Shown here piece after piece: positions 1-64,000 of a stretch of 64,000 nucleotides of DNA. Source of the stretch: Ignavibacteriales bacterium. Lineage in GTDB: Bacteria > Bacteroidota > Ignavibacteria > Ignavibacteriales > Melioribacteraceae. Location: positions 1 to 64,000 of the forward strand of contig JAIOYW010000003.1 in the NCBI GenBank assembly GCA_021740915.1. Direction: 5' to 3'. Within the stretch, counting starts at the first letter, position 1, and every line of letters starts with the position of its first letter. The translations under genes were made by a program, and so were the position numbers. The notes under the pieces are model-generated. The model was given only the letters and a program-made list of their open reading frames with translations, was not told the DNA's origin and searched no databases.

Positions 1-234
1 GGCAGCGCCCCTTCGACTGCGCTCAGGGCAGCGCCCCTTCGACTGCGCTCAGGGCAGCGCCCCTTCGACTGCGCTCAGGGCAGCGCCCCTTCGACTGCGC
101 TCAGGGCAGCGCCCCTTCGACTCCGCTCAGGGCAGCGCCCCTTCGACTGCGCTCAGGGCAGCGCCCCTTCGACTGCGCTCAGGGCAGCGCCCTTGGGCTA
201 CATTCAGGGCAACGCCCCTTCGACTGCATTCCTC
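1..234. repeat. 26-bp GC-rich tandem repeat array
   Basis: Seven near-perfect 26-bp units (1-182) begin GGCAGCGCCCC and end TTCGACTGCGCTCAG. The fifth unit has CTCCG for CTGCG. Two degenerate units follow to about 234. The array touches the left window edge, so its full length is unknown. Each unit contains arms (CCCTTCGACT / AG..GGG) that can fold. Related but decayed units recur at about 14340-14430. There are no unique spacers, so this is not a CRISPR array. No coding function is likely. Confidence 0.9.
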
Positions 235-242
235 ATAAGAAT

Positions 243-690
243 TTGAATATGTGCGAGGAAGGCGGATCGTATCGAAGTGGCCGGGACAAGGGCATGTCTC
301 TACAGGAAGGTAAAGCGAGCCGTCTTGAGTGGAGAAGGATGTTGAAAAAGTTGGTTTATAATGTGTGGGATAACTCACCCCCTCTTGTCTGTCGGTATCT
401 CGGGCAAATGGTGCCCCTCTCTTGGAAAGAGAGGGGTTGGGGTGAGTTCGAAATAATGTGCTCCGCGGTGGTCTTGCCAAGAGTCCCGCGAACGGGATAA
501 AAGGGGGGCAGGCGTTAGGCAGGGGTGAGTTGAGCTGTTGTTCTGAGAAAAATTGTCTGAACCATGATTCACAGGATTGAAGGATTGGCAGGATTATTTA
601 TGACCCCTAAGGGGTCAAATGTTTATAGAAAAAGCGCACAAAACATAGTACTTGTAGATTAAAAAACACAAACAAGATATTTGGTGATAA
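243..690. repeat. Interspersed intergenic repeat, copy 1
   Basis: This gene-free stretch carries the same composite repeat found twice more at 8281-9280. Modules in order are an ACTCACCCC...GGGGTGAGTT block (about 363-535) with the palindrome CCCCTCTCTTGGAAAGAGAGG inside it, a GAAAAATTGTCTGAACCATG block (about 546-595), and the perfect palindrome TGACCCCTAAGGGGTCA (601-617) followed by ATGTTTATAGAAAA. Open frames across it are shadows of the repeat. It also holds the upstream region of the gene at 692, where no strong promoter is recognisable. Confidence 0.8.
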
Positions 691-691
691 T

Positions 692-3232
692 ATGAAAACA
701 CAAAGTATTAAAAATAGCTTTCTAATACTGGGAATATTCATATCGCTCCTCTGCTGCATAGAGAAGCCTGAGGATTTGATAACAGGAGCGGGTATAACGA
801 CAGGGTTTGGGGGAAGGGTATTTGACCATCAAGGTAATCCGTTAATCGGAGTAAGTCTGACAACAGAACCCACAACCCGAAGTGTAATAACCGACAGTAA
901 GGGCAATTACACATTCAAGGGAATAAAGTCCGGTAACTATACGTTAAAGTGCTCACCGGAAAACTATGTACCAATAAGTGAGGAAATAACAGTCACAGAG
1001 AAAGAATTTACCATAGTAAACCTACAGACGGTAATAAAAGGGATAGTTACGGGGAAAATAACCGATCAAACTACAGGGGCAGCGGTAGAAGGAGTAACAA
1101 TAACAACAAGTCCCGAGAGTATAATAACGGCAACTGATGAGCAGGGGATATACCGGTTAGAATACGTTACAGCAGGGGAATATACAGTTAAGGCGAATAA
1201 GAGTGAATATGTAGAGATAACGAAAGCAGTGAAAGTAGAGAACGGAAAGACCAAAACCCAGAATATAGTAATGGTAACAACGTGGGGAAATGTCACCGGA
1301 AAAGTAACCGATGAGACAACGGGTTTAGCAGTCACAGGGGCAACAATAACAACAACACCTGCAACTAAGACAGTAACAACAGACGCCCAGGGGAATTACA
1401 CAATAGAGAAGATAGCAGCCGGGAGTTATACGATCCGGGCAAACAAGACTGAATATGTAGAAATGACCTCACAGATAGCAGTAGAGAACGGAAAGACGAA
1501 AACCCAGAATATAGTAATGGTAACAACGTGGGGAAATGTCACCGGGAAAGTGACCGATGAGACAACAGGCTTAGCAGTAACAGGGGCAACAATAACGACA
1601 ACACCTGCAACGAAGACAGTAACGACAGACGCCCAGGGAAATTATACTCTTGAGAAGATAGCGGCAGGGAGTTATACGATCCGGGCAAACAAGACTGAAT
1701 ATGTAGAAATGACCTCACAGATATCAGTAGAGAACGGAAAGACAAAAACCCAGAATATTATTATGGTAACAACGTGGGGAAATGTCACCGGAAAAGTTAC
1801 TGATGAGACAACGGGCTTAGCAGTTACAGGGGCAACAATAACGACAACCCCGGCAACTAAAACAGTAACGACAGACGCCCAGGGAAATTATACGATTGAA
1901 AAGATAGCCGCCGGGAGTTATACGTTAAAAGCAGAAAAGACAGATTATGTGGATAAAACAGCAAGTGTAACAGTACAGAATGGGCAGACCAAAACCCAGA
2001 ATATAACAATAATAATAAAAGGATCCGTCACCGGTAAAGTAACAGATGAAACAACGGGACAACCGGTGCAGGGAGCAACAATCACCACAACACCTGCAAC
2101 AAAGACAGTAACGACAGACGCCCAGGGAAATTATACGATTGAAAAGATAGCCGCCGGGAGTTATACGTTAAATTTCACAAAAACAGACTATGTTGGAAAT
2201 ACATCGGCTGTCACAGTGGAAAATGGAAAAACAAAAACAGTAAATGCTACAATTGTTATAAAAGGATCGGTTATTGGAAAAGTAACAGATGAGACAACAG
2301 GCTTAGCAGTGGCAGGTGCAACAATAACGACAACACCTGCAACAAAAACAGTATTAACAGACGCGCAGGGAAATTACACACTTGAAAAAATAACTGCCGA
2401 GAGTTACACACTTAATACGGTAAAAACAGGATACTACACAGCAGGAGTATCAATAACTATTACTAACGGACAAACCATAACGAAAAATTTATCACTTATA
2501 CAAGAAATTGGAGGAATGGTATATGTCCCTGGCGGGACATATCAGATGGGAGATACCCGCAACGAAGGTGCTTCAGATGAAAAGCCTGTGCATAGTGTAA
2601 CGCTGAGTTCATTTTATATTGGTCAATATGAAGTAACACAGAAACAATGGTTTGAAGTAATGGGCACAAGCCCGTCATATTTCACGGGAGACAATCTGCC
2701 TGTTGAGCGCGTAACATGGTATGAAGCAGTAAATTTCTGCAATGCACTGAGCGATGAGGAAGGACTTGAACGATATTACACAGTAAACGGAACAACAGTA
2801 ACAAGCAATCCGGGAAAAAAAGGCTACCGGCTGCCGACAGAGGCAGAATGGGAATATGCAGCAAAGGGAGGATTGACAGGCTCAGGAAGCCCGACAAAAT
2901 ACTCAGGGAGCGATAATATAGAAGAAGTAGCGTGGTATGGGGATAACTCAGGAAACACGACACATAACGTAGGGACAAAAGCAGCAAATGAATTAGGGAT
3001 CTATGATATGAGCGGAAACGTATGGGAATGGTGCTGGGACTGGTATGGAGAGACATACTACAGCAGCAGCCCGTCACAAGACCCGCAGGGACCTGCAAGC
3101 GGCAGTTACCGTGTTCTGCGCGGCGGCTCGTGGGGCTACGTCGACGGCGTCTGCCGTTCTGCTAACCGCTACAGGAGCAATCCAGGTGGCGGGAACAACG
3201 ACTTCGGTTTCCGTCTTGCCCGGGACTTATAG
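692..3232 (+). CDS. Variable surface protein: carboxypeptidase-regulatory-like repeats plus FGE-sulfatase domain with DGR-type variable C-terminus
   Basis: An 846-residue exported protein. An N-terminal hydrophobic segment ends in LLCC at residues 19-22, suggesting a lipoprotein, although the lipobox is not canonical. Seven beta-sandwich repeats of about 81-82 residues (carboxypeptidase regulatory-like, each with GxVTGKVTDETTG and TDAQGNYT motifs) fill residues 30-600 and probably form a stalk. Residues 606-846 are an FGE-sulfatase/SUMF1-like (C-type lectin fold) domain with VPGGTYQMG, RLPTEAEWEYAA, GNVWEWCWDWYG and RGGSW motifs. Codons for residues 815-838 are the variable region described separately. 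The positions corresponding to the catalytic cysteines of true formylglycine-generating enzyme fall in this variable stretch and are not Cys here, so I infer a binding rather than an enzymatic role. The domain is close in DNA to that of the caspase-like gene at 11098. Start ATG 692; no clear Shine-Dalgarno. Confidence 0.85.
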   Translation: MKTQSIKNSFLILGIFISLLCCIEKPEDLITGAGITTGFGGRVFDHQGNPLIGVSLTTEPTTRSVITDSKGNYTFKGIKSGNYTLKCSPENYVPISEEITVTEKEFTIVNLQTVIKGIVTGKITDQTTGAAVEGVTITTSPESIITATDEQGIYRLEYVTAGEYTVKANKSEYVEITKAVKVENGKTKTQNIVMVTTWGNVTGKVTDETTGLAVTGATITTTPATKTVTTDAQGNYTIEKIAAGSYTIRANKTEYVEMTSQIAVENGKTKTQNIVMVTTWGNVTGKVTDETTGLAVTGATITTTPATKTVTTDAQGNYTLEKIAAGSYTIRANKTEYVEMTSQISVENGKTKTQNIIMVTTWGNVTGKVTDETTGLAVTGATITTTPATKTVTTDAQGNYTIEKIAAGSYTLKAEKTDYVDKTASVTVQNGQTKTQNITIIIKGSVTGKVTDETTGQPVQGATITTTPATKTVTTDAQGNYTIEKIAAGSYTLNFTKTDYVGNTSAVTVENGKTKTVNATIVIKGSVIGKVTDETTGLAVAGATITTTPATKTVLTDAQGNYTLEKITAESYTLNTVKTGYYTAGVSITITNGQTITKNLSLIQEIGGMVYVPGGTYQMGDTRNEGASDEKPVHSVTLSSFYIGQYEVTQKQWFEVMGTSPSYFTGDNLPVERVTWYEAVNFCNALSDEEGLERYYTVNGTTVTSNPGKKGYRLPTEAEWEYAAKGGLTGSGSPTKYSGSDNIEEVAWYGDNSGNTTHNVGTKAANELGIYDMSGNVWEWCWDWYGETYYSSSPSQDPQGPASGSYRVLRGGSWGYVDGVCRSANRYRSNPGGGNNDFGFRLARDL
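1287..2270 (+). repeat. Coding tandem repeat, 246/243-bp period
   Basis: Within the gene at 692 the DNA repeats with a 246-bp period (the GTCACCGG motif recurs near 1293, 1539 and 1785), then a 243-bp step to about 2028. The three central copies are nearly identical even at many synonymous sites, which suggests recent amplification or gene conversion. The period is a whole number of codons, so copy-number change keeps the frame. Confidence 0.85.
3134..3205 (+). other. DGR-type variable region VR1
   Basis: Twenty-four codons between the invariant TGG (GGSW motif) and GGT-TTC-CG. Compared with the matching codons at 12904-12975, 21 of 72 bases differ, all at codon positions 1 or 2 and none at position 3. 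In 18 of the 21 one copy has A; in the other three (codons 2, 5 and 13) neither has, which fits independent mutation of a template A. The invariant island TGC CGT TCT GCT contains no A. The inferred template codons are mostly AAC. Just upstream, the two genes differ only at synonymous third positions, the opposite pattern. Confidence 0.88.
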
Positions 3233-3248
3233 TTTTTGTTACCCTTTG

Positions 3249-3291
3249 CCCGCCCCGCTCTGCCCCGCAAGGCGGGGCTTTGCGGGGCGGG
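3249..3291 (+). other. GC-rich hairpin downstream of VR1
   Basis: CCCGCCCCGC (3249-3258) pairs with GCGGGGCGGG (3282-3291). Inside, GCCCCGC (3262-3268) pairs with GCGGGGC (3272-3278) over an AAG loop, with a TCT/TTT internal loop. It begins 17 bp after the stop codon. A closely similar structure follows VR2 (13041-13076). It lacks a T-run, so a simple intrinsic terminator is less likely. In the Bordetella phage BPP-1 DGR, a hairpin/cruciform just downstream of the variable repeat is needed for efficient homing; a like role is inferred here. Confidence 0.7.
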
Positions 3292-3297
3292 GTATGA

Positions 3298-3979
3298 GGA
3301 AGAGAATGATGTTAAAAAAAAAGTTGGTTTTGTTGTGTGGGAGAACTCACCCCTGCCTACCGGCAGGCAGGCCCTAACCCCCTCTCTTAGCCAAGAGAGG
3401 GGGAAAACAGAGGCTCAAATAGCCGTGTGATCAGTGGGGGGTGAGTTGAGGATGCCAATAAAGACCTGGCTAATGCCAAGTGACCAGAGTTGAAATTTCA
3501 GCAAGTATGGTGAGGATTGTTTAAACAGGATTTTCAGTATTGGATGATGGGTGAGATAAGTTGGTTTTTAATGTGGGAGAACTCACCCCTTTGAAGGAAA
3601 AGCAGATTTACCTCGCATTTTCCCCTCCCTGCCCCGCAGAGCGGTGGTCTTGGCAAGAGTCCCGCGAACGGGATAAAAGGGGTTGGGGTGAGTTTGAAAT
3701 GAAGGAAATATTGGACTATTCAAGAGCCCTGTTTGCCCCGCTCTGCGCGGCGTTGCCGGGTAAAAGGGGGAGAAAACCCGGCTCGGAGAGGTATATGGGT
3801 CGAGTAGGGCCTGCCTGCCCTGCCTGCGGCAGGCAGGCGCAGGCAGGGGTGAGTTTGCTATAACAAAACCAACAGGATACGCTCAATGGGATGCTGGTCT
3901 TTGAGAAACCACATTTTGCGGTGCAAAAGAGTTAAGACAGAGTAATGGTATTAAAAAATAAATTGATAACGAAAAGAAT
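3298..3979. repeat. Intergenic repeat-rich stretch
   Basis: No gene is seen. It holds several ACTCACCCC...GGTGAGTT modules (about 3340-3450, 3570-3700, 3740-3860). One of these, with the GAGGGGGAAAACAGAGGCTC segment, recurs at 4390-4485. The CGCGGTGGTCTTG-like and GTCCCGCGAACGGGATAAAA segments are shared with 243-690 and 8281-9280. Short GC-rich inverted repeats such as GCCTGCC...GGCAGGC occur at 3830-3850. Confidence 0.75.
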
Positions 3980-4369
3980 ATGAGCTTAAAGGTACCGGAA
4001 AGTCTGAGAATGATTGCAAAAATCAGCGCACGGGAAATGCGGAAGACATCCACTCCTGAAGAGGAAATGGTGTGGGAAATATTACGGAACAGAAAATATA
4101 AAGGGATAAAGTTCTTAAGACAGCACCAGATATTTTATGATTTGAAGGGACAGACAACCGTCATGATTACGGATTTCTACTCAAATGAATTGCAGCTGGT
4201 TATAGAAATAGATGGGGGATACCATGAGAATATCAAAAGAGAAGATGAGGAAAGAGATAAAATTTGTGAATTACTTGGATTAAGAGTATTAAGGATAAAA
4301 AACGATCTAATAAAGAAAGATTCAGGAGAATTCATTCGGAAGCTTGAAGGATTTATTAAAAATGATTGA
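3980..4369 (+). CDS. DUF559 domain protein (endonuclease-like fold)
   Basis: A 129-residue cytoplasmic protein matching the DUF559 family: an N-terminal AREMRKTSTPEEEMVWEILR stretch, then KGIKFLRQH, an acidic ITDFYSN segment and VIEIDGGYH, followed by DEERDKICELLGLRVLRI. The D...E-x-D arrangement is that of the Vsr/restriction-endonuclease-like fold, so DNA nicking or cleavage is plausible, but the biological role of the family is unsettled. It stands alone between repeat-rich spacers and is often found scattered in such genomes. Length is usual for the family. Start ATG 3980; the upstream GAAAAG is only a weak ribosome site. Confidence 0.85.
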   Translation: MSLKVPESLRMIAKISAREMRKTSTPEEEMVWEILRNRKYKGIKFLRQHQIFYDLKGQTTVMITDFYSNELQLVIEIDGGYHENIKREDEERDKICELLGLRVLRIKNDLIKKDSGEFIRKLEGFIKND

Positions 4370-4654
4370 TGAAAAAAAGGTGGTTTTTTGTGTGGGAGAA
4401 CTCACCCCCCAACCCCCTCTCTTGGCTAAGAGAGGGGGAAAACAGAGGCTCAAATAGCCGTGTGATCAGTGGGGGGTGAGTTGATTGCAGGAAGAAAGAA
4501 CCGCCTTCTGCAGGCAGGCGGTAGGCAGGGGTGAGTTTGAAATAATACTCCGCGTGGCCAAGGGAAAGATCATTGCCCCGGAGACGTGAAACAGGAATAA
4601 ATTGAGGTACAAATTTTAACGAAGATAATTTCTCTAATTTATAACAACTAACTC
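4370..4654. repeat. Intergenic repeat copies
   Basis: Gene-free. It contains a second copy of the module at 3340-3450 (GAGGGGGAAAACAGAGGCTC, then a shared AGCCGTGTGATCAGTGGGGG segment) and a partial module at 4500-4550 with GGCAGGCGGTAGGCAGGGGT. The last 100 bases are ordinary AT-rich upstream sequence for the gene at 4668. Confidence 0.7.
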
Positions 4655-4662
4655 AAAAGGAG
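4655..4662 (+). promoter_or_regulatory. Strong ribosome binding site
   Basis: AAAAGGAG lies 5 bases before ATG 4668 and fixes the start of the LPP20-like lipoprotein. Such a clear site is uncommon in this window. Confidence 0.75.
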
Positions 4663-4667
4663 CAGTT

Positions 4668-5249
4668 ATGAAAAAACAACTTTCAATTATCGTTCTTCTT
4701 TTTGCCGTATTATTTGTATTTGCATGCAGCGGTTCTCAGCCGCTTCCGCCAACTGATGAAGGCGATATCCCGGCATGGTTCATGGAATTCAGCAACGATA
4801 TGAACTTTTTCACATCAGCAAAAACAGCAACATCCAAAGATATGCAGATGGCTATTGATAAAGCAGTTACTGATGCACGGGCTGAAATAAGCAACCAGCT
4901 TAATCTTAAAGTGCAGAATCTTATCAAGAAATTTTCGGATGAAGTGGGTACGAATGAGAATTCAACTCTTGTTCAGCAATATTCGAACACAATCAAAACC
5001 TACACCGAGCAGCAGCTTTCCGGCAGCCGTATTATGAAACAGCAGGTAAAACGCGATGGAAATAATTTCCGCTCTTATGTGCTGGTAGTGTATCCATTGG
5101 GCGCAGCTAATGCAGCTCTGCAGAATGCTTTGCAGAAAGATCAGGAGATGTGGATAAAATACCAGTCTTCTGAAGCTCAGAAAGAGTTGGACGAAGAGAG
5201 CCGCAAGTATAATGAAGATATGGAAAAGATCAAAAATATGCCGAAATAA
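4668..5249 (+). CDS. LPP20-like lipoprotein
   Basis: A 193-residue predicted lipoprotein. The signal ends in VFAC, with Cys about residue 20 as lipidation site. An LPP20-like region follows (IPAWFMEF, then a long amphipathic stretch IDKAVTDARAEISNQLNLKV, and a beta segment SYVLVVYPL). The C-terminal 40 residues are charged and likely coiled coil (EAQKELDEESRKYNEDMEKI). Probably anchored at the outer membrane facing the periplasm; the biochemical role is unknown. It is the first gene of a four-gene run (4668-8270), and its stop codon overlaps the next start in TAATG, implying translational coupling. Confidence 0.75.
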   Translation: MKKQLSIIVLLFAVLFVFACSGSQPLPPTDEGDIPAWFMEFSNDMNFFTSAKTATSKDMQMAIDKAVTDARAEISNQLNLKVQNLIKKFSDEVGTNENSTLVQQYSNTIKTYTEQQLSGSRIMKQQVKRDGNNFRSYVLVVYPLGAANAALQNALQKDQEMWIKYQSSEAQKELDEESRKYNEDMEKIKNMPK

Positions 5250-5962
5250 TGCTTAGAACGATATTAGTTATTTTTATTGGCATATCCGGAGTTTTTGCGC
5301 AGGATTTTCCCGACTGGTTCCTGAAGCAGGGGGATTATCCGGGAATTGTTGTGGGATATTCAACGAATGCTTTTATAAACGATTCGTCTTATGCTTATGC
5401 ACGGAAGGATGCCGCCTGTAATATGGCGGCATTCAGCCGGGTGCAGATATCCGGCGAAAGGGCTTATACCGATACAGAAGCCGGTTTTTTCTATGTGAAG
5501 GATTCTTTCCGTGAATATTTCGACTGCGGATCCTTTACAGGAACAGCCGCAAAAATGGCCGCTTTCGATTCAGTTCAAATGGCAGATTATGTTATTATTG
5601 CTCTTGATCGGAACGGGATCGAGGGCAGATTATTATCCGGGCAAATTACAAAGAGTGGGTTTTCAAAACCTGCCTGGCTCGATTCCCTTCCTGCAGATGC
5701 AGAATACATTTACGCCCGCGGCGATTCGGAGCCGAATCTCTTCGAATCCGATGCGTGGAAAAACGCAGAAAAACGGGGCAGAATAAGACTCGCTCAGCAG
5801 AAGGGCGGAAAATTCCGCGAACTTACACGGAAAGACGTTGTGGAAACAGCAAAATATAAATCGGAAAATATTGATGTGATCATTTCCGGTATTGAAGTTA
5901 CTGGAAGGTACTTTGATCCTTCCATTCAAAAATACTTTGTCCTTTTAAGGATGAAGGACTGA
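5249..5962 (+). CDS. Secreted LPP20-like protein
   Basis: A 237-residue protein with a signal peptide (cleavage after GVFAQ, about residue 18). The mature N-terminus DFPDWFLKQGDYPGIVVGYS resembles the start of LPP20-like proteins, followed by an ARKDAACNMAAFSRVQ helix. A second DWF-like motif (PAWLDSLP) near residue 148 and ARGDSEPNLFESDAWKNAEKRGRIRLAQ suggest a duplicated version of the same fold. ATG overlaps the previous stop by one base. Function unknown; probably works with the neighbouring secreted proteins. Confidence 0.65.
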   Translation: MLRTILVIFIGISGVFAQDFPDWFLKQGDYPGIVVGYSTNAFINDSSYAYARKDAACNMAAFSRVQISGERAYTDTEAGFFYVKDSFREYFDCGSFTGTAAKMAAFDSVQMADYVIIALDRNGIEGRLLSGQITKSGFSKPAWLDSLPADAEYIYARGDSEPNLFESDAWKNAEKRGRIRLAQQKGGKFRELTRKDVVETAKYKSENIDVIISGIEVTGRYFDPSIQKYFVLLRMKD

Positions 5963-5973
5963 CGAGGTGTAAA

Positions 5974-7479
5974 ATGCAAAAATTTATTCTCTTGATATGG
6001 ATATTTATAACTTCAGGCTTATATGCGCAGGATGAGGGATATAAAAAATGGCTGGAAGCGCAGAATAAAAATTTTAAGAATTACCAGGATGAAATGGATA
6101 AGAAATTCGGGGATTACCTGAAGCAGCAGTGGAAGCAGTTCGAATCCTTTGCCGGAAAAAAGGCGGACGAGAAACCGAAGCCGAAAACACTGCCCAAAGC
6201 TGATCCGGCGGCGGCTCCTCCTGCAGTTAAGCAGCCGGCTGAGAAGCCTGTAAGTCCGCCGAAGCCTGAACCAAATCCGATACCGGAGACAGAACCGGCG
6301 CCGATGCCGAAACCTGTTCCGCCACCTCCTCCAAAACCACAGCCTATTGCTCCTCCGGCGGCTGTTTCCCCTTATTCAGTATTAGATATTCCTTTTTTTG
6401 GCGTCAGCGCCAAAATATCCGCCCCGAAAGAAGTGAAAGCAAAGCTTATTCCTCCGGTAAATAACGATAAAATAGCTTCGTTCTGGGATGAGGTTTCCCA
6501 AAAGGATTTTTCTAAAGTTTTAAGTGAAGCTGCAGAAAAGCGGGCGGAAATGAATCTCAACGATTGGGGTTATTTGCTGCTGCTCAAAAAATCAGCCGAT
6601 GCCATCTATAGAAAAGGATCAGCCGAGAGCACACTGCTGCTCTGGTATCTGCTCAATAAGTCCGGATACATGGTTAAGGTCGCTTATAATAAGGAGGGCG
6701 GTGTTTTCCTGCTTGCTGCAAGCGAGGACATGATATATGGAATGTCCTATATTTTCCGCCACGACAAGGTGGTCGATTATATTATTGATCCTGATAACCT
6801 TCGGAATGAAAGCGTGGGCAGTGTTTATTCTTACGATAAGGATTTCCCCGGTTCAAAAAAAATGCTGAGCATGAGTTTTTCAGGCAGCCTTGCAATTGGC
6901 AATGATATAAAAGCCAAAAAATTAAATTTTAGTTATAAGGGAAAAAGTTTTGAATTAAATATCCGTTATAATAAAAACTCCGTTGATTTTTTCCTTGACT
7001 ATCCTTACGTAAAATTAGAAAATTATTTCAGTTTTCCACCGAGTCCTGAGGCTTCTTCCAGTCTGATCAGCGGATTAAAGCCGGTTATCGCCGGTAAATC
7101 TAAACCTGAGCAGGTAAATATGATCATGCGCTTTGTTCAAACGGCGTTTGAGTATAAGGTTGACGACGATAATTTCGGACGGGAGAAGCCCCTTTTTAGG
7201 GATGAGATTCTGCACTATCAGTACTCTGACTGCGAGGATAGGGCGATTCTCTACACATATCTTGTGAAAGAATTAACAGGCCTGAAGGTTGTTGCTATTG
7301 ACTGGCCCGGGCATGTGGCGGCGGCAGTTAAATTTGATGAATCTGTCCCGGGTGATTACATTACATACAAAGGAGCAAAATACACTGTTACCGATCCTAC
7401 TTATATAAATTCTTATGCGGGAATGTGTATGCCGGATTTTAAAGCGGTGCAGCCTGAAGCAATTATAGAGATAAATTAG
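5974..7479 (+). CDS. Secreted transglutaminase-like protein with proline-rich linker
   Basis: A 501-residue exported protein (signal ends SGLYAQ, about residue 19). A charged helical stretch (20-60) is followed by a Pro/Lys-rich linker (about 65-130), then a globular region, and a C-terminal transglutaminase-like fold. The likely catalytic triad is visible: Cys420 in SDCEDRA, His447 in WPGHVAAAV and Asp474 in VTDPTY. Members of this superfamily act as cysteine proteases or cross-linking or amidase enzymes; which reaction occurs here cannot be told. Its position in the run with LPP20-like proteins suggests envelope processing. It starts 11 bases after the previous stop with a GAGG ribosome site. 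Confidence 0.8.
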   Translation: MQKFILLIWIFITSGLYAQDEGYKKWLEAQNKNFKNYQDEMDKKFGDYLKQQWKQFESFAGKKADEKPKPKTLPKADPAAAPPAVKQPAEKPVSPPKPEPNPIPETEPAPMPKPVPPPPPKPQPIAPPAAVSPYSVLDIPFFGVSAKISAPKEVKAKLIPPVNNDKIASFWDEVSQKDFSKVLSEAAEKRAEMNLNDWGYLLLLKKSADAIYRKGSAESTLLLWYLLNKSGYMVKVAYNKEGGVFLLAASEDMIYGMSYIFRHDKVVDYIIDPDNLRNESVGSVYSYDKDFPGSKKMLSMSFSGSLAIGNDIKAKKLNFSYKGKSFELNIRYNKNSVDFFLDYPYVKLENYFSFPPSPEASSSLISGLKPVIAGKSKPEQVNMIMRFVQTAFEYKVDDDNFGREKPLFRDEILHYQYSDCEDRAILYTYLVKELTGLKVVAIDWPGHVAAAVKFDESVPGDYITYKGAKYTVTDPTYINSYAGMCMPDFKAVQPEAIIEIN

Positions 7480-7490
7480 GAGTATTTGAA

Positions 7491-8270
7491 ATGAAAAAAA
7501 CACTCGTATTTGCAGTTATTTTTGCCGGCTGGTTGAGCGCAGTTAATGCGCAGATAGTAACGGATAAGCAGAAAAAGACTATGGATGATATGCTTAGGGA
7601 AATGGAGACAGGCAAGCTGACTCTCTATTTTACGGATGCACTTACCGGTAGGGGGATAAAGGGCGTTAAAGTGGCGCTTGGCGAAATGGATAAATATATA
7701 ACCGATTTCGAAGGGAAAATACTTTTTGAACTCATAGAGCCGAATGCAGTTATTATCGTAAAAGCTGAGCATGAAAAATATATCGCGGCAGAATTTGAGA
7801 TAGAAGCCGAAGCCGGAACCATACGCGGCAATCAGTTCTCCCTTTCACCAAAGATGCCGGTCGGGGCTGTGCGTATTGTGCTCGATTGGGGTAAATCGCC
7901 GGCTGATCTCGATCTGCATCTCGAAAAGGTGAGCGATTATCATATCTCGTACCGGAACAAACGCGTCTCTGCCGATGGAATTGCTAATCTCGACCGCGAT
8001 GATACAGACGGGCAGGGTCCTGAAACAATTACAGTGAAACGTGTTGATAACGGCGCCATATACAAATGCTTCGTACACGATTACAGCAACAAATCGAACA
8101 AACAGAGCCGCGCTTTGTCGGATTCAGAGGGCAATGTTAAAGTATATGGCGGAAATAACGAGCTACTGCATGTTATTCGTATTACGCCTGATATGTCCGG
8201 TGTGAACTGGCATTTGTTCGATATCCGAAATGGGATGATTGAACTGAAAAATAATGTTGAGGAATGGTAG
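7491..8270 (+). CDS. Secreted DUF2135-like (YfaP-type) protein
   Basis: A 259-residue exported protein (signal ends AVNAQ, about residue 21). Residues 40-110 look like a small beta-sandwich of carboxypeptidase-regulatory type (LYFTDALTGRGIKGVKVALG, YITDFEGKI). Residues 118-255 fit the DUF2135/YfaP pattern: VRIVLDWGKSPADLDLHLE, YRNKRV, LDRDDTDGQGPETITV. An extracellular or periplasmic role is expected; no enzymatic residues are evident. Last gene of the 4668-8270 run, with AGGAG ahead of the start. Confidence 0.7.
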   Translation: MKKTLVFAVIFAGWLSAVNAQIVTDKQKKTMDDMLREMETGKLTLYFTDALTGRGIKGVKVALGEMDKYITDFEGKILFELIEPNAVIIVKAEHEKYIAAEFEIEAEAGTIRGNQFSLSPKMPVGAVRIVLDWGKSPADLDLHLEKVSDYHISYRNKRVSADGIANLDRDDTDGQGPETITVKRVDNGAIYKCFVHDYSNKSNKQSRALSDSEGNVKVYGGNNELLHVIRITPDMSGVNWHLFDIRNGMIELKNNVEEW

Positions 8271-8280
8271 CAGAATTCTG

Positions 8281-9418
8281 AAACATGATTCAAAAAATTG
8301 TCTGAACCATGATTCACAGGATTGAAGGATTGGCAGGATTATTTATGACCCCTAAGGGGTCAAATGTTTATAGAAAAAAGCGTACGAAACATCGTACGAC
8401 CCCGACGGGCCTGCGTGCCCTGTCTGCGCAGGGCAGGGTCGAACATATGTCAGGAAGGCAGATGGTATCGCAGTGATCGTGACGAAGCAATCTAAGCGAT
8501 CAAATATCCAGGTTGTTTGTTGAGACTCTACAGGAAGGTAAAGCGAGCCGCCTTGAGTGGATAAGGATGCTTAAAAAGTTGGTTTTGTTATGTGGGATAA
8601 CTCACCCCCTCTTGCCTGTCGGTATCTCGGGCAAATGGTGCCCCTCTCTTGGAAAGAGAGGGGTTGGGGTGAGTTCGAAATAATGTGCTCCGCGGTGGTC
8701 TTGGAAAGAGTCCCGCGAACGGGATAAAAGGGGGGCAGGCAGGGGTGAGTTGATCTGTTGTTCTGAGAAAAATTGTCTGAACCATGATTCACAGGATTGA
8801 AGGATTGGCAGGATTATTTATGACCCTAAGGGGTCAAATGTTAATAGAAAAAAGCGTACAAAACATCGTACGACCCCGACGGGCCTGCGTGCCCTGTCTG
8901 CGCAGGGCAGGGTCGAACATATGTCAGGAAGGCAGATGGTATCGCAGTGATCGGGGCAAGGGCATGTTTCTACACGAAGGGCACGGACGGTGTTGAGTGG
9001 AGTAGGATGATGAATAAGTTGGTTTTTAATGTGTGGGATAACTCACCCCCTCTTGCCTGTCGGTATCTCGGGCAAATGGTGCCCCTCTCTTGGAAAGAGA
9101 GGGGTTGGGGTGAGTTCGAAATAATTTGCTCCGCGGTGGTCTTGGAAAGAGTCCCGCGAACGGGATAAAAGGGGGGCAGGCAGGGGTGAGTTGACCTGTT
9201 GTTCTGAGAAAAATTGTCTGAATCATGATTCACAGGATTGAAGGATAGGCGGTATGTGGGGAGATTCAAGATATGCAAGGCGGTAAGATGTGTAAACAGG
9301 ATTAATATGATTAAATGTTTGATATAATTCTTTTTGATTATTAGCCTTGAAGGTTTTGGAATTAATTTGCGGGAATATTATTCAAATACAACAGAATAAT
9401 AATTAAGCGGGAGAAAAA
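8281..9418. repeat. Interspersed intergenic repeat, copies 2 and 3 in tandem
   Basis: About 1.1 kb without genes. Two near-identical units of roughly 475 bp begin at about 8297 and 8772 with AATTGTCTGAACCATGATTC, and a third truncated one begins at about 9216. Each full unit holds the palindrome TGACCCCTAAGGGGTCA (8346-8362; one C lost at 8821-8836), a GTACGACCCCGACGGGCCTG segment, the CCCCTCTCTTGGAAAGAGAGG palindrome and GTCCCGCGAACGGGATAAAA. The second unit carries an internal deletion near 8950. Copy 1 is at 243-690. The final 120 bases are unique upstream sequence for the gene at 9419. Confidence 0.82.
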
Positions 9419-10945
9419 ATGAAAAATCTTGTAAAAACGCTTGCGGTTATTATATTATTAAATTTAACAATTGATGCTCAGCCTGACTGGGTAACAACAT
9501 TAGGGGGAAGTTCAAGATATCCGGATGCGCTTTTTCTTGCGGGATATGGAATGAGTTCCCTTACTGAAGGCTTATCAAAAGAACAATGCCTTCAGCTATC
9601 TTTTGATTATGCGAGAAAAGACCTGACCGAGAAAATAAGAGTGAGCATAAACGCTGAATACCAGTCCGAAAAAAAAGAAGATGAAAGCGGATATTTCAAT
9701 TCAGTAAAAGCTGTTATTAATTCATCCTCATCGCTTGAGATTGAAGGGCTTAACAGAGAGACATATTATGATGATGACGGTGAGGTTTACCACACTCTTG
9801 TACATGTGCGCAAGGATGAGCTTGCTGTTTCCGCCGAAAGGAGGAAAAACAATATTATAGAAGGGTTGAAAGAAAAGGTCAGACTTGCCGCTGAATTTGA
9901 GAGTAATAATGAGCCCCAAAAAGCTGCTTTGGCTTATCGTGAATGTTTTCCGATGTTCCGCAAACTCGAAGAAACGGAAGTACTGGTTTCGGCGGCAGGT
10001 TTAAGTGATTTTATGTTATATAGCGAAACTGAGGGGAAACAGGCAGCCGTTATCACCCCCGAAATAGTTAATTCAAGGATATCTGCAATTGAAAAACGTG
10101 AACCGTTAAAACTAAGCGAGGCATTAAAACAATTTGCCGCAGATATCAGGCATAACGTGCCCTCTGGTTCGTCCCTGATTCTTTTCCCATTCTCATACAG
10201 AGATACCAGAACTGCCTCAGAGTTTTCTGCTTTTGCAATGAGGGCTCTTGAGAGGAATTTTACTGAGCTGGGCTTTCGTCTTACACAGAATAGTAGTGAA
10301 GCCGATTTTCGGGTAACAGGCACTTACTGGAATAATGAACCAGATATCCGCCTGATAGGTATTATAATGGACCGGAATAATATTGCATCAGGCAGTTCCG
10401 AGAAAATATTCCCGCTGAAATTGATTGTTAACGAAGGGCTTTCTATCCTGCCTCAAAATTTTGAGAAAGCATTTGCTGATAAAAAAATTTTTGAGGAAGG
10501 GGAGGTTACCGGAAACGGTCTGAACCTTGAGCTATGGACAAATAAAGGCGATGACGCTCTACTTTTTGAGGGAGGGGAAACAATGGAAATATTTGTAAGG
10601 GTAAATCTTCCATGTTATATTCGGCTGATAGATCATATGGCGGACGGTTCCAGGGTTCTATTACTCGATGAGTATTATATCGATGCTTCCAAAGTAAATA
10701 AAGTTTTTCGGATACCTTTGGAATTTGAGTGTGCACCTCCTTTTGGCACAGAAACGCTTCAATTATTCGGTCAGACTTCCAATTTTTCAAAATTAAACAC
10801 TATATTCAAAGATGGATATGATTTTATTCAGGATGATCTGAAAGAAATGAACAGGAATACCCGCGGTTTTAAGAAAAAGGAGCCTAAAGAACACTTCGCT
10901 GAAAAAAGGTTAGTTCTTACTTCGATACCAAGGGAGAAATGGTAG
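9419..10945 (+). CDS. Secreted LPP20-like / DUF4384 domain protein
   Basis: A 508-residue exported protein (signal ends TIDAQ, about residue 21). Mature residues begin PDWVTTLGGSSRYPD and continue with LAGYGMSS and a long helix, as in LPP20-like domains. Residues 120-240 are helical and possibly TPR-like. A DUF4384 domain (about 365-465) reads LWTNKGDDALLFEGGETMEIFVRV...YIRLIDHMADGSRVLL. DUF4384 is known to occur attached to caspase-like peptidases in bacteria, and the next gene is a caspase-like protein, so a functional link is reasonable. Start ATG 9419, with GGGAG six bases upstream. The last 50 residues are basic (KKKEPKEHFAEKR). Confidence 0.75.
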   Translation: MKNLVKTLAVIILLNLTIDAQPDWVTTLGGSSRYPDALFLAGYGMSSLTEGLSKEQCLQLSFDYARKDLTEKIRVSINAEYQSEKKEDESGYFNSVKAVINSSSSLEIEGLNRETYYDDDGEVYHTLVHVRKDELAVSAERRKNNIIEGLKEKVRLAAEFESNNEPQKAALAYRECFPMFRKLEETEVLVSAAGLSDFMLYSETEGKQAAVITPEIVNSRISAIEKREPLKLSEALKQFAADIRHNVPSGSSLILFPFSYRDTRTASEFSAFAMRALERNFTELGFRLTQNSSEADFRVTGTYWNNEPDIRLIGIIMDRNNIASGSSEKIFPLKLIVNEGLSILPQNFEKAFADKKIFEEGEVTGNGLNLELWTNKGDDALLFEGGETMEIFVRVNLPCYIRLIDHMADGSRVLLLDEYYIDASKVNKVFRIPLEFECAPPFGTETLQLFGQTSNFSKLNTIFKDGYDFIQDDLKEMNRNTRGFKKKEPKEHFAEKRLVLTSIPREKW

Positions 10946-11097
10946 GACTAAAAAACCGGGAGAATTATTTAGGTGGATATAAGAAATAGCAGGAAGCCGA
11001 TCCGAAAGTAAGATCACATAAAGACTGTCTCTTGCGTACTTTATTCCTAAAAGATCGTTTTTGGAAGAATTTTTTTCATATAAATATTGAGTGCTTT

Positions 11098-13002
11098 ATG
11101 AAAAAGTTTTTAGTTTTATTGCTAATAGCGCTACCTTTGATTGCACAAAGCAGAGGCATTAAAATAACAGGCAAAGAAGGACAGAGTTTATTACTCTACG
11201 ATGAAAGTTATGCTCTGGTGATAGGCGTTAGTAATTATAATAATGGCTGGCCCAAACTACCCGGAGTAAAAAAGGATGTTGATGAAGTTATAAACGCACT
11301 AAAAGAAAACGGATTCAGTGTTACCAAACTCATAGACCCCGACAAATCAGAATTCGACAAAGGCATTTCGGAATTTATTAGGAAATATGGGAGTAAAAAA
11401 AATAACCGGCTTTTATTCTATTTTGCCGGACATGGGCATACGATAAAGGCAAGTTACGGGGATGAACTCGGTTACTTCGTAACGGCAGATTCGCCGCTGC
11501 CCTCAAAAGGGGAAGCATCTTTTCAGAGCAATGCAATAGAAATGGCGCAGATAGAGATATACGCAAAGCGTATCCAGAGCAAACATGCACTTTTTCTTTT
11601 TGACGCATGTTTTTCAGGAAGCCTGTTCTCACTGAGCAGAGCAGTGCCAGCAGCAATTAGCTATAAGACGAGTGAAGACGTAAGGCAGTTTATTACAAGC
11701 GGAAGCGCTGAAGAAACTGTGCCTGATAAATCGGTATTCCGTGAACAATTTGTAAGAGCTCTTAAAGGAGAAGGCGATCAGAACAATGATGGATATGTGA
11801 CAGGAACTGAACTTGGAGAATTTTTGCAGAATTCAGTGGTGAATTATACCAGAAATTCTCAGCATCCGCAATATGGCAAAATCCGGAATCCAAATCTTGA
11901 TAAAGGTGATTTTGTTTTTGTTGTAAACAAAAATGCTAAGAACAAGCTGGTGACAAGTGCGCCGGAAACAGATTTCAGTCTTGATGATCTGAATGAGAAA
12001 GAAACGGAAGCTAAGAAGTCCTGGAATACGAACCTCGTGGAAATGAAATCTGCATACAAAAAAGTTAAAAATTTCGAGAGTGGGAGTTCTTCTGCGGCAG
12101 ATAAAAAAGAGGCATGGCAAAGGTTCTTAAACGCATTTACGACAGATAACCCCTATTCGGCGGAAGATAACGAAATGCTGAGAGAAGCCGGAGAAAGAAT
12201 ATCATATTTCAAAAATTACAAGGATCCGGTAATTTCCAGACCACCTTCGGAAGCACCGAACAGGATGGTTTACGTAGCAGGCGGAACCTACCTGATGGGC
12301 AGCAATGATGGGTTTGATAGTGAAAAGCCGGTGTATAGCGTAACAGTCAGCAGTTTTTATATCGGTAGATATGAAGTAACTATAAAAGAATTCAGAAAAT
12401 TTATTGAAGCAACAGGTTATAAGACTGACGCAGAAAAGAATGGTTTTAGTTATATCTGGAATGGCGAAACTTTAGAAAAAAGAAATGGAGTTAACTGGAA
12501 AAGTGATGAGAAAGGAGATGAACGATCCCAGGGAGAAGACACACATCCAGTTATACATGTAAGTTGGAATGATGCCGATGCTTATGCAAAATGGGCAGGG
12601 GGACGCCTTCCGACAGAGGCAGAATGGGAATATGCAGCGAGAGGCGGGGCTTTAAGTAAAGGATATAAATATTCAGGAAGTGATAATATAGAAGAAGTAG
12701 CGTGGCATGATGGTTATTCACGCAGAAAAACCCATCCTGTAGGAGAGAAGAAGCCGAATGAATTAGGAATCTATGATATGAGCGGAAACGTATGGGAATG
12801 GTGCAGTGACTGGTACGGAAAGACATACTACAGCAGCAGCCCGGTAAAAGACCCGAAAGGACCGGCAAGCGGCAGCTACCGTGTCCTTCGCGGCGGCTCG
12901 TGGAACGACGACGACATCAACTGCCGTTCTGCTTTCCGCGGCGGGGGCGATCCAGGTAGCAGGAACGCCGTCTACGGCTTCCGGCTTGTTCAGGACTTAT
13001 AG
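11098..13002 (+). CDS. Secreted caspase-like (C14) protein with FGE-sulfatase domain and DGR-type variable C-terminus
   Basis: I place the start at ATG 11098 because MKKFLVLLLIALPLIAQ is a good signal peptide; an upstream TTG at 11032 would bury it. The product is 634 residues. Residues 35-270 are a caspase-like peptidase with YALVIGVSNY, His112 in FAGHGH and Cys171 in DACFSGS, so the catalytic dyad is intact. An EF-hand-like loop (DQNNDGYVTGTEL, about 226-238) may bind calcium. After a linker, residues 389-634 are an FGE-sulfatase/C-type-lectin-like domain (VAGGTYLMGS, RLPTEAEWEYAARGG, GNVWEWCSDWYG). Codons for residues 603-626 are a DGR-type variable region. Inferred logic: a diversified ligand-binding domain linked to a protease. 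The catalytic cysteine positions of real formylglycine-generating enzyme are absent. Confidence 0.88.
   Translation: MKKFLVLLLIALPLIAQSRGIKITGKEGQSLLLYDESYALVIGVSNYNNGWPKLPGVKKDVDEVINALKENGFSVTKLIDPDKSEFDKGISEFIRKYGSKKNNRLLFYFAGHGHTIKASYGDELGYFVTADSPLPSKGEASFQSNAIEMAQIEIYAKRIQSKHALFLFDACFSGSLFSLSRAVPAAISYKTSEDVRQFITSGSAEETVPDKSVFREQFVRALKGEGDQNNDGYVTGTELGEFLQNSVVNYTRNSQHPQYGKIRNPNLDKGDFVFVVNKNAKNKLVTSAPETDFSLDDLNEKETEAKKSWNTNLVEMKSAYKKVKNFESGSSSAADKKEAWQRFLNAFTTDNPYSAEDNEMLREAGERISYFKNYKDPVISRPPSEAPNRMVYVAGGTYLMGSNDGFDSEKPVYSVTVSSFYIGRYEVTIKEFRKFIEATGYKTDAEKNGFSYIWNGETLEKRNGVNWKSDEKGDERSQGEDTHPVIHVSWNDADAYAKWAGGRLPTEAEWEYAARGGALSKGYKYSGSDNIEEVAWHDGYSRRKTHPVGEKKPNELGIYDMSGNVWEWCSDWYGKTYYSSSPVKDPKGPASGSYRVLRGGSWNDDDINCRSAFRGGGDPGSRNAVYGFRLVQDL
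12904..12975 (+). other. DGR-type variable region VR2
   Basis: Twenty-four codons aligned without gaps to 3134-3205. Third positions are identical in all 24 codons, while 21 of the 48 first or second positions differ. Invariant codons (TGC CGT TCT GCT, CGC, CCA GGT) contain no A except the third base of CCA. Variable codons end in C, G or T and are explained by a template rich in AAC, AGG and AAT. This is the adenine-directed pattern of DGR mutagenic retrohoming. Confidence 0.88.
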
Positions 13003-13040
13003 TTTTTTCTTTTGCTCTTTTAAACTTTTACCCTTTGCCC

Positions 13041-13076
13041 GCCCCGCTCTGCCCCGCAAGGCGGGACAAGCGGGGC
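13041..13076 (+). other. GC-rich hairpin downstream of VR2
   Basis: GCCCCGC (13041-13047) pairs with GCGGGGC (13070-13076). Inside, GCCCCGC (13051-13057) pairs with GCGGGAC (13061-13067) with one mismatch around an AAG loop. Sequence and layout match the hairpin after VR1, and both are preceded by ACCCTTTGCC. It starts 38 bases after the stop codon. Confidence 0.68.
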
Positions 13077-13149
13077 TGGTGGCACACTGAGTGAAGCGAA
13101 GTGTGCCGGTGGATTTTTTGATGTGGTGTGGTTTGCAAGTCGGGCAGCT

Positions 13150-14103
13150 GTCTGAACCGGGATTTATGAGATTAAATGATTACCTTGATTCTTTTTAATC
13201 CCGCAGAAAAACCTCAGACGGAAGATCAATGACCCCGAAGGTTATGAAATAACACGAACACTCTCATAAGCACCGAAGGTGCGGTGATCAGTAACACAGC
13301 CCGAAGGGCTGTGAAATCAAACGAACACTCTCACAAGCGCCAAAGGTGCGGGATTATTCCCACAGATACCGCTCATCTTTATAATCGATTTCGTTAGTTG
13401 AGTTTATTCCGCACCTTCAGCGCTTATTTGAACCCCTTCCACTTTTCAAACTTTCGTGATACCCAAGTCCAACTTTATCGCGTTTATGGAACTTGGCTGC
13501 ACATTCATTATTCTTCTGAATCAGCACTGAAGGTGCGATAATGATTAGATTATTTCGCTTTCATGTCATTGCCGCGCTCTGTGGGGGTAAACGAGGAGCC
13601 TGCGACGAAGCAATATCAAAAAAATTGTCTGAACCATGATTTATTTGATTAAATGATTACCTTGATTCTTTTTAATCCCGCAGAAAAACCTCAGACGGAA
13701 GATCAATGACCCCGAAGGTTATGAAATAATACGAACACTCTCTTAAGCACCGAAGGTGCGGTGATCAGTAACACAGCCCGAAGGGCTGTGAAATCAAACG
13801 AACACTCTCACAAGCGCCAAAGGTGCGGGATTATTCCCACAGATACCGCTCATCTTTATAATCGATTTCATTAGTTGAGTTTATTCCGCACCTTCAGCGC
13901 TTATTTGAACCCCTTCCACTTTTCAAACTTTCGTGATACCCAAGTCCAACTTTATCGCGTTTATGGAACCTAACTTTACATTCATTATTCTTCTGAATCA
14001 GCACTGAAGGTGCGATAATGATTAGATTATTTCGCATTCATGTCATTGCCGCGCTCTGTGGGAGTAAACGAGGAGCCTGCGACGAAGCAATATCAAAAAA
14101 ATT
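13150..14103. repeat. 477-bp tandem duplication
   Basis: Two consecutive copies (about 13150-13626 and 13627-14103) of a 477-bp unit starting TGTCTGAACC differ at only a few bases; for example TACCTTGATT occurs at 13181 and 13658. Each contains palindromes GCACCGAAGGTGC (13270-13282 in copy 1), CACAGCCCGAAGGGCTGTG (13295-13313) and GCGCCAAAGGTGCG-like arms. No open frame persists through it. Confidence 0.85.
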
Positions 14104-14339
14104 GTCTGAACCGGGATTTGTATGATTAATGGATTAACAGGATTATTTTTTGACCCTTGCGGGGTCATATGTTGATAGAAAAAATGCACAAAATAAACGT
14201 GCGACTCCGAAGGAGTCGAATAGAATCCTTAATAATCACATTCCTATAAACATTCGATGCCTTCGGCATCGTTGATATAGAAAATAAATCCAGAGAGAAC
14301 TATCTATCGAGGAGATATCGTCAGGTCGCTGAGTAATCC

Positions 14340-14430
14340 GCCCTTCGACTCCGCTCAGGGCACCGCCCTTTGGGTTACGCTCAGGGCACCGTCCTTCGAC
14401 TCCGCTCAGGACGCAGCCCTTCGTTCATTA
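14340..14430. repeat. Decayed units of the 26-bp repeat
   Basis: Three imperfect units with CCCTTCGACTCCGCTCAGGG, CCCTTTGGGTTACGCTCAGG and GTCCTTCGACTCCGCTCAGG. They are the same family as the array at 1-234, 14 kb away. Confidence 0.75.
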
Positions 14431-14513
14431 TTAAAATATAAATGTGTGTCCGAGAGGCAGATCGTATCGAAGTGACCTTGGTAGGATTTGGGGGAGCCGT
14501 AAGTCCCCATTAA

Positions 14514-14857
14514 CCCTGACCTTCAGGTCAGGGGGCGGCAGAGCAGAGAATACTCCGGGCTTTAGCCCTGACTGCCAGCCGGGAAACGCCCTCAAAACCA
14601 TAATACCCTGTATCAGGGCTAAAGCCCATGATGTGTTTTTGGACATCCTTTCCCCCGCCTGAAGGCGGGGGTTACTGGGGTTTACGGTATTTCCCCGGAT
14701 GTTAGATCGCCACGCCTTGCTGAAAAGAAGCAAGGCGTGCGATGACAAACGATTTTGCCACACTCACATGTCATTGCTCCGTTTAGTCCCGCAAAGCGGG
14801 AAACCTTATCTTCACCAGGGTGAAGCAGTATTTATTGCCGTTGGCTTCAGCCAACGG
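14514..14857. repeat. Cluster of seven perfect hairpins
   Basis: Perfect inverted repeats at 14514-14533 (9-bp stem), 14557-14568 (GGGCTTTAGCCC), 14616-14627 (GGGCTAAAGCCC), 14652-14671 (9-bp stem), 14711-14739 (11-bp stem CACGCCTTGCT, 7-base loop), 14787-14801 (TCCCGC/GCGGGA) and 14838-14857 (9-bp stem CCGTTGGCT). They have different sequences, so this is a mosaic of different REP-like palindromes. The last ends 21 bases from the stop codon of the minus-strand TauE/SafE gene and could aid termination or mRNA 3' protection. Confidence 0.8.
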
Positions 14858-14877
14858 GTAAAAAGTGCTGCTCCCCC

Positions 14878-15624
14878 CTAAAACACACCAAGCAGCTTTG
14901 CCGCCATTATAACAATTGCAGCCGCGAGCATATTTTTGATGAGTTTTTCGCCTTTTCTTACGGTCATGCGGGCAGCCCACCATGCTCCGAGAGCATTGCC
15001 CGAAGCAAGCACCAGCCCGGAGACATAATGTATTTTTCCGGCAAAAATAAAAATGAGCATTGAGGGGACGGTATAAATAAACACAACAAACACTTTATGC
15101 ATATTCACATGGATAAGGTCGAACCGCATAAGAAAGCGTAAAGCCGCCATAAGAAGAAAGCCAACGCCCACCTGAATGAATCCTCCGTAGAATCCGATTC
15201 CGAACATAGACAGCGCAGGCAGCAGCCCGATTTTAGGATTAGTTTCCTTTTCCTGGTTTTTACCAAACGGAATAAAAAAGGAAAGTACAACAAAAATTAA
15301 AACGATTCCCAGGATTTTTTCGAAAAGATCATCGTTTATTTTTACGGCAAGAAACGTTCCGGCAATTGCGCCCGGAAGTGTAAGCAGCGAGAGTTTAAGG
15401 CTCAGCCCGAAATCGCTGATCTTCTCCTTTTTAAATGAAGCAACCGCGGAGATATTCTGGAAGAAAATTGCCAGCCGGTTAGTGCCGTTGGCTGTTCCTG
15501 CATCAAGCCCCATAAAAATAAGCAGAGGCAGAGTGATCGAAGACCCGCCGCCGGCGAAGACGTTTAGAATTCCTGCAAGTACCCCGAACAGGAATAGAAG
15601 AAGATAAAGCCAGTCCTGATCCAT
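14878..15624 (-). CDS. TauE/SafE family membrane permease
   Basis: A 248-residue integral membrane protein of the sulfite exporter TauE/SafE family. The first repeat carries FLFGVLAGILNVFAGGGSSI and GTANGTNRLAI motifs; the second repeat (about 135-245) has GFYGGFIQVGVGFLLM and a TM-rich C-terminus with ASGNALGAWWAARM. About eight membrane segments. Family members move sulfite, sulfoacetate or other organic anions; the substrate here is unknown. Last gene of a minus-strand operon: its ATG overlaps the previous stop by one base (TAATG). It may export a product or by-product of the operon. Confidence 0.85.
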   Translation of the reverse strand: MDQDWLYLLLFLFGVLAGILNVFAGGGSSITLPLLIFMGLDAGTANGTNRLAIFFQNISAVASFKKEKISDFGLSLKLSLLTLPGAIAGTFLAVKINDDLFEKILGIVLIFVVLSFFIPFGKNQEKETNPKIGLLPALSMFGIGFYGGFIQVGVGFLLMAALRFLMRFDLIHVNMHKVFVVFIYTVPSMLIFIFAGKIHYVSGLVLASGNALGAWWAARMTVRKGEKLIKNMLAAAIVIMAAKLLGVF

Positions 15625-16439
15625 TAAATACCGAAATTAAATTTCAAACCGGCGGTAATATAGTCAATATCGTACAATTCAAAAGCCGTGTGCAGATAGC
15701 TGCCCTGAATTTTGAGATACTGATTAACAGAATATTCAGCCTTTAAACTGTATCCGGATTTCTGGGTAATAAACTGATTAAATACAGTAAGTAAATCGAT
15801 GTTGTAGTAAAAAGCCCTTTTTCCCAGGAATCCGCCGGCATAGACTGTTAGTCCGTAATCAGAATAAAAGGATAAGTTAAGAGCGGCTGAGAACAGCTTT
15901 CTGTTATCAGAGACTGAGGAATAAACCGGCTGTAATTCCGCCAGAAAATAATTGCTGAAAACAAAGACCAGATTCGCATTTAACTGGTGTGACTTCAGGT
16001 CCTGAAACCCAGCCATAGAACCGAATGAATATCCCAATCCGAGATAAAGAGGGGCTATGTAATATTTTGCATTGACAGCGGCAAAATCATAAGTATCACT
16101 GTAATCATAATCATTCGAATACTTATAATTAAATTTGCCGCCGATATGCGAATAAGCAAACTTAAGGAATATCGGGAAGCTGTTATAGTTATATGCCGCA
16201 GTATAGGCTGATTGTTTGTAAGTCCAGTCAGTACTATCGATTCTATGATTATCGTATCCAATAATTAAATAGTCGCCGCCCGGAAGATACACAGGGAGAA
16301 AAGCAGAATAAGTTGTTGATTCCCATTGGTTTGAATAGCTGCCGGATGTATAATACATACCGGGAAGCAGCCATATTCCGGATTGAGCCAGAGAGGTTGA
16401 AGTCAGAATCAGAGCGAGTAATATAATTTTAATTCTCAT
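15624..16439 (-). CDS. Predicted outer-membrane beta-barrel protein
   Basis: A 271-residue protein with signal peptide (cleavage after TSLAQ, about residue 19). The mature chain has alternating aromatic and polar residues (YYTSGSYSNQWESTTYSAF, YNYNSFPIFLKFAYSH) and ends in an amphipathic strand with terminal GLKFNFGI, features of outer-membrane barrels. No named family recognised. It overlaps the upstream TPR gene by four bases and the TauE/SafE gene by one. Possibly the outer-membrane component of the operon. Confidence 0.6.
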   Translation of the reverse strand: MRIKIILLALILTSTSLAQSGIWLLPGMYYTSGSYSNQWESTTYSAFLPVYLPGGDYLIIGYDNHRIDSTDWTYKQSAYTAAYNYNSFPIFLKFAYSHIGGKFNYKYSNDYDYSDTYDFAAVNAKYYIAPLYLGLGYSFGSMAGFQDLKSHQLNANLVFVFSNYFLAELQPVYSSVSDNRKLFSAALNLSFYSDYGLTVYAGGFLGKRAFYYNIDLLTVFNQFITQKSGYSLKAEYSVNQYLKIQGSYLHTAFELYDIDYITAGLKFNFGI

Positions 16440-17047
16440 TGTACAAGTTTTAGTCCCTGAGTTGCAGAAGTATCCCCTTCATTGAGCGAAAGGGCATTGA
16501 CGAAGAGTTCTTTGGCTTTTTGCTTATTGCCAAGGTAATAATATGTCCAGCCGAGCGAAATATTGGTCTCATAATCTGAGGGATAATTCGAATTGTTTTT
16601 TTCCAGGAGTGTCTTTGCGTTTTTATAGTCTCCGGAATTAAGGTATATCTGACCGAGTCTCAAATTCGCAGTATAATTTAACGGGTCTTTTTTTAACACT
16701 TCTTTATAAATATCTCTTACGCCCGACCAGTTATTTTGCCCGGAGAGGGGATAAGTGAGTCCCAGTTGCGACTCGACAGAATTGCTGCTAACTCTCACTG
16801 CCTCGCGGTAGTATTTTTCCGATTTCTGATAATCGGTTTTAAGATAATACAGCCAGCCAAGCCTTAAATTGACGAGGTAGTCGTTCCTATTCTCTTTTAA
16901 GAGATCGTTCATATACGAAATTGCTTTATCGTAATTTTTTGCATTTTCAGCGGATATAGATTTATTTATTACAGCGTATTTAGTTGTCTGTCCGTTAACC
17001 GCAGAAATAAGCAGCAGAATAAGTACCGAATATATTAATTTTTTCAT
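16436..17047 (-). CDS. Secreted tetratricopeptide repeat protein
   Basis: A 203-residue exported protein (signal ends SAVNGQ, about residue 20) with about five TPR units, e.g. YLVNLRLGWLYYLKTDYQKSEKYY, YTANLRLGQIYLNSGDYKNAKTLL and TNISLGWTYYYLGNKQKAKELF. Likely a periplasmic protein-interaction scaffold for the operon. It overlaps by four bases with both the urea-transporter/M23 gene upstream and the barrel gene downstream. Confidence 0.8.
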   Translation of the reverse strand: MKKLIYSVLILLLISAVNGQTTKYAVINKSISAENAKNYDKAISYMNDLLKENRNDYLVNLRLGWLYYLKTDYQKSEKYYREAVRVSSNSVESQLGLTYPLSGQNNWSGVRDIYKEVLKKDPLNYTANLRLGQIYLNSGDYKNAKTLLEKNNSNYPSDYETNISLGWTYYYLGNKQKAKELFVNALSLNEGDTSATQGLKLVQ

Positions 17048-19188
17048 TCAGATTTCTCCTCGTCAATTATCAGATTACAATTGAAATATTTTTTTCCTAA
17101 TTCGAATTCGAGAGACTTAATCTCCCCTTCGTTTGAAATCACCATTTTACCATTCCCTTTTTCTGAAAAACCCGAAAAGAGCATTTTACCGCGTGTGGAT
17201 AATTCCCCGTCAATTACGAAATCGTCGTCGGAATTAATACGTTCCTCGAAGTACAGGCGGATTTCTGATCTGATTTGTTCTCCGAGGAAAAGAAATGGCT
17301 CGGAGAGGTACCGGATAAAAGAACTTGTAGCATGTCTTGCAGGAATCGGGTCGTGCCATTCAAGTTTTTCATGATAACCGAGTGGAACCCTAATTGCGAG
17401 CAGGTAGAAGAAATAGAGAGCAGATGAACGGCTGCCTATATAGCTGCTTATATAGAAGATCTTATCGGTCATGTAGATATATGCACGGCAGTTGCTATCC
17501 GATTCAATAAAAAGATTGTTCATTATATCAACTTTAACTTCCCATTTTTCTCTGAAAGATATTTCGCCCAAATTGCATTCAAATTCAAACTCATCACCCA
17601 GACGGAAATTTAACGCTTTTTTCAGAGTTTTATGCAGTTCAATGTTTGCAACAGTTACATTTTCAGGAGGGAATTCAAAGGATTTCAGGATGAATTTTTC
17701 ACCATCTTTCTGCATATAGGACGAAAAAGGAAATTTGTATGTCTTGTCACCCAGTTTATCGGTAAGCTGGAACTGGAAATGCAGATGCGGATAAGGAGAC
17801 CGCCCGCTATTTCCGCAGTTTGCAATCACCTGACCGCGTTTTATGTGATCACCTTCGGCAACTTTTATACTGCCCGATTTCAGGTGCGACATCGAAGAGT
17901 ATAAGCCATGTCCATGATTCAGGACTACGCTATTTCCCCAATTATATTTCAGATTGTTCTCGCCTATTTTATTATCGGTAATGTTATCAATTACTCTAAC
18001 AACATCACCTTCCAGCGCTGAAACAACAGGGGTATCGTAGCAATAATAATCTGCTTTATAATTCCCTTCATCTTCAAACTCTTTGCCGGACTCGTTTTTT
18101 ATAATAAAATCCCAGGCATAACTCCAGTCATCTTTATGGGTGTAACCCCCAAAAAACCCCTGTGAAATAAACCACTCACCATAGAAAGGGAGTTCTGGAA
18201 ATATCTGCTTGAATTTTTCGAACCTGCTGACACGATTTGTGTGATAATACAGATTTTCCTCAGGAGAACCGGGCGGGAAATATAGCAGGACAAGATCGGA
18301 TTGTTCCTGTCTGAATTTAAGACTGTAAAGAGTCGCTAAAACGATACTGTTAAACGGCAGCACAAGCACGGGAAGGAAATACGGCATTAATAGCTTGTAG
18401 AAAAAGCCGGTGAATATTGCCACCATTACGCTTGCAATTGCAACCAGAAGGAAGGATTTTCTGGATACAATTATCAGACTGCCTCCGAGCGCTATTGCGG
18501 TCAGTATTGCATTAAAGGATGACAGCAGCATTAATTCCGGGGAATAACTTGAAAAAGCGTATGTAATCAGGAGATAATTCAGCGTATAACCTATCACAAT
18601 ATTTACTGCCATAACTCTGGAAAAGAACAAGATCCCGATGAAGAATATTATTCCCGGAAGAACACCCGGCTGAAGATAAATAACAGAAATTGACCGGAAT
18701 AACAAGCTTATTGAGTCGGGCAAATATTGCTCGAACCCGATTGCGAACCCTTCTTTATATAAATAAGCTATCTGTTCGAAATTTGTACTGAAGATCAAAA
18801 ATATGTACAGAGTGAAAACGAAGGGAAGGCTCAGTCCAGGCAGGTTAAATGCGGCAGCCAGATAGTTTTCGAGGGCTGCCGCCAGGAAAAATGAAATAAA
18901 TACAAAAAGAAACCCAACCAAAACCAGAAAGGGAGTCAGTTCGAAATAAAAAGCAAAAGCTGCACCCGTAAGCAGACCGTTAAAGCCGTAAAATCCGCTT
19001 CGTACCTTTTCCTTGTCGAATTTCAGGTATAGGGCGAAGAGATTTGAAAGTGCAACACCGATAAGCCCGGCAGCACCTATGACGGGATTCAGCATTGTTC
19101 CTGCAAAAAGTATTATCCCGAGCCACTTCCTGTTCGAGAAAAATATCTGCGAATAGCTGAAAACAATTGATTCGAAAAGTAATTTCAT
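17044..19188 (-). CDS. Urea-transporter-like membrane domain fused to M23 peptidase
   Basis: A 714-residue fusion. Residues 1-300 are about ten membrane segments of the urea transporter family (NRKWLGIILFAGTMLNPVIG, then RSGFYGFNGLLTGAAFAFYF). Residues about 340-490 are an M23/LytM-type peptidase (VVSALEGDVVRV, NWGNSVVLNHGHGLYSSMSHL, GNSGRSPYPHLHFQF), followed by a 200-residue beta-rich tail. In the first metal-ligand motif the Asp is kept (SYAWDF), but the His four residues before it appears to be Ser, so peptidase activity is uncertain. Partners and spacing (26 bases after the decarboxylase-like gene, four-base overlap with the TPR gene) place it in the eight-gene operon. The substrate may be a small amide or amine rather than urea. 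Confidence 0.8.
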   Translation of the reverse strand: MKLLFESIVFSYSQIFFSNRKWLGIILFAGTMLNPVIGAAGLIGVALSNLFALYLKFDKEKVRSGFYGFNGLLTGAAFAFYFELTPFLVLVGFLFVFISFFLAAALENYLAAAFNLPGLSLPFVFTLYIFLIFSTNFEQIAYLYKEGFAIGFEQYLPDSISLLFRSISVIYLQPGVLPGIIFFIGILFFSRVMAVNIVIGYTLNYLLITYAFSSYSPELMLLSSFNAILTAIALGGSLIIVSRKSFLLVAIASVMVAIFTGFFYKLLMPYFLPVLVLPFNSIVLATLYSLKFRQEQSDLVLLYFPPGSPEENLYYHTNRVSRFEKFKQIFPELPFYGEWFISQGFFGGYTHKDDWSYAWDFIIKNESGKEFEDEGNYKADYYCYDTPVVSALEGDVVRVIDNITDNKIGENNLKYNWGNSVVLNHGHGLYSSMSHLKSGSIKVAEGDHIKRGQVIANCGNSGRSPYPHLHFQFQLTDKLGDKTYKFPFSSYMQKDGEKFILKSFEFPPENVTVANIELHKTLKKALNFRLGDEFEFECNLGEISFREKWEVKVDIMNNLFIESDSNCRAYIYMTDKIFYISSYIGSRSSALYFFYLLAIRVPLGYHEKLEWHDPIPARHATSSFIRYLSEPFLFLGEQIRSEIRLYFEERINSDDDFVIDGELSTRGKMLFSGFSEKGNGKMVISNEGEIKSLEFELGKKYFNCNLIIDEEKSE

Positions 19189-19214
19189 TTTTTTCTGCTT
19201 CTTTTTCTTAATTA

Positions 19215-20573
19215 TTATTTTACGCCAGTTTGAAGTTTTGCCGGGATTGATTCAAGACTCATAATATAATCCAGATCTTCCGATTTGCGTATCAGTTCAA
19301 CGCTGCCGTCTTCCATTACCATCACAACATTCGGGCGCAGAGTAATAAATTGCATCCATTGTGTCACGTTGTAAGCCCCGACATGATGAACAACAAGCTG
19401 ATCGCCTTTTTTCAATGTGGGAAGGACAATATCCTCTCTGATGCAATCGATATTCATGCAAAGCGGGCCGTAAATAGCTGCGTTTTCAGTGTGGACACTC
19501 GTCTGCTGTGCCGGTGAAATTTTATGCTTGTACCAGAAACTCGTAAACAAAATGTTTACTCCGCCGTCAATTATGATCGCACGTTTACCATCCGATAGCC
19601 GTTTATTTGCCAGCACCTGTGTTATAAGAAAACCGGCGTCATCAATCAGAACACGTCCATTCTCAAGGAAAAGAGTCGGCATCTCATCACTCGAATAATT
19701 AAGCTCGAAAAAGGGCGCAGTTATCGCATCGGCGTACTGCTCAAGGGTGGGCAGAAGTTCCTCAGCCTGGAGATATTGTCCTTTTAGCGTATTGTAAGAT
19801 GGAAGTCCGCCTCCCATATCAATATAATCCAGAACAAGCCCAAACTGCGATTTTAACAGATTAGCCAGGTGTACGAGTTTGGAAGCCCCGGTTCTATATG
19901 CTTCAGTGGACATCATATATGTGCCGATATGCGTATGCAGTCCAATAAGTTTGAGGTTTTTATTTATTGCAATCCTGCGCAATGCTTCAGTGGCTTCACC
20001 GTTTTCATAGTTAAATCCGAAACGATCCCATTTAGGATAAATTCCTACGTCCATATTCACACGGATTGCAACCTGAGCCTGTTTGCCCATTTTTTCGGCA
20101 AGTTCGATTATCTGGTACAATTCATCGAAATGATCGATATGTATTTTTGCTTTTTCCTCTATTGCACGAATCAGTGCATTCTCATCTTTATCCGGTCCGT
20201 TAAAAATTATGTTTTCTCCCCTGATACCGAGTTTACGGGCACGGTCGTATTCAAAAGCCGAAACAACCTCTGCCCATGCACCTTCGTTATGGAACACGGA
20301 ACAGACGGCATTAAGATAATTTGTTTTGTACGACCACGTCATTTGTATTTTGGGGTACCGCGACCTGAAAATGCGGAACAGATTTTTATAATTCTGGCGT
20401 ATTTGTTTCTCGGATATCACAAAAAGAGGCGATCCGTATTCCTCGGTCAGTTTTTTTACAGCTACTCCATCAATTTCAGTTTTTGGAACTGAAACAGGTG
20501 AATTTCCAAATTTATTCATGAAGCCCGAATGATGTTTAGTTATCACGGGTCTTTCATATCTTCTCTTTGTCAT
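19215..20573 (-). CDS. PLP-dependent decarboxylase of the diaminopimelate/ornithine (fold III) family
   Basis: A 452-residue enzyme. An alanine-racemase-type barrel begins near residue 45 (YGSPLFVISE) with the PLP lysine at Lys83 (SYKTNYL). LHTHIGTYM and the glycine-rich DYIDMGGGLPS phosphate-binding loop follow. The C-terminal beta domain holds LENGRVLIDDAGFL and GPLCMNIDC with the active-site-loop Cys. It resembles diaminopimelate decarboxylase, but the context (PqqD-like, ATP-grasp) suggests a specialised amino-acid substrate rather than lysine synthesis. A 29-residue N-terminal extension is basic. Confidence 0.8.
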   Translation of the reverse strand: MTKRRYERPVITKHHSGFMNKFGNSPVSVPKTEIDGVAVKKLTEEYGSPLFVISEKQIRQNYKNLFRIFRSRYPKIQMTWSYKTNYLNAVCSVFHNEGAWAEVVSAFEYDRARKLGIRGENIIFNGPDKDENALIRAIEEKAKIHIDHFDELYQIIELAEKMGKQAQVAIRVNMDVGIYPKWDRFGFNYENGEATEALRRIAINKNLKLIGLHTHIGTYMMSTEAYRTGASKLVHLANLLKSQFGLVLDYIDMGGGLPSYNTLKGQYLQAEELLPTLEQYADAITAPFFELNYSSDEMPTLFLENGRVLIDDAGFLITQVLANKRLSDGKRAIIIDGGVNILFTSFWYKHKISPAQQTSVHTENAAIYGPLCMNIDCIREDIVLPTLKKGDQLVVHHVGAYNVTQWMQFITLRPNVVMVMEDGSVELIRKSEDLDYIMSLESIPAKLQTGVK

Positions 20574-20613
20574 TTTTTATTCTCCAGTTTTCAAACAATA
20601 AATATTGAGAGCA

Positions 20614-21669
20614 TCAATTTTTTAAGGATTTGTTGTCTTTTTCGCCTTTTACAGCCAGCGATTCAAAAGTTTTGATGTCTGTTATCAGATCCCATGAATA
20701 TCGTATAAAAATCGTTCCGGTTTTATACTCAGTCATCGGCTTAATTTTTTCCCCAATGGCGAGTTTGAGCAAAGCCTCAGGGATATTCTGTCCAGCACCC
20801 ACAGCCAGATAGACCCATGCCGGGAGTCTCGGATTTATTTCGACCAAATAGTACTGATTGGTTTCGCCATCTTTAATAAATTCGAATTCTGCCCCGCTTT
20901 TCCATTTCAGTCTTTCAACGGCGTGCCTCACAAGATTAAGCAGGTACTCATCATCAATAGTTATTCCAGCCCAGGCTTTTCCTTTATCAGTTATGTAGGT
21001 TTTTTTCATCGGAACAGCAGCAATAGTCTCCCCGCTGCCATCACCAAGAGCCACTACATTATACTCATCACCTTTAATAAATTCCTGAATAATTATTGGC
21101 AATCCCCACCGGGATGCTAATTTTTTAAATGCAGATTGAACTTCCTCAAGATTGTTTGCTATGTAAGCATCATAAAAAATACCTTTCACCACAACGGGGT
21201 ACTCAAACTCTGAGGAAATGCGGTGAAGATCGTTAGTTCCGCTGACCAAAATATTTTTTGGGACTTTAATATTATTGGCTGTGCAGAAATCGAACAGTTT
21301 ATCCTTGGCTCTGAGATTCAGGTTGTCAAATGTCGGAAGAAATGTTTTGATCCCTAATGAGCTCAGTCTGTCGGTTAATTTAAGAAAGCCGTAGAGTTCA
21401 GAATCGAGTGTCGGGATCAGTACGTTAAATTTCTCCTTTGAATGGATAAAACTAATTCGCTCAAAGGTGTTTTCTATTCCTCCGGAGGGATAAGGAATAA
21501 GATAAACTTTATCGGTAATTCCCGGCATATATCCGCCTGGCTCAAGAGTGTCATATGAGAGTCCGATAATCTCTGCATTTATTGATTCCGAATCTTTTAA
21601 TCCCCTTATCACCGGTACACCGGGACCCGGACTATCAACATTATTTATGCCTGTGACTGCGATTTTCAT
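20614..21669 (-). CDS. ATP-grasp ligase (carbamoyl-phosphate-synthase-like)
   Basis: A 351-residue ATP-grasp protein: N-terminal pre-ATP-grasp domain (MKIAVTGINNVDSPGPGVPV), ATP-grasp core with YPVVVKGIFYDAYIANN, IIIQEFIKGDEYNVVALGDG, and the metal-binding VEINPRLPAWVYLAVGAG near residue 270-290. Such enzymes join a carboxylate to an amine through an acyl-phosphate, or make carbamoyl-like products. It overlaps the PqqD-like gene by four bases and precedes the decarboxylase-like gene by 40, so the three probably build one modified amino acid or small peptide. Substrate unknown. Confidence 0.82.
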   Translation of the reverse strand: MKIAVTGINNVDSPGPGVPVIRGLKDSESINAEIIGLSYDTLEPGGYMPGITDKVYLIPYPSGGIENTFERISFIHSKEKFNVLIPTLDSELYGFLKLTDRLSSLGIKTFLPTFDNLNLRAKDKLFDFCTANNIKVPKNILVSGTNDLHRISSEFEYPVVVKGIFYDAYIANNLEEVQSAFKKLASRWGLPIIIQEFIKGDEYNVVALGDGSGETIAAVPMKKTYITDKGKAWAGITIDDEYLLNLVRHAVERLKWKSGAEFEFIKDGETNQYYLVEINPRLPAWVYLAVGAGQNIPEALLKLAIGEKIKPMTEYKTGTIFIRYSWDLITDIKTFESLAVKGEKDNKSLKN

Positions 21670-21920
21670 AGTTCTTTTATTAGTTTATGATTTTTTAATT
21701 GAGTGATAAAATCAGAGAAATCTTTTTCAAATGTGTATAAGTCGATATCATAACTATCGACAACGGTCTCAAAGATTTCTTTATCTTCCGAGCCTTTTTT
21801 AAGCATCATAAATATTTCGCTGCCAATTTCGTTTAGCGTGAATGTCTCACCTGAAGAGGGGACAAACAGAAATCCGCTTTCACTAACAGCAAGGTTTGAT
21901 GGGACTGAGAATTTTGCCAT
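21666..21920 (-). CDS. PqqD-like small protein
   Basis: An 84-residue protein with the PqqD/RiPP-recognition-element pattern: VSESGFLFVPSSGETFTLNEIGSEIFMMLKKGSEDKEIFETV, then a helical C-terminus. I start at ATG 21920, preceded by AGGAGAAAAGAAG, rather than at an in-frame ATG 27 bases upstream that would overlap the previous gene. PqqD-like proteins usually bind a peptide or carrier for a modifying enzyme. No radical SAM enzyme or obvious precursor peptide was seen nearby, so the client is unknown; the overlapping ATP-grasp is the likely partner. Confidence 0.75.
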   Translation of the reverse strand: MAKFSVPSNLAVSESGFLFVPSSGETFTLNEIGSEIFMMLKKGSEDKEIFETVVDSYDIDLYTFEKDFSDFITQLKNHKLIKEL

Positions 21921-21936
21921 CTTCTTTTCTCCTGAT

Positions 21937-22788
21937 CTATTTAACAAGAATCATTTTACGTGTTGAAATATTGTTATCTGCCCGCATCTGGTAAAAGTAT
22001 ATGCCCGATGAAACTTTGACGCCTGCAGTGTTTCTTCCATCCCATGATACAGAGTGACTGCCGGCTTCATAGTAGTTGTTCGAGATAGTGTTAATCCTTT
22101 CACCCTTTGAATCAAAAACATCAATATTTACCATACCGGGCGTACTTACAGAAAAATTAATTGTCGTTGAAGGATTAAAAGGGTTTGGGTAATTCTGCTT
22201 TAGTTCAAAATTTGTCATGAATGGATCTTTCTTCATGCCTGTTGTTGAAATACCGGTGTTGTAAACTTCGTAGTAATGATTCATAAATGAAGGATAATCA
22301 TACTTTAATATAACGCATTCAAGAACACCATCGTTATCCGAGTCTAGAACTGTCGGAGTTGAGAAGTAGAAATTTTGTGTGTTCCGTTCAATTATTACAT
22401 TCCCGGTTACAATATCGAATATTTTTACAGATTGCCTGTCGTATTGTCCTCCTTCATACATGCCGGTAACATAAAATTCAGTGATTCCATCACCTGTAAT
22501 GTCCTGTTGCAGGGAGTATAAGAGCAGCCCGCCAAGCCTTTCTGCTGCAGTAAAATTATACGTATAGGCAGGCGACATCTGGTATCCTTCCTGCATAATT
22601 ACGAATTTTATGCTATCCAAAGTATAAGCACGAGTTTCCCAGGTATCCCCGTTTTTTTCGAAAGAAAGCCAGCCGCACAAAGTATAATAATTAATTCCTG
22701 GTGTTGTAGCTTCCAGGCTGAGCTGGGCATTTAGCTTGACTGATGCTGCCAGCCATATTAGCGCAGCGACGATTAAAATTTTTTTCAT
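21937..22788 (-). CDS. Secreted protein with type IX secretion sorting domain
   Basis: A 283-residue exported protein (signal ends VKLNAQ, about residue 22). The middle region contains VLDSDNDGVLECVILKYDYP and GDGITEFYVTG, calcium-binding-like loops of FG-GAP type. The C-terminal 85 residues are a T9SS type A sorting domain: QNYPNPFNPSTTINFSV, WDGRNTAGVKVSSGIYFYQM and the terminal KMILVK. It should be carried across the outer membrane and anchored or released. First gene of the minus-strand operon; the next start is 16 bases downstream. This tail form is typical of Ignavibacteria. Confidence 0.85.
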   Translation of the reverse strand: MKKILIVAALIWLAASVKLNAQLSLEATTPGINYYTLCGWLSFEKNGDTWETRAYTLDSIKFVIMQEGYQMSPAYTYNFTAAERLGGLLLYSLQQDITGDGITEFYVTGMYEGGQYDRQSVKIFDIVTGNVIIERNTQNFYFSTPTVLDSDNDGVLECVILKYDYPSFMNHYYEVYNTGISTTGMKKDPFMTNFELKQNYPNPFNPSTTINFSVSTPGMVNIDVFDSKGERINTISNNYYEAGSHSVSWDGRNTAGVKVSSGIYFYQMRADNNISTRKMILVK

Positions 22789-23391
22789 TTCTTCTCCAAG
22801 ATGTTGTTTTTAGTTTCCCCAAGTACGACCGAATCGTCGAACACATCCGACCGAATCGTCGAATATTTGACATAACAGTTTATTAAATGGTTTAAAGGTG
22901 AGCATAATTATTTTCAATTAATCTTATTTTTTATTCTCCGTATTTAAACCTTCCTGCTAATTACACTTGTCAAACCTTCGTCGCTGCGGTCGAAATTTTT
23001 GTTCCGGTTACGATTTCGTAAGTGAATATTTCATTAAATTTGTTCTACATAACCCCGGTCGTTTGATCTTTGAAACATCTATTTAATAATATTTCCTGAT
23101 TAACAGTAAATTATTGTTAAATAAATATTCAGGTGCATTAGGAATTTTAATACATTTTCATTAATGTTTTGGAATTGTTCTGAAAAAGGCTTTTATAATA
23201 GACAATTGTGTATTCTTTTTTAGGGTGATGTTACAGGGAGTTCAATAGAAGTTTTCGATTGGGAGCGGAGAAAGGTTGATCAGGCTCATAAGTTGAATTT
23301 CCTCCATAAATTGAAACTCTGATCAATTATAACGCAGCACATATTAATTGTGGAAATTAGTATTAATATTTAATTATAGCGGTTCTTGAGT
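22789..23391. promoter_or_regulatory. Divergent promoter region
   Basis: A 600-bp AT-rich spacer between the minus-strand operon (start 22788) and the plus-strand efflux operon (start 23392). Apart from the direct repeats at 22826-22863 I see no clear element; no perfect TTTG/TANNTTTG promoter was found. No open frame is convincing. Confidence 0.6.
22826..22863. promoter_or_regulatory. Paired direct repeats, candidate operator
   Basis: CGACCGAATCGTCGAA occurs at 22826-22841 and identically at 22848-22863. The two starts are 22 bp apart, about two helical turns, so both would lie on one DNA face. They sit 38-75 bp upstream of the start of the minus-strand operon. Each unit is an imperfect palindrome (CGAC...TCG). 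Regulator unknown. Confidence 0.5.
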
Positions 23392-24672
23392 ATGAAAAAA
23401 AAATCTTTTACAATTTTCTGTTCATTACTTTTTTTTCCTTTGATCATATCGGGACAAAGCGGGTATCCTTTAACGATAGGAGATGCATTCGAGCAGGCAA
23501 GGAAAAATAATCCGGGTCTCGCAATAATGAAAGAAAAGACTAAACTTTTTGATGCAGAAGGTAAATTATCCATAGGACTGGTTTCGCCTGAAGTAATGTT
23601 TACCAAAGAAGGAATTGGAAGTACAAATAATGTCCCCTTTCTTGAAAAAAGATTCTCAGTAAGTCAAACAATTAGTTTCCCTCTGAAATCCTGGTATAAT
23701 TATCATCGCTGGAAGAATGAAGGTTTATCACACAGCTTTAGTCTGACTGCCTATCAACTGGAACTCAGAAAGAATGTTAAAGTCAATTATGCCGGAGTTC
23801 TGTTTGCTGAAAAGCTTCAGACTCTTAGGAAAGATCAGGTGCAATTGATCAGAAATTTACGGAATGCAGTTCTTTCAAAAATTGAGGCGGGTGAAAGTTC
23901 GGAACTGGAACTGATAAAAATTGAACTCAAGATAGCAGAGGCAGAGAATGACTTTGAAGATTCGGAAAGGATACTTCAGAAATACCGGTATGAGTTATTC
24001 AACCAGATGGGACTTGAACCGGACGATCAGGTTTATACCATAAGATTTCCTGACAGCCTTAAATTCACGGAGATAGATATAAATCAGGAAAATGTTTTGG
24101 ATCGTATAAAGTCGCAGCCTTCGTTCAACTCAGTATTACTAATGAAATCGGCAGCTGAAGATCAGAGAAAAAGTGCGGTTGCTGCATATTTCCCGGATAT
24201 TTCAGTTAGCTTTTTTTCTCAGGATCTTGGTTTCGGTTACGATCATTACGGTTATGAAATTGGATTAAGTGTCCCACTATGGTTTATGCTGAATCAGCAA
24301 ACCGAATATACAAAGGCTGATTACAATTACTTTGAAGCTGAAATGAAGGAGAAAGAAACTGTGCTTCTGATGAAAAAGCAGATTGAACATTCATGGCATA
24401 GTTACGAAACAAGTCTTGCGACAATTAAAAGATATGAATCAACAATAAAAACAAAATCAGAAGAATTAAGGCAGACTTCTCTTGAAGGTTACAGACTTGG
24501 ACATATTGATCTGCCTGATCTTCTGGATTCCCAGCAGACATATGTATCAAGTCAGATAAGATATCTTACAGCGCTTTTTGATTATTATCTTCAACTTATA
24601 GAACTTGAAAAATACCTCGATGAGGAACTTATACTCGTTACAGAAAACACCGGAGGCAGAGATGCGGAATAA
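23392..24672 (+). CDS. TolC-family outer-membrane efflux protein (CusC/CzcC-like)
   Basis: A 426-residue outer-membrane factor. Start ATG 23392 gives a signal peptide MKKKSFTIFCSLLFFPLIISGQ; an upstream TTG at 23386 is less likely. The mature chain has the duplicated long helical hairpins of the OEP family (QLELRKNVKVNYAGVLFAEKL, ESSELELIKIELKIAEAEN). It forms the outer channel for the RND system encoded next. The stop overlaps the adaptor gene start. Confidence 0.85.
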   Translation: MKKKSFTIFCSLLFFPLIISGQSGYPLTIGDAFEQARKNNPGLAIMKEKTKLFDAEGKLSIGLVSPEVMFTKEGIGSTNNVPFLEKRFSVSQTISFPLKSWYNYHRWKNEGLSHSFSLTAYQLELRKNVKVNYAGVLFAEKLQTLRKDQVQLIRNLRNAVLSKIEAGESSELELIKIELKIAEAENDFEDSERILQKYRYELFNQMGLEPDDQVYTIRFPDSLKFTEIDINQENVLDRIKSQPSFNSVLLMKSAAEDQRKSAVAAYFPDISVSFFSQDLGFGYDHYGYEIGLSVPLWFMLNQQTEYTKADYNYFEAEMKEKETVLLMKKQIEHSWHSYETSLATIKRYESTIKTKSEELRQTSLEGYRLGHIDLPDLLDSQQTYVSSQIRYLTALFDYYLQLIELEKYLDEELILVTENTGGRDAE

Positions 24673-25861
24673 GTTTTTACTCTATTTTATAATTCTATTA
24701 ACATCAATCATTTTTCAGACGGCTTGTGGAAATGAGGAGTTGAATGAGGAAGCACAGGTTTATGAAGCAGTTCCTCCTTCATTGCAGGAAAAAAAGCCAG
24801 ATAACTCAAAGAAAATGATCAGGCTTTCAGATAAACAATGCTCAGAACTCAGGATCAAAACTGAAAAAGTTGTTGACTTCAAAAGAAGTATGACAATTGT
24901 TGCTCCTGGATTTGTGTTCCCTGCCCCTGAAAACCAATCGGCTGTCAGCGCCCCTGTTCCGGGCAGAGTAGTTATTATTTATGCCCATGAAGGTGAAAGA
25001 GTTAAGAAAGGACAGATACTTTTTGAACTTGAAAGCCTTGAGTTTGGGAGTATGGTTGCGGATTATTTACAGGCGAGAGCCGAAGAAAACTATCAGTCTA
25101 ATCGTCTCGAAAGAATTAAATCGCTTGTTGAGAAAAAAATAAGTTCTCAAAGCGAACTCGAAAGAACTGAAGCAGATTTTCTGCGTGCAACTGCTATGGC
25201 AAAGGCATATTATTCCAAACTTATGGCAGTCGGTGTTTCTCCGAAAGATATAAAAGAGTGGGAAGAATTGAGGGAGATTGATCCGCATCTGAAAATTGCC
25301 GCTCCGATTACCGGCATTATTAACATTCACAACATAGATTTGGGGCAGTCGGTTACAGCCTACGATAATTTGCTTACCATTATCGAGCCCTCAAAAGTTC
25401 TCGTGAAAGGTTATGTTTCTCCGGAAGATGGCAATTATCTACGGAGCGGAGATGCAGTGTCAATCTCCAGAAAAGATCTTGATGATAAAATTATTAAGGC
25501 AAAAATCACTTCAATTAATCCTGCTCTTGAGGAAACGAATAAGTCTTTGGTATTAAATATTATTGCAAATACTCAGAACAGCTGGCCGCGTCCCGGCGAA
25601 AATGTCAGGCTTCAGATTGAAAGCTCATACGAGATTCAGGAATTCAGTGTTCCCTTTGCTTCAATTGTTTATAATGACGATAAGCCGGTGATTTATGTAA
25701 AAGCCGGACCTAATTTATTTGAGCAGCGTGTTGTTGATATTGATTTGATTAATGGAGACAGAGCGGTTTTGAAAAAGGGTGTAAAATTAGGAGAGGAGAT
25801 CGCAATTTCACAACTCTTTAGCCTAAAAGCGCTGGTTCGTTTTAATGAATATGCTGAATAG
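24662..25861 (+). CDS. RND efflux periplasmic adaptor (membrane fusion protein), lipoprotein
   Basis: A 399-residue adaptor. I choose ATG 24662, since GGAGG lies 5 bases before it and MRNKFLLYFIILLTSIIFQTAC gives a lipoprotein signal with Cys about residue 22; upstream in-frame starts would sit deep inside the preceding gene. Domains are biotinyl-lipoyl-like (VSAPVPGRVVIIYAHEGERVKKGQ), helical hairpin (ARAEENYQSNRLERIKSLVEKKI) and beta-barrel (VLVKGYVSPEDGNYL). It links TolC-like and CzcA-like partners. It overlaps the upstream stop by 11 bases and lies 9 bases ahead of the pump gene. Confidence 0.88.
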   Translation: MRNKFLLYFIILLTSIIFQTACGNEELNEEAQVYEAVPPSLQEKKPDNSKKMIRLSDKQCSELRIKTEKVVDFKRSMTIVAPGFVFPAPENQSAVSAPVPGRVVIIYAHEGERVKKGQILFELESLEFGSMVADYLQARAEENYQSNRLERIKSLVEKKISSQSELERTEADFLRATAMAKAYYSKLMAVGVSPKDIKEWEELREIDPHLKIAAPITGIINIHNIDLGQSVTAYDNLLTIIEPSKVLVKGYVSPEDGNYLRSGDAVSISRKDLDDKIIKAKITSINPALEETNKSLVLNIIANTQNSWPRPGENVRLQIESSYEIQEFSVPFASIVYNDDKPVIYVKAGPNLFEQRVVDIDLINGDRAVLKKGVKLGEEIAISQLFSLKALVRFNEYAE

Positions 25862-25870
25862 GGGGTTCTT

Positions 25871-28800
25871 ATGCTGAATAAAATAGTGGAATTCAGTCTC
25901 CGGCAAAAATATATTGCTCTGGCGCTTGTTATTCTTATGGCTTTTGCAGGTTACTCTGCTTTGACCCACATACCTATCAATTCACTTCCCGATGTAACTC
26001 CGGTGCAGGTTTTGGTAATTACAAAAGCCGGGCGTTATTCTCCTTATGATGTGGAAAAACTTGTTAGTTACCCGATTGAAACGACCATGAACGGACTTCC
26101 GGAAGTAAAAGAGGTCAGGTCAATATCTCAGTTCGGATTGTCTGCGGTTACAGTTGAATTTAGTGAAAATACAGATATCTATTTTGCGCGACAGATAGTC
26201 AGCCAGAGGATTCAGTCAATCGCTGATGAATTGCCTGAAGGTGTTTCAGCGCCCCAACTTGGCCCGATATCTACGGCATTAGGGGAAATATTTCAATATG
26301 TGGTTAACGGTCCTAATTATTCTCTCACAGAATTAAGAACTATGCAGGACTGGCTGATCGCACCTCAGTTAAAAACCGTCAGGGGGGTTACAGAGATCAA
26401 TAGTTTTGGGGGATTTGTCCGCCAATATGATGTGATCGTGCATCCAGGAAAAATGCGCTCATTCAATCTGAGTCTGAAACAAGTTATAGAAGCAATTTCA
26501 ATGAATAACAGTGTTTCGGGCGGTAATTATCTTGAGCATAACCGTGAACAATATATTATCCGCGGATTCGGTCAGATCAGGAATGAACTTGATATTTCCA
26601 ATATTATTGTTAAAAACATAAATAACAGACCTGTATATATTCGTGACATTGCCCGGGTGAGCATAGGGAAACAATTGAGGCAGGGAGCTGTTACCAAAGA
26701 TGGTGAAGGTGAAGTTGTTACGGGTATTGTTATGATGCTCCGTGGCGGAAATGGAAAAGAAGTAATCTCTGAGATTGAGGATAAACTTGTACAGGTAAAT
26801 AAAAGCCTTCCTGAGGGTGTGAAAGTTGAAAAGTTTTATGATCAGTCGGAGCTTATTGACCGAACAACCGATACAATAAAAACAAATTTACTTGAGGGCG
26901 GTTTTTTTGTTGTGGCAGTGCTGCTGCTTTTACTCGGAGAAATTAAAGGAGCATTTGTTGTCGCTTCTGTAATTCCTTTTTCAATGCTGTTTGCATTTAT
27001 CGGGATGAAAGAATTTGGTCTGGCGGCAAATCTGATGAGTCTTGGCGCCATCGACTTCGGAATGGTCGTTGATGGATCAGTCGTTATGGTCGAAAACATA
27101 GTGCATCAATTACATCATGATAAAGAGAAGAGTAAAGCAGTGATCATGAACAGTGCCGCAACAGAAGTTGCACGACCGATATTTTTCGGAGTTCTGATTA
27201 TCCTTATGGTCTATGTCCCGATTATGTCATTTGAAGGAATGGAAGGAATTCTTTTCAAACCAATGGCAATCACAGTGGTTACGGCAGTTTTCGGATCGCT
27301 TATTCTCGCTCTTGTATATATTCCGGCTATTTCGGCAATTGTGTTCAGGAACGGTGTAAAAGTCAGAAAGACCCACCTTATCGAATGGCTTAGACCTGCT
27401 TATCTTAGATTTTTACAAAATTATCTCGAAAAAAGACTGGCTGTGATCGGTGTTGCACTTTTAGTCTTTTTCGCCAGTATTTTTTTCATGCTCGATCTTG
27501 GCACAGAATTCTTACCAGAATTGGATGAGGGGTCAATATTGATTGAGCAGGTGAGGATGCCTTCCGTGACCCTGGAAGAGTCGATTGAAAATGCTAACTG
27601 GCTTGCAGGAATTCTTGTAAAAGAAATACCGGAGATAGAGACAGTTGTTCCTAAGACAGGAAGATCGGATCTCGCTAACGACTGGATGGGCGTTCATCAG
27701 ACAGATGTATGGGTTGTCCTTAAACCCTCCGATGAATGGCGCAGCGGGATTGATAAGGAAGATATAATAAGTATGATTGAACCTTATCTTACTACCGAAC
27801 CAGGGCTTGCTTATAATTTTACCCAGCCGATTGCAATGCGAGTCGATGAACTTACCAGCGGAGTAAAAAGTGATGTCGCAGTAAAAATTTATGGCGAAGA
27901 GTTGGAAACTTTAAATGATCTGGGGAAAAAGATTGGTGAATTAGCTGGGAAATTACCTGGTACAGATAATCTATTCCTGGAGCAGCCTATTGGTCAGCCT
28001 TACCTCACAATTGAAATAGATCGTAAAGAAGTCGCTGTGTTCGGCTTAAATGTTGACGATGTGCAGACGGTGATTGAAGCAGGAATTGGCGGACAAACAG
28101 CTTCGCAGGTCTATGAAGGGCAAAAAAGATTCGAAATCCAGGTAAGATTTCCAGAGGATATCAGAAACGATTTTGAGAAAATCATGGAAATGCCTGTTCA
28201 TCTGCCAAGCGGAGATTTTATTCCTCTAAAAAGGGTTGCAAGAATTGTTGCATCGGAAGGTGCGCGTGAGATTCAGCGGGATAATGGCTGGCGAAGAGTT
28301 ATTCTTGGAATGAATCTGGAAGGAATTGATATTGGTACTTATGTCTCTGAGTTAAAGAATGTAATTGATAAAAATATTAAAATTCCTGCAGGATACTTTC
28401 TGGAATATGGAGGAGCGTTCGAAAACCAGCAAAGGGCTATGCAGCATCTGCTTATTGTTGTTCCGATTTCACTATTCATAATTGTAGGCCTGATGTACAT
28501 AATGTTTGGCCAGATGAGGTATGCTCTTATGATTCTGCTGAATCTGCCCTTCGCGCTCTCAGGAGGAATTTTTATACTGTGGTTCAGAGATCTTTACTTA
28601 TCTGTTTCTGCAAGCATTGGTTTTGTGGCGCTCTTTGGTGTTGCTGTTCTGAATGGTATCGTTTTAATAGCTCATCTTAATGAATTAAGAAAAAGCGGTA
28701 CAGATCTGAAGGAGGCTGTTATTACCGGAGCTGCTAACAGGCTCAGACCAGTTCTTATGACTGCGTTGGTTGCGAGTCTCGGTTTTATTCCAATGGCTTT

Positions 28801-28954
28801 TAATACCGGTCCCGGTTCCGAAGTGCAGCGTCCATTAGCCTCAGTGGTTATCGGCGGGCTAATTACAGCAACACTTTTGACTTTATTGGTATTGCCTGTT
28901 ATTTATTACTGGTTGGAAAAAAAAGATGAAACCGAAGCTGACAAATCTTTATAA
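25871..28954 (+). CDS. Heavy-metal efflux RND pump (CusA/CzcA family)
   Basis: A 1027-residue inner-membrane pump with the classic start SLRQKYIALALVILMAFAGY and HIPINSLPDVTPVQV. Two copies of the porter/TM module are present. The TM4 motif GAIDFGMVVDGSVVMVENI (about 392-410) holds the acidic proton-relay residue of the heavy-metal (HME) branch. Length and motifs are normal for a complete pump. It exports monovalent or divalent metal ions through the adaptor and TolC partner encoded upstream; Cu/Ag versus Zn/Co/Cd cannot be decided by eye. No metal-binding CusF or metal sensor gene is adjacent. Confidence 0.92.
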   Translation: MLNKIVEFSLRQKYIALALVILMAFAGYSALTHIPINSLPDVTPVQVLVITKAGRYSPYDVEKLVSYPIETTMNGLPEVKEVRSISQFGLSAVTVEFSENTDIYFARQIVSQRIQSIADELPEGVSAPQLGPISTALGEIFQYVVNGPNYSLTELRTMQDWLIAPQLKTVRGVTEINSFGGFVRQYDVIVHPGKMRSFNLSLKQVIEAISMNNSVSGGNYLEHNREQYIIRGFGQIRNELDISNIIVKNINNRPVYIRDIARVSIGKQLRQGAVTKDGEGEVVTGIVMMLRGGNGKEVISEIEDKLVQVNKSLPEGVKVEKFYDQSELIDRTTDTIKTNLLEGGFFVVAVLLLLLGEIKGAFVVASVIPFSMLFAFIGMKEFGLAANLMSLGAIDFGMVVDGSVVMVENIVHQLHHDKEKSKAVIMNSAATEVARPIFFGVLIILMVYVPIMSFEGMEGILFKPMAITVVTAVFGSLILALVYIPAISAIVFRNGVKVRKTHLIEWLRPAYLRFLQNYLEKRLAVIGVALLVFFASIFFMLDLGTEFLPELDEGSILIEQVRMPSVTLEESIENANWLAGILVKEIPEIETVVPKTGRSDLANDWMGVHQTDVWVVLKPSDEWRSGIDKEDIISMIEPYLTTEPGLAYNFTQPIAMRVDELTSGVKSDVAVKIYGEELETLNDLGKKIGELAGKLPGTDNLFLEQPIGQPYLTIEIDRKEVAVFGLNVDDVQTVIEAGIGGQTASQVYEGQKRFEIQVRFPEDIRNDFEKIMEMPVHLPSGDFIPLKRVARIVASEGAREIQRDNGWRRVILGMNLEGIDIGTYVSELKNVIDKNIKIPAGYFLEYGGAFENQQRAMQHLLIVVPISLFIIVGLMYIMFGQMRYALMILLNLPFALSGGIFILWFRDLYLSVSASIGFVALFGVAVLNGIVLIAHLNELRKSGTDLKEAVITGAANRLRPVLMTALVASLGFIPMAFNTGPGSEVQRPLASVVIGGLITATLLTLLVLPVIYYWLEKKDETEADKSL

Positions 28955-30017
28955 GATTTTCACTGATGCTTTTGTTTATAAAGCCGGGGACAGGGATCTG
29001 CTTCCTGATTTCCTGAAAGGACTTGCCGTAATTTTTATGATTCAGGTACACATAGCTGAATTATTTCTTTACAATGGATTTGAATACACCTACGGCGGCA
29101 TGATCTCGTTATTTCTTGGCGGTCCTCCGGCAGCACCCCTATTTATGATGGTAATGGGCTTTTATGCCGGGAGATCAAAACGCCCGTCAGGATATTTTTT
29201 CAGACGAGGTTTATTGTTGATTGTAGGAGGAATTCTGCTAAACATTGCCCTCAATTTTCATCTATTGATAAAGATTTCATCCGGACAGATTTTGCTGGAT
29301 CCCTATTCGTATATCTTTGGCGCAGATATCCTCCCGCTTGCAGGATTCTCTCTAATCACAATTGGAGTTCTGCGCTATTTTCCCCGGGGCATCCGAATGT
29401 TAATTCCGTTTTTAATCCTTCCAGTATTCTATGCGGCGTCTGCTATTGAAAACACGAACTGTGTTGAAGGTGAAATTAGTACGTATTTATCAGCATTTTT
29501 TGCGGGCAAATGTTACTGGTCTTATTTCCCATACTTCCCATGGGTCATATATCCTTTAATGGGATTTTTTGTCGGACAGTTCCGTGGGAACCTTGATTTG
29601 TTCATGACCGGACAGAAATATTTCAAATTATTGCTTCTGCTGCTTACTTCATTTGTTCTAATTTATCTGTCACCCTCTGTCTGGTCAAAACTTGTCGAAC
29701 TGGATTCATATTATTACCATAGTCTCCTGCCGGGACTTTGGATCTTTTCATTTCTTTTTATCTTTATCGGTATTATCAATAAAATTCTAAATAAAATAAA
29801 ACCAGGAAAGACTGTTAAATTTATTAGCTGGTTAGGTCAGAATGTGACAATCGTATATGTTATCCAGTGGGTAATAATCGGAAACACAGCAACTGCTATT
29901 TTTCGTACTCAAAATGAAGGGGAAGGCGCTATTTCGTTCCTGATTATTTTACTCATAACAGTAGTGTTTACAGGAACCTACTTAGCACTAAAAAAAATTA
30001 AGTTGCTTTTTGCATAA
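28926..30017 (+). CDS. DUF1624 / HGSNAT-like membrane protein
   Basis: A 363-residue polytopic membrane protein. The first helix segment DFLKGLAVIFMIQVHIAELF and FLGGPPAAPLFMMVMGFYAG fit the heparan-glucosaminide N-acetyltransferase-like (DUF1624) acyltransferase superfamily, with the conserved His in IQVHIAE. About ten membrane segments. Its start overlaps the pump gene by 29 bases, so it is co-transcribed with the efflux operon, an uncommon pairing. Its job there, perhaps lipid or glycan acylation under metal stress, is only an inference. Confidence 0.65.
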   Translation: MKPKLTNLYKIFTDAFVYKAGDRDLLPDFLKGLAVIFMIQVHIAELFLYNGFEYTYGGMISLFLGGPPAAPLFMMVMGFYAGRSKRPSGYFFRRGLLLIVGGILLNIALNFHLLIKISSGQILLDPYSYIFGADILPLAGFSLITIGVLRYFPRGIRMLIPFLILPVFYAASAIENTNCVEGEISTYLSAFFAGKCYWSYFPYFPWVIYPLMGFFVGQFRGNLDLFMTGQKYFKLLLLLLTSFVLIYLSPSVWSKLVELDSYYYHSLLPGLWIFSFLFIFIGIINKILNKIKPGKTVKFISWLGQNVTIVYVIQWVIIGNTATAIFRTQNEGEGAISFLIILLITVVFTGTYLALKKIKLLFA

Positions 30018-30107
30018 AAAATGTAAATAATTTTTGGTCAAAGTATTTTGATTGTATAAAATCAATACTTTTAATATGATTGATGCTGGTAATCATGAGG
30101 AAAAAAA

Positions 30108-30764
30108 TTGACATTAAAAGAAAAGGAAAATATAAAAATATTGCTGCAGACTGATGATGCGCAATTACAACTTAATCTTAAAAATTTTCTTGAAAGAAAA
30201 GGCTGTGTGGTGTTTGAAGCTGGCAATAGAACAGAGGCAGTTAATCTGATAGAAGAAAGAAAGATAGATGTTGTGATCAGTGATCTCAGGGTTTCTTTGT
30301 GGGATGTTTTCGCACTTTTAAAATTAATTAAATCTGGTGACCACAGAACAGAATTGATTATTTTAACGGCTCTTGGCGGTGTGGATGATGCATCGAATCT
30401 GATAAAATCCGGCGCTTTTTATTACCTGACAAAACCAGTTAATTTAACTGAACTTCAACGTCTTCTTGAAATATTATTACAGAGAAAAGAATTAATAGCC
30501 GAAAACGTATACTTAAAAAAACTTATTGAATCGGCAAAAATTGACATTGCTTTCCTTCCAAAAACGAAATTACTCGAGCCTGAAAATTATACTGTTGGTT
30601 TCAGCGAGAAAACAAAAGAATATGAATTATTGCTTATTCATACCGCATTAGAGAAGACGAAAGGCAATAAAAGCGCGGCGGCAAGGTTACTTGGTATCAC
30701 TGAAAGACACCTGCGGTCAAGGCTTGAAAGACTTGGGAATCCTCAAAAATTAAAAATTGTTTGA
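30108..30764 (+). CDS. Response regulator with Fis-type HTH
   Basis: A 218-residue regulator. The receiver domain (1-120) has acidic pocket residues near D16-D17, phospho-acceptor Asp59 in VVISDLRV, switch Thr87 in LTALG and Lys109 in LTKP. Residues 176-210 are a Fis-type helix-turn-helix (ALEKTKGNKSAAARLLGITE). The sigma54 AAA+ domain of NtrC proteins is absent, as in the RegA/PrrA type. Start is TTG 30108 with GAGG upstream; no in-frame ATG fits. It lies 90 bases after the efflux operon and could be read through from it. No histidine kinase is adjacent. Confidence 0.82.
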   Translation: MTLKEKENIKILLQTDDAQLQLNLKNFLERKGCVVFEAGNRTEAVNLIEERKIDVVISDLRVSLWDVFALLKLIKSGDHRTELIILTALGGVDDASNLIKSGAFYYLTKPVNLTELQRLLEILLQRKELIAENVYLKKLIESAKIDIAFLPKTKLLEPENYTVGFSEKTKEYELLLIHTALEKTKGNKSAAARLLGITERHLRSRLERLGNPQKLKIV

Positions 30765-30791
30765 TTCCATTTTGGAAAAATATTATATTTG
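30760..30791 (+). promoter_or_regulatory. Bacteroidota-type promoter for tRNA-Lys
   Basis: TTTG (30760-30763), 20 bases, then TATATTTG (30784-30791), an exact match to the TTTG-N19-21-TANNTTTG consensus of the Bacteroidota primary sigma factor. The tRNA begins 16 bases downstream. Confidence 0.75.
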
Positions 30792-30807
30792 TAATCTAAC
30801 TTTTTTT

Positions 30808-30879
30808 GGGCGCGTAGCTCAGGGGTAGAGCATCTGCCTTTTAAGCAGAGGGTCGGTGGTTCGATCCCACCCGCGCTCA
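30808..30879 (+). tRNA. tRNA-Lys (anticodon TTT)
   Basis: A 72-nt cloverleaf. The acceptor stem GGGCGCG pairs with CGCGCTC (one G-T pair). The D arm is GCTCAGGGGTAGAGC, the anticodon stem CTGCC/GGCAG-like with loop CTTTTAA (anticodon TTT), and the T arm GGTGG TTCGATC CCACC. CCA is not encoded. Confidence 0.95.
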
Positions 30880-30883
30880 CAAG

Positions 30884-30917
30884 ATAAAGGCTGTCGGAAG
30901 ACAGCCTTTATTGTTTT
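30884..30917 (+). terminator. Intrinsic terminator after tRNA-Lys
   Basis: Twelve-bp perfect stem ATAAAGGCTGTC (30884-30895) / GACAGCCTTTAT (30900-30911) with a GGAA tetraloop, followed by TGTTTT. Confidence 0.85.
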
Positions 30918-31382
30918 AAATCGTATTAGAGTATGGTCATAAATAGGATGTTTTCGTTTATCGGAGGAAATAACGAGTGTCCTGAAATCTGGGTCTGCCC
31001 CCTGTGACCTGTATGGAATAGGTAGGCGGGAATCGTTTTAGCGATTGAATTTTAAGAAAAGTTGTTTCGGCTCTTTCTGGATTATATTTCTGCAAAATAA
31101 AATTACCAAATAGATCCATTTTAATTGCGATATATTTTTATCATACTTCTTCATTGTCAACTTTTTCTCATTCTTAGTCATCAAAATAGTCTTCGAGTTT
31201 ATAGTTACAGTTTTTCTCTTATAAAGGATACGGGTAGCAAATTCTTATAGATATCATCAAAACCGGTGAGCCAAATTTGCATAGTTTAACTTCAGATACG
31301 TTTATTTTGATTATACTCATGATAATCTTTTCAAAAGATTTTATTTTTGAGATTCATAACAATTGAACTTGAAAACCCCGTG
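30918..31382. other. Gene-free AT-rich spacer
   Basis: About 460 bases between the tRNA terminator and the polysaccharide locus. No open frame, hairpin or promoter that I can support is present. Confidence 0.6.
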
Positions 31383-32639
31383 ATGCTTAAATTATTTGTG
31401 TCGTCAATTTATTCTGACTTGCTGCAAAAATCCAATCTGATTTTATACGCCGGCTTTTTGAACGCGATGTTTTTATTGAATTCCATTTCAAACTATTCGA
31501 TTTTAATCATTTCTCTCGATATTCTATTGGCAGGATTGTCAATACTATTTTTAGGAAACCGAAAAAACAGAGATGGTTTAACAGACTATTTGAGTTTACT
31601 GAAAAAGAATAGCCACAAATTGTTAATATTGATGATTTTCCTTGTTGTTATTCCGGCAGCTACCCTGTTATATTCAGCTAATCCGTTGTATGGTTTTCAA
31701 AAAGTCGCACATTTATTGGTCTCATTTTTTCCAATGCTATTCTTTTCAGGATACGGTTTTTTAAATTTTTCTCATAAAACACTTATCTCAGTAATTAAGA
31801 TCAGTATTTCTTTTGGTATGCTGTTTTCGATTTTGGCAATAATTACTACACCGTTTGATCCCGGCTCTATCTATAGTTTTAGTTTCAACAGGTGGAGTCA
31901 TGTAATATCCGGCAGATATTTTACTGTGTTATTAGTGCTTGCGATATGGTACATATTACACTCCGATAACAACTCTCGTTCGAATATTTTCTATGCGGCA
32001 TTTATTGTTTTGGGTGGATATGTTCTTTATCAAACAACATTCAGAGCCGGCATTGTCTGGGTTTCCCTTTTTGTACCTATTATCTCAGTTTATCACCTTT
32101 CCACACAAAAAGCACGCCGGACTCAAATATTGAGATTAATTATTCCTCTCTTAGTTCTGATTGCTGTCATAATTGTTTTCCCGATAAATAGTGATGTGAA
32201 AATGAACAGACTGGACGCCCTTGCCAGGCTCGAAGATTTCAATAATATCAGGGAGCATTCTATCGAAACCAGATTAATGGGATATGAATCAGCATTATCA
32301 ATGCTATCTGAGAATCTTTTTTCAGGCGTTGGGTTTGGAGGATTTAAGTCTTATTACTCAAATGAAGTTAATGAGACAATCTCTTACCCGCATAATCTCT
32401 TTCTGGAGATCTTCGCTAAATTAGGTGTGATCTACGGACTGATTTTTTGCTGTTTTATGTTTTTAACTGGTGTTAAACTAATCAAGTTCAAAGAAGCGGG
32501 TCCGCTACTATTGTTTCTGACTCTATTATGGCTTTCGCAATTGTCAAAGAATATATCATCTAATGCTGCTTTGTATGTACTGATATTCTGGACTTTTATT
32601 AAAATGAAAAACCCTGTATTTCTTAAAAACAGGGCATGA
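31383..32639 (+). CDS. O-antigen polymerase/ligase-family membrane protein
   Basis: A 418-residue polytopic protein with about ten hydrophobic segments. A large loop before the last segments carries ETRLMGYESALSMLSENLFSGVGFG and SYPHNLFLEIFAKLGVIYG; the His of YPHN and upstream Arg residues are the signature of the Wzy/WaaL superfamily. It joins repeat units or ligates glycan to lipid. Start ATG 31383 is preferred to TTG 31347, but ribosome sites are weak at both. It is convergent with the sugar transferase gene 30 bases downstream. Confidence 0.8.
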   Translation: MLKLFVSSIYSDLLQKSNLILYAGFLNAMFLLNSISNYSILIISLDILLAGLSILFLGNRKNRDGLTDYLSLLKKNSHKLLILMIFLVVIPAATLLYSANPLYGFQKVAHLLVSFFPMLFFSGYGFLNFSHKTLISVIKISISFGMLFSILAIITTPFDPGSIYSFSFNRWSHVISGRYFTVLLVLAIWYILHSDNNSRSNIFYAAFIVLGGYVLYQTTFRAGIVWVSLFVPIISVYHLSTQKARRTQILRLIIPLLVLIAVIIVFPINSDVKMNRLDALARLEDFNNIREHSIETRLMGYESALSMLSENLFSGVGFGGFKSYYSNEVNETISYPHNLFLEIFAKLGVIYGLIFCCFMFLTGVKLIKFKEAGPLLLFLTLLWLSQLSKNISSNAALYVLIFWTFIKMKNPVFLKNRA

Positions 32640-32668
32640 ATTTATGAAAAATCACAAATGAGGTCTAA

Positions 32669-33766
32669 CTAACCACTTCTGGCTTTTTTAACAATTATAT
32701 TGTAAAAAGCCTTGAAAAAGTAAATAATATCAGTTCTGATCGGGTGTTTCTCATACGAGTCTAAATAGCGTTCTTCTGAACGCATTATTTCCTCAAGGCT
32801 CTTTGGCATATCCACGTAAAATGGGGGCACCAGTCCGGGTTTATGCTTAAATCTTCTTTCTTTTAATTCGGGCTCGTAAAGGCTTAAGTATTGGCGACTG
32901 AGTGGGCGAACACCGACCAGTTTTAATTCTCCCCTAAACATATTAATGAACATTGGAAATTCGTCAATCCAGAATTTCCGCATCCATTTACCCCATGTTG
33001 TAATTCTGAAATCATCATTAAATTTTCCGCCGTCTTTCAGATGATATTTTTTGAACATAAATTCCTGAAGATACTCCGAATATGGATGCATTGTACGGAA
33101 TTTATAAACTCCGATGATTTTACCGTGCTGTCCGTATCTTCTCATTTTAAAAAATGGGCCATAAGATGGATTCTGATCGAAAGCAGGATCTTTAATTTTT
33201 TTTACGACAAAATAGAGGAGGTTATTTATCTCGGTCTCTTCAACTATTTCAAAACCGCAGGAAACGAGTCGACCGAGAATTTCAGCACGTGAAAGAACAC
33301 GGTTTCTACCTTGTGTCAGGAAAAAGTAAAGTTTTCTTGTAATGTTAAATTTGGGAAAAGCTCTTTTTACCAGAAAATCAAGAAAATAATGTGGATATGA
33401 AATAATCTTTGGAAATTTGGAATAAATTCTTTTTCTGCGTTCCATCAAAGTTTCTGCACGTCCAATGAAAATCCCTTCCTTGGGAAGTTTTTGATTAACA
33501 GATTCAAAGAATTTATTTAAGAAGCGAATATTATTGACTCTGCGGATATTGACGATGTTGACAATCCCTGAAGAACTAAGGCTTTCTATATTAAAACGAC
33601 TGGTGGTTTGAAGTAATTTGGTGAATTCAGATTCCAAACTGACATAGTCTGAGATAAAGTCAACAGCATCCCTGCCGATTATTGTTTCAAGTCTTTCTCT
33701 CTGAGAATCCAAATAATTGAGACTCGAAAAATTTCTTACAGCATCCATCTCCAAAACACTTTCCAT
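32669..33766 (-). CDS. Initiating sugar transferase with methyltransferase-like N-terminus
   Basis: A 365-residue protein. Residues about 205-365 form the catalytic domain of bacterial sugar-phosphate transferases (WbaP/WcaJ/PglC class): GVYKFRTMHP, WIDEFPMFINMFRGELKLVG, VRPLSRQY and KPGLVPPFYVD. These enzymes move sugar-1-phosphate to undecaprenyl phosphate and start repeat-unit assembly. The usual four-helix membrane N-terminus is absent. Instead residues 60-195 (GIVNIVNIRRVNNIRFLNKF, ILGRLVSCGFEIVEE) resemble the later half of a SAM-methyltransferase fold. Single gene, divergent from none, facing the polymerase. Confidence 0.82.
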   Translation of the reverse strand: MESVLEMDAVRNFSSLNYLDSQRERLETIIGRDAVDFISDYVSLESEFTKLLQTTSRFNIESLSSSGIVNIVNIRRVNNIRFLNKFFESVNQKLPKEGIFIGRAETLMERRKRIYSKFPKIISYPHYFLDFLVKRAFPKFNITRKLYFFLTQGRNRVLSRAEILGRLVSCGFEIVEETEINNLLYFVVKKIKDPAFDQNPSYGPFFKMRRYGQHGKIIGVYKFRTMHPYSEYLQEFMFKKYHLKDGGKFNDDFRITTWGKWMRKFWIDEFPMFINMFRGELKLVGVRPLSRQYLSLYEPELKERRFKHKPGLVPPFYVDMPKSLEEIMRSEERYLDSYEKHPIRTDIIYFFKAFYNIIVKKARSG

Positions 33767-33928
33767 TTCTTACAGACTAAGATTATATAAATTACGCCAA
33801 TATCAAAGTAAATCCGGTATTCAAAAATAACAAATGTTAATTAATAATTTGTGATTTAAAATACCCTTGTTATAATTAGCGCTTTCTGTTGCAATCAGCT
33901 ACCAGAATTTTTGAGATAAGATAATAAA

Positions 33929-35614
33929 TCAGATTCCGTAACTAAGCATTAGTGCAAAACCGAATTTTTTGCCAATTAAATACTCAGGGGCTAATTCACG
34001 GGTATTGTCGGTGATTTCAGAGTATTCAAGATATCCCTTGAATTTCAGTTCATGATAAGGTTCGTACTCAGTTTGCAAACCGATTCGTTTATCACGGCGA
34101 AGTAAGCGATCGAGAAAAGAAACCTCATTGGTATTAATCAACGAATATGCAAAGGCGATATCCTGCGGTGCAGCTTTGCGTGTGGATTCGAAAAACAAAA
34201 AGTGTCTAAGTCCTCTGAGAAAGCTGTAGTTAATCTGTAACCTGAAGATGTCTGCATTCTGGCCTATCCAATGTCCCAACTGATATCCGAGATGCTTATA
34301 AGATGCAAGATCATTGATGTTTTCGTAAATCCATGGATTAATCCTTGTATATTCCATACTGATATCAAGAAAATTTGCGAACAAATTATATTTTTTCAAA
34401 CCCACCGAAAATGCTAACCATTGCGTATCAAGTTCTCCTTTAAGCAAGTCCCTGAAATTAATAACATCGATAAAACCTGAACCAAACAACTTAAAATTAT
34501 CGAATGGTTGAAATTTGAAATCGGAGAATACCATGCCGTTGCCATTATCTCCCTGGATTCTTCCTGTGTTATGATCGAGCGCTTTATAATACATAAAAGG
34601 TATCATTGTCTCGATTCTGAAATTCGGCCCATAAACAAACGCATTGCCAACTGAAAAATCCAGATAATCTGTTAATGAAAAACTGGCCAGATTTGCGACA
34701 ATATATTTATCCTTATAAGGGATTATAATTTCCGGATCCAAACTCTCAGGATGACTGATAAATACAGATGAAGAATCCAATATTAGTGAGTTTAACCAAC
34801 CCTGAAAATAATAAAACCGAAACCAGTCAACAGGTTTTGCATAGAATCTTACCTGTGCAAAAGAGGGCGCTTTATCAGAAAGAATAATTTGTCCGAACTG
34901 AGCATTGCCCCATGTCTGATAATCCTTTATGATGGAAATATAGCCCCAATCCCAGCTAACTGTCGCGCTGCCTTTCAGATCACTGTACTCGAAAGTATTT
35001 CCGGTCCGATTGTTAATATAAGCGCCGGTTTCAGGTGAAAAAGACTTTTTACTATCAGTATGATCTCCGCCTTCACCAAAATCCACATATTCAAAAGAAG
35101 CACCGAACCAATCGGAACCATAACCCCACATCTGAAATCCAGGCCACCGAATGTATGATTCGCCACCGGCAACATTTTTTATCCCATATCCAAAAACGGG
35201 CTTTACTCTGAGTTTGAAATTATCATCCGTGTAGCGGTAAAGCCAATATCTTTCATCCTTAAGTTTCGCTTCTCTCCATATAGCATTAGATTCGAAATAA
35301 CTTCCTCTGATTGATTTCCCCAACTCGAGTGCAAATTCTCGATAATAGAAATCTAATTCCTCAAGTTCCAGTTTATTTAATTTTGCTCTGTTTAAGGCAG
35401 TTTCCCTCAGAAGTTCGGCAATTGCTATCCTCGAGAGAGGTTTTACTTCTGAATTGAAATCAATAATTTCTCTGGAGTCAAGTCTCTCAAGAAATTGATA
35501 AACTGAGTGTTCATGTGGTGTAAATACTACTTGTGCTTTATCTATTCTTACAGAAAAAATCAATAAAGTAAACAAAAATAAGCTCGCTATCAGGCGTATT
35601 TTGGGGGGATTCAT
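33929..35614 (-). CDS. Outer-membrane Wzi-like capsule assembly protein
   Basis: A 561-residue exported protein (signal ends RIDKAQ, about residue 28). A helical N-terminal part (YQFLERLDSREIIDFNSEVKPLSR) is followed by a long beta-rich barrel with many aromatic girdle residues and a C-terminal strand ending MLSYGI. The layout agrees with Wzi-type capsule-attachment proteins, which hold group 1 capsule at the surface. Assignment rests on architecture and on its place at the head of a polysaccharide locus. Transcribed divergently from the Wbp-like genes. Confidence 0.6.
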   Translation of the reverse strand: MNPPKIRLIASLFLFTLLIFSVRIDKAQVVFTPHEHSVYQFLERLDSREIIDFNSEVKPLSRIAIAELLRETALNRAKLNKLELEELDFYYREFALELGKSIRGSYFESNAIWREAKLKDERYWLYRYTDDNFKLRVKPVFGYGIKNVAGGESYIRWPGFQMWGYGSDWFGASFEYVDFGEGGDHTDSKKSFSPETGAYINNRTGNTFEYSDLKGSATVSWDWGYISIIKDYQTWGNAQFGQIILSDKAPSFAQVRFYAKPVDWFRFYYFQGWLNSLILDSSSVFISHPESLDPEIIIPYKDKYIVANLASFSLTDYLDFSVGNAFVYGPNFRIETMIPFMYYKALDHNTGRIQGDNGNGMVFSDFKFQPFDNFKLFGSGFIDVINFRDLLKGELDTQWLAFSVGLKKYNLFANFLDISMEYTRINPWIYENINDLASYKHLGYQLGHWIGQNADIFRLQINYSFLRGLRHFLFFESTRKAAPQDIAFAYSLINTNEVSFLDRLLRRDKRIGLQTEYEPYHELKFKGYLEYSEITDNTRELAPEYLIGKKFGFALMLSYGI

Positions 35615-35765
35615 TTTCTACTCAAGAGTTTGTTGTGTTGACATACTTTCTGTGTTTCAAGTCATCAAAATAAGAATTTATCATAAGTTAATTTGAGGAA
35701 ATGATCGAAAAACATATATTATGGGTCTATATTTTTAATTATTTCTTTCAAAAAAAACAATAAGC

Positions 35766-35782
35766 CCCTGTGACTTACAGGG
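35766..35782. other. Small hairpin in divergent leader region
   Basis: CCCTGT (35766-35771) and ACAGGG (35777-35782) form a 6-bp stem with a GACTT loop in the 279-bp spacer between the Wzi-like gene and the sugar-biosynthesis genes. It is followed by CGGAGCTAT and about 110 bases of leader. A role in leader control of the locus is possible but unproven. Confidence 0.4.
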
Positions 35783-35893
35783 CGGAGCTATATCTAATTT
35801 GTATCTCCGCATTGACTTACCTATCAGAGCTACTTTTCTGAAATCAACATTTTAATTAGTCTGAAATTCCGATGTATAATTTAAAGGGATACT

Positions 35894-36886
35894 ATGCCTG
35901 AAAATAATCTGAATATTGCCATAATTGGTAGCGGAAAGTGGGGGATGAACCACGTAAAAACAGCAAGTTTTTTGCTTGGCCCGACTAATGTAACTGTTTG
36001 TGATACATTTCCGGGGGCTAAGGTAAAGGTTGACGAAGTTTCAAAAGAGATTAAGTTTACTCATGATCTTAACGAGATTATTAATAATAATAGTATTGCC
36101 GGAGTCATAGTCGCTACTCCCGCAGAAACACATTTCGAAGTAACGGAAAAATTATTACTTGGCGGAAAGCATGTGCTTGTCGAAAAACCAATCACTCTCA
36201 TTTCGCACGAAGCAGCAAAGTTAATTGAAATTGCTGAAGTAAAATCTCTTACCTTGATGGTTGGTCACGTCCTTTTATTTCATCCGGCAATAATAAAATT
36301 GAAACAATTGATTGATGAAGGTAAAATTGGTGAACTCCAATATATATATAGCAACAGGTTGAATTTAGGTACTATCAGAAGCGAAGAAAATTCACTTTGG
36401 AGTTTTGCCCCGCATGACATATCGATTATTCAGTACCTTTGTGGAAATGACCCGATATCGGTATATGCAAAGGGAGCAGACCTGGTCCAAAGTGGTATTG
36501 AGGATACAACTTTAACTTATCTCGCTTACCCCAATAACGTACATGCCCACATTTTTGTTAGCTGGCTTCACCCATTCAAAGAACAAAGACTAGTTGTTAT
36601 TGGAGAAAAAGGCATGTTTGTCTTTGAGGATAGCTTAAAGACTGAAAAACTTAAATTTTACAAAAAAGGATTTCTTGTCGTAAATGGATCTGTTGAAAAG
36701 TTTGAATCTGAATATGAGGTTGTAAGTTTTGAGAACACACAGCCATTAGCTGAAGAGCATAAGCATTTTTACAATTGTATTATTAACAACACAAAACCAC
36801 TTACTGACGGCCCGCATGCTTTGGAAGTTCTGAAAATACTTGAGAAGGCTACGGAGAGCATTAAATCTATTATTAAAAATTATTAA
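35894..36886 (+). CDS. Gfo/Idh/MocA oxidoreductase, WbpB-like
   Basis: A 330-residue NAD-dependent sugar dehydrogenase: Rossmann GSGKWGMNH near residue 12, VATPAETHFEV, and the family EKP motif (HVLVEKPIT). In a four-gene set with an acetyltransferase, aminotransferase and UDP-GlcNAc dehydrogenase it fits WbpB, which oxidises UDP-GlcNAcA at C3. First gene of the plus-strand locus; 22 bases before the next. Confidence 0.82.
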   Translation: MPENNLNIAIIGSGKWGMNHVKTASFLLGPTNVTVCDTFPGAKVKVDEVSKEIKFTHDLNEIINNNSIAGVIVATPAETHFEVTEKLLLGGKHVLVEKPITLISHEAAKLIEIAEVKSLTLMVGHVLLFHPAIIKLKQLIDEGKIGELQYIYSNRLNLGTIRSEENSLWSFAPHDISIIQYLCGNDPISVYAKGADLVQSGIEDTTLTYLAYPNNVHAHIFVSWLHPFKEQRLVVIGEKGMFVFEDSLKTEKLKFYKKGFLVVNGSVEKFESEYEVVSFENTQPLAEEHKHFYNCIINNTKPLTDGPHALEVLKILEKATESIKSIIKNY

Positions 36887-36908
36887 CTAATTTTTCGGAA
36901 TATCAAAA

Positions 36909-37496
36909 ATGGAAGAGAAAAACTTTTTCGTTCACAATCTCGCTGTTGTGGATGACAATGTTGAAATAGGCGAAGGTTCAAAAATCTGGCATTTTTCACA
37001 TGTGCAATCAGGATCGAAAATTGGAAAAAAATGTATCCTCGGGCAAAATGTGAATGTCGGGAACAATGTTAATATAGGTAATTATGTAAAGATTCAGAAC
37101 AATGTTTCTGTCTATGAAGGTGTCGAACTTGAAGATTATGTGTTTTGTGGGCCGTCGATGGTATTTACCAACATTCTGGACCCAAGGAGTAAATATCCCC
37201 AGGTTGGCGCAAAATATTATATCAAAACCCAAGTGAAGGAAGGCGCTTCTCTCGGTGCAAACAGTACAATAGTTTGCGGGCATTCAATTGGCCGCTTCGC
37301 ATTTGTGGGGGCCGGGGCAGTTGTTACAAAAGATATTCCTGATTACGCATTAGTTGTTGGTAATCCTGCGAGAATAATTGGGTGGATGAGTGAAGGCGGC
37401 GAAAGACTGAAATTTGACAAAGACGGATTTGCGACATGCTCAAGAACCGGGATAAAATATCAGTTGAAAGACGGTATTGTTAAGGAGGTCAAATAA
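36909..37496 (+). CDS. Left-handed beta-helix N-acetyltransferase, WbpD-like
   Basis: A 195-residue hexapeptide-repeat acyltransferase (GEGSKIWHFSHVQSGSKIG, ILGQNVNVGNNVNIGNYVKI, GANSTIVCGHSIGRFAFVGA). The order and repeat count match WbpD-type enzymes that acetylate the 3-amino group of UDP-GlcNAc3NA. The gene ends one base before the aminotransferase start and contains that gene's ribosome site. Confidence 0.85.
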   Translation: MEEKNFFVHNLAVVDDNVEIGEGSKIWHFSHVQSGSKIGKKCILGQNVNVGNNVNIGNYVKIQNNVSVYEGVELEDYVFCGPSMVFTNILDPRSKYPQVGAKYYIKTQVKEGASLGANSTIVCGHSIGRFAFVGAGAVVTKDIPDYALVVGNPARIIGWMSEGGERLKFDKDGFATCSRTGIKYQLKDGIVKEVK

Positions 37497-37497
37497 T

Positions 37498-38721
37498 ATG
37501 AAAGTACCTCTTTTAGATCTCAAAGCACAATATAATTCGATTAAAACAGATATTGATAATGCATTATTAGGTGTTGCTGAATCACAGATGTTTATTCTCG
37601 GACCTGAAGTCGAAGCAATGGAAAAGGAACTCTGTGAATATCTTAATTGCAAACATGCTCTTGGTGTGTCTTCTGGTACCGATGCACTCCTAATTGCACT
37701 GATGGCAGCCGAGATTAAAGCCGGGGATGAGGTGATTGTCCCGACTTATTCATTTTTTGCAACTGCAGGTGTTGTAGCAAGACTTAACGCTATTCCGGTT
37801 TTTGCCGATATCGATCCTTATACTTTCAATATTGATCCCAAAGATATTGAAAGGAAAATTACTTCAAAAACCAAGGCAATTGTTCCAGTTCACCTTTATG
37901 GGCAGAGCGCAGATATGGGTCCAATAATGGAGATTGCAAATAAGCATAATCTGTTTGTTATTGAGGATGGAGCTCAGGCAATTGGTGTACAGTACAAAGA
38001 TGGCAAGAAAGTAGGGAATTTTGGACATATTGGTTGCTTTTCCTTCTTCCCTAGCAAGAATCTCGGATGTTTTGGGGATGGCGGATTAGTCACCACCAAT
38101 GATGATGCTATCTATGAGAGATTAAAGATATTAAGAGTACATGGTGGTAAGCCAAAGTATTACCATAGAATAATTGGCGGTAATTTCAGGTTAGATGCAA
38201 TTCAGGCTGCAATAATAAGAGTTAAACTTCCTCATCTCGACTCTTGGTCCGAAGCCCGCAGAAAAAATGCTGATCTATATACAAAATTCTTCATTGAAGC
38301 CGGATTAGCCGAGGGTGCTGGGAAACTTGAATTTGATGAAAAAAACAAGGCGCTTATCCCCAAAGCCGTTTATAATCCCGGTGACGACAGTATTAAGAAT
38401 TATCATATATACAACCAGTATGTGCTTCGGGTGGAAAAACGAAATGCACTTAAGAAATTCCTCATTGAAAATGGTATTGGGATTGAAATATATTACCCTG
38501 TACCTTTCCATAGACAGGAGTGTTTTACTTACTTAAATGCAAAAGATGAAGATTATCCTGTGTCAAACTGTGCTTGCAATGATTCATTTGCAGTACCGAT
38601 TTACCCAGAACTCTCAGCAGAGCAAATCAAATACGTTGTTGATAAAATCTCTGAATTTATGAAAAACAGCGATCAATATCCTATGGAATGCAAGCATTGT
38701 GATTGCATGAAGAACAGATAA
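37498..38721 (+). CDS. DegT/DnrJ/EryC1 aminotransferase, WbpE-like
   Basis: A 407-residue PLP aminotransferase. ATG 37498 is set by AAGGAGG at 37482-37488; an earlier in-frame start at 37477 lies within the previous gene. PLP lysine Lys187 in FFPSKNLGCFGDGG, with IEDGAQAIG before it and GGNFRLDAIQAAI after. It should aminate C3 of the ketosugar made by the WbpB-like enzyme. The last residues KHCDCMKNR add a small Cys-rich tail. Confidence 0.88.
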   Translation: MKVPLLDLKAQYNSIKTDIDNALLGVAESQMFILGPEVEAMEKELCEYLNCKHALGVSSGTDALLIALMAAEIKAGDEVIVPTYSFFATAGVVARLNAIPVFADIDPYTFNIDPKDIERKITSKTKAIVPVHLYGQSADMGPIMEIANKHNLFVIEDGAQAIGVQYKDGKKVGNFGHIGCFSFFPSKNLGCFGDGGLVTTNDDAIYERLKILRVHGGKPKYYHRIIGGNFRLDAIQAAIIRVKLPHLDSWSEARRKNADLYTKFFIEAGLAEGAGKLEFDEKNKALIPKAVYNPGDDSIKNYHIYNQYVLRVEKRNALKKFLIENGIGIEIYYPVPFHRQECFTYLNAKDEDYPVSNCACNDSFAVPIYPELSAEQIKYVVDKISEFMKNSDQYPMECKHCDCMKNR

Positions 38722-38762
38722 TAACATTGATATTAAAGTTAGTATAGAAAACGAGAAAAGTT

Positions 38763-40097
38763 ATGGCAGATTTAAAATCAGAATTACTTGAAAAAATTAA
38801 AAGCAAAAATCATAAAGTTGGTATTATCGGGCTTGGATATGTCGGCTTGCCTCTGGCCTTAGAGTTTGTGAGCAAAAATGTTAAGACAATTGGTTTTGAT
38901 ATTGATGACACTAAAATTCCTGTCCTCAATTCCGGAAAAAGTTATATTAAGCACATTGCTTCAGAACGTATTGCGAATGCAGTAAGATCAGAACTCTTTG
39001 AAGCCACCAGTGATTTTAGCCGATTGCCGGAAGTGGACGCAGTAATTATTGCTGTACCGACACCACTTAATAAGCACAGAGAACCGGATCTTTCTTACGT
39101 CGAAAGTTCTGCAAAAATAAGTGCGCAGTACTTACGGAAAGGACAATTAGTTGTCCTTGAATCCTCCACTTATCCCGGAACAACTGATGAAATATTACTC
39201 CCATTGTTAGAGAATTCGAATGGAAATAACTTCAAGGCCGGGGAAGATTTTTTCCTCGCGTTTTCACCTGAACGTGAAGATCCGAACAATCCAAATTTTA
39301 ATACAGCAACAATTCCTAAAGTTGTTGGAGGATTAACACCGGCTTGTCTTGAGGTTGCCTTGGCAGTTTATAATCAGATAATAGTGAAGACAGTCCCAGT
39401 TAGTTCACCTCGCGCTGCAGAAGCGACCAAATTACTCGAAAATATTTACCGTGCAATTAACATTGCGTTGGTCAATGAATTGAAGATGGTATTTGATAAG
39501 ATGGATATCGATGTTTGGGAAGTGATCGATGCAGCCAAAACTAAACCCTTTGGTTTTAATGCTTTTTATCCCGGACCAGGTCTTGGGGGCCATTGTATCC
39601 CAATCGATCCTTTCTACCTGACATGGAAAGCTAGACAGTATGATCAGCATACTCGATTTATTGAGCTTGCTGGTGAGATCAATACTTATCAACCATATTA
39701 TGTTGTTGAAAGATGTGCGGATATTTTGAACGGATATCAGAAGACATTAAAAAATGCAAAGGTATTGATATTGGGAGCTGCTTATAAAAAAGATATTGAT
39801 GATATGCGGGAATCGCCTTCTCTTAAGCTGATAAGCCTTCTCAGAGGCAAAGGAGCTATAGTTGATTATAACGATCCTTACATACCTAAAATGCCATCTA
39901 CCAGAAAGTATAAATATGAGATGACTTCAATAGAGCTGACCCCTGAAAATCTTTCAGGTTATGATCTGGTGCTTTTGAGTACAGATCATTCGGATTATGA
40001 CTATAAGTTTATTGCTTCACATGCGAAGTTAACTGTTGACACCAGAAATGCTTTTGAAAAAGCAGGTGTTAAAAATCAAAATATATTCAAGGCATAA
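38763..40097 (+). CDS. UDP-N-acetylglucosamine 6-dehydrogenase, WbpA-like
   Basis: A 444-residue nucleotide-sugar dehydrogenase of the UDP-Glc/GDP-Man dehydrogenase family: GIIGLGYVGLPLALEF, VPTPLNKHREPDLSYV, ESSTYPGTTDE, and the catalytic-cysteine motif GPGLGGHCIPIDP (about 270-282). It belongs to the UDP-GlcNAc-oxidising branch (WbpA/WecC-like) and supplies UDP-GlcNAcA to the three preceding enzymes. The next gene starts directly after the stop codon. Confidence 0.88.
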   Translation: MADLKSELLEKIKSKNHKVGIIGLGYVGLPLALEFVSKNVKTIGFDIDDTKIPVLNSGKSYIKHIASERIANAVRSELFEATSDFSRLPEVDAVIIAVPTPLNKHREPDLSYVESSAKISAQYLRKGQLVVLESSTYPGTTDEILLPLLENSNGNNFKAGEDFFLAFSPEREDPNNPNFNTATIPKVVGGLTPACLEVALAVYNQIIVKTVPVSSPRAAEATKLLENIYRAINIALVNELKMVFDKMDIDVWEVIDAAKTKPFGFNAFYPGPGLGGHCIPIDPFYLTWKARQYDQHTRFIELAGEINTYQPYYVVERCADILNGYQKTLKNAKVLILGAAYKKDIDDMRESPSLKLISLLRGKGAIVDYNDPYIPKMPSTRKYKYEMTSIELTPENLSGYDLVLLSTDHSDYDYKFIASHAKLTVDTRNAFEKAGVKNQNIFKA

Positions 40098-41183
40098 ATG
40101 AGCAAAATTCTGGTAACAGGCGGTGCCGGATTTATAGGGAGCAATCTTGTAGATCATTTTCTTGGTCTGGGTCATGAAGTAGTATGCCTTGATGATCTCA
40201 GCACTGGTTTTGAAAAAAACATCTCACATCAATTCAATAACCCCAGATTTACCTTTATTAAGGGCGACATAAGAGATCTCGAAACTTGCCGTGAAGCATT
40301 GAAGGGTTGTGAGTATGTTTCACATCAGGCTGCCTTGGGATCCGTACCGCGTTCTATTGCTGATCCTGCGAATACAAACTCAGTAAATATCAGCGGTTTC
40401 CTCAATATGCTGATCGCTGCCCGTGATGCAAAGATTAATCGTTTTGTATATGCTGCAAGTTCCAGTACTTATGGTGATTCAAAAAAGTTGCCCAAGGTTG
40501 AAGAAGAAATTGGAAAGCCACTTTCCCCATATGCAATTACCAAATATGTTAATGAGCTTTATGCTGATGTTTTTGCCAAAACGTACGGAATGCAATGTAT
40601 AGGTTTGCGTTATTTTAACGTATTCGGCAGAAGACAGAACCCGGAAGGAGCATATGCTGCTGTAATCCCTCAATGGGTTAAACAACTCATTAATCATCAA
40701 TCTCCTGTTATTAACGGTGATGGGAGTTATAGCCGAGACTTTACTTACATTGACAATGTTCTCCAGGCAAATGAAAAAGCACTATTCACCACTACCGAGC
40801 GAATAAATTGTGGGCAGAGGGAGTACTATAATCTCGAGTTGGAAGAACATAAGTATCTGCTTCAAAATGAGGCTCATTCTGATAAAGTATCATCAAACAT
40901 AAATTATTTCTCTGAAGTCTTTAATATTGCTTTCGGAGGAAACACTACGCTTCTGAACTTATATGCTACTTTAAGAGATAATTTAGCAATGCATGACGAA
41001 AAAATTAAACCCCTTGAACCAAAATTTGGGCCTTATAGAGTTGGTGATGTACCACATTCTCAAGCAAGCATCTTGAAGGCAGAAACAATTATTAATTATA
41101 AACCTATCTACGATGCCACAAAAGGATTTGAACTGGCGGCAGAGTGGTATTATAAAAATATTTTAAAAAATAGAAGATCATGA
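40098..41183 (+). CDS. UDP-GlcNAc 4-epimerase-like SDR (WbpP-like)
   Basis: A 361-residue extended short-chain dehydrogenase: VTGGAGFIGSNLVDH NAD motif, SSSTYGD and YAITK catalytic motifs, HQAALGSVPRS and RYFNVFGRRQ. The pattern is that of WbpP/TviC-type UDP-GlcNAc(A) C4 epimerases. It could give the galacto form of GlcNAc or GlcNAcA for the glycan. Stop overlaps the next ATG (ATGA). Confidence 0.82.
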   Translation: MSKILVTGGAGFIGSNLVDHFLGLGHEVVCLDDLSTGFEKNISHQFNNPRFTFIKGDIRDLETCREALKGCEYVSHQAALGSVPRSIADPANTNSVNISGFLNMLIAARDAKINRFVYAASSSTYGDSKKLPKVEEEIGKPLSPYAITKYVNELYADVFAKTYGMQCIGLRYFNVFGRRQNPEGAYAAVIPQWVKQLINHQSPVINGDGSYSRDFTYIDNVLQANEKALFTTTERINCGQREYYNLELEEHKYLLQNEAHSDKVSSNINYFSEVFNIAFGGNTTLLNLYATLRDNLAMHDEKIKPLEPKFGPYRVGDVPHSQASILKAETIINYKPIYDATKGFELAAEWYYKNILKNRRS

Positions 41184-42244
41184 CAAAAATTTTAATTACT
41201 GGAGCGGCAGGGTTCATTGGTTTTCATTTAGTGGAGAAACTTATTAAAAATGATAACTGGGATATTGTCGGTCTTGATAATATCAACGATTATTATGATG
41301 TAAAATTAAAATACGATAGACTAAATGAATCCGGGATTTCTTTTGCGAAAATTATATATAATAATCTTGTCATTAGTAAGAAGTCGAATAAATATCGTTT
41401 TGTCAAACTTGATTTAGTAGATAAAGTAAAAATAATGCAGCTTTTTGTAAAAGAAAAATTTGATTATGTTGTTAACTTAGCAGCACAAGCAGGAGTGAGG
41501 TATTCTTTAGAAAATCCGGATAGTTACATCCAAAGTAATATTGTCGGTTTTTTGAATATTCTTGAGGGGTGTCGATTTAATAATATCAAACACCTGATAT
41601 ATGCGAGCAGTTCGAGTGTTTATGGGGCTAATATAAAAACACCTTTTTCGACATCGGATAACGTCGATCACCCAATCTCTTTGTATGCTGCAACCAAGAA
41701 ATCGAATGAATTGATGGCTCATACTTATAGTCACCTATACAACATTCCTGTGACAGGATTGCGGTTTTTTACTGTTTATGGACCATGGGGCAGACCAGAT
41801 ATGGCGACATTTCTTTTCGCGAAAGCTATTGCTACCGAAACTCCTCTTAAGGTTTTTAATTTTGGTCAAATGAAAAGAGATTTTACTTACATTAGTGATA
41901 TTATAGATAGTCTTTATAGATTGATCGAAAAGGCACCAATTTGTCTTGTGAATAATTCGCGTTTTCAATCCACTTCGAGTGTGGCAAAATATCGTCTGTT
42001 TAACATCGGAAATAGCAATCCAGTTGAGTTAAATTACTTCATTAATATACTTGAAAAAGAATTGGGTAAAAAAGCGAAAAGAAATTACCTTCCAATGCAA
42101 CCGGGTGATTTATCTGAAACTTATGCAAGTGTCGATGATTTGAAAGAATACATCGGATTCAGTCCAAAACTACAGATTGAAGATGGATTACATGATTACA
42201 TCAAATGGTTCAAAAGTTATTACAAATATCCTTTATCTAGGTGA
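41180..42244 (+). CDS. UDP-glucuronate epimerase-like SDR (CapI type)
   Basis: A 354-residue extended SDR with ITGAAGFIGFHLVEKL, LDNINDYYDVKLKYDRL, AAQAGVRYSLENP, SSSSVYG and YAATKKSNE, RFFTVYGPWGRPDMA. These are the hallmarks of UDP-glucuronate 4-epimerases (CapI/GAE). From here on codon usage becomes visibly more AT-rich than in the four preceding genes. Four-base overlap with the previous gene. Confidence 0.82.
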   Translation: MTKILITGAAGFIGFHLVEKLIKNDNWDIVGLDNINDYYDVKLKYDRLNESGISFAKIIYNNLVISKKSNKYRFVKLDLVDKVKIMQLFVKEKFDYVVNLAAQAGVRYSLENPDSYIQSNIVGFLNILEGCRFNNIKHLIYASSSSVYGANIKTPFSTSDNVDHPISLYAATKKSNELMAHTYSHLYNIPVTGLRFFTVYGPWGRPDMATFLFAKAIATETPLKVFNFGQMKRDFTYISDIIDSLYRLIEKAPICLVNNSRFQSTSSVAKYRLFNIGNSNPVELNYFINILEKELGKKAKRNYLPMQPGDLSETYASVDDLKEYIGFSPKLQIEDGLHDYIKWFKSYYKYPLSR

Positions 42245-42249
42245 ATAGC

Positions 42250-43131
42250 ATGGAATTAACAATTATTATGCCCTGTTTCAATGAGCAAGATGCAATCAGA
42301 AAGACTGTGGATGCACTGGTAAATGAGATAGCTTCAAATAAACTTTCTTGGAAAATAATTATTGTAAATGATGGCTCTACAGATGGCACTGCTCAGATTC
42401 TTTCTACTTTAAAGTGGAAACTTTTGCGGGTGATTGAACATCCATATAATAAAGGGTATGGCGCAGCTTTAAAAACTGGAATAAGAAATGCAGAGACAGA
42501 ATATGTTGCGTTATTCGATGCTGATGGCCAACATGATTTTTACGATTTACTCAATATGACCAGAGTAATTAATAACTTCGATATGTTAATTGGGCAAAGG
42601 GGAAAAACTTCACACAGAGATTGGACACGAAGACCTGGTAAATGGATAATATCCAAAGTTGCAAATTATTTGACAGAAACAAAAATACCAGATATTAATT
42701 CTGGACTCAGAGTTGTTAAAAAAGATGTTATCTGTAAATTGTTACACTTGTTTCCCGAAGGATTTTCATTCTCAACTACTTCGACAATTGCATTTCTTAA
42801 TTTGGGATATAATGTAGGTTATTACCCTATTGTTGCAGTTAAAAGAATTGGAAAAAGTACAGTCCGTCAATTTAAACATGGATCACAGACTATTTTATTA
42901 ATTTTTAGATTAATTGTACTGTTTAATCCACTCAAAGTATTTTTACCCGCCTCATTTTATCTCTGGTTTTTGGGTCTTACATATGAGATCATTTATGGAA
43001 TAATTCTATATCCTAAAGGTATAAAATTAATACCCGCCGCATTTTTCTTGATGATTACATCGATAATTATTTTCTTTTTTGGTCTCGTTGTTGATCAGTT
43101 GAGCGAAATGAGAAAAAATAACTTTAATTGA
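42250..43131 (+). CDS. Family 2 glycosyltransferase (DPM1-like)
   Basis: A 293-residue GT-A enzyme: IIMPCFNEQDAIRKTVD, IIVNDGSTDGT and ALFDADGQHDFYDL (nucleotide and metal binding), then two C-terminal membrane segments. It resembles polyprenyl-phosphate mannose/glucose synthases that load sugar onto lipid carrier. ATG 42250 is preferred over GTG 42241, which overlaps the previous stop. Confidence 0.85.
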   Translation: MELTIIMPCFNEQDAIRKTVDALVNEIASNKLSWKIIIVNDGSTDGTAQILSTLKWKLLRVIEHPYNKGYGAALKTGIRNAETEYVALFDADGQHDFYDLLNMTRVINNFDMLIGQRGKTSHRDWTRRPGKWIISKVANYLTETKIPDINSGLRVVKKDVICKLLHLFPEGFSFSTTSTIAFLNLGYNVGYYPIVAVKRIGKSTVRQFKHGSQTILLIFRLIVLFNPLKVFLPASFYLWFLGLTYEIIYGIILYPKGIKLIPAAFFLMITSIIIFFFGLVVDQLSEMRKNNFN

Positions 43132-43136
43132 AAATT

Positions 43137-44189
43137 ATGCTTCCAATGGAAATTAAGAAAAATGAATTGTATGTTGGGTTTTCAAATGACGATTCAATTC
43201 GAAATGAGGCCTCATCTGGAGGTATTGTTACTGCTTTATTAACCTATTTGCTGCGTAATCGAATTGTGGATGGGGTGATTGTATCAAGAATTGAATCTGA
43301 AAATGGCGTTATCAAAGCAGTATCAAAAATTATTTCAGATTTTGAAGAAATTAAACATTATGCAGGAAGTTCATATGTTGATACTCCAGTTCTTTCTACT
43401 GTTAAGAACATTATTGCTTTCAAGGGAAAAGTTGCAATTGTTGCTTTGCCCTGTCAAATGAAATCATATCACGAAATACTTTCTAAAAATGATAAACTAA
43501 AATCAAAAATTATTTTAACGATAAGCCTTTTTTGTCGAGGAAATGTTACTTCAAAATTTTATGACGATTATTTTAAAAAGACACATATTAACACTGATAA
43601 TATTGAGCGTATAAAAATTAAACGTGGGTATATTAAGGGGCAAGTTGAAATTAAACGGTATAATAAGGAAGTTGAAAAAGTTAATTTCAGTGATATGAAT
43701 TTTTACAGAATTTCAGGAGTTCACTCCAAGAGATTGTGTTTATCCTGCACCGAGCATCTGGGAGTTAATGCAGATATTTCGGTCGGTGACATTTTTACTT
43801 CCCAATTTAAAAATCATCCTATTAAGCATTCTGCAATAATCCCCCGTTCTGGGATTGCTTTGGAAATACTAACTAATATGATTAACGATGCTGAAATCAC
43901 ATTAAAATATTTTGGTGCGGATAATTATAACAAGTATTTTAAGAAAAATATTCACTTTGATTCGAATCTCACTAGTCGAAAGTATGCCGCTAAAATTCTC
44001 GGAATTAATTTGGGAAATACAGCGTGGAAACCAGATACTCTAAACTTATTTCACGTTTGTGCCTGGTTGATTTATTTTGCTAATTATAGATTATCCAAGA
44101 ATAAAAATGGCAATAAATTTATTTATTCGCTGCCAAAAATATATTTCCGGATCGCTGCGTACTTAATTAAATTTTTATCCAAGTTATAA
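43137..44189 (+). CDS. FrhB/FdhB-family protein of polysaccharide loci
   Basis: A 350-residue protein of the coenzyme F420 hydrogenase/dehydrogenase beta-subunit family: NEASSGGIVTALLTYLL near the start, ALPCQMKSYHEI, and a Cys cluster CLSCTEHLGVNADISVGD near residue 200 that may hold an iron-sulfur cluster. Such proteins repeatedly sit next to polysaccharide pyruvyl transferases, as here, but their reaction is unproven. Start uncertain among TTG 43128, ATG 43137 and ATG 43146. Confidence 0.78.
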   Translation: MLPMEIKKNELYVGFSNDDSIRNEASSGGIVTALLTYLLRNRIVDGVIVSRIESENGVIKAVSKIISDFEEIKHYAGSSYVDTPVLSTVKNIIAFKGKVAIVALPCQMKSYHEILSKNDKLKSKIILTISLFCRGNVTSKFYDDYFKKTHINTDNIERIKIKRGYIKGQVEIKRYNKEVEKVNFSDMNFYRISGVHSKRLCLSCTEHLGVNADISVGDIFTSQFKNHPIKHSAIIPRSGIALEILTNMINDAEITLKYFGADNYNKYFKKNIHFDSNLTSRKYAAKILGINLGNTAWKPDTLNLFHVCAWLIYFANYRLSKNKNGNKFIYSLPKIYFRIAAYLIKFLSKL

Positions 44190-44204
44190 ATGTTAAGGAG
44201 ATAC

Positions 44205-45440
44205 ATGCAACAATCAATTATTTCAACATTTGCAGTTTCTCGGACTGGGAATCGTGGTGCAGTTGCCATGTTAGAAAGTGCGATTGATAACTTGACTTTA
44301 GAACCCAATAATAATTGTATCAATGTATTTACAGTATATCCACACGACGACAGAAAGTTACCTAAACAAAAATATGTAGAAATATTCAATGGTACTCCAC
44401 AGAACTTAGTATTTAAATTGATTCCTTTGGCTTTGATCTTCCGGATGCTTCATTTTATTCCAAAAATTGAAAAAATACTAGGTGCAGAATTCAATGCTTT
44501 AAACAGTTCAAAACTTGTTTTATTAATTGGCGGCACTACTTTTAGCGATGCACAAATAGTTAAAATCATTTATAATGTAATTTGTGCTCTTCCAGCAATA
44601 ATACTAAATAAAAGAACAATGATGTACTCACAAACCATTGGCCCTTTCAATAAAAAATTTAATCTGCACTTGGCCAAGTGGACATTATCAAAAATAGATT
44701 TTGTTGTCCCAAGAGGCAGAGGGAGTTTTGAAAATTTAAAAAAGATTGGAATTAATAGATGTGATTATTTTGCAGATTCGGCATTTTCGTTGATTATCTC
44801 AAGTCAAATCAAAGAAACTATTAGAAAGGAATATGAATTAATATGTAAGTCAAATCAGAAAATAGTTGGTATTTCAATAAATTCGATTGTTGAAAGTAAA
44901 TCATCAGAATATGGAATCCCCCATAATCAAATATGGCAGAATTTTATTGACTATTTATTAAATGAAGGCTATTTTGTATTGATTATTCCGCATAGCATTA
45001 GGAAGAATAGTCTTAAAAAACACAACAACGATTTAATTACAGTAAAACAAATAATGGAAAATATTGATAAAAGTAAAAGTTATAAAATTATCGATAATGA
45101 CTATAATTGTAAGGAACTACGTGAACTTGTTGGTATTTGTGATTATTATATCGCATCTAGATTTCATTCAATGATCTCTGCCTTGAGTAATTCTGTTCCG
45201 GTATTTGTCGTGGGTTGGGGGTTTCAAAAATACTATGAAGTTATGACTGAATTTGAATTGTCAGAATATTGTTATGATGCTAAAGAATTAAAATTAGAGT
45301 TGCTTATTAATGGGTTTACCCGGATTACTTCAGAATCAATTACGATTAAACAATCGATTATTCGAAATTTGTCCCGAGTAATCGAATCATCACAAAAAAA
45401 TCATTCAAAAGCTCTGGAGTTGTTGAAGAGTGGGCAATAA
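44205..45440 (+). CDS. Polysaccharide pyruvyl transferase family protein
   Basis: A 411-residue protein of the PF04230 type: SRTGNRGAVAMLESAIDNL at the start, LIGGTTFSDAQ, SQTIGPFNKKFN, and ASRFHSMISALSNSVPVFVVGWG at the C-terminus. The family adds pyruvate ketals from PEP to sugars. ATG 44205 is chosen because TAAGGAG lies 4 bases upstream; ATG 44190 precedes that site. Forms a pair with the FrhB-like gene. Confidence 0.85.
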   Translation: MQQSIISTFAVSRTGNRGAVAMLESAIDNLTLEPNNNCINVFTVYPHDDRKLPKQKYVEIFNGTPQNLVFKLIPLALIFRMLHFIPKIEKILGAEFNALNSSKLVLLIGGTTFSDAQIVKIIYNVICALPAIILNKRTMMYSQTIGPFNKKFNLHLAKWTLSKIDFVVPRGRGSFENLKKIGINRCDYFADSAFSLIISSQIKETIRKEYELICKSNQKIVGISINSIVESKSSEYGIPHNQIWQNFIDYLLNEGYFVLIIPHSIRKNSLKKHNNDLITVKQIMENIDKSKSYKIIDNDYNCKELRELVGICDYYIASRFHSMISALSNSVPVFVVGWGFQKYYEVMTEFELSEYCYDAKELKLELLINGFTRITSESITIKQSIIRNLSRVIESSQKNHSKALELLKSGQ

Positions 45441-45671
45441 TCATCTAGTTGTTCGTCATTCTTGAGAATTCTAAATTGCAGATAATGAATATTTAGCTGT
45501 ATGCATTTTCCTGAATTATATTCGATAATTTGAATGAGTTTTATCAATCGTTAATAGGTGGTGTTTAAAATTCTTTCTGATTGTTGAAATACTTAGCATC
45601 GCCCATTACTCTTTCCGTTAAACAAAAAGTGTTTTGGCCCTGGTCAATAATTAGTAAATGTTAATTATTCA

Positions 45672-46694
45672 ATGGGAAAATATTTTCTAATAATGAGTTT
45701 ATTTTATGACTTGCACTATTATAAAGGATATTGTTTTAAATTAGTTATGGATATCGCATTTATTAGGATTAAATACATTAAGATTAGTTTTACTATTGCC
45801 ACTTTAGTAGGATTATACTTATCATGGAATAAGTTTTATTCAAGATATTATAACGAAATCAATAGTATGGAATGGACACTCAACTATAAAGTAATTGTTT
45901 TTACCACAGTTATTTATTCTTTGGGATATTTTATTCGTTCCATGTTATGGGCACCACTTCGATATGAATTTACAAATCAAAAAATGGCTTATTGGCAAGC
46001 TTTCGTCATTTCTGCTAAGTCTTGGATGGGACGTTATATACCTGGAAAGATCTGGGCATTTGTCGGCAAAACTGCATTATCTTCTAGTTCGGGGAAAGAT
46101 ATAGGATTGAATTTTGCGGCAACGATGACTGATATGTTCATTTTTTTAGTTTCGGGTTTAATTTTAGGCTCATTAAGTTTATTCATGAATAATAATTTCA
46201 GTTTATCAATTATTCACCAAATTATTGTGATATTAACATTGGTTATTGGATTTATTGCCTTATTTCCCGAATCTAATTATCGACTTATCAATTTTACTTT
46301 GAAACTTTTCAATCAAGATAAATTGAAAAAGCGCGTCAGCTTTAAACGTCTTTTATTTTTCTTCATCAGCAATTTGCTCACACTAATTTTTTGGGGTTTA
46401 TCATTTGTCATCTTACTCAATTCTATAACCCCTATATCCTTAAATTTAGTGCCTTTAGTAATATCAATATACTCATTATCCTGGGTTTTAGGAATTATTG
46501 TTGTATTTGCCCCAGCAGGTATTGGTATTAGAGAGGGCATTTTGATTTATGGTCTTTCATCAACAACTGATATCGCAGTAACTAATATTTTTTATGCCAC
46601 AGTATTAATAAGATTGGTTAGTGTTTTTGTGGAGGTGATCAGTTTTGTTATTTCAATCATCATTGAATATCTTCTCGAAAAAAACAAAAAATAA
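45672..46694 (+). CDS. Lysylphosphatidylglycerol-synthase-TM-like membrane protein
   Basis: A 340-residue protein with about eight membrane segments of the UPF0104/LPG-synthase transmembrane family: KSWMGRYIPGKIWAFVGK in the second loop and VFAPAGIGIREGILIYGLS near residue 275. Members are flippase-like and common in glycan loci. A 231-base AT-rich gap without a gene precedes it. The start may instead be ATG 45747 just before the first hydrophobic helix. An IS3 relic follows it. Confidence 0.72.
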   Translation: MGKYFLIMSLFYDLHYYKGYCFKLVMDIAFIRIKYIKISFTIATLVGLYLSWNKFYSRYYNEINSMEWTLNYKVIVFTTVIYSLGYFIRSMLWAPLRYEFTNQKMAYWQAFVISAKSWMGRYIPGKIWAFVGKTALSSSSGKDIGLNFAATMTDMFIFLVSGLILGSLSLFMNNNFSLSIIHQIIVILTLVIGFIALFPESNYRLINFTLKLFNQDKLKKRVSFKRLLFFFISNLLTLIFWGLSFVILLNSITPISLNLVPLVISIYSLSWVLGIIVVFAPAGIGIREGILIYGLSSTTDIAVTNIFYATVLIRLVSVFVEVISFVISIIIEYLLEKNKK

Positions 46695-46882
46695 AAATTG
46701 GATATGTGTATTTGTCATATTTAGTATTAACTGAATTTTACTCACAAATGGTTAAATTTTTCCTTCATAAGTTAGCATTCTCATCATAGTGATGTTGTAA
46801 ATATTGTTATGCTTCAGATGAAAATATAAAAAGGTTTAATTTAATATAATGGATGATTTTTAATAAGCAGAAAACACGTTAA

Positions 46883-47380
46883 ACAGGGTTTCAAAAAACA
46901 CATGTTTTAAGGGACGTTCTCAAAGAACGGAAATCAATAAACAGTGTGGCTGAAGCAAACTATTTTGCCCCTCAGGATATATGTCGCTGGGAAAAGCAGT
47001 TTTTTGAATCTGCCCTGGAGATTTATGGCTACAAGCAAGTATACAAATGAAATCGGGTTTCATTAACTTGCTAAGTCTAATAAGCACTGGGATTTTGATA
47101 TTAAGTACGTCAATTTCAAGATGACTTTTCTCGGTTCAATGTTTATCCTGAACTTAAGCAGAATATGCAAGAATATGATATTCAGTAAACTTTGCAGGAT
47201 GCAAAAAATCAGATTGCTCAGTATATTGTATTCTATAATACTAAACGTTTTAACGACGCTATTTACTATTTTACTCCAGAGGATGTTTTATTAGGTCGTA
47301 TGTCTCTGCGTTTGCAGGATAACCAAAGGAAACTTGACTTAGCTTATCGCTGTAGGTTGAATATTCGGATAGTAGCTTAA
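46883..47380 (+). pseudogene. IS3-family transposase relic
   Basis: An OrfA-like fragment (46883-47050) reads VLKERKSINSVAEANYFAPQ then DICRWEKQFFESALEIYG, the helix-turn-helix of IS3-type OrfA, with no usable start. After about 140 bases with stops, a fragment of OrfB (47192-47380) encodes the C-terminal integrase tail: IAQYIVFYNTKRFNDAIYYF, TPEDVLLGR. The DDE catalytic region is missing, so the element is inactive. I could not identify terminal inverted repeats. Confidence 0.75.
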
Positions 47381-47608
47381 TGTGTATCATATTTATTTCA
47401 TTACTTTGTCCATCTTCCGCTGATCCAAAACCTTATCTAAGGTGACTCTGAATTTTGAAGTATAGTTTGTGCTCCATTTACATTGGAGATTATTTTATAA
47501 AATATAATGCTTAAGTGCACTAAGGATAGTAATAAGTATTTGACACAAACTAATATTATTTGTTAATAGATGATATGGAAATATTTAATTAGATTATAAA
47601 AGAAAATT

Positions 47609-48937
47609 ATGACTTTCTATAATATTAAGTCCAAATTAATTTCATTAGTAGTTTCAGAAAAAAAACTAGTTATTGTTTTGCTAATTTTTGGTGGATTGTT
47701 AAGAGCATGTATTGTTATTAACGCCTACATTGATAAAATTTGGACTAACTTTGAGGACGACAGAGCTAGAATAGAATTCTCTAATAAAATTATTGAAAAA
47801 GGGGTCATATTTGAAATTTTAGATTACAAATCACCAGAAGCAATATTTGCTCCATGGGTACCATTCATCATAACAGGAAAGACACTTTTATTTGGTGAAG
47901 ATTTGTTCGTTTTATTCATATTAAATGCGATTTTAGGTACGCTCACCTGTCTTATCATTTTTTACATAGCAAAAATGTATTTTCAGAACTCCGTGGCAAT
48001 TTTAAGTTTGTTTTGGAGTTGTGTTTATGTTAATTATCTTCGATATACTGCTACTGCCGGAAACGAAATATGGCTTGTTTTCTTTTTTGTATTAACAGGT
48101 TTCTTTGCTCTGAAAATAATGGATGGCAATGCGGAAGCTAAGAATTTAATAGGATTAGGGTTAAGCTTAACATTACTTTCGCATACAGATGAAAGATATT
48201 TGGCTTATATATTTTTATTCCCGCTTTTAACTTATTTTACGCCTGCTCATGTGAAATCTAAATCAAAGAAAATGCTTATTGTTTTAGGGGTGATTTTTTT
48301 ATTATCATTACCATGGCAAATAAGAAATTATATAGTGTATAAGGATATTGTTTTAATTTCGGTTAGGACCACAAACATAACTAAACTATTTATCGATCAT
48401 GCACCAGATTTAGTATACAAGCATGACAAGGATAAAAATTATTTGACGGCTCAGCAAATTGATTCTATTTCTAATGGATTATTATACACTTTCCCAGATG
48501 GGAGAAAATTGAGGCCTGGACAATTTGAGGCAATGAAGAAGGGTAATCTACCACACAAGTTTGGTTTAGTCGAAAAATATTTTTCCCGTCTCTATTTTTT
48601 ATGGCTTCCTTTCAAATTTAATGACAATTATAGAAAATCAGGTTTCACTTTCGAGGGAAAATGGTCATTCTTACACAATGTGAGTTCGATCTTTTTTTAC
48701 GGATTACTTCTACCATTTACATTATTTGGTTTTATTAATTTCAATAAATCTAAAAAAAATATCTTCATTTTTTCCTCGATTGTATTAATATTTCATACTT
48801 TGATACATGTTGTTGCAATTCCCTACACTCGTGATCGTTACAGGCACCCAGTTGACTTTTTACTAATCATAATTGGATGTTATGGGATAATATGTTTCTT
48901 CAAATGGGCAAAAGTAAAATATTTTAATAAACATTAA
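47609..48937 (+). CDS. GT39/ArnT-like membrane glycosyltransferase
   Basis: A 442-residue polytopic protein. After the first membrane segment the luminal loop has NFEDDRARIEFSNKI, with paired acidic residues as in GT-C enzymes of the protein-mannosyltransferase type, then about ten hydrophobic segments and RDRYRHPVDFLLIIIGCYGI near the end. It probably transfers a sugar from a polyprenyl carrier on the outer side of the membrane. Acceptor unknown. It starts 228 bases after the IS3 relic and 7 bases before the next gene. Confidence 0.65.
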   Translation: MTFYNIKSKLISLVVSEKKLVIVLLIFGGLLRACIVINAYIDKIWTNFEDDRARIEFSNKIIEKGVIFEILDYKSPEAIFAPWVPFIITGKTLLFGEDLFVLFILNAILGTLTCLIIFYIAKMYFQNSVAILSLFWSCVYVNYLRYTATAGNEIWLVFFFVLTGFFALKIMDGNAEAKNLIGLGLSLTLLSHTDERYLAYIFLFPLLTYFTPAHVKSKSKKMLIVLGVIFLLSLPWQIRNYIVYKDIVLISVRTTNITKLFIDHAPDLVYKHDKDKNYLTAQQIDSISNGLLYTFPDGRKLRPGQFEAMKKGNLPHKFGLVEKYFSRLYFLWLPFKFNDNYRKSGFTFEGKWSFLHNVSSIFFYGLLLPFTLFGFINFNKSKKNIFIFSSIVLIFHTLIHVVAIPYTRDRYRHPVDFLLIIIGCYGIICFFKWAKVKYFNKH

Positions 48938-48944
48938 TATTTAA

Positions 48945-49922
48945 ATGTCAGATAAAGTCTTAGTAACAGGTGCGGGTGGTTTTATAGGCTCGCATTTAAC
49001 AGAACTATTGGTAAAACAGGGCTTTGATGTAAAAGCCTTTGTCAGATACAATGGGAAAAATGACTGGGGATGGTTGGAAACTTCCGAGGTTAGAAACAAT
49101 ATTGAAGTAATTTTCGGTGATATTAGAGACTATGATTCAGTACATTCAGCTATGAAGGGTTGTAGATCAGTTTTTCATCTTGCAGCATTAATTGGGATTC
49201 CATATTCCTATGTTTCTCCGTTGGCTTATATTAGAACTAATATTGAGGGTACATATAACATCCTGGAAGCCGGCCGACAACTTGATCTTGAACAGATCCT
49301 TGTTACATCAACAAGTGAAACTTATGGTACAGCTCAATACGTGCCAATAGATGAAAATCATCCTTCAGTGGGGCAGTCACCATACTCGGCAACTAAGATT
49401 GGAGCAGATCAATTGGCTGATAGCTATTTTAGATCATTTAATACCCCTGTTAAAGTTGTTAGGCCCTTTAACACATATGGACCAAGACAATCTGCCCGAG
49501 CTATAATTCCCACTATAATTACTCAGATTTTAGCTGGGAAAACTGAAATCAAATTGGGGAACCTTGATCCAACCCGTGATTTAACTTTTGTCAAAGATAC
49601 AGCAAGCGGCTTTTATGAGATTTATCGCTCCGAAAGAACTTTTGGAGAGGCGACAAACATTGGAATGAACGAAGAAATAACTGTTGGTAACCTGGTCCAA
49701 ATGATAGCCGGAATGTTAGGGAAGGATATTACAATTCAGCAGGACAGTCAGAGGATTAGAGCAGAGAAATCGGAAGTTGAGAGATTATGGTGTGACAATT
49801 CAAAAATCAAAAAACTTACAGGATGGGAACCCTCATACCAATTGGAATCCGGATTGAAAGAAACAATAGAATTTTTAAAAAGTAATCTTCAGAGATATAA
49901 ACCGGAGGTTTACAATGTCTGA
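48945..49922 (+). CDS. legB: Nucleotide-sugar 4,6-dehydratase, LegB-like
   Basis: A 325-residue extended [51 protein letters not shown] and [27 protein letters not shown]. This pattern is that of the dehydratase opening the legionaminic acid pathway (GDP- or UDP-GlcNAc to the 4-keto-6-deoxy sugar). The stop overlaps the synthase start. An aminotransferase (LegC) usually follows but is absent here. Confidence 0.78.
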
Positions 49923-50976
49923 CATAGAATTAAAGAATCGCCCTGAATTGAATATCTCCGGAAGACTGGTGGGAATGAATTATGATCCTCTGGTCATCGC
50001 AGAACTTGGTATTAATCATGGTGGATCACTTAAGGTTGCCAAAGAAATGGTCGATGCGGCAGCAGCAGTTGGAGTCGAAATAATAAAACATCAAACTCAT
50101 ATTGTCGAAGATGAGATGAGCAGTGAGGCTAAAAAGGTGATTCCCGGACATACCAAGGAATCAATTTATGAGATCATGGCCAAGTGTGCATTAGACGAAA
50201 AAGATGAGAGAGCTTTGCAAGATTATGTACATTCTAAAGGCATGATTTTCATCTCTACACCTTTTTCACGAGCCGCAGCCGATCGTTTGATCTCAATGGA
50301 TATACCTGCTTTTAAAGTAGGCTCCGGTGAATGTAACAATTATCCATTACTAAATCATATAGCAGAATTTGGTAAACCAATCATTTTATCTACCGGAATG
50401 AATTCGATTGAAAGTATTCAAAAGGCAGTCAGAATTTTCAGAGACAAAAAGGTACTGTTTGCATTGTTACATTGCACAAATGTGTACCCTACTCCTCCGG
50501 AAATTGTAAGACTAAATGCTATCAAAGAACTTATGATTGCATTTCCTGATGCCGTTGTTGGATTGTCTGATCACACTATTACAAACTATCCCAGCATCGG
50601 TGCAGTTGCCTTAGGCGCTTCAATTCTTGAAAGACATTTTACTGATAAAATGGATAGAGAAGGCCCGGACATAGTTTGTTCTATGGACCCCAAAGCCTGT
50701 GGGGAACTGATTCAAGCTTCAAGAATTGTAAAATTGGCGAGGGATGGCTGTAAGGGACCGGTCGTTCAAGAAAAATCTACAATCGATTTTGCTTATGCAT
50801 CAGTGGTTACAATTAAAGAGATCAAAAAGGGTGAGAGTTTGACAAAAGAAAACATTTGGGTCAAAAGACCCGGAACTGGAGAAATTCTTGCTGAATTTTA
50901 TGAAACTCTTTTAGGAAAAAAAGCAAAAAGAAACGTTGAGATTGATATACAATTATCGTGGAAGGATGTTGAGTAG
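49915..50976 (+). CDS. Nonulosonate (legionaminate/sialate) synthase, NeuB/LegI family
   Basis: A 353-residue enzyme. The TIM barrel has [56 protein letters not shown] and [22 protein letters not shown]. The C-terminal SAF (antifreeze-like) domain runs from about residue 285 ([18 protein letters not shown]). It condenses PEP with a 6-carbon N-acyl sugar to give a nine-carbon 2-keto acid. A GGAGG site precedes ATG 49915, which lies inside the previous gene. Confidence 0.88.
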
Positions 50977-50979
50977 AAG

Positions 50980-52116
50980 ATGAGAAGAATTTTTATTGTT
51001 GTGGAACGAAGAGCAGATTACAGCAGGTTTCGCCCAATTTTGCAAGAAATGAAAAAGGACCCTTTTTTCGAAATATATCTTGTAGTTACCGGAATCTGTC
51101 TTTTGGAGACTCATGGAAAAGATATCAATTATATAACCGAAGATGGATTTGAAATTAATGCTCAGATTCCAATGTTTGTTGAAGGATCAGAAGACACCGG
51201 TGCCGAAATGGTTCGTTCTCTTAGCCGGGTAATGAAGGGGCTTGTTGCTGAACTTGAAATCGCGAAGCCCGACCTTGTGTTGTCCGGTTTCGATATTGGT
51301 GCAAATTTGGCTGTTACCATTGCCGCAGCGCATATGAATATTCCTGTTGCTCACATTCAAGGTGGTGAAGTAACCGGGAGTATCGACGAGAGTATCCGTC
51401 ATGCTATGAGTAAGTTTGCTCATATACATTTTCCCGCAACCGAACTTTCCAAGGAAAGGTTGATAAAAATGGGAGAACGCCCCGATTCAATATTTGTGGT
51501 TGGTTGTCCATCCATTGATGTTCTCATGGATACTCCGGTAATTCCGAGAAAAGAAATTGAGGATAAGCTCTCGATTGACCTCTGTAAACCGACTCTTCTA
51601 ATGATTCAGCATCCTGTCACTACAGAAAGTTTAAGTTCTTTTGAACAAATATCTGAAACAATCGATGCGATATCTGAGTCCAAAGTTAACTGTATTGTCG
51701 CTCTTCCAAATAATGATGCAGGTCACTCGAAGATAATTGAAAAAATTAAATCTTCCGGTTTAAGATGGTATCCAAGTTTGCCAACTGATATCTTTGTGAA
51801 TCTTTATCGTAATGTATCAGCCTTGATTGGTAATTCAAGTTCCGGAATACATGAAACACCAACATTGAGAATTCCCACTATCAATATTGGGACACGACAA
51901 CAAGGCAGGGAAAGAGCACCCAACGTAATTGATGTCGGATACAATAAAACAGAAATAGTGGGGGCTATAAAAAAAGCAGTTTTTGATGAACAATTCAGAA
52001 ATTTTGTAAAAACACTTGATAATCCCTACGGTGATGGTCATTCTGCTCGAAGAATAGTTGAAATACTGCGCACTATCAAACTGGATGGTATTGTTCAGAA
52101 AATGTTTTATGACTAG
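50980..52116 (+). CDS. Hydrolysing nucleotide-sugar 2-epimerase, NeuC/LegG family
   Basis: A 378-residue GT-B-fold epimerase: ERRADYSRFRPILQEM at the start, VVTGICLLETHG, HIQGGEVTGSIDESIRHAMSK with the catalytic acid and His, and GNSSSGIHETPTLRIPTINIG near residue 290. It removes the nucleotide and inverts C2 to give the mannosamine-type substrate for the synthase just upstream. Confidence 0.88.
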   Translation: MRRIFIVVERRADYSRFRPILQEMKKDPFFEIYLVVTGICLLETHGKDINYITEDGFEINAQIPMFVEGSEDTGAEMVRSLSRVMKGLVAELEIAKPDLVLSGFDIGANLAVTIAAAHMNIPVAHIQGGEVTGSIDESIRHAMSKFAHIHFPATELSKERLIKMGERPDSIFVVGCPSIDVLMDTPVIPRKEIEDKLSIDLCKPTLLMIQHPVTTESLSSFEQISETIDAISESKVNCIVALPNNDAGHSKIIEKIKSSGLRWYPSLPTDIFVNLYRNVSALIGNSSSGIHETPTLRIPTINIGTRQQGRERAPNVIDVGYNKTEIVGAIKKAVFDEQFRNFVKTLDNPYGDGHSARRIVEILRTIKLDGIVQKMFYD

Positions 52117-52954
52117 CATTGTTTTGTTGGGTGGTGGTGGATTTATTGGTTCTAAATTATCGGAGCGGCTGCGTGAGCTAAATTATAATGTTGTTATAGC
52201 TGATATGCACCGTATCGCTGATTGTACTGATAATTTTTTAGAGCTCGATATATTGTCAGGTTCAAATTTTTCAGAGATTCTGAATAAATTTGATGTTGTA
52301 ATTAACTTGACAGGTCAGATTACTTCTCCTATTAATGGCTGTTTGAGGTTAAATACTCAAGGCATCACAAACATATTGATGGCTTTGCGGGGAAGTAGTA
52401 CACAGTTTATTCAAATTTCTACCGTTTCCGTATATGGTACCGCAGATTCTGTTGATGAAGAATCAATATTAAACCCTGAAACTCCCTATGCTGTTTGTAA
52501 GTCTTTCGCAGAATTTCTAGTAAAACAAAATTTGAAGGGAGACAATTATTCAATTCTTAGGCTTTCCAATCTTTTTGGGACAGAACAAAAGAAAGGTTTC
52601 TTTTCCTATATTGCCCAGGCAGCCGAGGGAGATCATAAACTCGAATTTAATAACGATGGATCTTTACTACGGTATTATTTGCATATTGATGATTGTGTCG
52701 AAGCGATTTGCCTTGCGGTTCAAAAACGGCTTACGGGTACGTATAATGTGTGCGGGTTTAAACCATACACTATTAAGGATATCATTGATATATTTGATAA
52801 AACTCACAAAATAAAGTTTTCTGTTGAATTTTCAAATATTTTACCGCCTGAAAATATTAAAACTATAAGTTCTAATAAATTTAAAGAATTAACTGGCTAC
52901 CATCCCATGCGCTCAGTTGAAGATTATATAAAGGAAATAGTGCTGAATGACTAA
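52109..52954 (+). CDS. NAD-dependent epimerase/dehydratase (SDR)
   Basis: A 281-residue extended SDR; ATG 52109 overlaps the previous stop, and the NAD motif LLGGGGFIGSKLSERL follows at once. Catalytic-type motifs are STVSVYG and YAVCK; HIDDCVEAICLAV and TYNVCGFKPYTIKDI follow. Its substrate is unknown; it may reduce or epimerise an intermediate of the nonulosonate branch. The stop overlaps the next ATG. Confidence 0.8.
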   Translation: MTSIVLLGGGGFIGSKLSERLRELNYNVVIADMHRIADCTDNFLELDILSGSNFSEILNKFDVVINLTGQITSPINGCLRLNTQGITNILMALRGSSTQFIQISTVSVYGTADSVDEESILNPETPYAVCKSFAEFLVKQNLKGDNYSILRLSNLFGTEQKKGFFSYIAQAAEGDHKLEFNNDGSLLRYYLHIDDCVEAICLAVQKRLTGTYNVCGFKPYTIKDIIDIFDKTHKIKFSVEFSNILPPENIKTISSNKFKELTGYHPMRSVEDYIKEIVLND

Positions 52955-54029
52955 GAAATTCTCTGAGTTTCTAATAAGCCCGAGATCATCCCTTAGAGAG
53001 GCAATGTCTCAGTTGGACAAAACCCACAAAAAGGTGCTTTTTGTTGTGGATGATACCAATCATTTGATCGGTTCTCTTTCCGATGGTGATATCCGTAGAG
53101 CCCTTTTAGCAAATGCAGATTTAAATTTGAAAGTCGGCGACTTTTGTAATATCCACCCTCACAAATTGGATATCGATTACGAAACTGCCATGGTGAAAAA
53201 CCTGTTTGTAGAGCATAATATTTCTGCACTGCCGGTGGTAAATTCTGGAAATTTAGTCTCTGAAATTATATTTTGGGAGGATTTATTTGAGGTAAAGCAA
53301 CAAAATATTAAAAAGGGAAATTTACAGATACCCGTTCTAATTATGGCTGGAGGTCAAGGGACAAGACTCGAACCCTTTACAAAAATTCTCCCCAAACCTT
53401 TGATCCCAATTGGGGAAAAATCTATCATCGAGTTGGTGATAGATAAGTTTCTTCACTATGGTATTGATGAGTTTTATATCACAGTTAATCATAAAGCAAA
53501 AATTATAAAATCCTTTTTTGAAGAACTGGATCCGCCTTACAAAGTGAATTTCATTGAGGAAAATGAACCACTTGGTACGATTGGTGCATTAACTCTTATT
53601 AAAAATAAAATAGATAAGCCTATTTTAGTGACTAATTGTGATATTGTCATCGATTGTGACTACAGTGAATTTTTAAAATTTCATACTGTAAATAATTATG
53701 GTATGAGCCTTATCGCTTCCCTAATTAACCATCGGATTCCTTATGGAATTTGTGAGATAGAAAATGGTGGGAACCTTAAGACATTTTCTGAAAAGCCTGA
53801 GCAGTCTTTTCTTGCCTCAACCGGTATGTACCTGATTAATCTTGAAGTTGTTAACATGATCCCGAAAAACACGTTCTATCATGTCACTCAACTCATTGCT
53901 AAACTTAAAGATAAAGGGGGAAAAATTGGTGTGTTTCCGATATCTGAAAATTCTTGGGTTGATACAGGTGAATGGGCCGAATATAAGAAGACAACTGCTT
54001 TTTTTAATGATCTGTTACACCATTTTTGA
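52947..54029 (+). CDS. CBS-domain nucleotidyltransferase, PtmE-like
   Basis: A 360-residue fusion. Residues 1-120 are a pair of CBS domains (VVDDTNHLIGSLSDGDIRRAL; EHNISALPVVNSGNLVSEI). Residues 128-360 are a sugar nucleotidyltransferase (IMAGGQGTRLEPFTKILPKP, then NCDIVIDCDYSEFL and SWVDTGEWAEYKK). The same architecture is found in Campylobacter PtmE, a glucosamine-1-phosphate guanylyltransferase of the GDP-sugar legionaminate route, so a similar reaction is inferred. CBS domains may sense nucleotides. Confidence 0.82.
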   Translation: MTKKFSEFLISPRSSLREAMSQLDKTHKKVLFVVDDTNHLIGSLSDGDIRRALLANADLNLKVGDFCNIHPHKLDIDYETAMVKNLFVEHNISALPVVNSGNLVSEIIFWEDLFEVKQQNIKKGNLQIPVLIMAGGQGTRLEPFTKILPKPLIPIGEKSIIELVIDKFLHYGIDEFYITVNHKAKIIKSFFEELDPPYKVNFIEENEPLGTIGALTLIKNKIDKPILVTNCDIVIDCDYSEFLKFHTVNNYGMSLIASLINHRIPYGICEIENGGNLKTFSEKPEQSFLASTGMYLINLEVVNMIPKNTFYHVTQLIAKLKDKGGKIGVFPISENSWVDTGEWAEYKKTTAFFNDLLHHF

Positions 54030-54199
54030 TACATAGTTTCAAACTGCTTAATTATTGAAATTGTGGGAATTGAAACTATAAAAAAACATAACTGACTGTT
54101 GTTGGACCTCGTTTTACAGACAGAAATACTTGAAAAAAATTTGGAATTATGGAGATAACTAGTCCGATCACAATTAAAAAAATGACAATTTAAGATTAT

Positions 54200-54441
54200 T
54201 TAGATTGTTACTATCAATGGATAAATATTAAAAGGAGTAGGCAACATATAAATGAAATCGAGTATTGGTCATTTCAGAATGAACATCTTAAGGATTCTGC
54301 CATTGAGCAGCGTGATAGGAATTCAACTGAATTAGAGTTAAAAATTTTACAAGATGAAAAAAAAATCAATGAATGGAAAAGTGATTATTATGTTGATGCA
54401 CTCAAAATGATAGAAAAAATTATCGGAAAAAAATTCACGGA
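54200..54441 (+). pseudogene. 5' part of frameshifted methyltransferase
   Basis: A frame (codons from about 54200) encodes NEIEYWSFQNEHLKDSAIEQ and DYYVDALKMIEKIIGKKF without a good start codon, then meets a stop just after 54441. Adding one A to the A7 run at 54427-54433 joins it smoothly to the methyltransferase frame (GKKIHGVVVEVGVGSG). Either a genuine disabling deletion or a homopolymer sequencing error. Confidence 0.6.
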
Positions 54442-55083
54442 GTGGTTGTCGAAGTAGGTGTTGGGTCAGGAATATATTCATGTTCTGTTGCGGCCAACCC
54501 AGGTATAAAGAAAATTTATGCGTTAGAATATGCTCCGAAGACCGTAGAGTTATTAATGTCGTATGTTATAAAAAAGCACAACTTTACTCCAGAAATTGAA
54601 AATAAAATATTCCCAATTGTTGGTTCCTTTGATGATATAAAATTACCGGATGAAAGTGTTGACTATATAATAGATGTCGGAAGTTTACATCATTCGGAAA
54701 ATAGAGAAAAAACCTTTCGTGAATTGTACAGAATCTTAAAGCCTGGAGGATTTCTGGTGGGTGTTGATAGATGCTCATCTAATACATTGTCAAATCTTGA
54801 ATTGCAGCAGAAACTTAATATTAAGTATTCGAAAGAGTATAAAATTCAGAGAGGCATGGGCCCAGATGAAAAGTTTACGAGGAGAATGAATTCAGAACAT
54901 GACCCGATTTTGGCAGAATGGGAGTACCTGTTGGCAAAGACAGGTTTTAAGGTAAACATATTTTGGATATATGCTGGCAGCAAAAAAATGTCTGGTTTAT
55001 TCTTTAAAATTATCATGGGCACTTTTTATAAGATTTTCGGAGAAAAAATGATGCGAAAAAAAATTCGCAAATCAAGAACATGA
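54442..55083 (+). CDS. Class I SAM-dependent methyltransferase (5' end frameshifted)
   Basis: A 213-residue methyltransferase body: SAM motif I VVEVGVGSGIYSCSVA at the extreme N-terminus, motif II-like IKKIYALEYAPKTVELL, the acidic IIDVGSLHHSENREKTFREL and LKPGGFLVGVD. The open frame begins at GTG 54442, exactly at motif I, so the normal upstream helices are missing; they are visible in another frame just upstream. As written the protein is probably non-functional or truncated. It lies in the nonulosonate block and might have O- or N-methylated the sugar. Confidence 0.75.
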   Translation: MVVEVGVGSGIYSCSVAANPGIKKIYALEYAPKTVELLMSYVIKKHNFTPEIENKIFPIVGSFDDIKLPDESVDYIIDVGSLHHSENREKTFRELYRILKPGGFLVGVDRCSSNTLSNLELQQKLNIKYSKEYKIQRGMGPDEKFTRRMNSEHDPILAEWEYLLAKTGFKVNIFWIYAGSKKMSGLFFKIIMGTFYKIFGEKMMRKKIRKSRT

Positions 55084-55190
55084 AAATTCCATATTATCCT
55101 TTTTTTAGCAAAAAAAAGCAGCAAATGAATATGTTGATTGTTGCTGAAAAATTACAATTTGTTGAGATGCCCTGACATGGAGTGGGATTC

Positions 55191-55922
55191 ATGAATATAT
55201 TGGTGACCATTTGCGCTCGTGGGGGCTCTAAAGGAATCCCTGGGAAAAACTTGAGTAAAATTGCAAATTTACCACTTCTCTCCTATTCAACAGTAGTCGC
55301 TAAGAAATTTGGTGACATGTACGAAGCAGATTATGGTTTTTCAACGGATAATGTTGAAATTAAAAGTTTGGCCAACAGTCTTGGATTCGATACCGAATAT
55401 CTTCGGCCTGCATATTTGGCTACCGACACTGCCGGCAAAATTGATACCATTCGCGATTTGATCCACTATGAAGAGAATAAAAACTCTAAAATATACGACT
55501 ATATCTTAGACCTAGACACTACATCACCTTTAAGAACAGTTGATGATCTTGTCATTGCTTTTGAAAAATTGCAGTCCAATCCTACAGCCCTAAATCTATT
55601 TTCGGTGAATAAAGCGAATCGCAATCCATACTTTAATCAGGTTGAAATCAAAGAAAATGGTTTCTTTGACCTGGTAAAAAAAACTCAGACAGCGGTTTTA
55701 ACCAGACAATCCGCACCCAAGGTTTGGGACTTAAACGCTTCTTTTTATTTTTATCGGAGGTCGTTTTTTGATCTTAATTATAGGAATGCATATACTGAAC
55801 GATCAATGATATATGAAATGCCACATATGTGTTTTGATCTTGATGAAAAATTGGATTTTACCGTTATGTCCTATCTAATCGAAAATGATTTACTTGATTT
55901 TGAATTGATGAAGCTTACCTAA
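55191..55922 (+). CDS. CMP-nonulosonate cytidylyltransferase (NeuA/LegF/PtmB family)
   Basis: A 243-residue CTP:acylneuraminate transferase: TICARGGSKGIPGKNL phosphate-binding start, FSTDNVEIKSLA, LDLDTTSPLRTVDDL and FDLDEKLDFTVMSYLIE. It activates the nine-carbon acid with CMP. ATG 55191 has GGAG 8 bases upstream; GTG 55182 is less likely. The next gene starts 2 bases after its stop. Confidence 0.88.
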   Translation: MNILVTICARGGSKGIPGKNLSKIANLPLLSYSTVVAKKFGDMYEADYGFSTDNVEIKSLANSLGFDTEYLRPAYLATDTAGKIDTIRDLIHYEENKNSKIYDYILDLDTTSPLRTVDDLVIAFEKLQSNPTALNLFSVNKANRNPYFNQVEIKENGFFDLVKKTQTAVLTRQSAPKVWDLNASFYFYRRSFFDLNYRNAYTERSMIYEMPHMCFDLDEKLDFTVMSYLIENDLLDFELMKLT

Positions 55923-55923
55923 A

Positions 55924-56886
55924 ATGCGTGTTGGAATTGTTGGTTTTGGCTCAATCGGACAGCGTCATACACAAAATTTAATTAATCTTGGTGTTCAGGA
56001 TTTATTTCTTCTGAGGCTTAAAGGAAGGGGCAATAAGTTAGGAATTAGTGAATACTATTCAGTTGACAGTTTTTTTTGTGAGGATTTTGATTTTGTAATC
56101 GTTGCTGTACCAACCTCTGAGCATATAAAATTGCTGAAGGAAGTCATTCTGCGTGGGCGGAATTTTCTATGTGAAAAACCTCTCGTAAGTTCGTTTGGGG
56201 ATTTGATAGATCTCGAGCAGTTATTACAAAGTTATAGTAAGTTTAATGCTGTTGCAATGAATATGAGGTATCACCCTTGTATCATCGCCGTCAGGAATAT
56301 GATTCGAAATAAAGTAATTGGAGAAATTCTTAGCGCAAGTTTTTTTGTTGGTCAGTATCTTCCTGATTGGAGGCCAGGTCGTGATTATTCTAACACATAT
56401 TCCGCAAAGCGAGAATTGGGAGGAGGGGTAACTCTTGATCTCATTCACGAGATTGATCTGGCTGTTCATTTACTGGGCAAACCAACAGAAAAATTGGTTT
56501 CAATTGCTGGTAAATTTTCATCGTTAGCTATTGAAACAGAAGATATTACGGAGATAGCTTACATCTCAGAACGAAAGTGTCTTGTTTCTCTACACATGGA
56601 TTACGTGTTTCGTGGTTATAAAAGGGAAATAACACTTCTTGGGACCCATGGTCATATCATAGTTGATCTTCACACGAATAAAATTAATGTTTCTAATGAA
56701 GATTGTTCATTAGTAGAAGAAATCAAATATCCACATTTTGAAAGAAATGACATGTACTTGCAAATGCTCAGTACATACATATCAGATTTGAATAATGGAA
56801 CCTTCACTTCGCCATCGGTTGAAGAAGGATTACTAACTAATAAAATTGCTTTAACAGTACTTGAACAGAATGGATTAAACAATTGA
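55924..56886 (+). CDS. Gfo/Idh/MocA oxidoreductase A
   Basis: A 320-residue NAD(P)-dependent sugar oxidoreductase: GIVGFGSIGQRHTQNL, VAVPTSEHIKLL, FLCEKPLVSSF and MNMRYHPCI, then GGGVTLDLIHEIDLAVHLLG. Members near CMP-sugar genes are suspected to alter the nonulosonate or its precursor. First of three Gfo/Idh-type genes in this block. The stop overlaps the next start (TTGA). Confidence 0.82.
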   Translation: MRVGIVGFGSIGQRHTQNLINLGVQDLFLLRLKGRGNKLGISEYYSVDSFFCEDFDFVIVAVPTSEHIKLLKEVILRGRNFLCEKPLVSSFGDLIDLEQLLQSYSKFNAVAMNMRYHPCIIAVRNMIRNKVIGEILSASFFVGQYLPDWRPGRDYSNTYSAKRELGGGVTLDLIHEIDLAVHLLGKPTEKLVSIAGKFSSLAIETEDITEIAYISERKCLVSLHMDYVFRGYKREITLLGTHGHIIVDLHTNKINVSNEDCSLVEEIKYPHFERNDMYLQMLSTYISDLNNGTFTSPSVEEGLLTNKIALTVLEQNGLNN

Positions 56887-57704
56887 CTCATAACCTAGAA
56901 AGCTATTTTGATGTTAAGAACAAAGTAATAGTTCTTATTGGTGCAACAGGTTTGTTAGGATCACGATATACTGATTTTCTTTCCGCATTTGGTGCAAATG
57001 TTGTCATTGCCGATATCGACCAAGCAAAATGTGATAATTTAGCGGAAGAAGTAAAAACGAAATATTCAGTTGATCCGTTACCACTCCAAGTAGATGTGAC
57101 AAACGAAGATGATATTTTAAGTCTATTTACAAGAGTAATAGATAAATATGGTAAGATTGATGTTTTAATCAATAACGCACAAATAAAACCTGAAGGATTT
57201 TATGCACCGTTTGAGAGTTACAGCAAAAGTACCTTAATGAAGGTATTAGATGGGAATCTGGGTGGTGTAGTTTTGAGTTGCCGAGAGGCATGCAAACAAT
57301 TTGTGCTTCAAGGGTATGGTGTTATCATTAACGTATCTTCGGTTTATGGCAATGTAGGAGCCGACCAACGATTATATGATGGTGTGGAAAATATTTACTT
57401 TCCAAGTGAGCGTTTTTCATCTCCTGTTTCTTACGCGGTTTCCAAAGCCGGGATTCTAAATCTGACCAGGTATCTGGCATCATATTATCGAGAGAAAAAT
57501 ATTCGAGTGAATTCACTTACTCCGGGTGGAGTTTTTGACAATCACGATGAGAAATTTAATGATCAGTATAGTGCAAGGACACTATTGGGGCGAATGGCTT
57601 ATTATGATGAGTATAATTCAGCTATCCTTTTTTTGTGCTCTGACGCTTCGAGTTATATGACAGGGGCAAATTTAGTTGTTGATGGTGGTTGGACAGCAAT
57701 ATGA
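56883..57704 (+). CDS. Classical SDR oxidoreductase, PtmA-like
   Basis: A 273-residue short-chain dehydrogenase starting at TTG 56883 within the previous stop. VIVLIGATGLLGSRYTDFL, INNAQIKPEGF, NVSSVYGNVGAD and YAVSKAGILNLTRYLASYY form the catalytic core, with VVDGGW at the C-terminus. Resembles the PtmA-type oxidoreductase found with legionaminate genes; substrate unproven. Stop overlaps the next ATG. Confidence 0.8.
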   Translation: MTHNLESYFDVKNKVIVLIGATGLLGSRYTDFLSAFGANVVIADIDQAKCDNLAEEVKTKYSVDPLPLQVDVTNEDDILSLFTRVIDKYGKIDVLINNAQIKPEGFYAPFESYSKSTLMKVLDGNLGGVVLSCREACKQFVLQGYGVIINVSSVYGNVGADQRLYDGVENIYFPSERFSSPVSYAVSKAGILNLTRYLASYYREKNIRVNSLTPGGVFDNHDEKFNDQYSARTLLGRMAYYDEYNSAILFLCSDASSYMTGANLVVDGGWTAI

Positions 57705-58672
57705 AGTATTCTCTGGCATTAATTGGAGCAGGACAGTTAGGGAGCCGCCATTTACAGGGTTTAGCGCTTCTACATCAGGAACTCGAAATATACATCGTTG
57801 ATCCGGACCATAATTCGATTGCAACCGCAATAGAAAGGTTCAAAGAGGTTTCAGGATATGACAATAAGAAATTGATTGCATGTCAAAATATTGGAGAGTT
57901 ACCTAGCATCCTCAATTTTGTTATTTTAGCAACAAATTCAGATGTTCGATATCAAATGTTTGTTGATTTGATTCAACATTATTCTATTGATTATTTTATC
58001 TTGGAAAAAGTTCTGTTTCAGGAACTGGATCAATATGATAGCGCACTCCAACTTGTTAGAGAAAAGAACATTAAAGCATGGGTCAATTGTCCTCGTAGAG
58101 TATGGCCCCTTTATAAACAGATAAAAGCAGAAATAATGGCGTCTAAAATATGCCACGTATCCGCTTTAGGCTCTAATTGGGGATTAGGATCCAATGCTAT
58201 TCACATTATTGATTTGGCAGCTTTTCTCCTTAATGGAACAGAATACACAGTGGGAAATATTTCTTTTCGGGCTGAGCCCTTTCCTTCTAAGCGAAAAGGA
58301 TATTACGATTTCTTTGCATCTGTGGATATAAAGTTTTTAAGTGGAACTACGCTGGAGATGCATTCGTTTCCCGCAACCGACCTGCCTTTTATTGTGAATA
58401 TATATTGTGAAAATAGTATCTATTCCATCCGCGAGTGGGAAGGTAAGATAGTTGTCATGAAAAAAAATGAAATTGACGTCAACTCTGAATTCCCAGTTGT
58501 ATTTCAGAGTAACCTGACAAATGAATATATCGAAGAGATTATCTCGAGTGGAAATTGCTCGTTGACACCAATTACTGATTCAATAAAACTGCATCAAACA
58601 TACTTAATCAGTTTAATGCAATCTATAAATGATCAATTTTCTTTGGACTGGCGTTTATGCAAGATAACATAG
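57701..58672 (+). CDS. Gfo/Idh/MocA-like oxidoreductase B
   Basis: A 323-residue protein with ALIGAGQLGSRHLQGLALL and the motif ILEKVLFQE in place of the usual EKP, so the canonical lysine-proline pair is altered. WVNCPRRVWPLYKQ and GSNWGLGSNAIHIIDLAAFL follow. It overlaps the SDR (ATGA) and the next oxidoreductase (16 bases). Probably a divergent sugar dehydrogenase. Confidence 0.72.
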   Translation: MKYSLALIGAGQLGSRHLQGLALLHQELEIYIVDPDHNSIATAIERFKEVSGYDNKKLIACQNIGELPSILNFVILATNSDVRYQMFVDLIQHYSIDYFILEKVLFQELDQYDSALQLVREKNIKAWVNCPRRVWPLYKQIKAEIMASKICHVSALGSNWGLGSNAIHIIDLAAFLLNGTEYTVGNISFRAEPFPSKRKGYYDFFASVDIKFLSGTTLEMHSFPATDLPFIVNIYCENSIYSIREWEGKIVVMKKNEIDVNSEFPVVFQSNLTNEYIEEIISSGNCSLTPITDSIKLHQTYLISLMQSINDQFSLDWRLCKIT

Positions 58673-59607
58673 TAAGTTTGGTCGGAACCGGGCAAATGGC
58701 GATGGAGTATGTAAAAGTACTAAAGGCATTAAATATCGAATTTAATGTAATAGGCAACACCCCATCGGGCTGCAAGAAATTTGAAACTTTGACCGGAGTT
58801 CAAGCATTGGAGGGAGGGTATGCACAATATTTGGACAATCTGAGAAAACCTCTCCAAAGCGTAATAATTGCAATTGATGATCTTCAACTTAGCGATGCAG
58901 CTGTCCAATTTTGTAGGGCTGGTGCTGAAAAAATATTGGTAGAAAAGCCGGCAGGTTTGTCAATTGAAGAGATTGAAAATGTTATCGAAGCCTCAAAAAT
59001 CGATAAAACAAATGTCTTTGTTGGGTATAATCGCAGGTTTTATGCTTCTGTTTTGGGAGCGAAGAAATTTATTGATGAAGATGGAGGGGTACTGAGTTTT
59101 ACATTTGATTTCACTGAATGGGCTCATATCGTTGAGAAAGCAAACAAACATCCTGAGTTGCTTGAAAAATGGCTCATTGCAAATTCTTCGCATGTGATTG
59201 ATTTAGCCTTTTTCCTTGGAGGAAAACCAGTCGAGTTATCCACTTATAAGTCTGGAAGTTTATCATGGCATCCTGAAGGAGCAGTCTTTGTTGGAGCAGG
59301 AACCTCAACAAAAGGTGCAATGTTTTCTTTCCATTCAAATTGGATATCTGCCGGGAGATGGGGTGTTGAACTAATGACACCAAATCGGAAGTTATTATTA
59401 AGGCCATTGGAGAAACTTCAAATTATCCCCAAAGGTTCAGTGAAGATTGAAGATGTGGAATTGGATTATACGTTTGATGAAAACTTCAAGCCCGGAATCT
59501 ACAGGCAAGTCAGTAGTTTTTTGTCTGACGATCCAAAATTACCATCCATTTCTGACCAAAGAGAGAATTTTGAAATTTTTTATAAAATACTTAAGCAGAG
59601 TTGTTAA
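58657..59607 (+). CDS. Gfo/Idh/MocA-like oxidoreductase C
   Basis: A 316-residue protein with VSLVGTGQMAMEYVKVLKAL, the EKP motif (ILVEKPAGLS), NRRFYASVLGAKKF and SSHVIDLAFFLGG. With the two other Gfo/Idh-type genes and the SDR it forms an oxidoreductase cassette translated with overlaps. Six bases separate it from the ABC transporter. Confidence 0.78.
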   Translation: MQDNIVSLVGTGQMAMEYVKVLKALNIEFNVIGNTPSGCKKFETLTGVQALEGGYAQYLDNLRKPLQSVIIAIDDLQLSDAAVQFCRAGAEKILVEKPAGLSIEEIENVIEASKIDKTNVFVGYNRRFYASVLGAKKFIDEDGGVLSFTFDFTEWAHIVEKANKHPELLEKWLIANSSHVIDLAFFLGGKPVELSTYKSGSLSWHPEGAVFVGAGTSTKGAMFSFHSNWISAGRWGVELMTPNRKLLLRPLEKLQIIPKGSVKIEDVELDYTFDENFKPGIYRQVSSFLSDDPKLPSISDQRENFEIFYKILKQSC

Positions 59608-59613
59608 TCCATA

Positions 59614-61398
59614 ATGAAAAAAGCAATTATTCAACTATATTATCTACTCGAGAAAAGTGAAAAGAGAACACTTAAATTATTGTTCATAATGATGATTATT
59701 GGTTCACTTTTTGAGATAGTTGGAATTGGTGCGATCCCGGCATTCTTGGGATTTTTGATGAATCCTGAGAAGATCAGTCAATATGAAATTGTGAATGATC
59801 TAATTAAATATTTTTCGATTGAAGGGACAAATGAACTTTTACTGTGGAGCTGTGGGTTTTTGGTGATAATATATTTCATTAAAAATCTTTTTCTTTCATT
59901 TCTTTATTATCAAAAGTCAAAGTTTATTTACACAATCAAAAAAAGGTTTGAGATAGCACTTTTTGAAAAATATCTTAAAGCTCCTTATCTATTCCATTTA
60001 GAGACAAATTCTTCCAGCCTCATAAGGAATGTAACCCAGGAAATACCACATATTATAGTGAATTTTCTGTTGCCAATTCTTCAGGTGGTGTTGGATCTGA
60101 TTCTCTTAATAATAATAATTGCCACACTCATTTATGTTAATCCAACAATAACTTTGGTTGTTGGGTCATCAATTGGGTTACTCTCGCTCTTCTTTCTTTC
60201 GATGGTTAAGAAAAAATTGAAGAGATACGGGAAAATGGCATTAGATCATAGGACCTTATTATTAAAACATTTGAATCAAGCTATTGGCGCAATTAAAGAA
60301 ATAATAGTTATTGCAAACGAATCTTTTTTTATGAAGAAATTTAGCTTCAGCGCTGATAGAAATGCAGTTGCCATGAGATTTCGGCAAACAACGAGTTTGT
60401 TGCCAAAGCCGTTCTTGGAATTAATGATGGTTGTTGGTCTGGTCGCTATTACATTTGTTCTTTTTTCTCAAGGACAAACTACTGAAGTAATCATACCAAC
60501 TATAGCACTGTACGGAATTGCCCTAATCAGGTTATTGCCGGTAATCAGTGCTATGATTACAAATTATGCCAGTATTAGATATAACTATGTATCTGTTGAG
60601 CCTGTTTATGACCATCTTATGAACATTATTACAAGAAGGAGAACAGAGGACAAAAAAAATGTCGATTATGAAGATTACGAGTTGAATATTGCTGATCTTT
60701 GCTTCCAATATCCCAATACAAACAAAAAAGTATTGGAAAAAGTATCCTTCAAAATCAAAAAAGGGGAGGTGATTGGGTTTGTTGGTTATACAGGTTCCGG
60801 TAAAACAACTCTTGTTGATATATTATTGGGGTTACTCCCCTCTGATAGTGAATCAATTTCACTGCACAATAAAAAATACAAAAGCATTTCTGAAATATTT
60901 AATGGAAAGGTCGGGTATATTCCACAAACTATTTTTCTAATTGATGATTCAATAAAAAATAACATTGCCTTTGGTGTGGATGAAGATGAGATTAATGAAG
61001 ATCTCATCCAGCATGTGTTAGAGTTAGCTCAATTGAAAGAATTCATTCAAGAACTGGAATCAGGTATCGAAACTATGATTGGGGAAAGAGGTGTAAGAAT
61101 TTCAGGTGGGCAAAGGCAAAGAATCGGAATAGCACGAGCACTTTATTTTCAGCCAGAGATTCTAATAATGGATGAAGCAACATCTTCACTGGATAACCAA
61201 ACCGAAAAATATTTCATTGATGCGATTCAGAGTTTGAGAAGAAATATGACAATATTAATTATTGCTCACAGACTTACAACCATTGAGTATTGTGACCGTA
61301 TTTATTTTATTAGCGATGGAAAAATTATTGCTCAAGGAGATTATGAGTATTTATTGTCAAATTCAAAAGAATTTAAGCAACTTGTTGCTTCAAATTAG
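59614..61398 (+). CDS. ABC exporter, PglK/MsbA-like glycolipid flippase
   Basis: A 594-residue half-transporter: six membrane helices (1-330) and an ATPase (about 355-594). Walker A GYTGSGKTT (391-399), Q-loop YIPQTIFLIDDS, signature ISGGQRQR (about 494-501), Walker B ILIMDEATS and H-loop IIAHRLTT are all intact. The architecture equals PglK/WlaB, which flips lipid-linked oligosaccharides. It likely serves the glycan built by this locus. No Wzx was seen in the window. Confidence 0.85.
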   Translation: MKKAIIQLYYLLEKSEKRTLKLLFIMMIIGSLFEIVGIGAIPAFLGFLMNPEKISQYEIVNDLIKYFSIEGTNELLLWSCGFLVIIYFIKNLFLSFLYYQKSKFIYTIKKRFEIALFEKYLKAPYLFHLETNSSSLIRNVTQEIPHIIVNFLLPILQVVLDLILLIIIIATLIYVNPTITLVVGSSIGLLSLFFLSMVKKKLKRYGKMALDHRTLLLKHLNQAIGAIKEIIVIANESFFMKKFSFSADRNAVAMRFRQTTSLLPKPFLELMMVVGLVAITFVLFSQGQTTEVIIPTIALYGIALIRLLPVISAMITNYASIRYNYVSVEPVYDHLMNIITRRRTEDKKNVDYEDYELNIADLCFQYPNTNKKVLEKVSFKIKKGEVIGFVGYTGSGKTTLVDILLGLLPSDSESISLHNKKYKSISEIFNGKVGYIPQTIFLIDDSIKNNIAFGVDEDEINEDLIQHVLELAQLKEFIQELESGIETMIGERGVRISGGQRQRIGIARALYFQPEILIMDEATSSLDNQTEKYFIDAIQSLRRNMTILIIAHRLTTIEYCDRIYFISDGKIIAQGDYEYLLSNSKEFKQLVASN

Positions 61399-61424
61399 TT
61401 GCGTAATTAATACTCCTCTATCGG

Positions 61425-62879
61425 GTGGGTTGTATAGTCAGTAATTTCAATACCGTATATGTAGAATGTAAATCAAAGCTATGGGAAGCTTATTTTTCTC
61501 TGCCTGAACTGGTTTACACTCCAAAACTTTTAATTGGTGATGAACGTATTATCGCATCAGTAAGGAATTTAAAAATAACCTGTATTGAGCGTTCTCGTTT
61601 TAGTAATTTAGATATCGAGGCGGATTATGAGATGTCAAAATTTGAATTGTCTATTTTAGAAAGGATTCTTCATAGTAAAGTTCTTAGATATATGTTTTAT
61701 CGTTTATCAATCGATTACTTTGTACCATCAACTGTTTGCGAAGAGTTAACAAGGAAGTATGTGACTTTCTGGTATTTTTTGATAAATAACCACAAATTAC
61801 AAGTAATGATATTAAACGAAATGGCCCATTTGCCTTATTCATATATTGGATATTTGATATTCAAAGAAATGGGACTACCAACAATTTTTTCATCTACTTT
61901 TAGTGTTAAAGGGAAATCTTATCTCGTTACTTCTTTAGAAAACTATCCCTTTTTCAAACGTTATGATCCTGAGATATTTATTTATCAAGGCAATGAGAAC
62001 AAAGAACAATTAAATTCTTTGCGAAGTCTTAAAAAATTATTTGAGGTATCACTAACTTCAAAAAAAAATGCAGGTTATATATCTTGTCAACTCGTAAATT
62101 TAAGAAATGTTATATTCCCTAAGCTAGCAACAAGATCGTCGTTTAATTTATTTGTCGATAATAGTTTTAGGTATTTGTCTAGTAGATATTATCATTATAG
62201 AATATTTCTAAAGACCTTAAAGCGATTGGACAGACTTATTTTCTATAGAATAAATTCTATTACTAAAATCAACGATGAGGACAAGTTTAAAATACTTTTC
62301 GCGCTGCACTATGAACCTGAACTTGCTGTATTTCCACTCGCTGGAGAGTACCATAATCAATTGGAAGCTATTAAATCATTAAGTAAAAGAGTTGGAGATT
62401 CAGCCGCTATATATGTAAAAGAACATCCTTGGGTATTTGATCCTTCAAAAAATAGAGGAATTGTTAGAACAAAATCCTTTTATCAAGAGATACTCTCACT
62501 TTCAAATGTAAGATTGATATCTTATAATATTAATTCTTTTTTATTAATGGAAAAATTTGATTGTATTGCAACTTTGACTGGCACAATAGGATGGGAAGCT
62601 TTTCTGAATGGAATACCAACAATTCATTTCGGTTATGCTTGGTATGGTGGATTGCCTTTGACCGCCCAATTCGATGCATCGTTTAATGTTCTGCAGTTTA
62701 TTAGAAAATCTCAATTATATAAACAAAAAATAAACTATTCACTTGTTTTAAAAACCTTAATGAATGACTTGGAAGATTTTTACATTCGTTCAAAATATTC
62801 GAATAATGAAAAATATGAAGAAAAAGCTGTTATTATGAGAAACGCAATAAATAAAATGATTGGGTTTAAGAGTGAATAG
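61425..62879 (+). CDS. Capsule-synthesis-like GT-B protein
   Basis: A 484-residue protein. The C-terminal 200 residues read LFALHYEPELAVFPLAGEYH, YVKEHPWVF and TLTGTIGWEAFLNGIPTIHFG, which fits capsular polysaccharide biosynthesis proteins of GT-B fold with a nucleotide-binding E-H-P/T-G-T-G-W-E pattern. The N-terminal half is unique. The start at GTG 61425 is uncertain, because no ATG precedes residue 69. Its stop overlaps the next gene start. Confidence 0.65.
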   Translation: MGCIVSNFNTVYVECKSKLWEAYFSLPELVYTPKLLIGDERIIASVRNLKITCIERSRFSNLDIEADYEMSKFELSILERILHSKVLRYMFYRLSIDYFVPSTVCEELTRKYVTFWYFLINNHKLQVMILNEMAHLPYSYIGYLIFKEMGLPTIFSSTFSVKGKSYLVTSLENYPFFKRYDPEIFIYQGNENKEQLNSLRSLKKLFEVSLTSKKNAGYISCQLVNLRNVIFPKLATRSSFNLFVDNSFRYLSSRYYHYRIFLKTLKRLDRLIFYRINSITKINDEDKFKILFALHYEPELAVFPLAGEYHNQLEAIKSLSKRVGDSAAIYVKEHPWVFDPSKNRGIVRTKSFYQEILSLSNVRLISYNINSFLLMEKFDCIATLTGTIGWEAFLNGIPTIHFGYAWYGGLPLTAQFDASFNVLQFIRKSQLYKQKINYSLVLKTLMNDLEDFYIRSKYSNNEKYEEKAVIMRNAINKMIGFKSE

Positions 62880-64000
62880 AAGAAGTGAAATTCTGTTTTT
62901 AACTTCTATTGCGAGTCTTCAGATATCAGGTTTTTTGCAATCAGGAAATCCCGAGTCAATCATTTCAGGCGATAATTTGCTTTTAATCCCCGGATTTTAT
63001 ATTGCTTTTCTTAATAAAGAGATTAAAAAAGTAAAATTAAATTCTATTTCAGTTTCGGCATTTATGTTCGGGGTTATTACAATTTTATTAGTTCCTTTAT
63101 ATGTGGACATCAAAGATAGCGTCGTTTTTGGAACAGATGTTAATATGATGAAATTTGTAAGGACCGGAATACGACTATTTATGGTGTATTCATTTGTGAG
63201 CTATCTCAGTATTAGTGTTAGGAATTTTAAATTAGGCGTTCTTGTTGTTTTAGTGATGGGTTCGATAATTGCTATCTCAATGTATGTTCCTGAGTTTTTC
63301 GAATCACTTGGCTTTTCTGTTATTCAATGGGGTATACAGGATGACATGAGTAATCCAGAAAGATTTGCAGGAATTAGTGGGGCAAATGTAAATGCTGCAG
63401 GAGCCATGTTAACTACTTTATTTGCAGCAACTTTGTATATGCTTCAGATGAAGCTAATCAAACCAAAAACTGCCTTCATGTTGTCTGCACTCTTCTTTAT
63501 TGGAATATTCAGGACCGCCTCCAGGACAGCTATAATAATCACTATTGTGATATATATAATTTATTTGTTTCAAAGTCAGAAAAAAATTAATATAAAAAAG
63601 ATCAGTCTCAATTTTATTGCGTTGGCGGTTTTCATTATATTTTTCTACTATTACGGTGAGACAGTTTTGACTAGATTCGAAACAAATCAAAAGGCAGGAT
63701 ATGGTGGTTTAGGCGGCAGAATGAGTTATTGGGTCATGTATCTGAATGATATCATAAATAACCCCCATTATCTTTTAGTTGGAAATAATAAACCATCTAC
63801 TTATGAACGATCACCGCATAATAACTACATTTGGATAATGTTTCATGCAGGAGCTGTATTCCTTATTTTTGCGTTTATGAATCTGAGAAAAGTCTTTGGA
63901 CTGAGAAAAAATGTTATTAGAAATACAATTTTGATAAGTATTGACCCACTTTATATTGCTACTCCAATATTATTATATTGGGTGACAGGCACATATCCAA
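62872..64000 (+). CDS. O-antigen polymerase-like membrane protein (cut by window edge)
   Basis: An open frame from GTG 62872 to the right edge, at least 376 residues and without a stop. Many membrane segments; FIGIFRTASRTAIIITIVIY and YERSPHNNYIWIMFHAGAVFL are the Arg-rich and PHN motifs of Wzy/O-antigen ligase proteins. It starts 8 bases before the end of the preceding gene. It is the second such protein in the window; the first is at 31383. Confidence 0.8.
   Translation, partial: MNRRSEILFLTSIASLQISGFLQSGNPESIISGDNLLLIPGFYIAFLNKEIKKVKLNSISVSAFMFGVITILLVPLYVDIKDSVVFGTDVNMMKFVRTGIRLFMVYSFVSYLSISVRNFKLGVLVVLVMGSIIAISMYVPEFFESLGFSVIQWGIQDDMSNPERFAGISGANVNAAGAMLTTLFAATLYMLQMKLIKPKTAFMLSALFFIGIFRTASRTAIIITIVIYIIYLFQSQKKINIKKISLNFIALAVFIIFFYYYGETVLTRFETNQKAGYGGLGGRMSYWVMYLNDIINNPHYLLVGNNKPSTYERSPHNNYIWIMFHAGAVFLIFAFMNLRKVFGLRKNVIRNTILISIDPLYIATPILLYWVTGTYP

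What the first reader, a model, noticed from the sequence alone, without database searches (positions are those of the whole stretch)
3134..12975. Paired DGR variable regions with adenine-directed codon pattern
Two FGE-type lectin-like C-termini (3134-3205 and 12904-12975) align without gaps over 24 codons. Twenty-one bases differ: all at codon positions 1 or 2, zero at position 3. In 18 one copy has A; in three neither does (codons 2, 5 and 13: T/G, G/T, T/G), as expected if a template A was changed independently in both. There are no C/T differences. In the 33 bases just upstream the only differences are synonymous third positions. Ordinary selection gives the reverse. This is what adenine-specific mutagenic retrohoming of a diversity-generating retroelement produces from an AAC-rich template.
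Basis: partly seen in the sequence, partly recalled or inferred. Interest (0 to 1): 0.95.

Follow-up and report, generated by a model that had tools for sequence, protein, structure and literature searches.

The report
Orphan DGR variable regions, four proteins
Several exported lectin-like proteins of this bacterium carry a short patch rewritten by a known bacterial hypermutation machine (a diversity-generating retroelement); the machine itself is missing from the draft genome, so this is a good new example of a known kind, with one open question.

Summary
The two FGE/C-type-lectin C-termini differ at 21 of 72 bases, none at a third codon position; upstream in the same domains 88 of 199 third positions differ. 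None of 175 control FGE pairs, each with at least one gene from a relative, shows this (third-position share 0.23 or more). Two more genes of this type lie on contig C5: VR3 shares the framework, VR4 looks older.

Relatives G117 (same order) and G054 (same family) carry complete DGRs with FGE targets. There 58 of 58 and 13 of 13 TR/VR mismatches fall on template adenines. At the window's 21 differing sites the G117 template has A at 20, including all three sites where neither window copy has A.

The window's own TR, RT and DGR-type Avd were not found in the assembly, which is not closed: 37 of 70 contig ends have no overlapping partner. These are therefore remote ("orphan") DGR variable regions, on a stalked lipoprotein-like protein and an exported caspase-FGE fusion. 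The cassette was missed in assembly or binning, was lost recently, or acts from a mobile element. New member of a known kind.

The parts
692..3232 (+). Target gene 1 (846 aa): lipoprotein-like N-terminus, array of CarboxypepD_reg-type repeats, C-terminal FGE-sulfatase (C-type lectin) domain
   Evidence: ORF; PF13620 (7 stretches) and PF03781 3.6e-55; lipobox is read by eye, inference
3119..3205 (+). VR1: variable region (24 variable-zone codons preceded by the shared CGC GGC GGC TCG TGG framework)
3249..3291 (+). GC-rich inverted repeat downstream of VR1, candidate target-recognition hairpin or a terminator (not decided)
   Evidence: -26.5 kcal/mol, z -4.08, 0 of 200 shuffles as stable
11098..13002 (+). 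Target gene 2 (634 aa from the ATG at 11098; the ORF list starts it at the TTG at 11032): signal-peptide-like N-terminus, caspase (Peptidase_C14) domain, C-terminal FGE-sulfatase domain
   Evidence: PF00656 3.2e-17 and PF03781 6.6e-70 (scanned from 11101); signal peptide and the HG / DACFSG motifs read by eye, motif meaning recalled
12889..12975 (+). VR2: variable region

Best explanation
VR1 and VR2, with VR3 on contig C5 and probably the older VR4, are remote target variable regions of a diversity-generating retroelement. Inferred mechanism, as known for DGRs: a TR RNA rich in AAC codons is copied by an error-prone DGR reverse transcriptase with Avd. Adenines are randomised, and the cDNA replaces about 87-100 nt at the 3' end of each target gene by homing. 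Framework bases and third positions are thereby kept, and lectin-site residues are scrambled. Shown: the VR pattern, uncoupling of VR from host gene for VR1-VR3, and matching template adenines in two relatives with complete DGRs. Inferred: that the machinery acts or recently acted in this lineage, and what the proteins bind. The cassette is not in the draft genome. I rank the causes: lost in assembly or binning (about 55%), lost from the lineage recently (about 25%), supplied in trans by an unbinned mobile element (about 20%). The confidence below is for the DGR origin of the VRs, not for any one of these causes.
For: Third positions: VR1/VR2 0/24 against 88/199 upstream (p 2.8e-6); VR2/VR3 1/24 against 89/199 (p 4.0e-5); VR1/VR3 1/24 against 47/204 (p 0.033). 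By backbone VR1 is nearest VR3 and VR2 nearest VR4, but VR1, VR2 and VR3 share one framework. Control: 175 FGE pairs with at least one gene from a relative, third-position share 0.23 to 0.51, median 0.37; VR1/VR2 is 0/21. Complete DGRs in relatives: G117 and G054 have FGE target, avd-like ORF, RT with GNLTSQ and Y[VM]DD, TR; G117 has three further VRs on other contigs; 58/58 and 13/13 TR/VR mismatches at A. The G117 Avd passes NF033474 (100.9 bits, cut-off 80); those of G054 and G110 were judged by eye. A in the TR at 20/21 and 19/21 of the window's differing sites against 14/27 and 10/27 of its unchanged position-1/2 sites, p 0.0011 and 0.00025. The best solved-structure match by sequence is TvpA 2y3c, E 3.2e-51, ahead of FGE enzymes; that TvpA is a DGR variable protein comes from PMC6328139 passages.
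Against: No RT in the assembly by RVT_1 at E<=0.001 or by a DGR RT profile at E<=10; no TR; no DGR Avd above cut-off (best 15.3 bits). VR3 has 6 extra bases and TCG ACT where VR1/VR2 have TCT GCT, so one fixed TR does not explain all. VR4 does not share third positions: 8/24 against VR1 and VR2, 9/24 against VR3, and its shares (0.24 to 0.26 of differences) lie inside the control range. Adenine share from the window pair alone is not significant (p 0.075) and is not raised in the pairs with VR3. The one differing site that is not A in the G117 TR (codon 24) is not A in G054 either.
Confidence: 0.92

Rival explanations
1. Ordinary gene conversion among FGE paralogues plus strong diversifying selection on the binding site.
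For: Shared third positions can come from conversion; position-1/2 differences can come from selection. The adenine share of the pair alone does not exclude it.
Against: Conversion would carry positions 1 and 2 as well; here they differ at 21 of 48 sites while third positions are 24/24 identical. 0 of 175 control FGE pairs resemble it. Differing sites coincide with template adenines of real DGRs in relatives.
Confidence: 0.04
2. Fossil (a sub-case of the DGR reading): the DGR was lost from the lineage and the VRs are relics kept as fixed binding proteins.
For: No RT, TR or DGR Avd found in an assembly rated 100% complete. VR4 looks aged (third positions 8/24 against VR2). VR3's downstream contig end shares 127 exact bases with the end of contig C27, in whose last 9 kb I read no RT-like gene.
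Against: VR1, VR2 and VR3 have 0-1 third-position differences in 24 codons, so at most a recent loss. 37 of 70 contig ends have no overlap of 25 or more and the smallest contig is 5253 bp, so a cassette of about 2 kb could be missing.
Confidence: 0.25
3. Trans system (a sub-case of the DGR reading): the TR-RT cassette sits on a phage or plasmid outside the binned chromosome and rewrites chromosomal exported proteins.
For: G110, same order, has a VR-avd-TR-RT set in a neighbourhood I read by eye as phage-tail-like (inference).
Against: 0 exact framework matches in the viral collection, with one degenerate pattern that could not have found VR4 (the tool warns that records very near the window's genome may be left out). 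In G117 and G054 the cassette lies next to an FGE target, not on an evident phage. Plasmid records were not searched.
Confidence: 0.18

Closest known systems
   Same: FGE-type targets with C-terminal VR; a similar framework with W, CR, R, P and GFR in register; A-rich TR; remote VRs on other contigs in G117
   Different: TR, Avd and RT present beside a target; the window's genome shows targets only
Treponema denticola TvpA (PDB 2y3c), DGR variable protein
   Same: FGE-type domain with the C-terminal segment in register; best sequence match in the PDB; FGE-subtype C-type lectin, C-terminal VR and DGR status from PMC6328139 passages
   Different: The solved chain is 294 aa, the size of an FGE domain; the window proteins add a repeat stalk or a caspase domain. 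The TvpA chain itself was not scanned for other domains
Cyanobacterial remote variable proteins with orthocaspase N-termini (PMC7517822, passages read)
   Same: Caspase-like peptidase at the N-terminus of proteins with a C-terminal DGR C-type lectin; remote targets far from the RT
   Different: Most of those are described as predicted cytosolic; the window protein has a signal-peptide-like start (read by eye)
Thiohalocapsa PB-PSB1 DGRs (PMC10907252, passages read)
   Same: Incomplete DGRs and candidate remote targets, explained by trans action for some and by loci disrupted in part of the population for others; FGE and caspase-like CHAT targets in putative conflict systems
   Different: There intact RT and TR exist elsewhere in the genome or population, and diversification was measured

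Membership tests
DGR (complete element) | DGR reverse transcriptase | tested here: inconclusive
   Not found in the assembly: RVT_1 and DGR RT profile at E<=10. The family and profile ring in G117, G054 and G110 (the profile was built from those three). Assembly open. Not filed as a complete DGR.
DGR (complete element) | Template repeat (TR) with A at variable sites | tested here: inconclusive
   Not found in the assembly with VR1 or with an inferred TR as query; the same inferred TR query finds the G117 and G054 TRs. Assembly open.
DGR (complete element) | Accessory Avd | tested here: inconclusive
   Best NF033474 hit 15.3 bits against cut-off 80; the PF05635 hits, at four places, were read by eye as IVS-type proteins without an RT neighbour. 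Not all DGRs carry Avd (recalled).
DGR target (variable region) | Differences confined to positions that are adenine in the template | tested here: met
   20/21 A in the G117 TR, 19/21 in the G054 TR; proxy templates from relatives, not the cognate TR
DGR target (variable region) | VR at the 3' end of a gene with a C-type lectin (FGE) fold | tested here: met
   fold by sequence homology only
DGR target (variable region) | VR replaced as a unit from a common template | tested here: met
   Third-position identity between VR1, VR2 and (but for one site) VR3 across diverged host genes, sharp edges. Not met for VR4 (8/24).
DGR target (variable region) | Ongoing population diversity at VR sites | not testable with these tools
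   No reads; no second genome of the genus among the rows shown (most rows without a match are not listed)
Formylglycine-generating enzyme | Catalytic Cys pair in the C-terminal segment | tested here: not met
   In the alignment of VR1 to solved FGE 2q17 the first FGE cysteine of that segment faces Tyr and only one Cys remains (CRSA); which cysteines are catalytic is recalled, not called

The most novel reading that the evidence does not exclude
A DGR whose template and RT are carried outside the chromosome (phage or plasmid) diversifies several chromosomal, exported proteins in trans, among them a caspase-lectin fusion: a mobile hypermutation service for a host's envelope sensors.
Probability: 0.15. 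Interest if true: 0.65.

Novelty: new member of a known kind. Interest (0 to 1): 0.4.

Why it matters
It shows that DGR variable regions can be recognised from target genes alone, by comparing codon positions between paralogues, with no TR or RT at hand. RT-anchored surveys (PMC8144416 says so of its own method, passage) miss such remote targets. It also adds an exported caspase fusion and a stalked lipoprotein-like protein as DGR targets in this order.

Tried and rejected
Adenine share as a stand-alone proof: rejected, not significant against upstream differences (18/21 against 73/115, p 0.075), and not raised in VR1/VR3 or VR2/VR3. Of 30 sites variable among VR1-VR3, 23 include an A and 7 do not, one of these at a third position.

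A single shared TR for all four copies: rejected. VR3 has a 6-base insertion and two framework changes; VR4 has 8/24 third-position differences from VR1 and from VR2. Older or variant templates are needed.

A cassette hidden just past the end of contig C5 (350 bp after VR3): made less likely. C5's end and C27's end share 127 exact bases, and among the ORFs of 100 aa or more in the last 9 kb of C27 I read no RT. But the overlap is itself part of a dispersed repeat (39 matches including itself, with 40 of 60 candidates scored, so a lower bound), so the join is not certain.

PF05635 (IVS/Avd-like) hits in the genome as the missing Avd: rejected.

The single genome contigs pattern hit (Kiritimatiellae, L083) is an FGE C-terminus with a similar framework and was not followed up. 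One viral-contig scan gave 0. The pattern could not match VR4, and the tool warns that records near the window's genome may be left out.

Structure prediction was not run; the fold rests on sequence homology to TvpA and FGE. The hairpins downstream of VR1, VR3 and VR4 (z -4.08, -2.89, -2.35) are not specific: GC-rich repeats are common between genes here. The VR2 slice gave z -0.29 (66 of 200 shuffles as stable); I had cut it before the end of its repeat.

Control: 29 relative loci were given, 16 passed my motif filter and 13 were dropped. With the 4 own copies 184 pairs could be measured, 6 of them own; 175 of the other 178 had 12 or more position-1/2 differences and were counted. Many of these pair an own copy with a relative's gene, and their backbones are mostly more diverged than VR1/VR2.

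A comparison of the ORFs at 5974-7479 and 9419-10945 as possible duplicates found no similarity. Contig C9's start and the C29 stretch were fetched but not analysed further.

Full report
WHAT WAS CLAIMED AND WHAT IS THERE. The two 72-base stretches (3134-3205, 12904-12975) align without gaps and differ at 21 bases: 12 at codon position 1, 9 at position 2, none at position 3. Eighteen include an A; the other three are T/G, G/T and T/G in codons 2, 5 and 13; there is no C/T difference; the 33 bases upstream differ only by three synonymous third positions. The chance that 21 of 72 differences avoid all 24 third positions is 2.9e-5.

HOST GENES. Gene 1 (692-3232) has a lipoprotein-like start, a run of carboxypeptidase-regulatory-like repeats and a C-terminal FGE-sulfatase domain; gene 2 (11098-13002) has a signal-peptide-like start, a caspase domain and a C-terminal FGE-sulfatase domain (signal sequences and catalytic motifs read by eye). 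The draft genome (4.35 Mb, 35 contigs; the window is the start of contig C2) has five FGE domains. Four share the C-terminal framework: the two in the window and two on contig C5, at C5:351-470 and C5:11902-12013, minus strand, here VR3 and VR4. The fifth (C29) does not, by eye.

UNCOUPLED HISTORIES. Along the FGE domain, VR1 and VR2 differ at 88 of 199 third positions upstream but 0 of 24 in the VR (Fisher 2.8e-6); VR2 and VR3 at 89 of 199 against 1 of 24 (4.0e-5); VR1 and VR3 at 47 of 204 against 1 of 24 (0.033). By backbone VR1 is nearest VR3 and VR2 nearest VR4, yet the VR framework groups VR1, VR2 and VR3. The patch was therefore copied in from a common source after the genes diverged, and its positions 1 and 2 were then, or in the act, changed heavily. 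VR4 is different: third positions 8 of 24 against VR2, the same rate as its backbone (69 of 213), but positions 1/2 are hypervariable against its sister VR2 (26 of 48 against 57 of 426, p 7.6e-10), as for an older VR or one from another template. VR3 has six extra bases and two framework changes, so templates have varied over time.

CONTROL. Sixteen usable FGE genes out of 29 loci from relatives, together with the own copies, gave 175 pairs (own-own pairs set aside) with 12 or more position-1/2 differences in the same segment. Third positions made up 23-51% of the differences (median 37%), against 0 of 21 for VR1/VR2 and 1 of 24 for VR1/VR3 and VR2/VR3. The three pairs with VR4 (24-26%) fall inside the control range.

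ADENINES. From the window pair alone the adenine signal is only suggestive: 18 of 21 in the VR against 73 of 115 among upstream position-1/2 differences, p 0.075; in the pairs with VR3 it is absent (14 of 23 against 28 of 46; 14 of 25 against 82 of 126). The stronger test comes from relatives. An inferred template (window framework with A at variable sites) used as a query against 146 genomes matched in 9, the own genome included; the strong matches in G117 and G054 lie beside reverse transcriptases. In G117 the order is FGE target, avd, RT (GNLTSQ, YVDD), TR; in G054 it is FGE target, another ORF, avd-like ORF, RT, TR; in G110, a weak match, it is VR, avd-like ORF, TR, RT. The G117 Avd passes the NCBIfam DGR Avd model. 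In G117 all 58 mismatches between the TR and four VRs (three on other contigs) fall on TR adenines, in G054 all 13 between the TR and its one VR. Laid on the window, the G117 TR has A at 20 of 21 VR1/VR2-differing sites but at 14 of 27 unchanged position-1/2 sites (p 0.0011); G054 has 19 of 21 against 10 of 27 (p 0.00025).

THE MISSING MACHINE. The assembly gave no RVT_1 match, no match to a DGR RT profile at E<=10, no TR and no DGR Avd above cut-off (best 15.3 bits). The same searches work on relatives. The assembly is open: 37 of 70 contig ends have no exact overlap of 25 bases or more with another end, and the smallest contig is 5253 bp, so a cassette of about 2 kb on a short contig could have been left out. 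Beyond VR3 the contig runs into a dispersed repeat (at least 39 matches with itself) and overlaps the end of C27 by 127 bases, where I read no RT among the ORFs of the last 9 kb.

HOW IT PROBABLY WORKS. By analogy with described DGRs: TR RNA, adenine-mutagenic cDNA, homing into the 3' end of each target. The VR falls on the segment that in this fold forms the binding site; the nearest solved relative by sequence is TvpA (2y3c, E 3.2e-51), and PMC6328139 (passages) describes the variable residues of structurally characterised DGR proteins as solvent-exposed and forming a potential binding site. The products would be exported binding proteins with changeable specificity, one on a stalk and one fused to a caspase. 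What they bind is unknown; surface attachment or sensing of phages or neighbours is inference.

KNOWN OR NEW. Remote targets, caspase-lectin fusions and trans action are all described (PMC7517822, PMC10907252, passages only), and remote targets are said to be missed by an RT-anchored survey (PMC8144416, passages). One search for DGR with Ignavibacteri- found a single paper, of which only the listing was seen; that the organism belongs there is only a guess.

Noticed in passing
window 1-227: A 26-bp tandem repeat (8.8 copies) forms the start of the contig; this contig end overlaps the start of contig C9 by 115 bases.
   Followed up: partly
window 13149-14150: A 477-bp intergenic unit repeated 2.1 times in tandem; parts of it match intergenic repeats dispersed over several contigs.
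   Followed up: partly
window 1234-2406: A 246-base tandem array inside the VR1 gene encodes CarboxypepD_reg repeats, i.e. a stalk that could change length.
   Followed up: no
window 17047-19188, minus strand: One ORF matches both a urea transporter and an M23 peptidase; the fusion struck me as unusual, but its spread was not checked.
   Followed up: no
L075 127-225, L077 123-221, L078 127-225: Three remote VRs of G117 all lie within about 230 bases of a contig end, much like VR3 here; VR genes may tend to break assemblies.
   Followed up: partly
L072 160-258, L073 7458-7556: Genome G131 has two VR-like FGE C-termini close to the window's framework, while its one RT hit (C634) was not inspected and scores far below the DGR RTs with the DGR profile: a possible second orphan case.
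   Followed up: no
L071 around 5935 and 6441: G110 carries a VR-avd-TR-RT set with a quite different target gene, in a neighbourhood that looks phage-tail-like by eye.
   Followed up: no
L083 7700-7798, minus strand: A Kiritimatiellae rumen MAG has an FGE C-terminus with a similar nucleotide framework (53 of 66 non-A positions of the inferred template).
   Followed up: no
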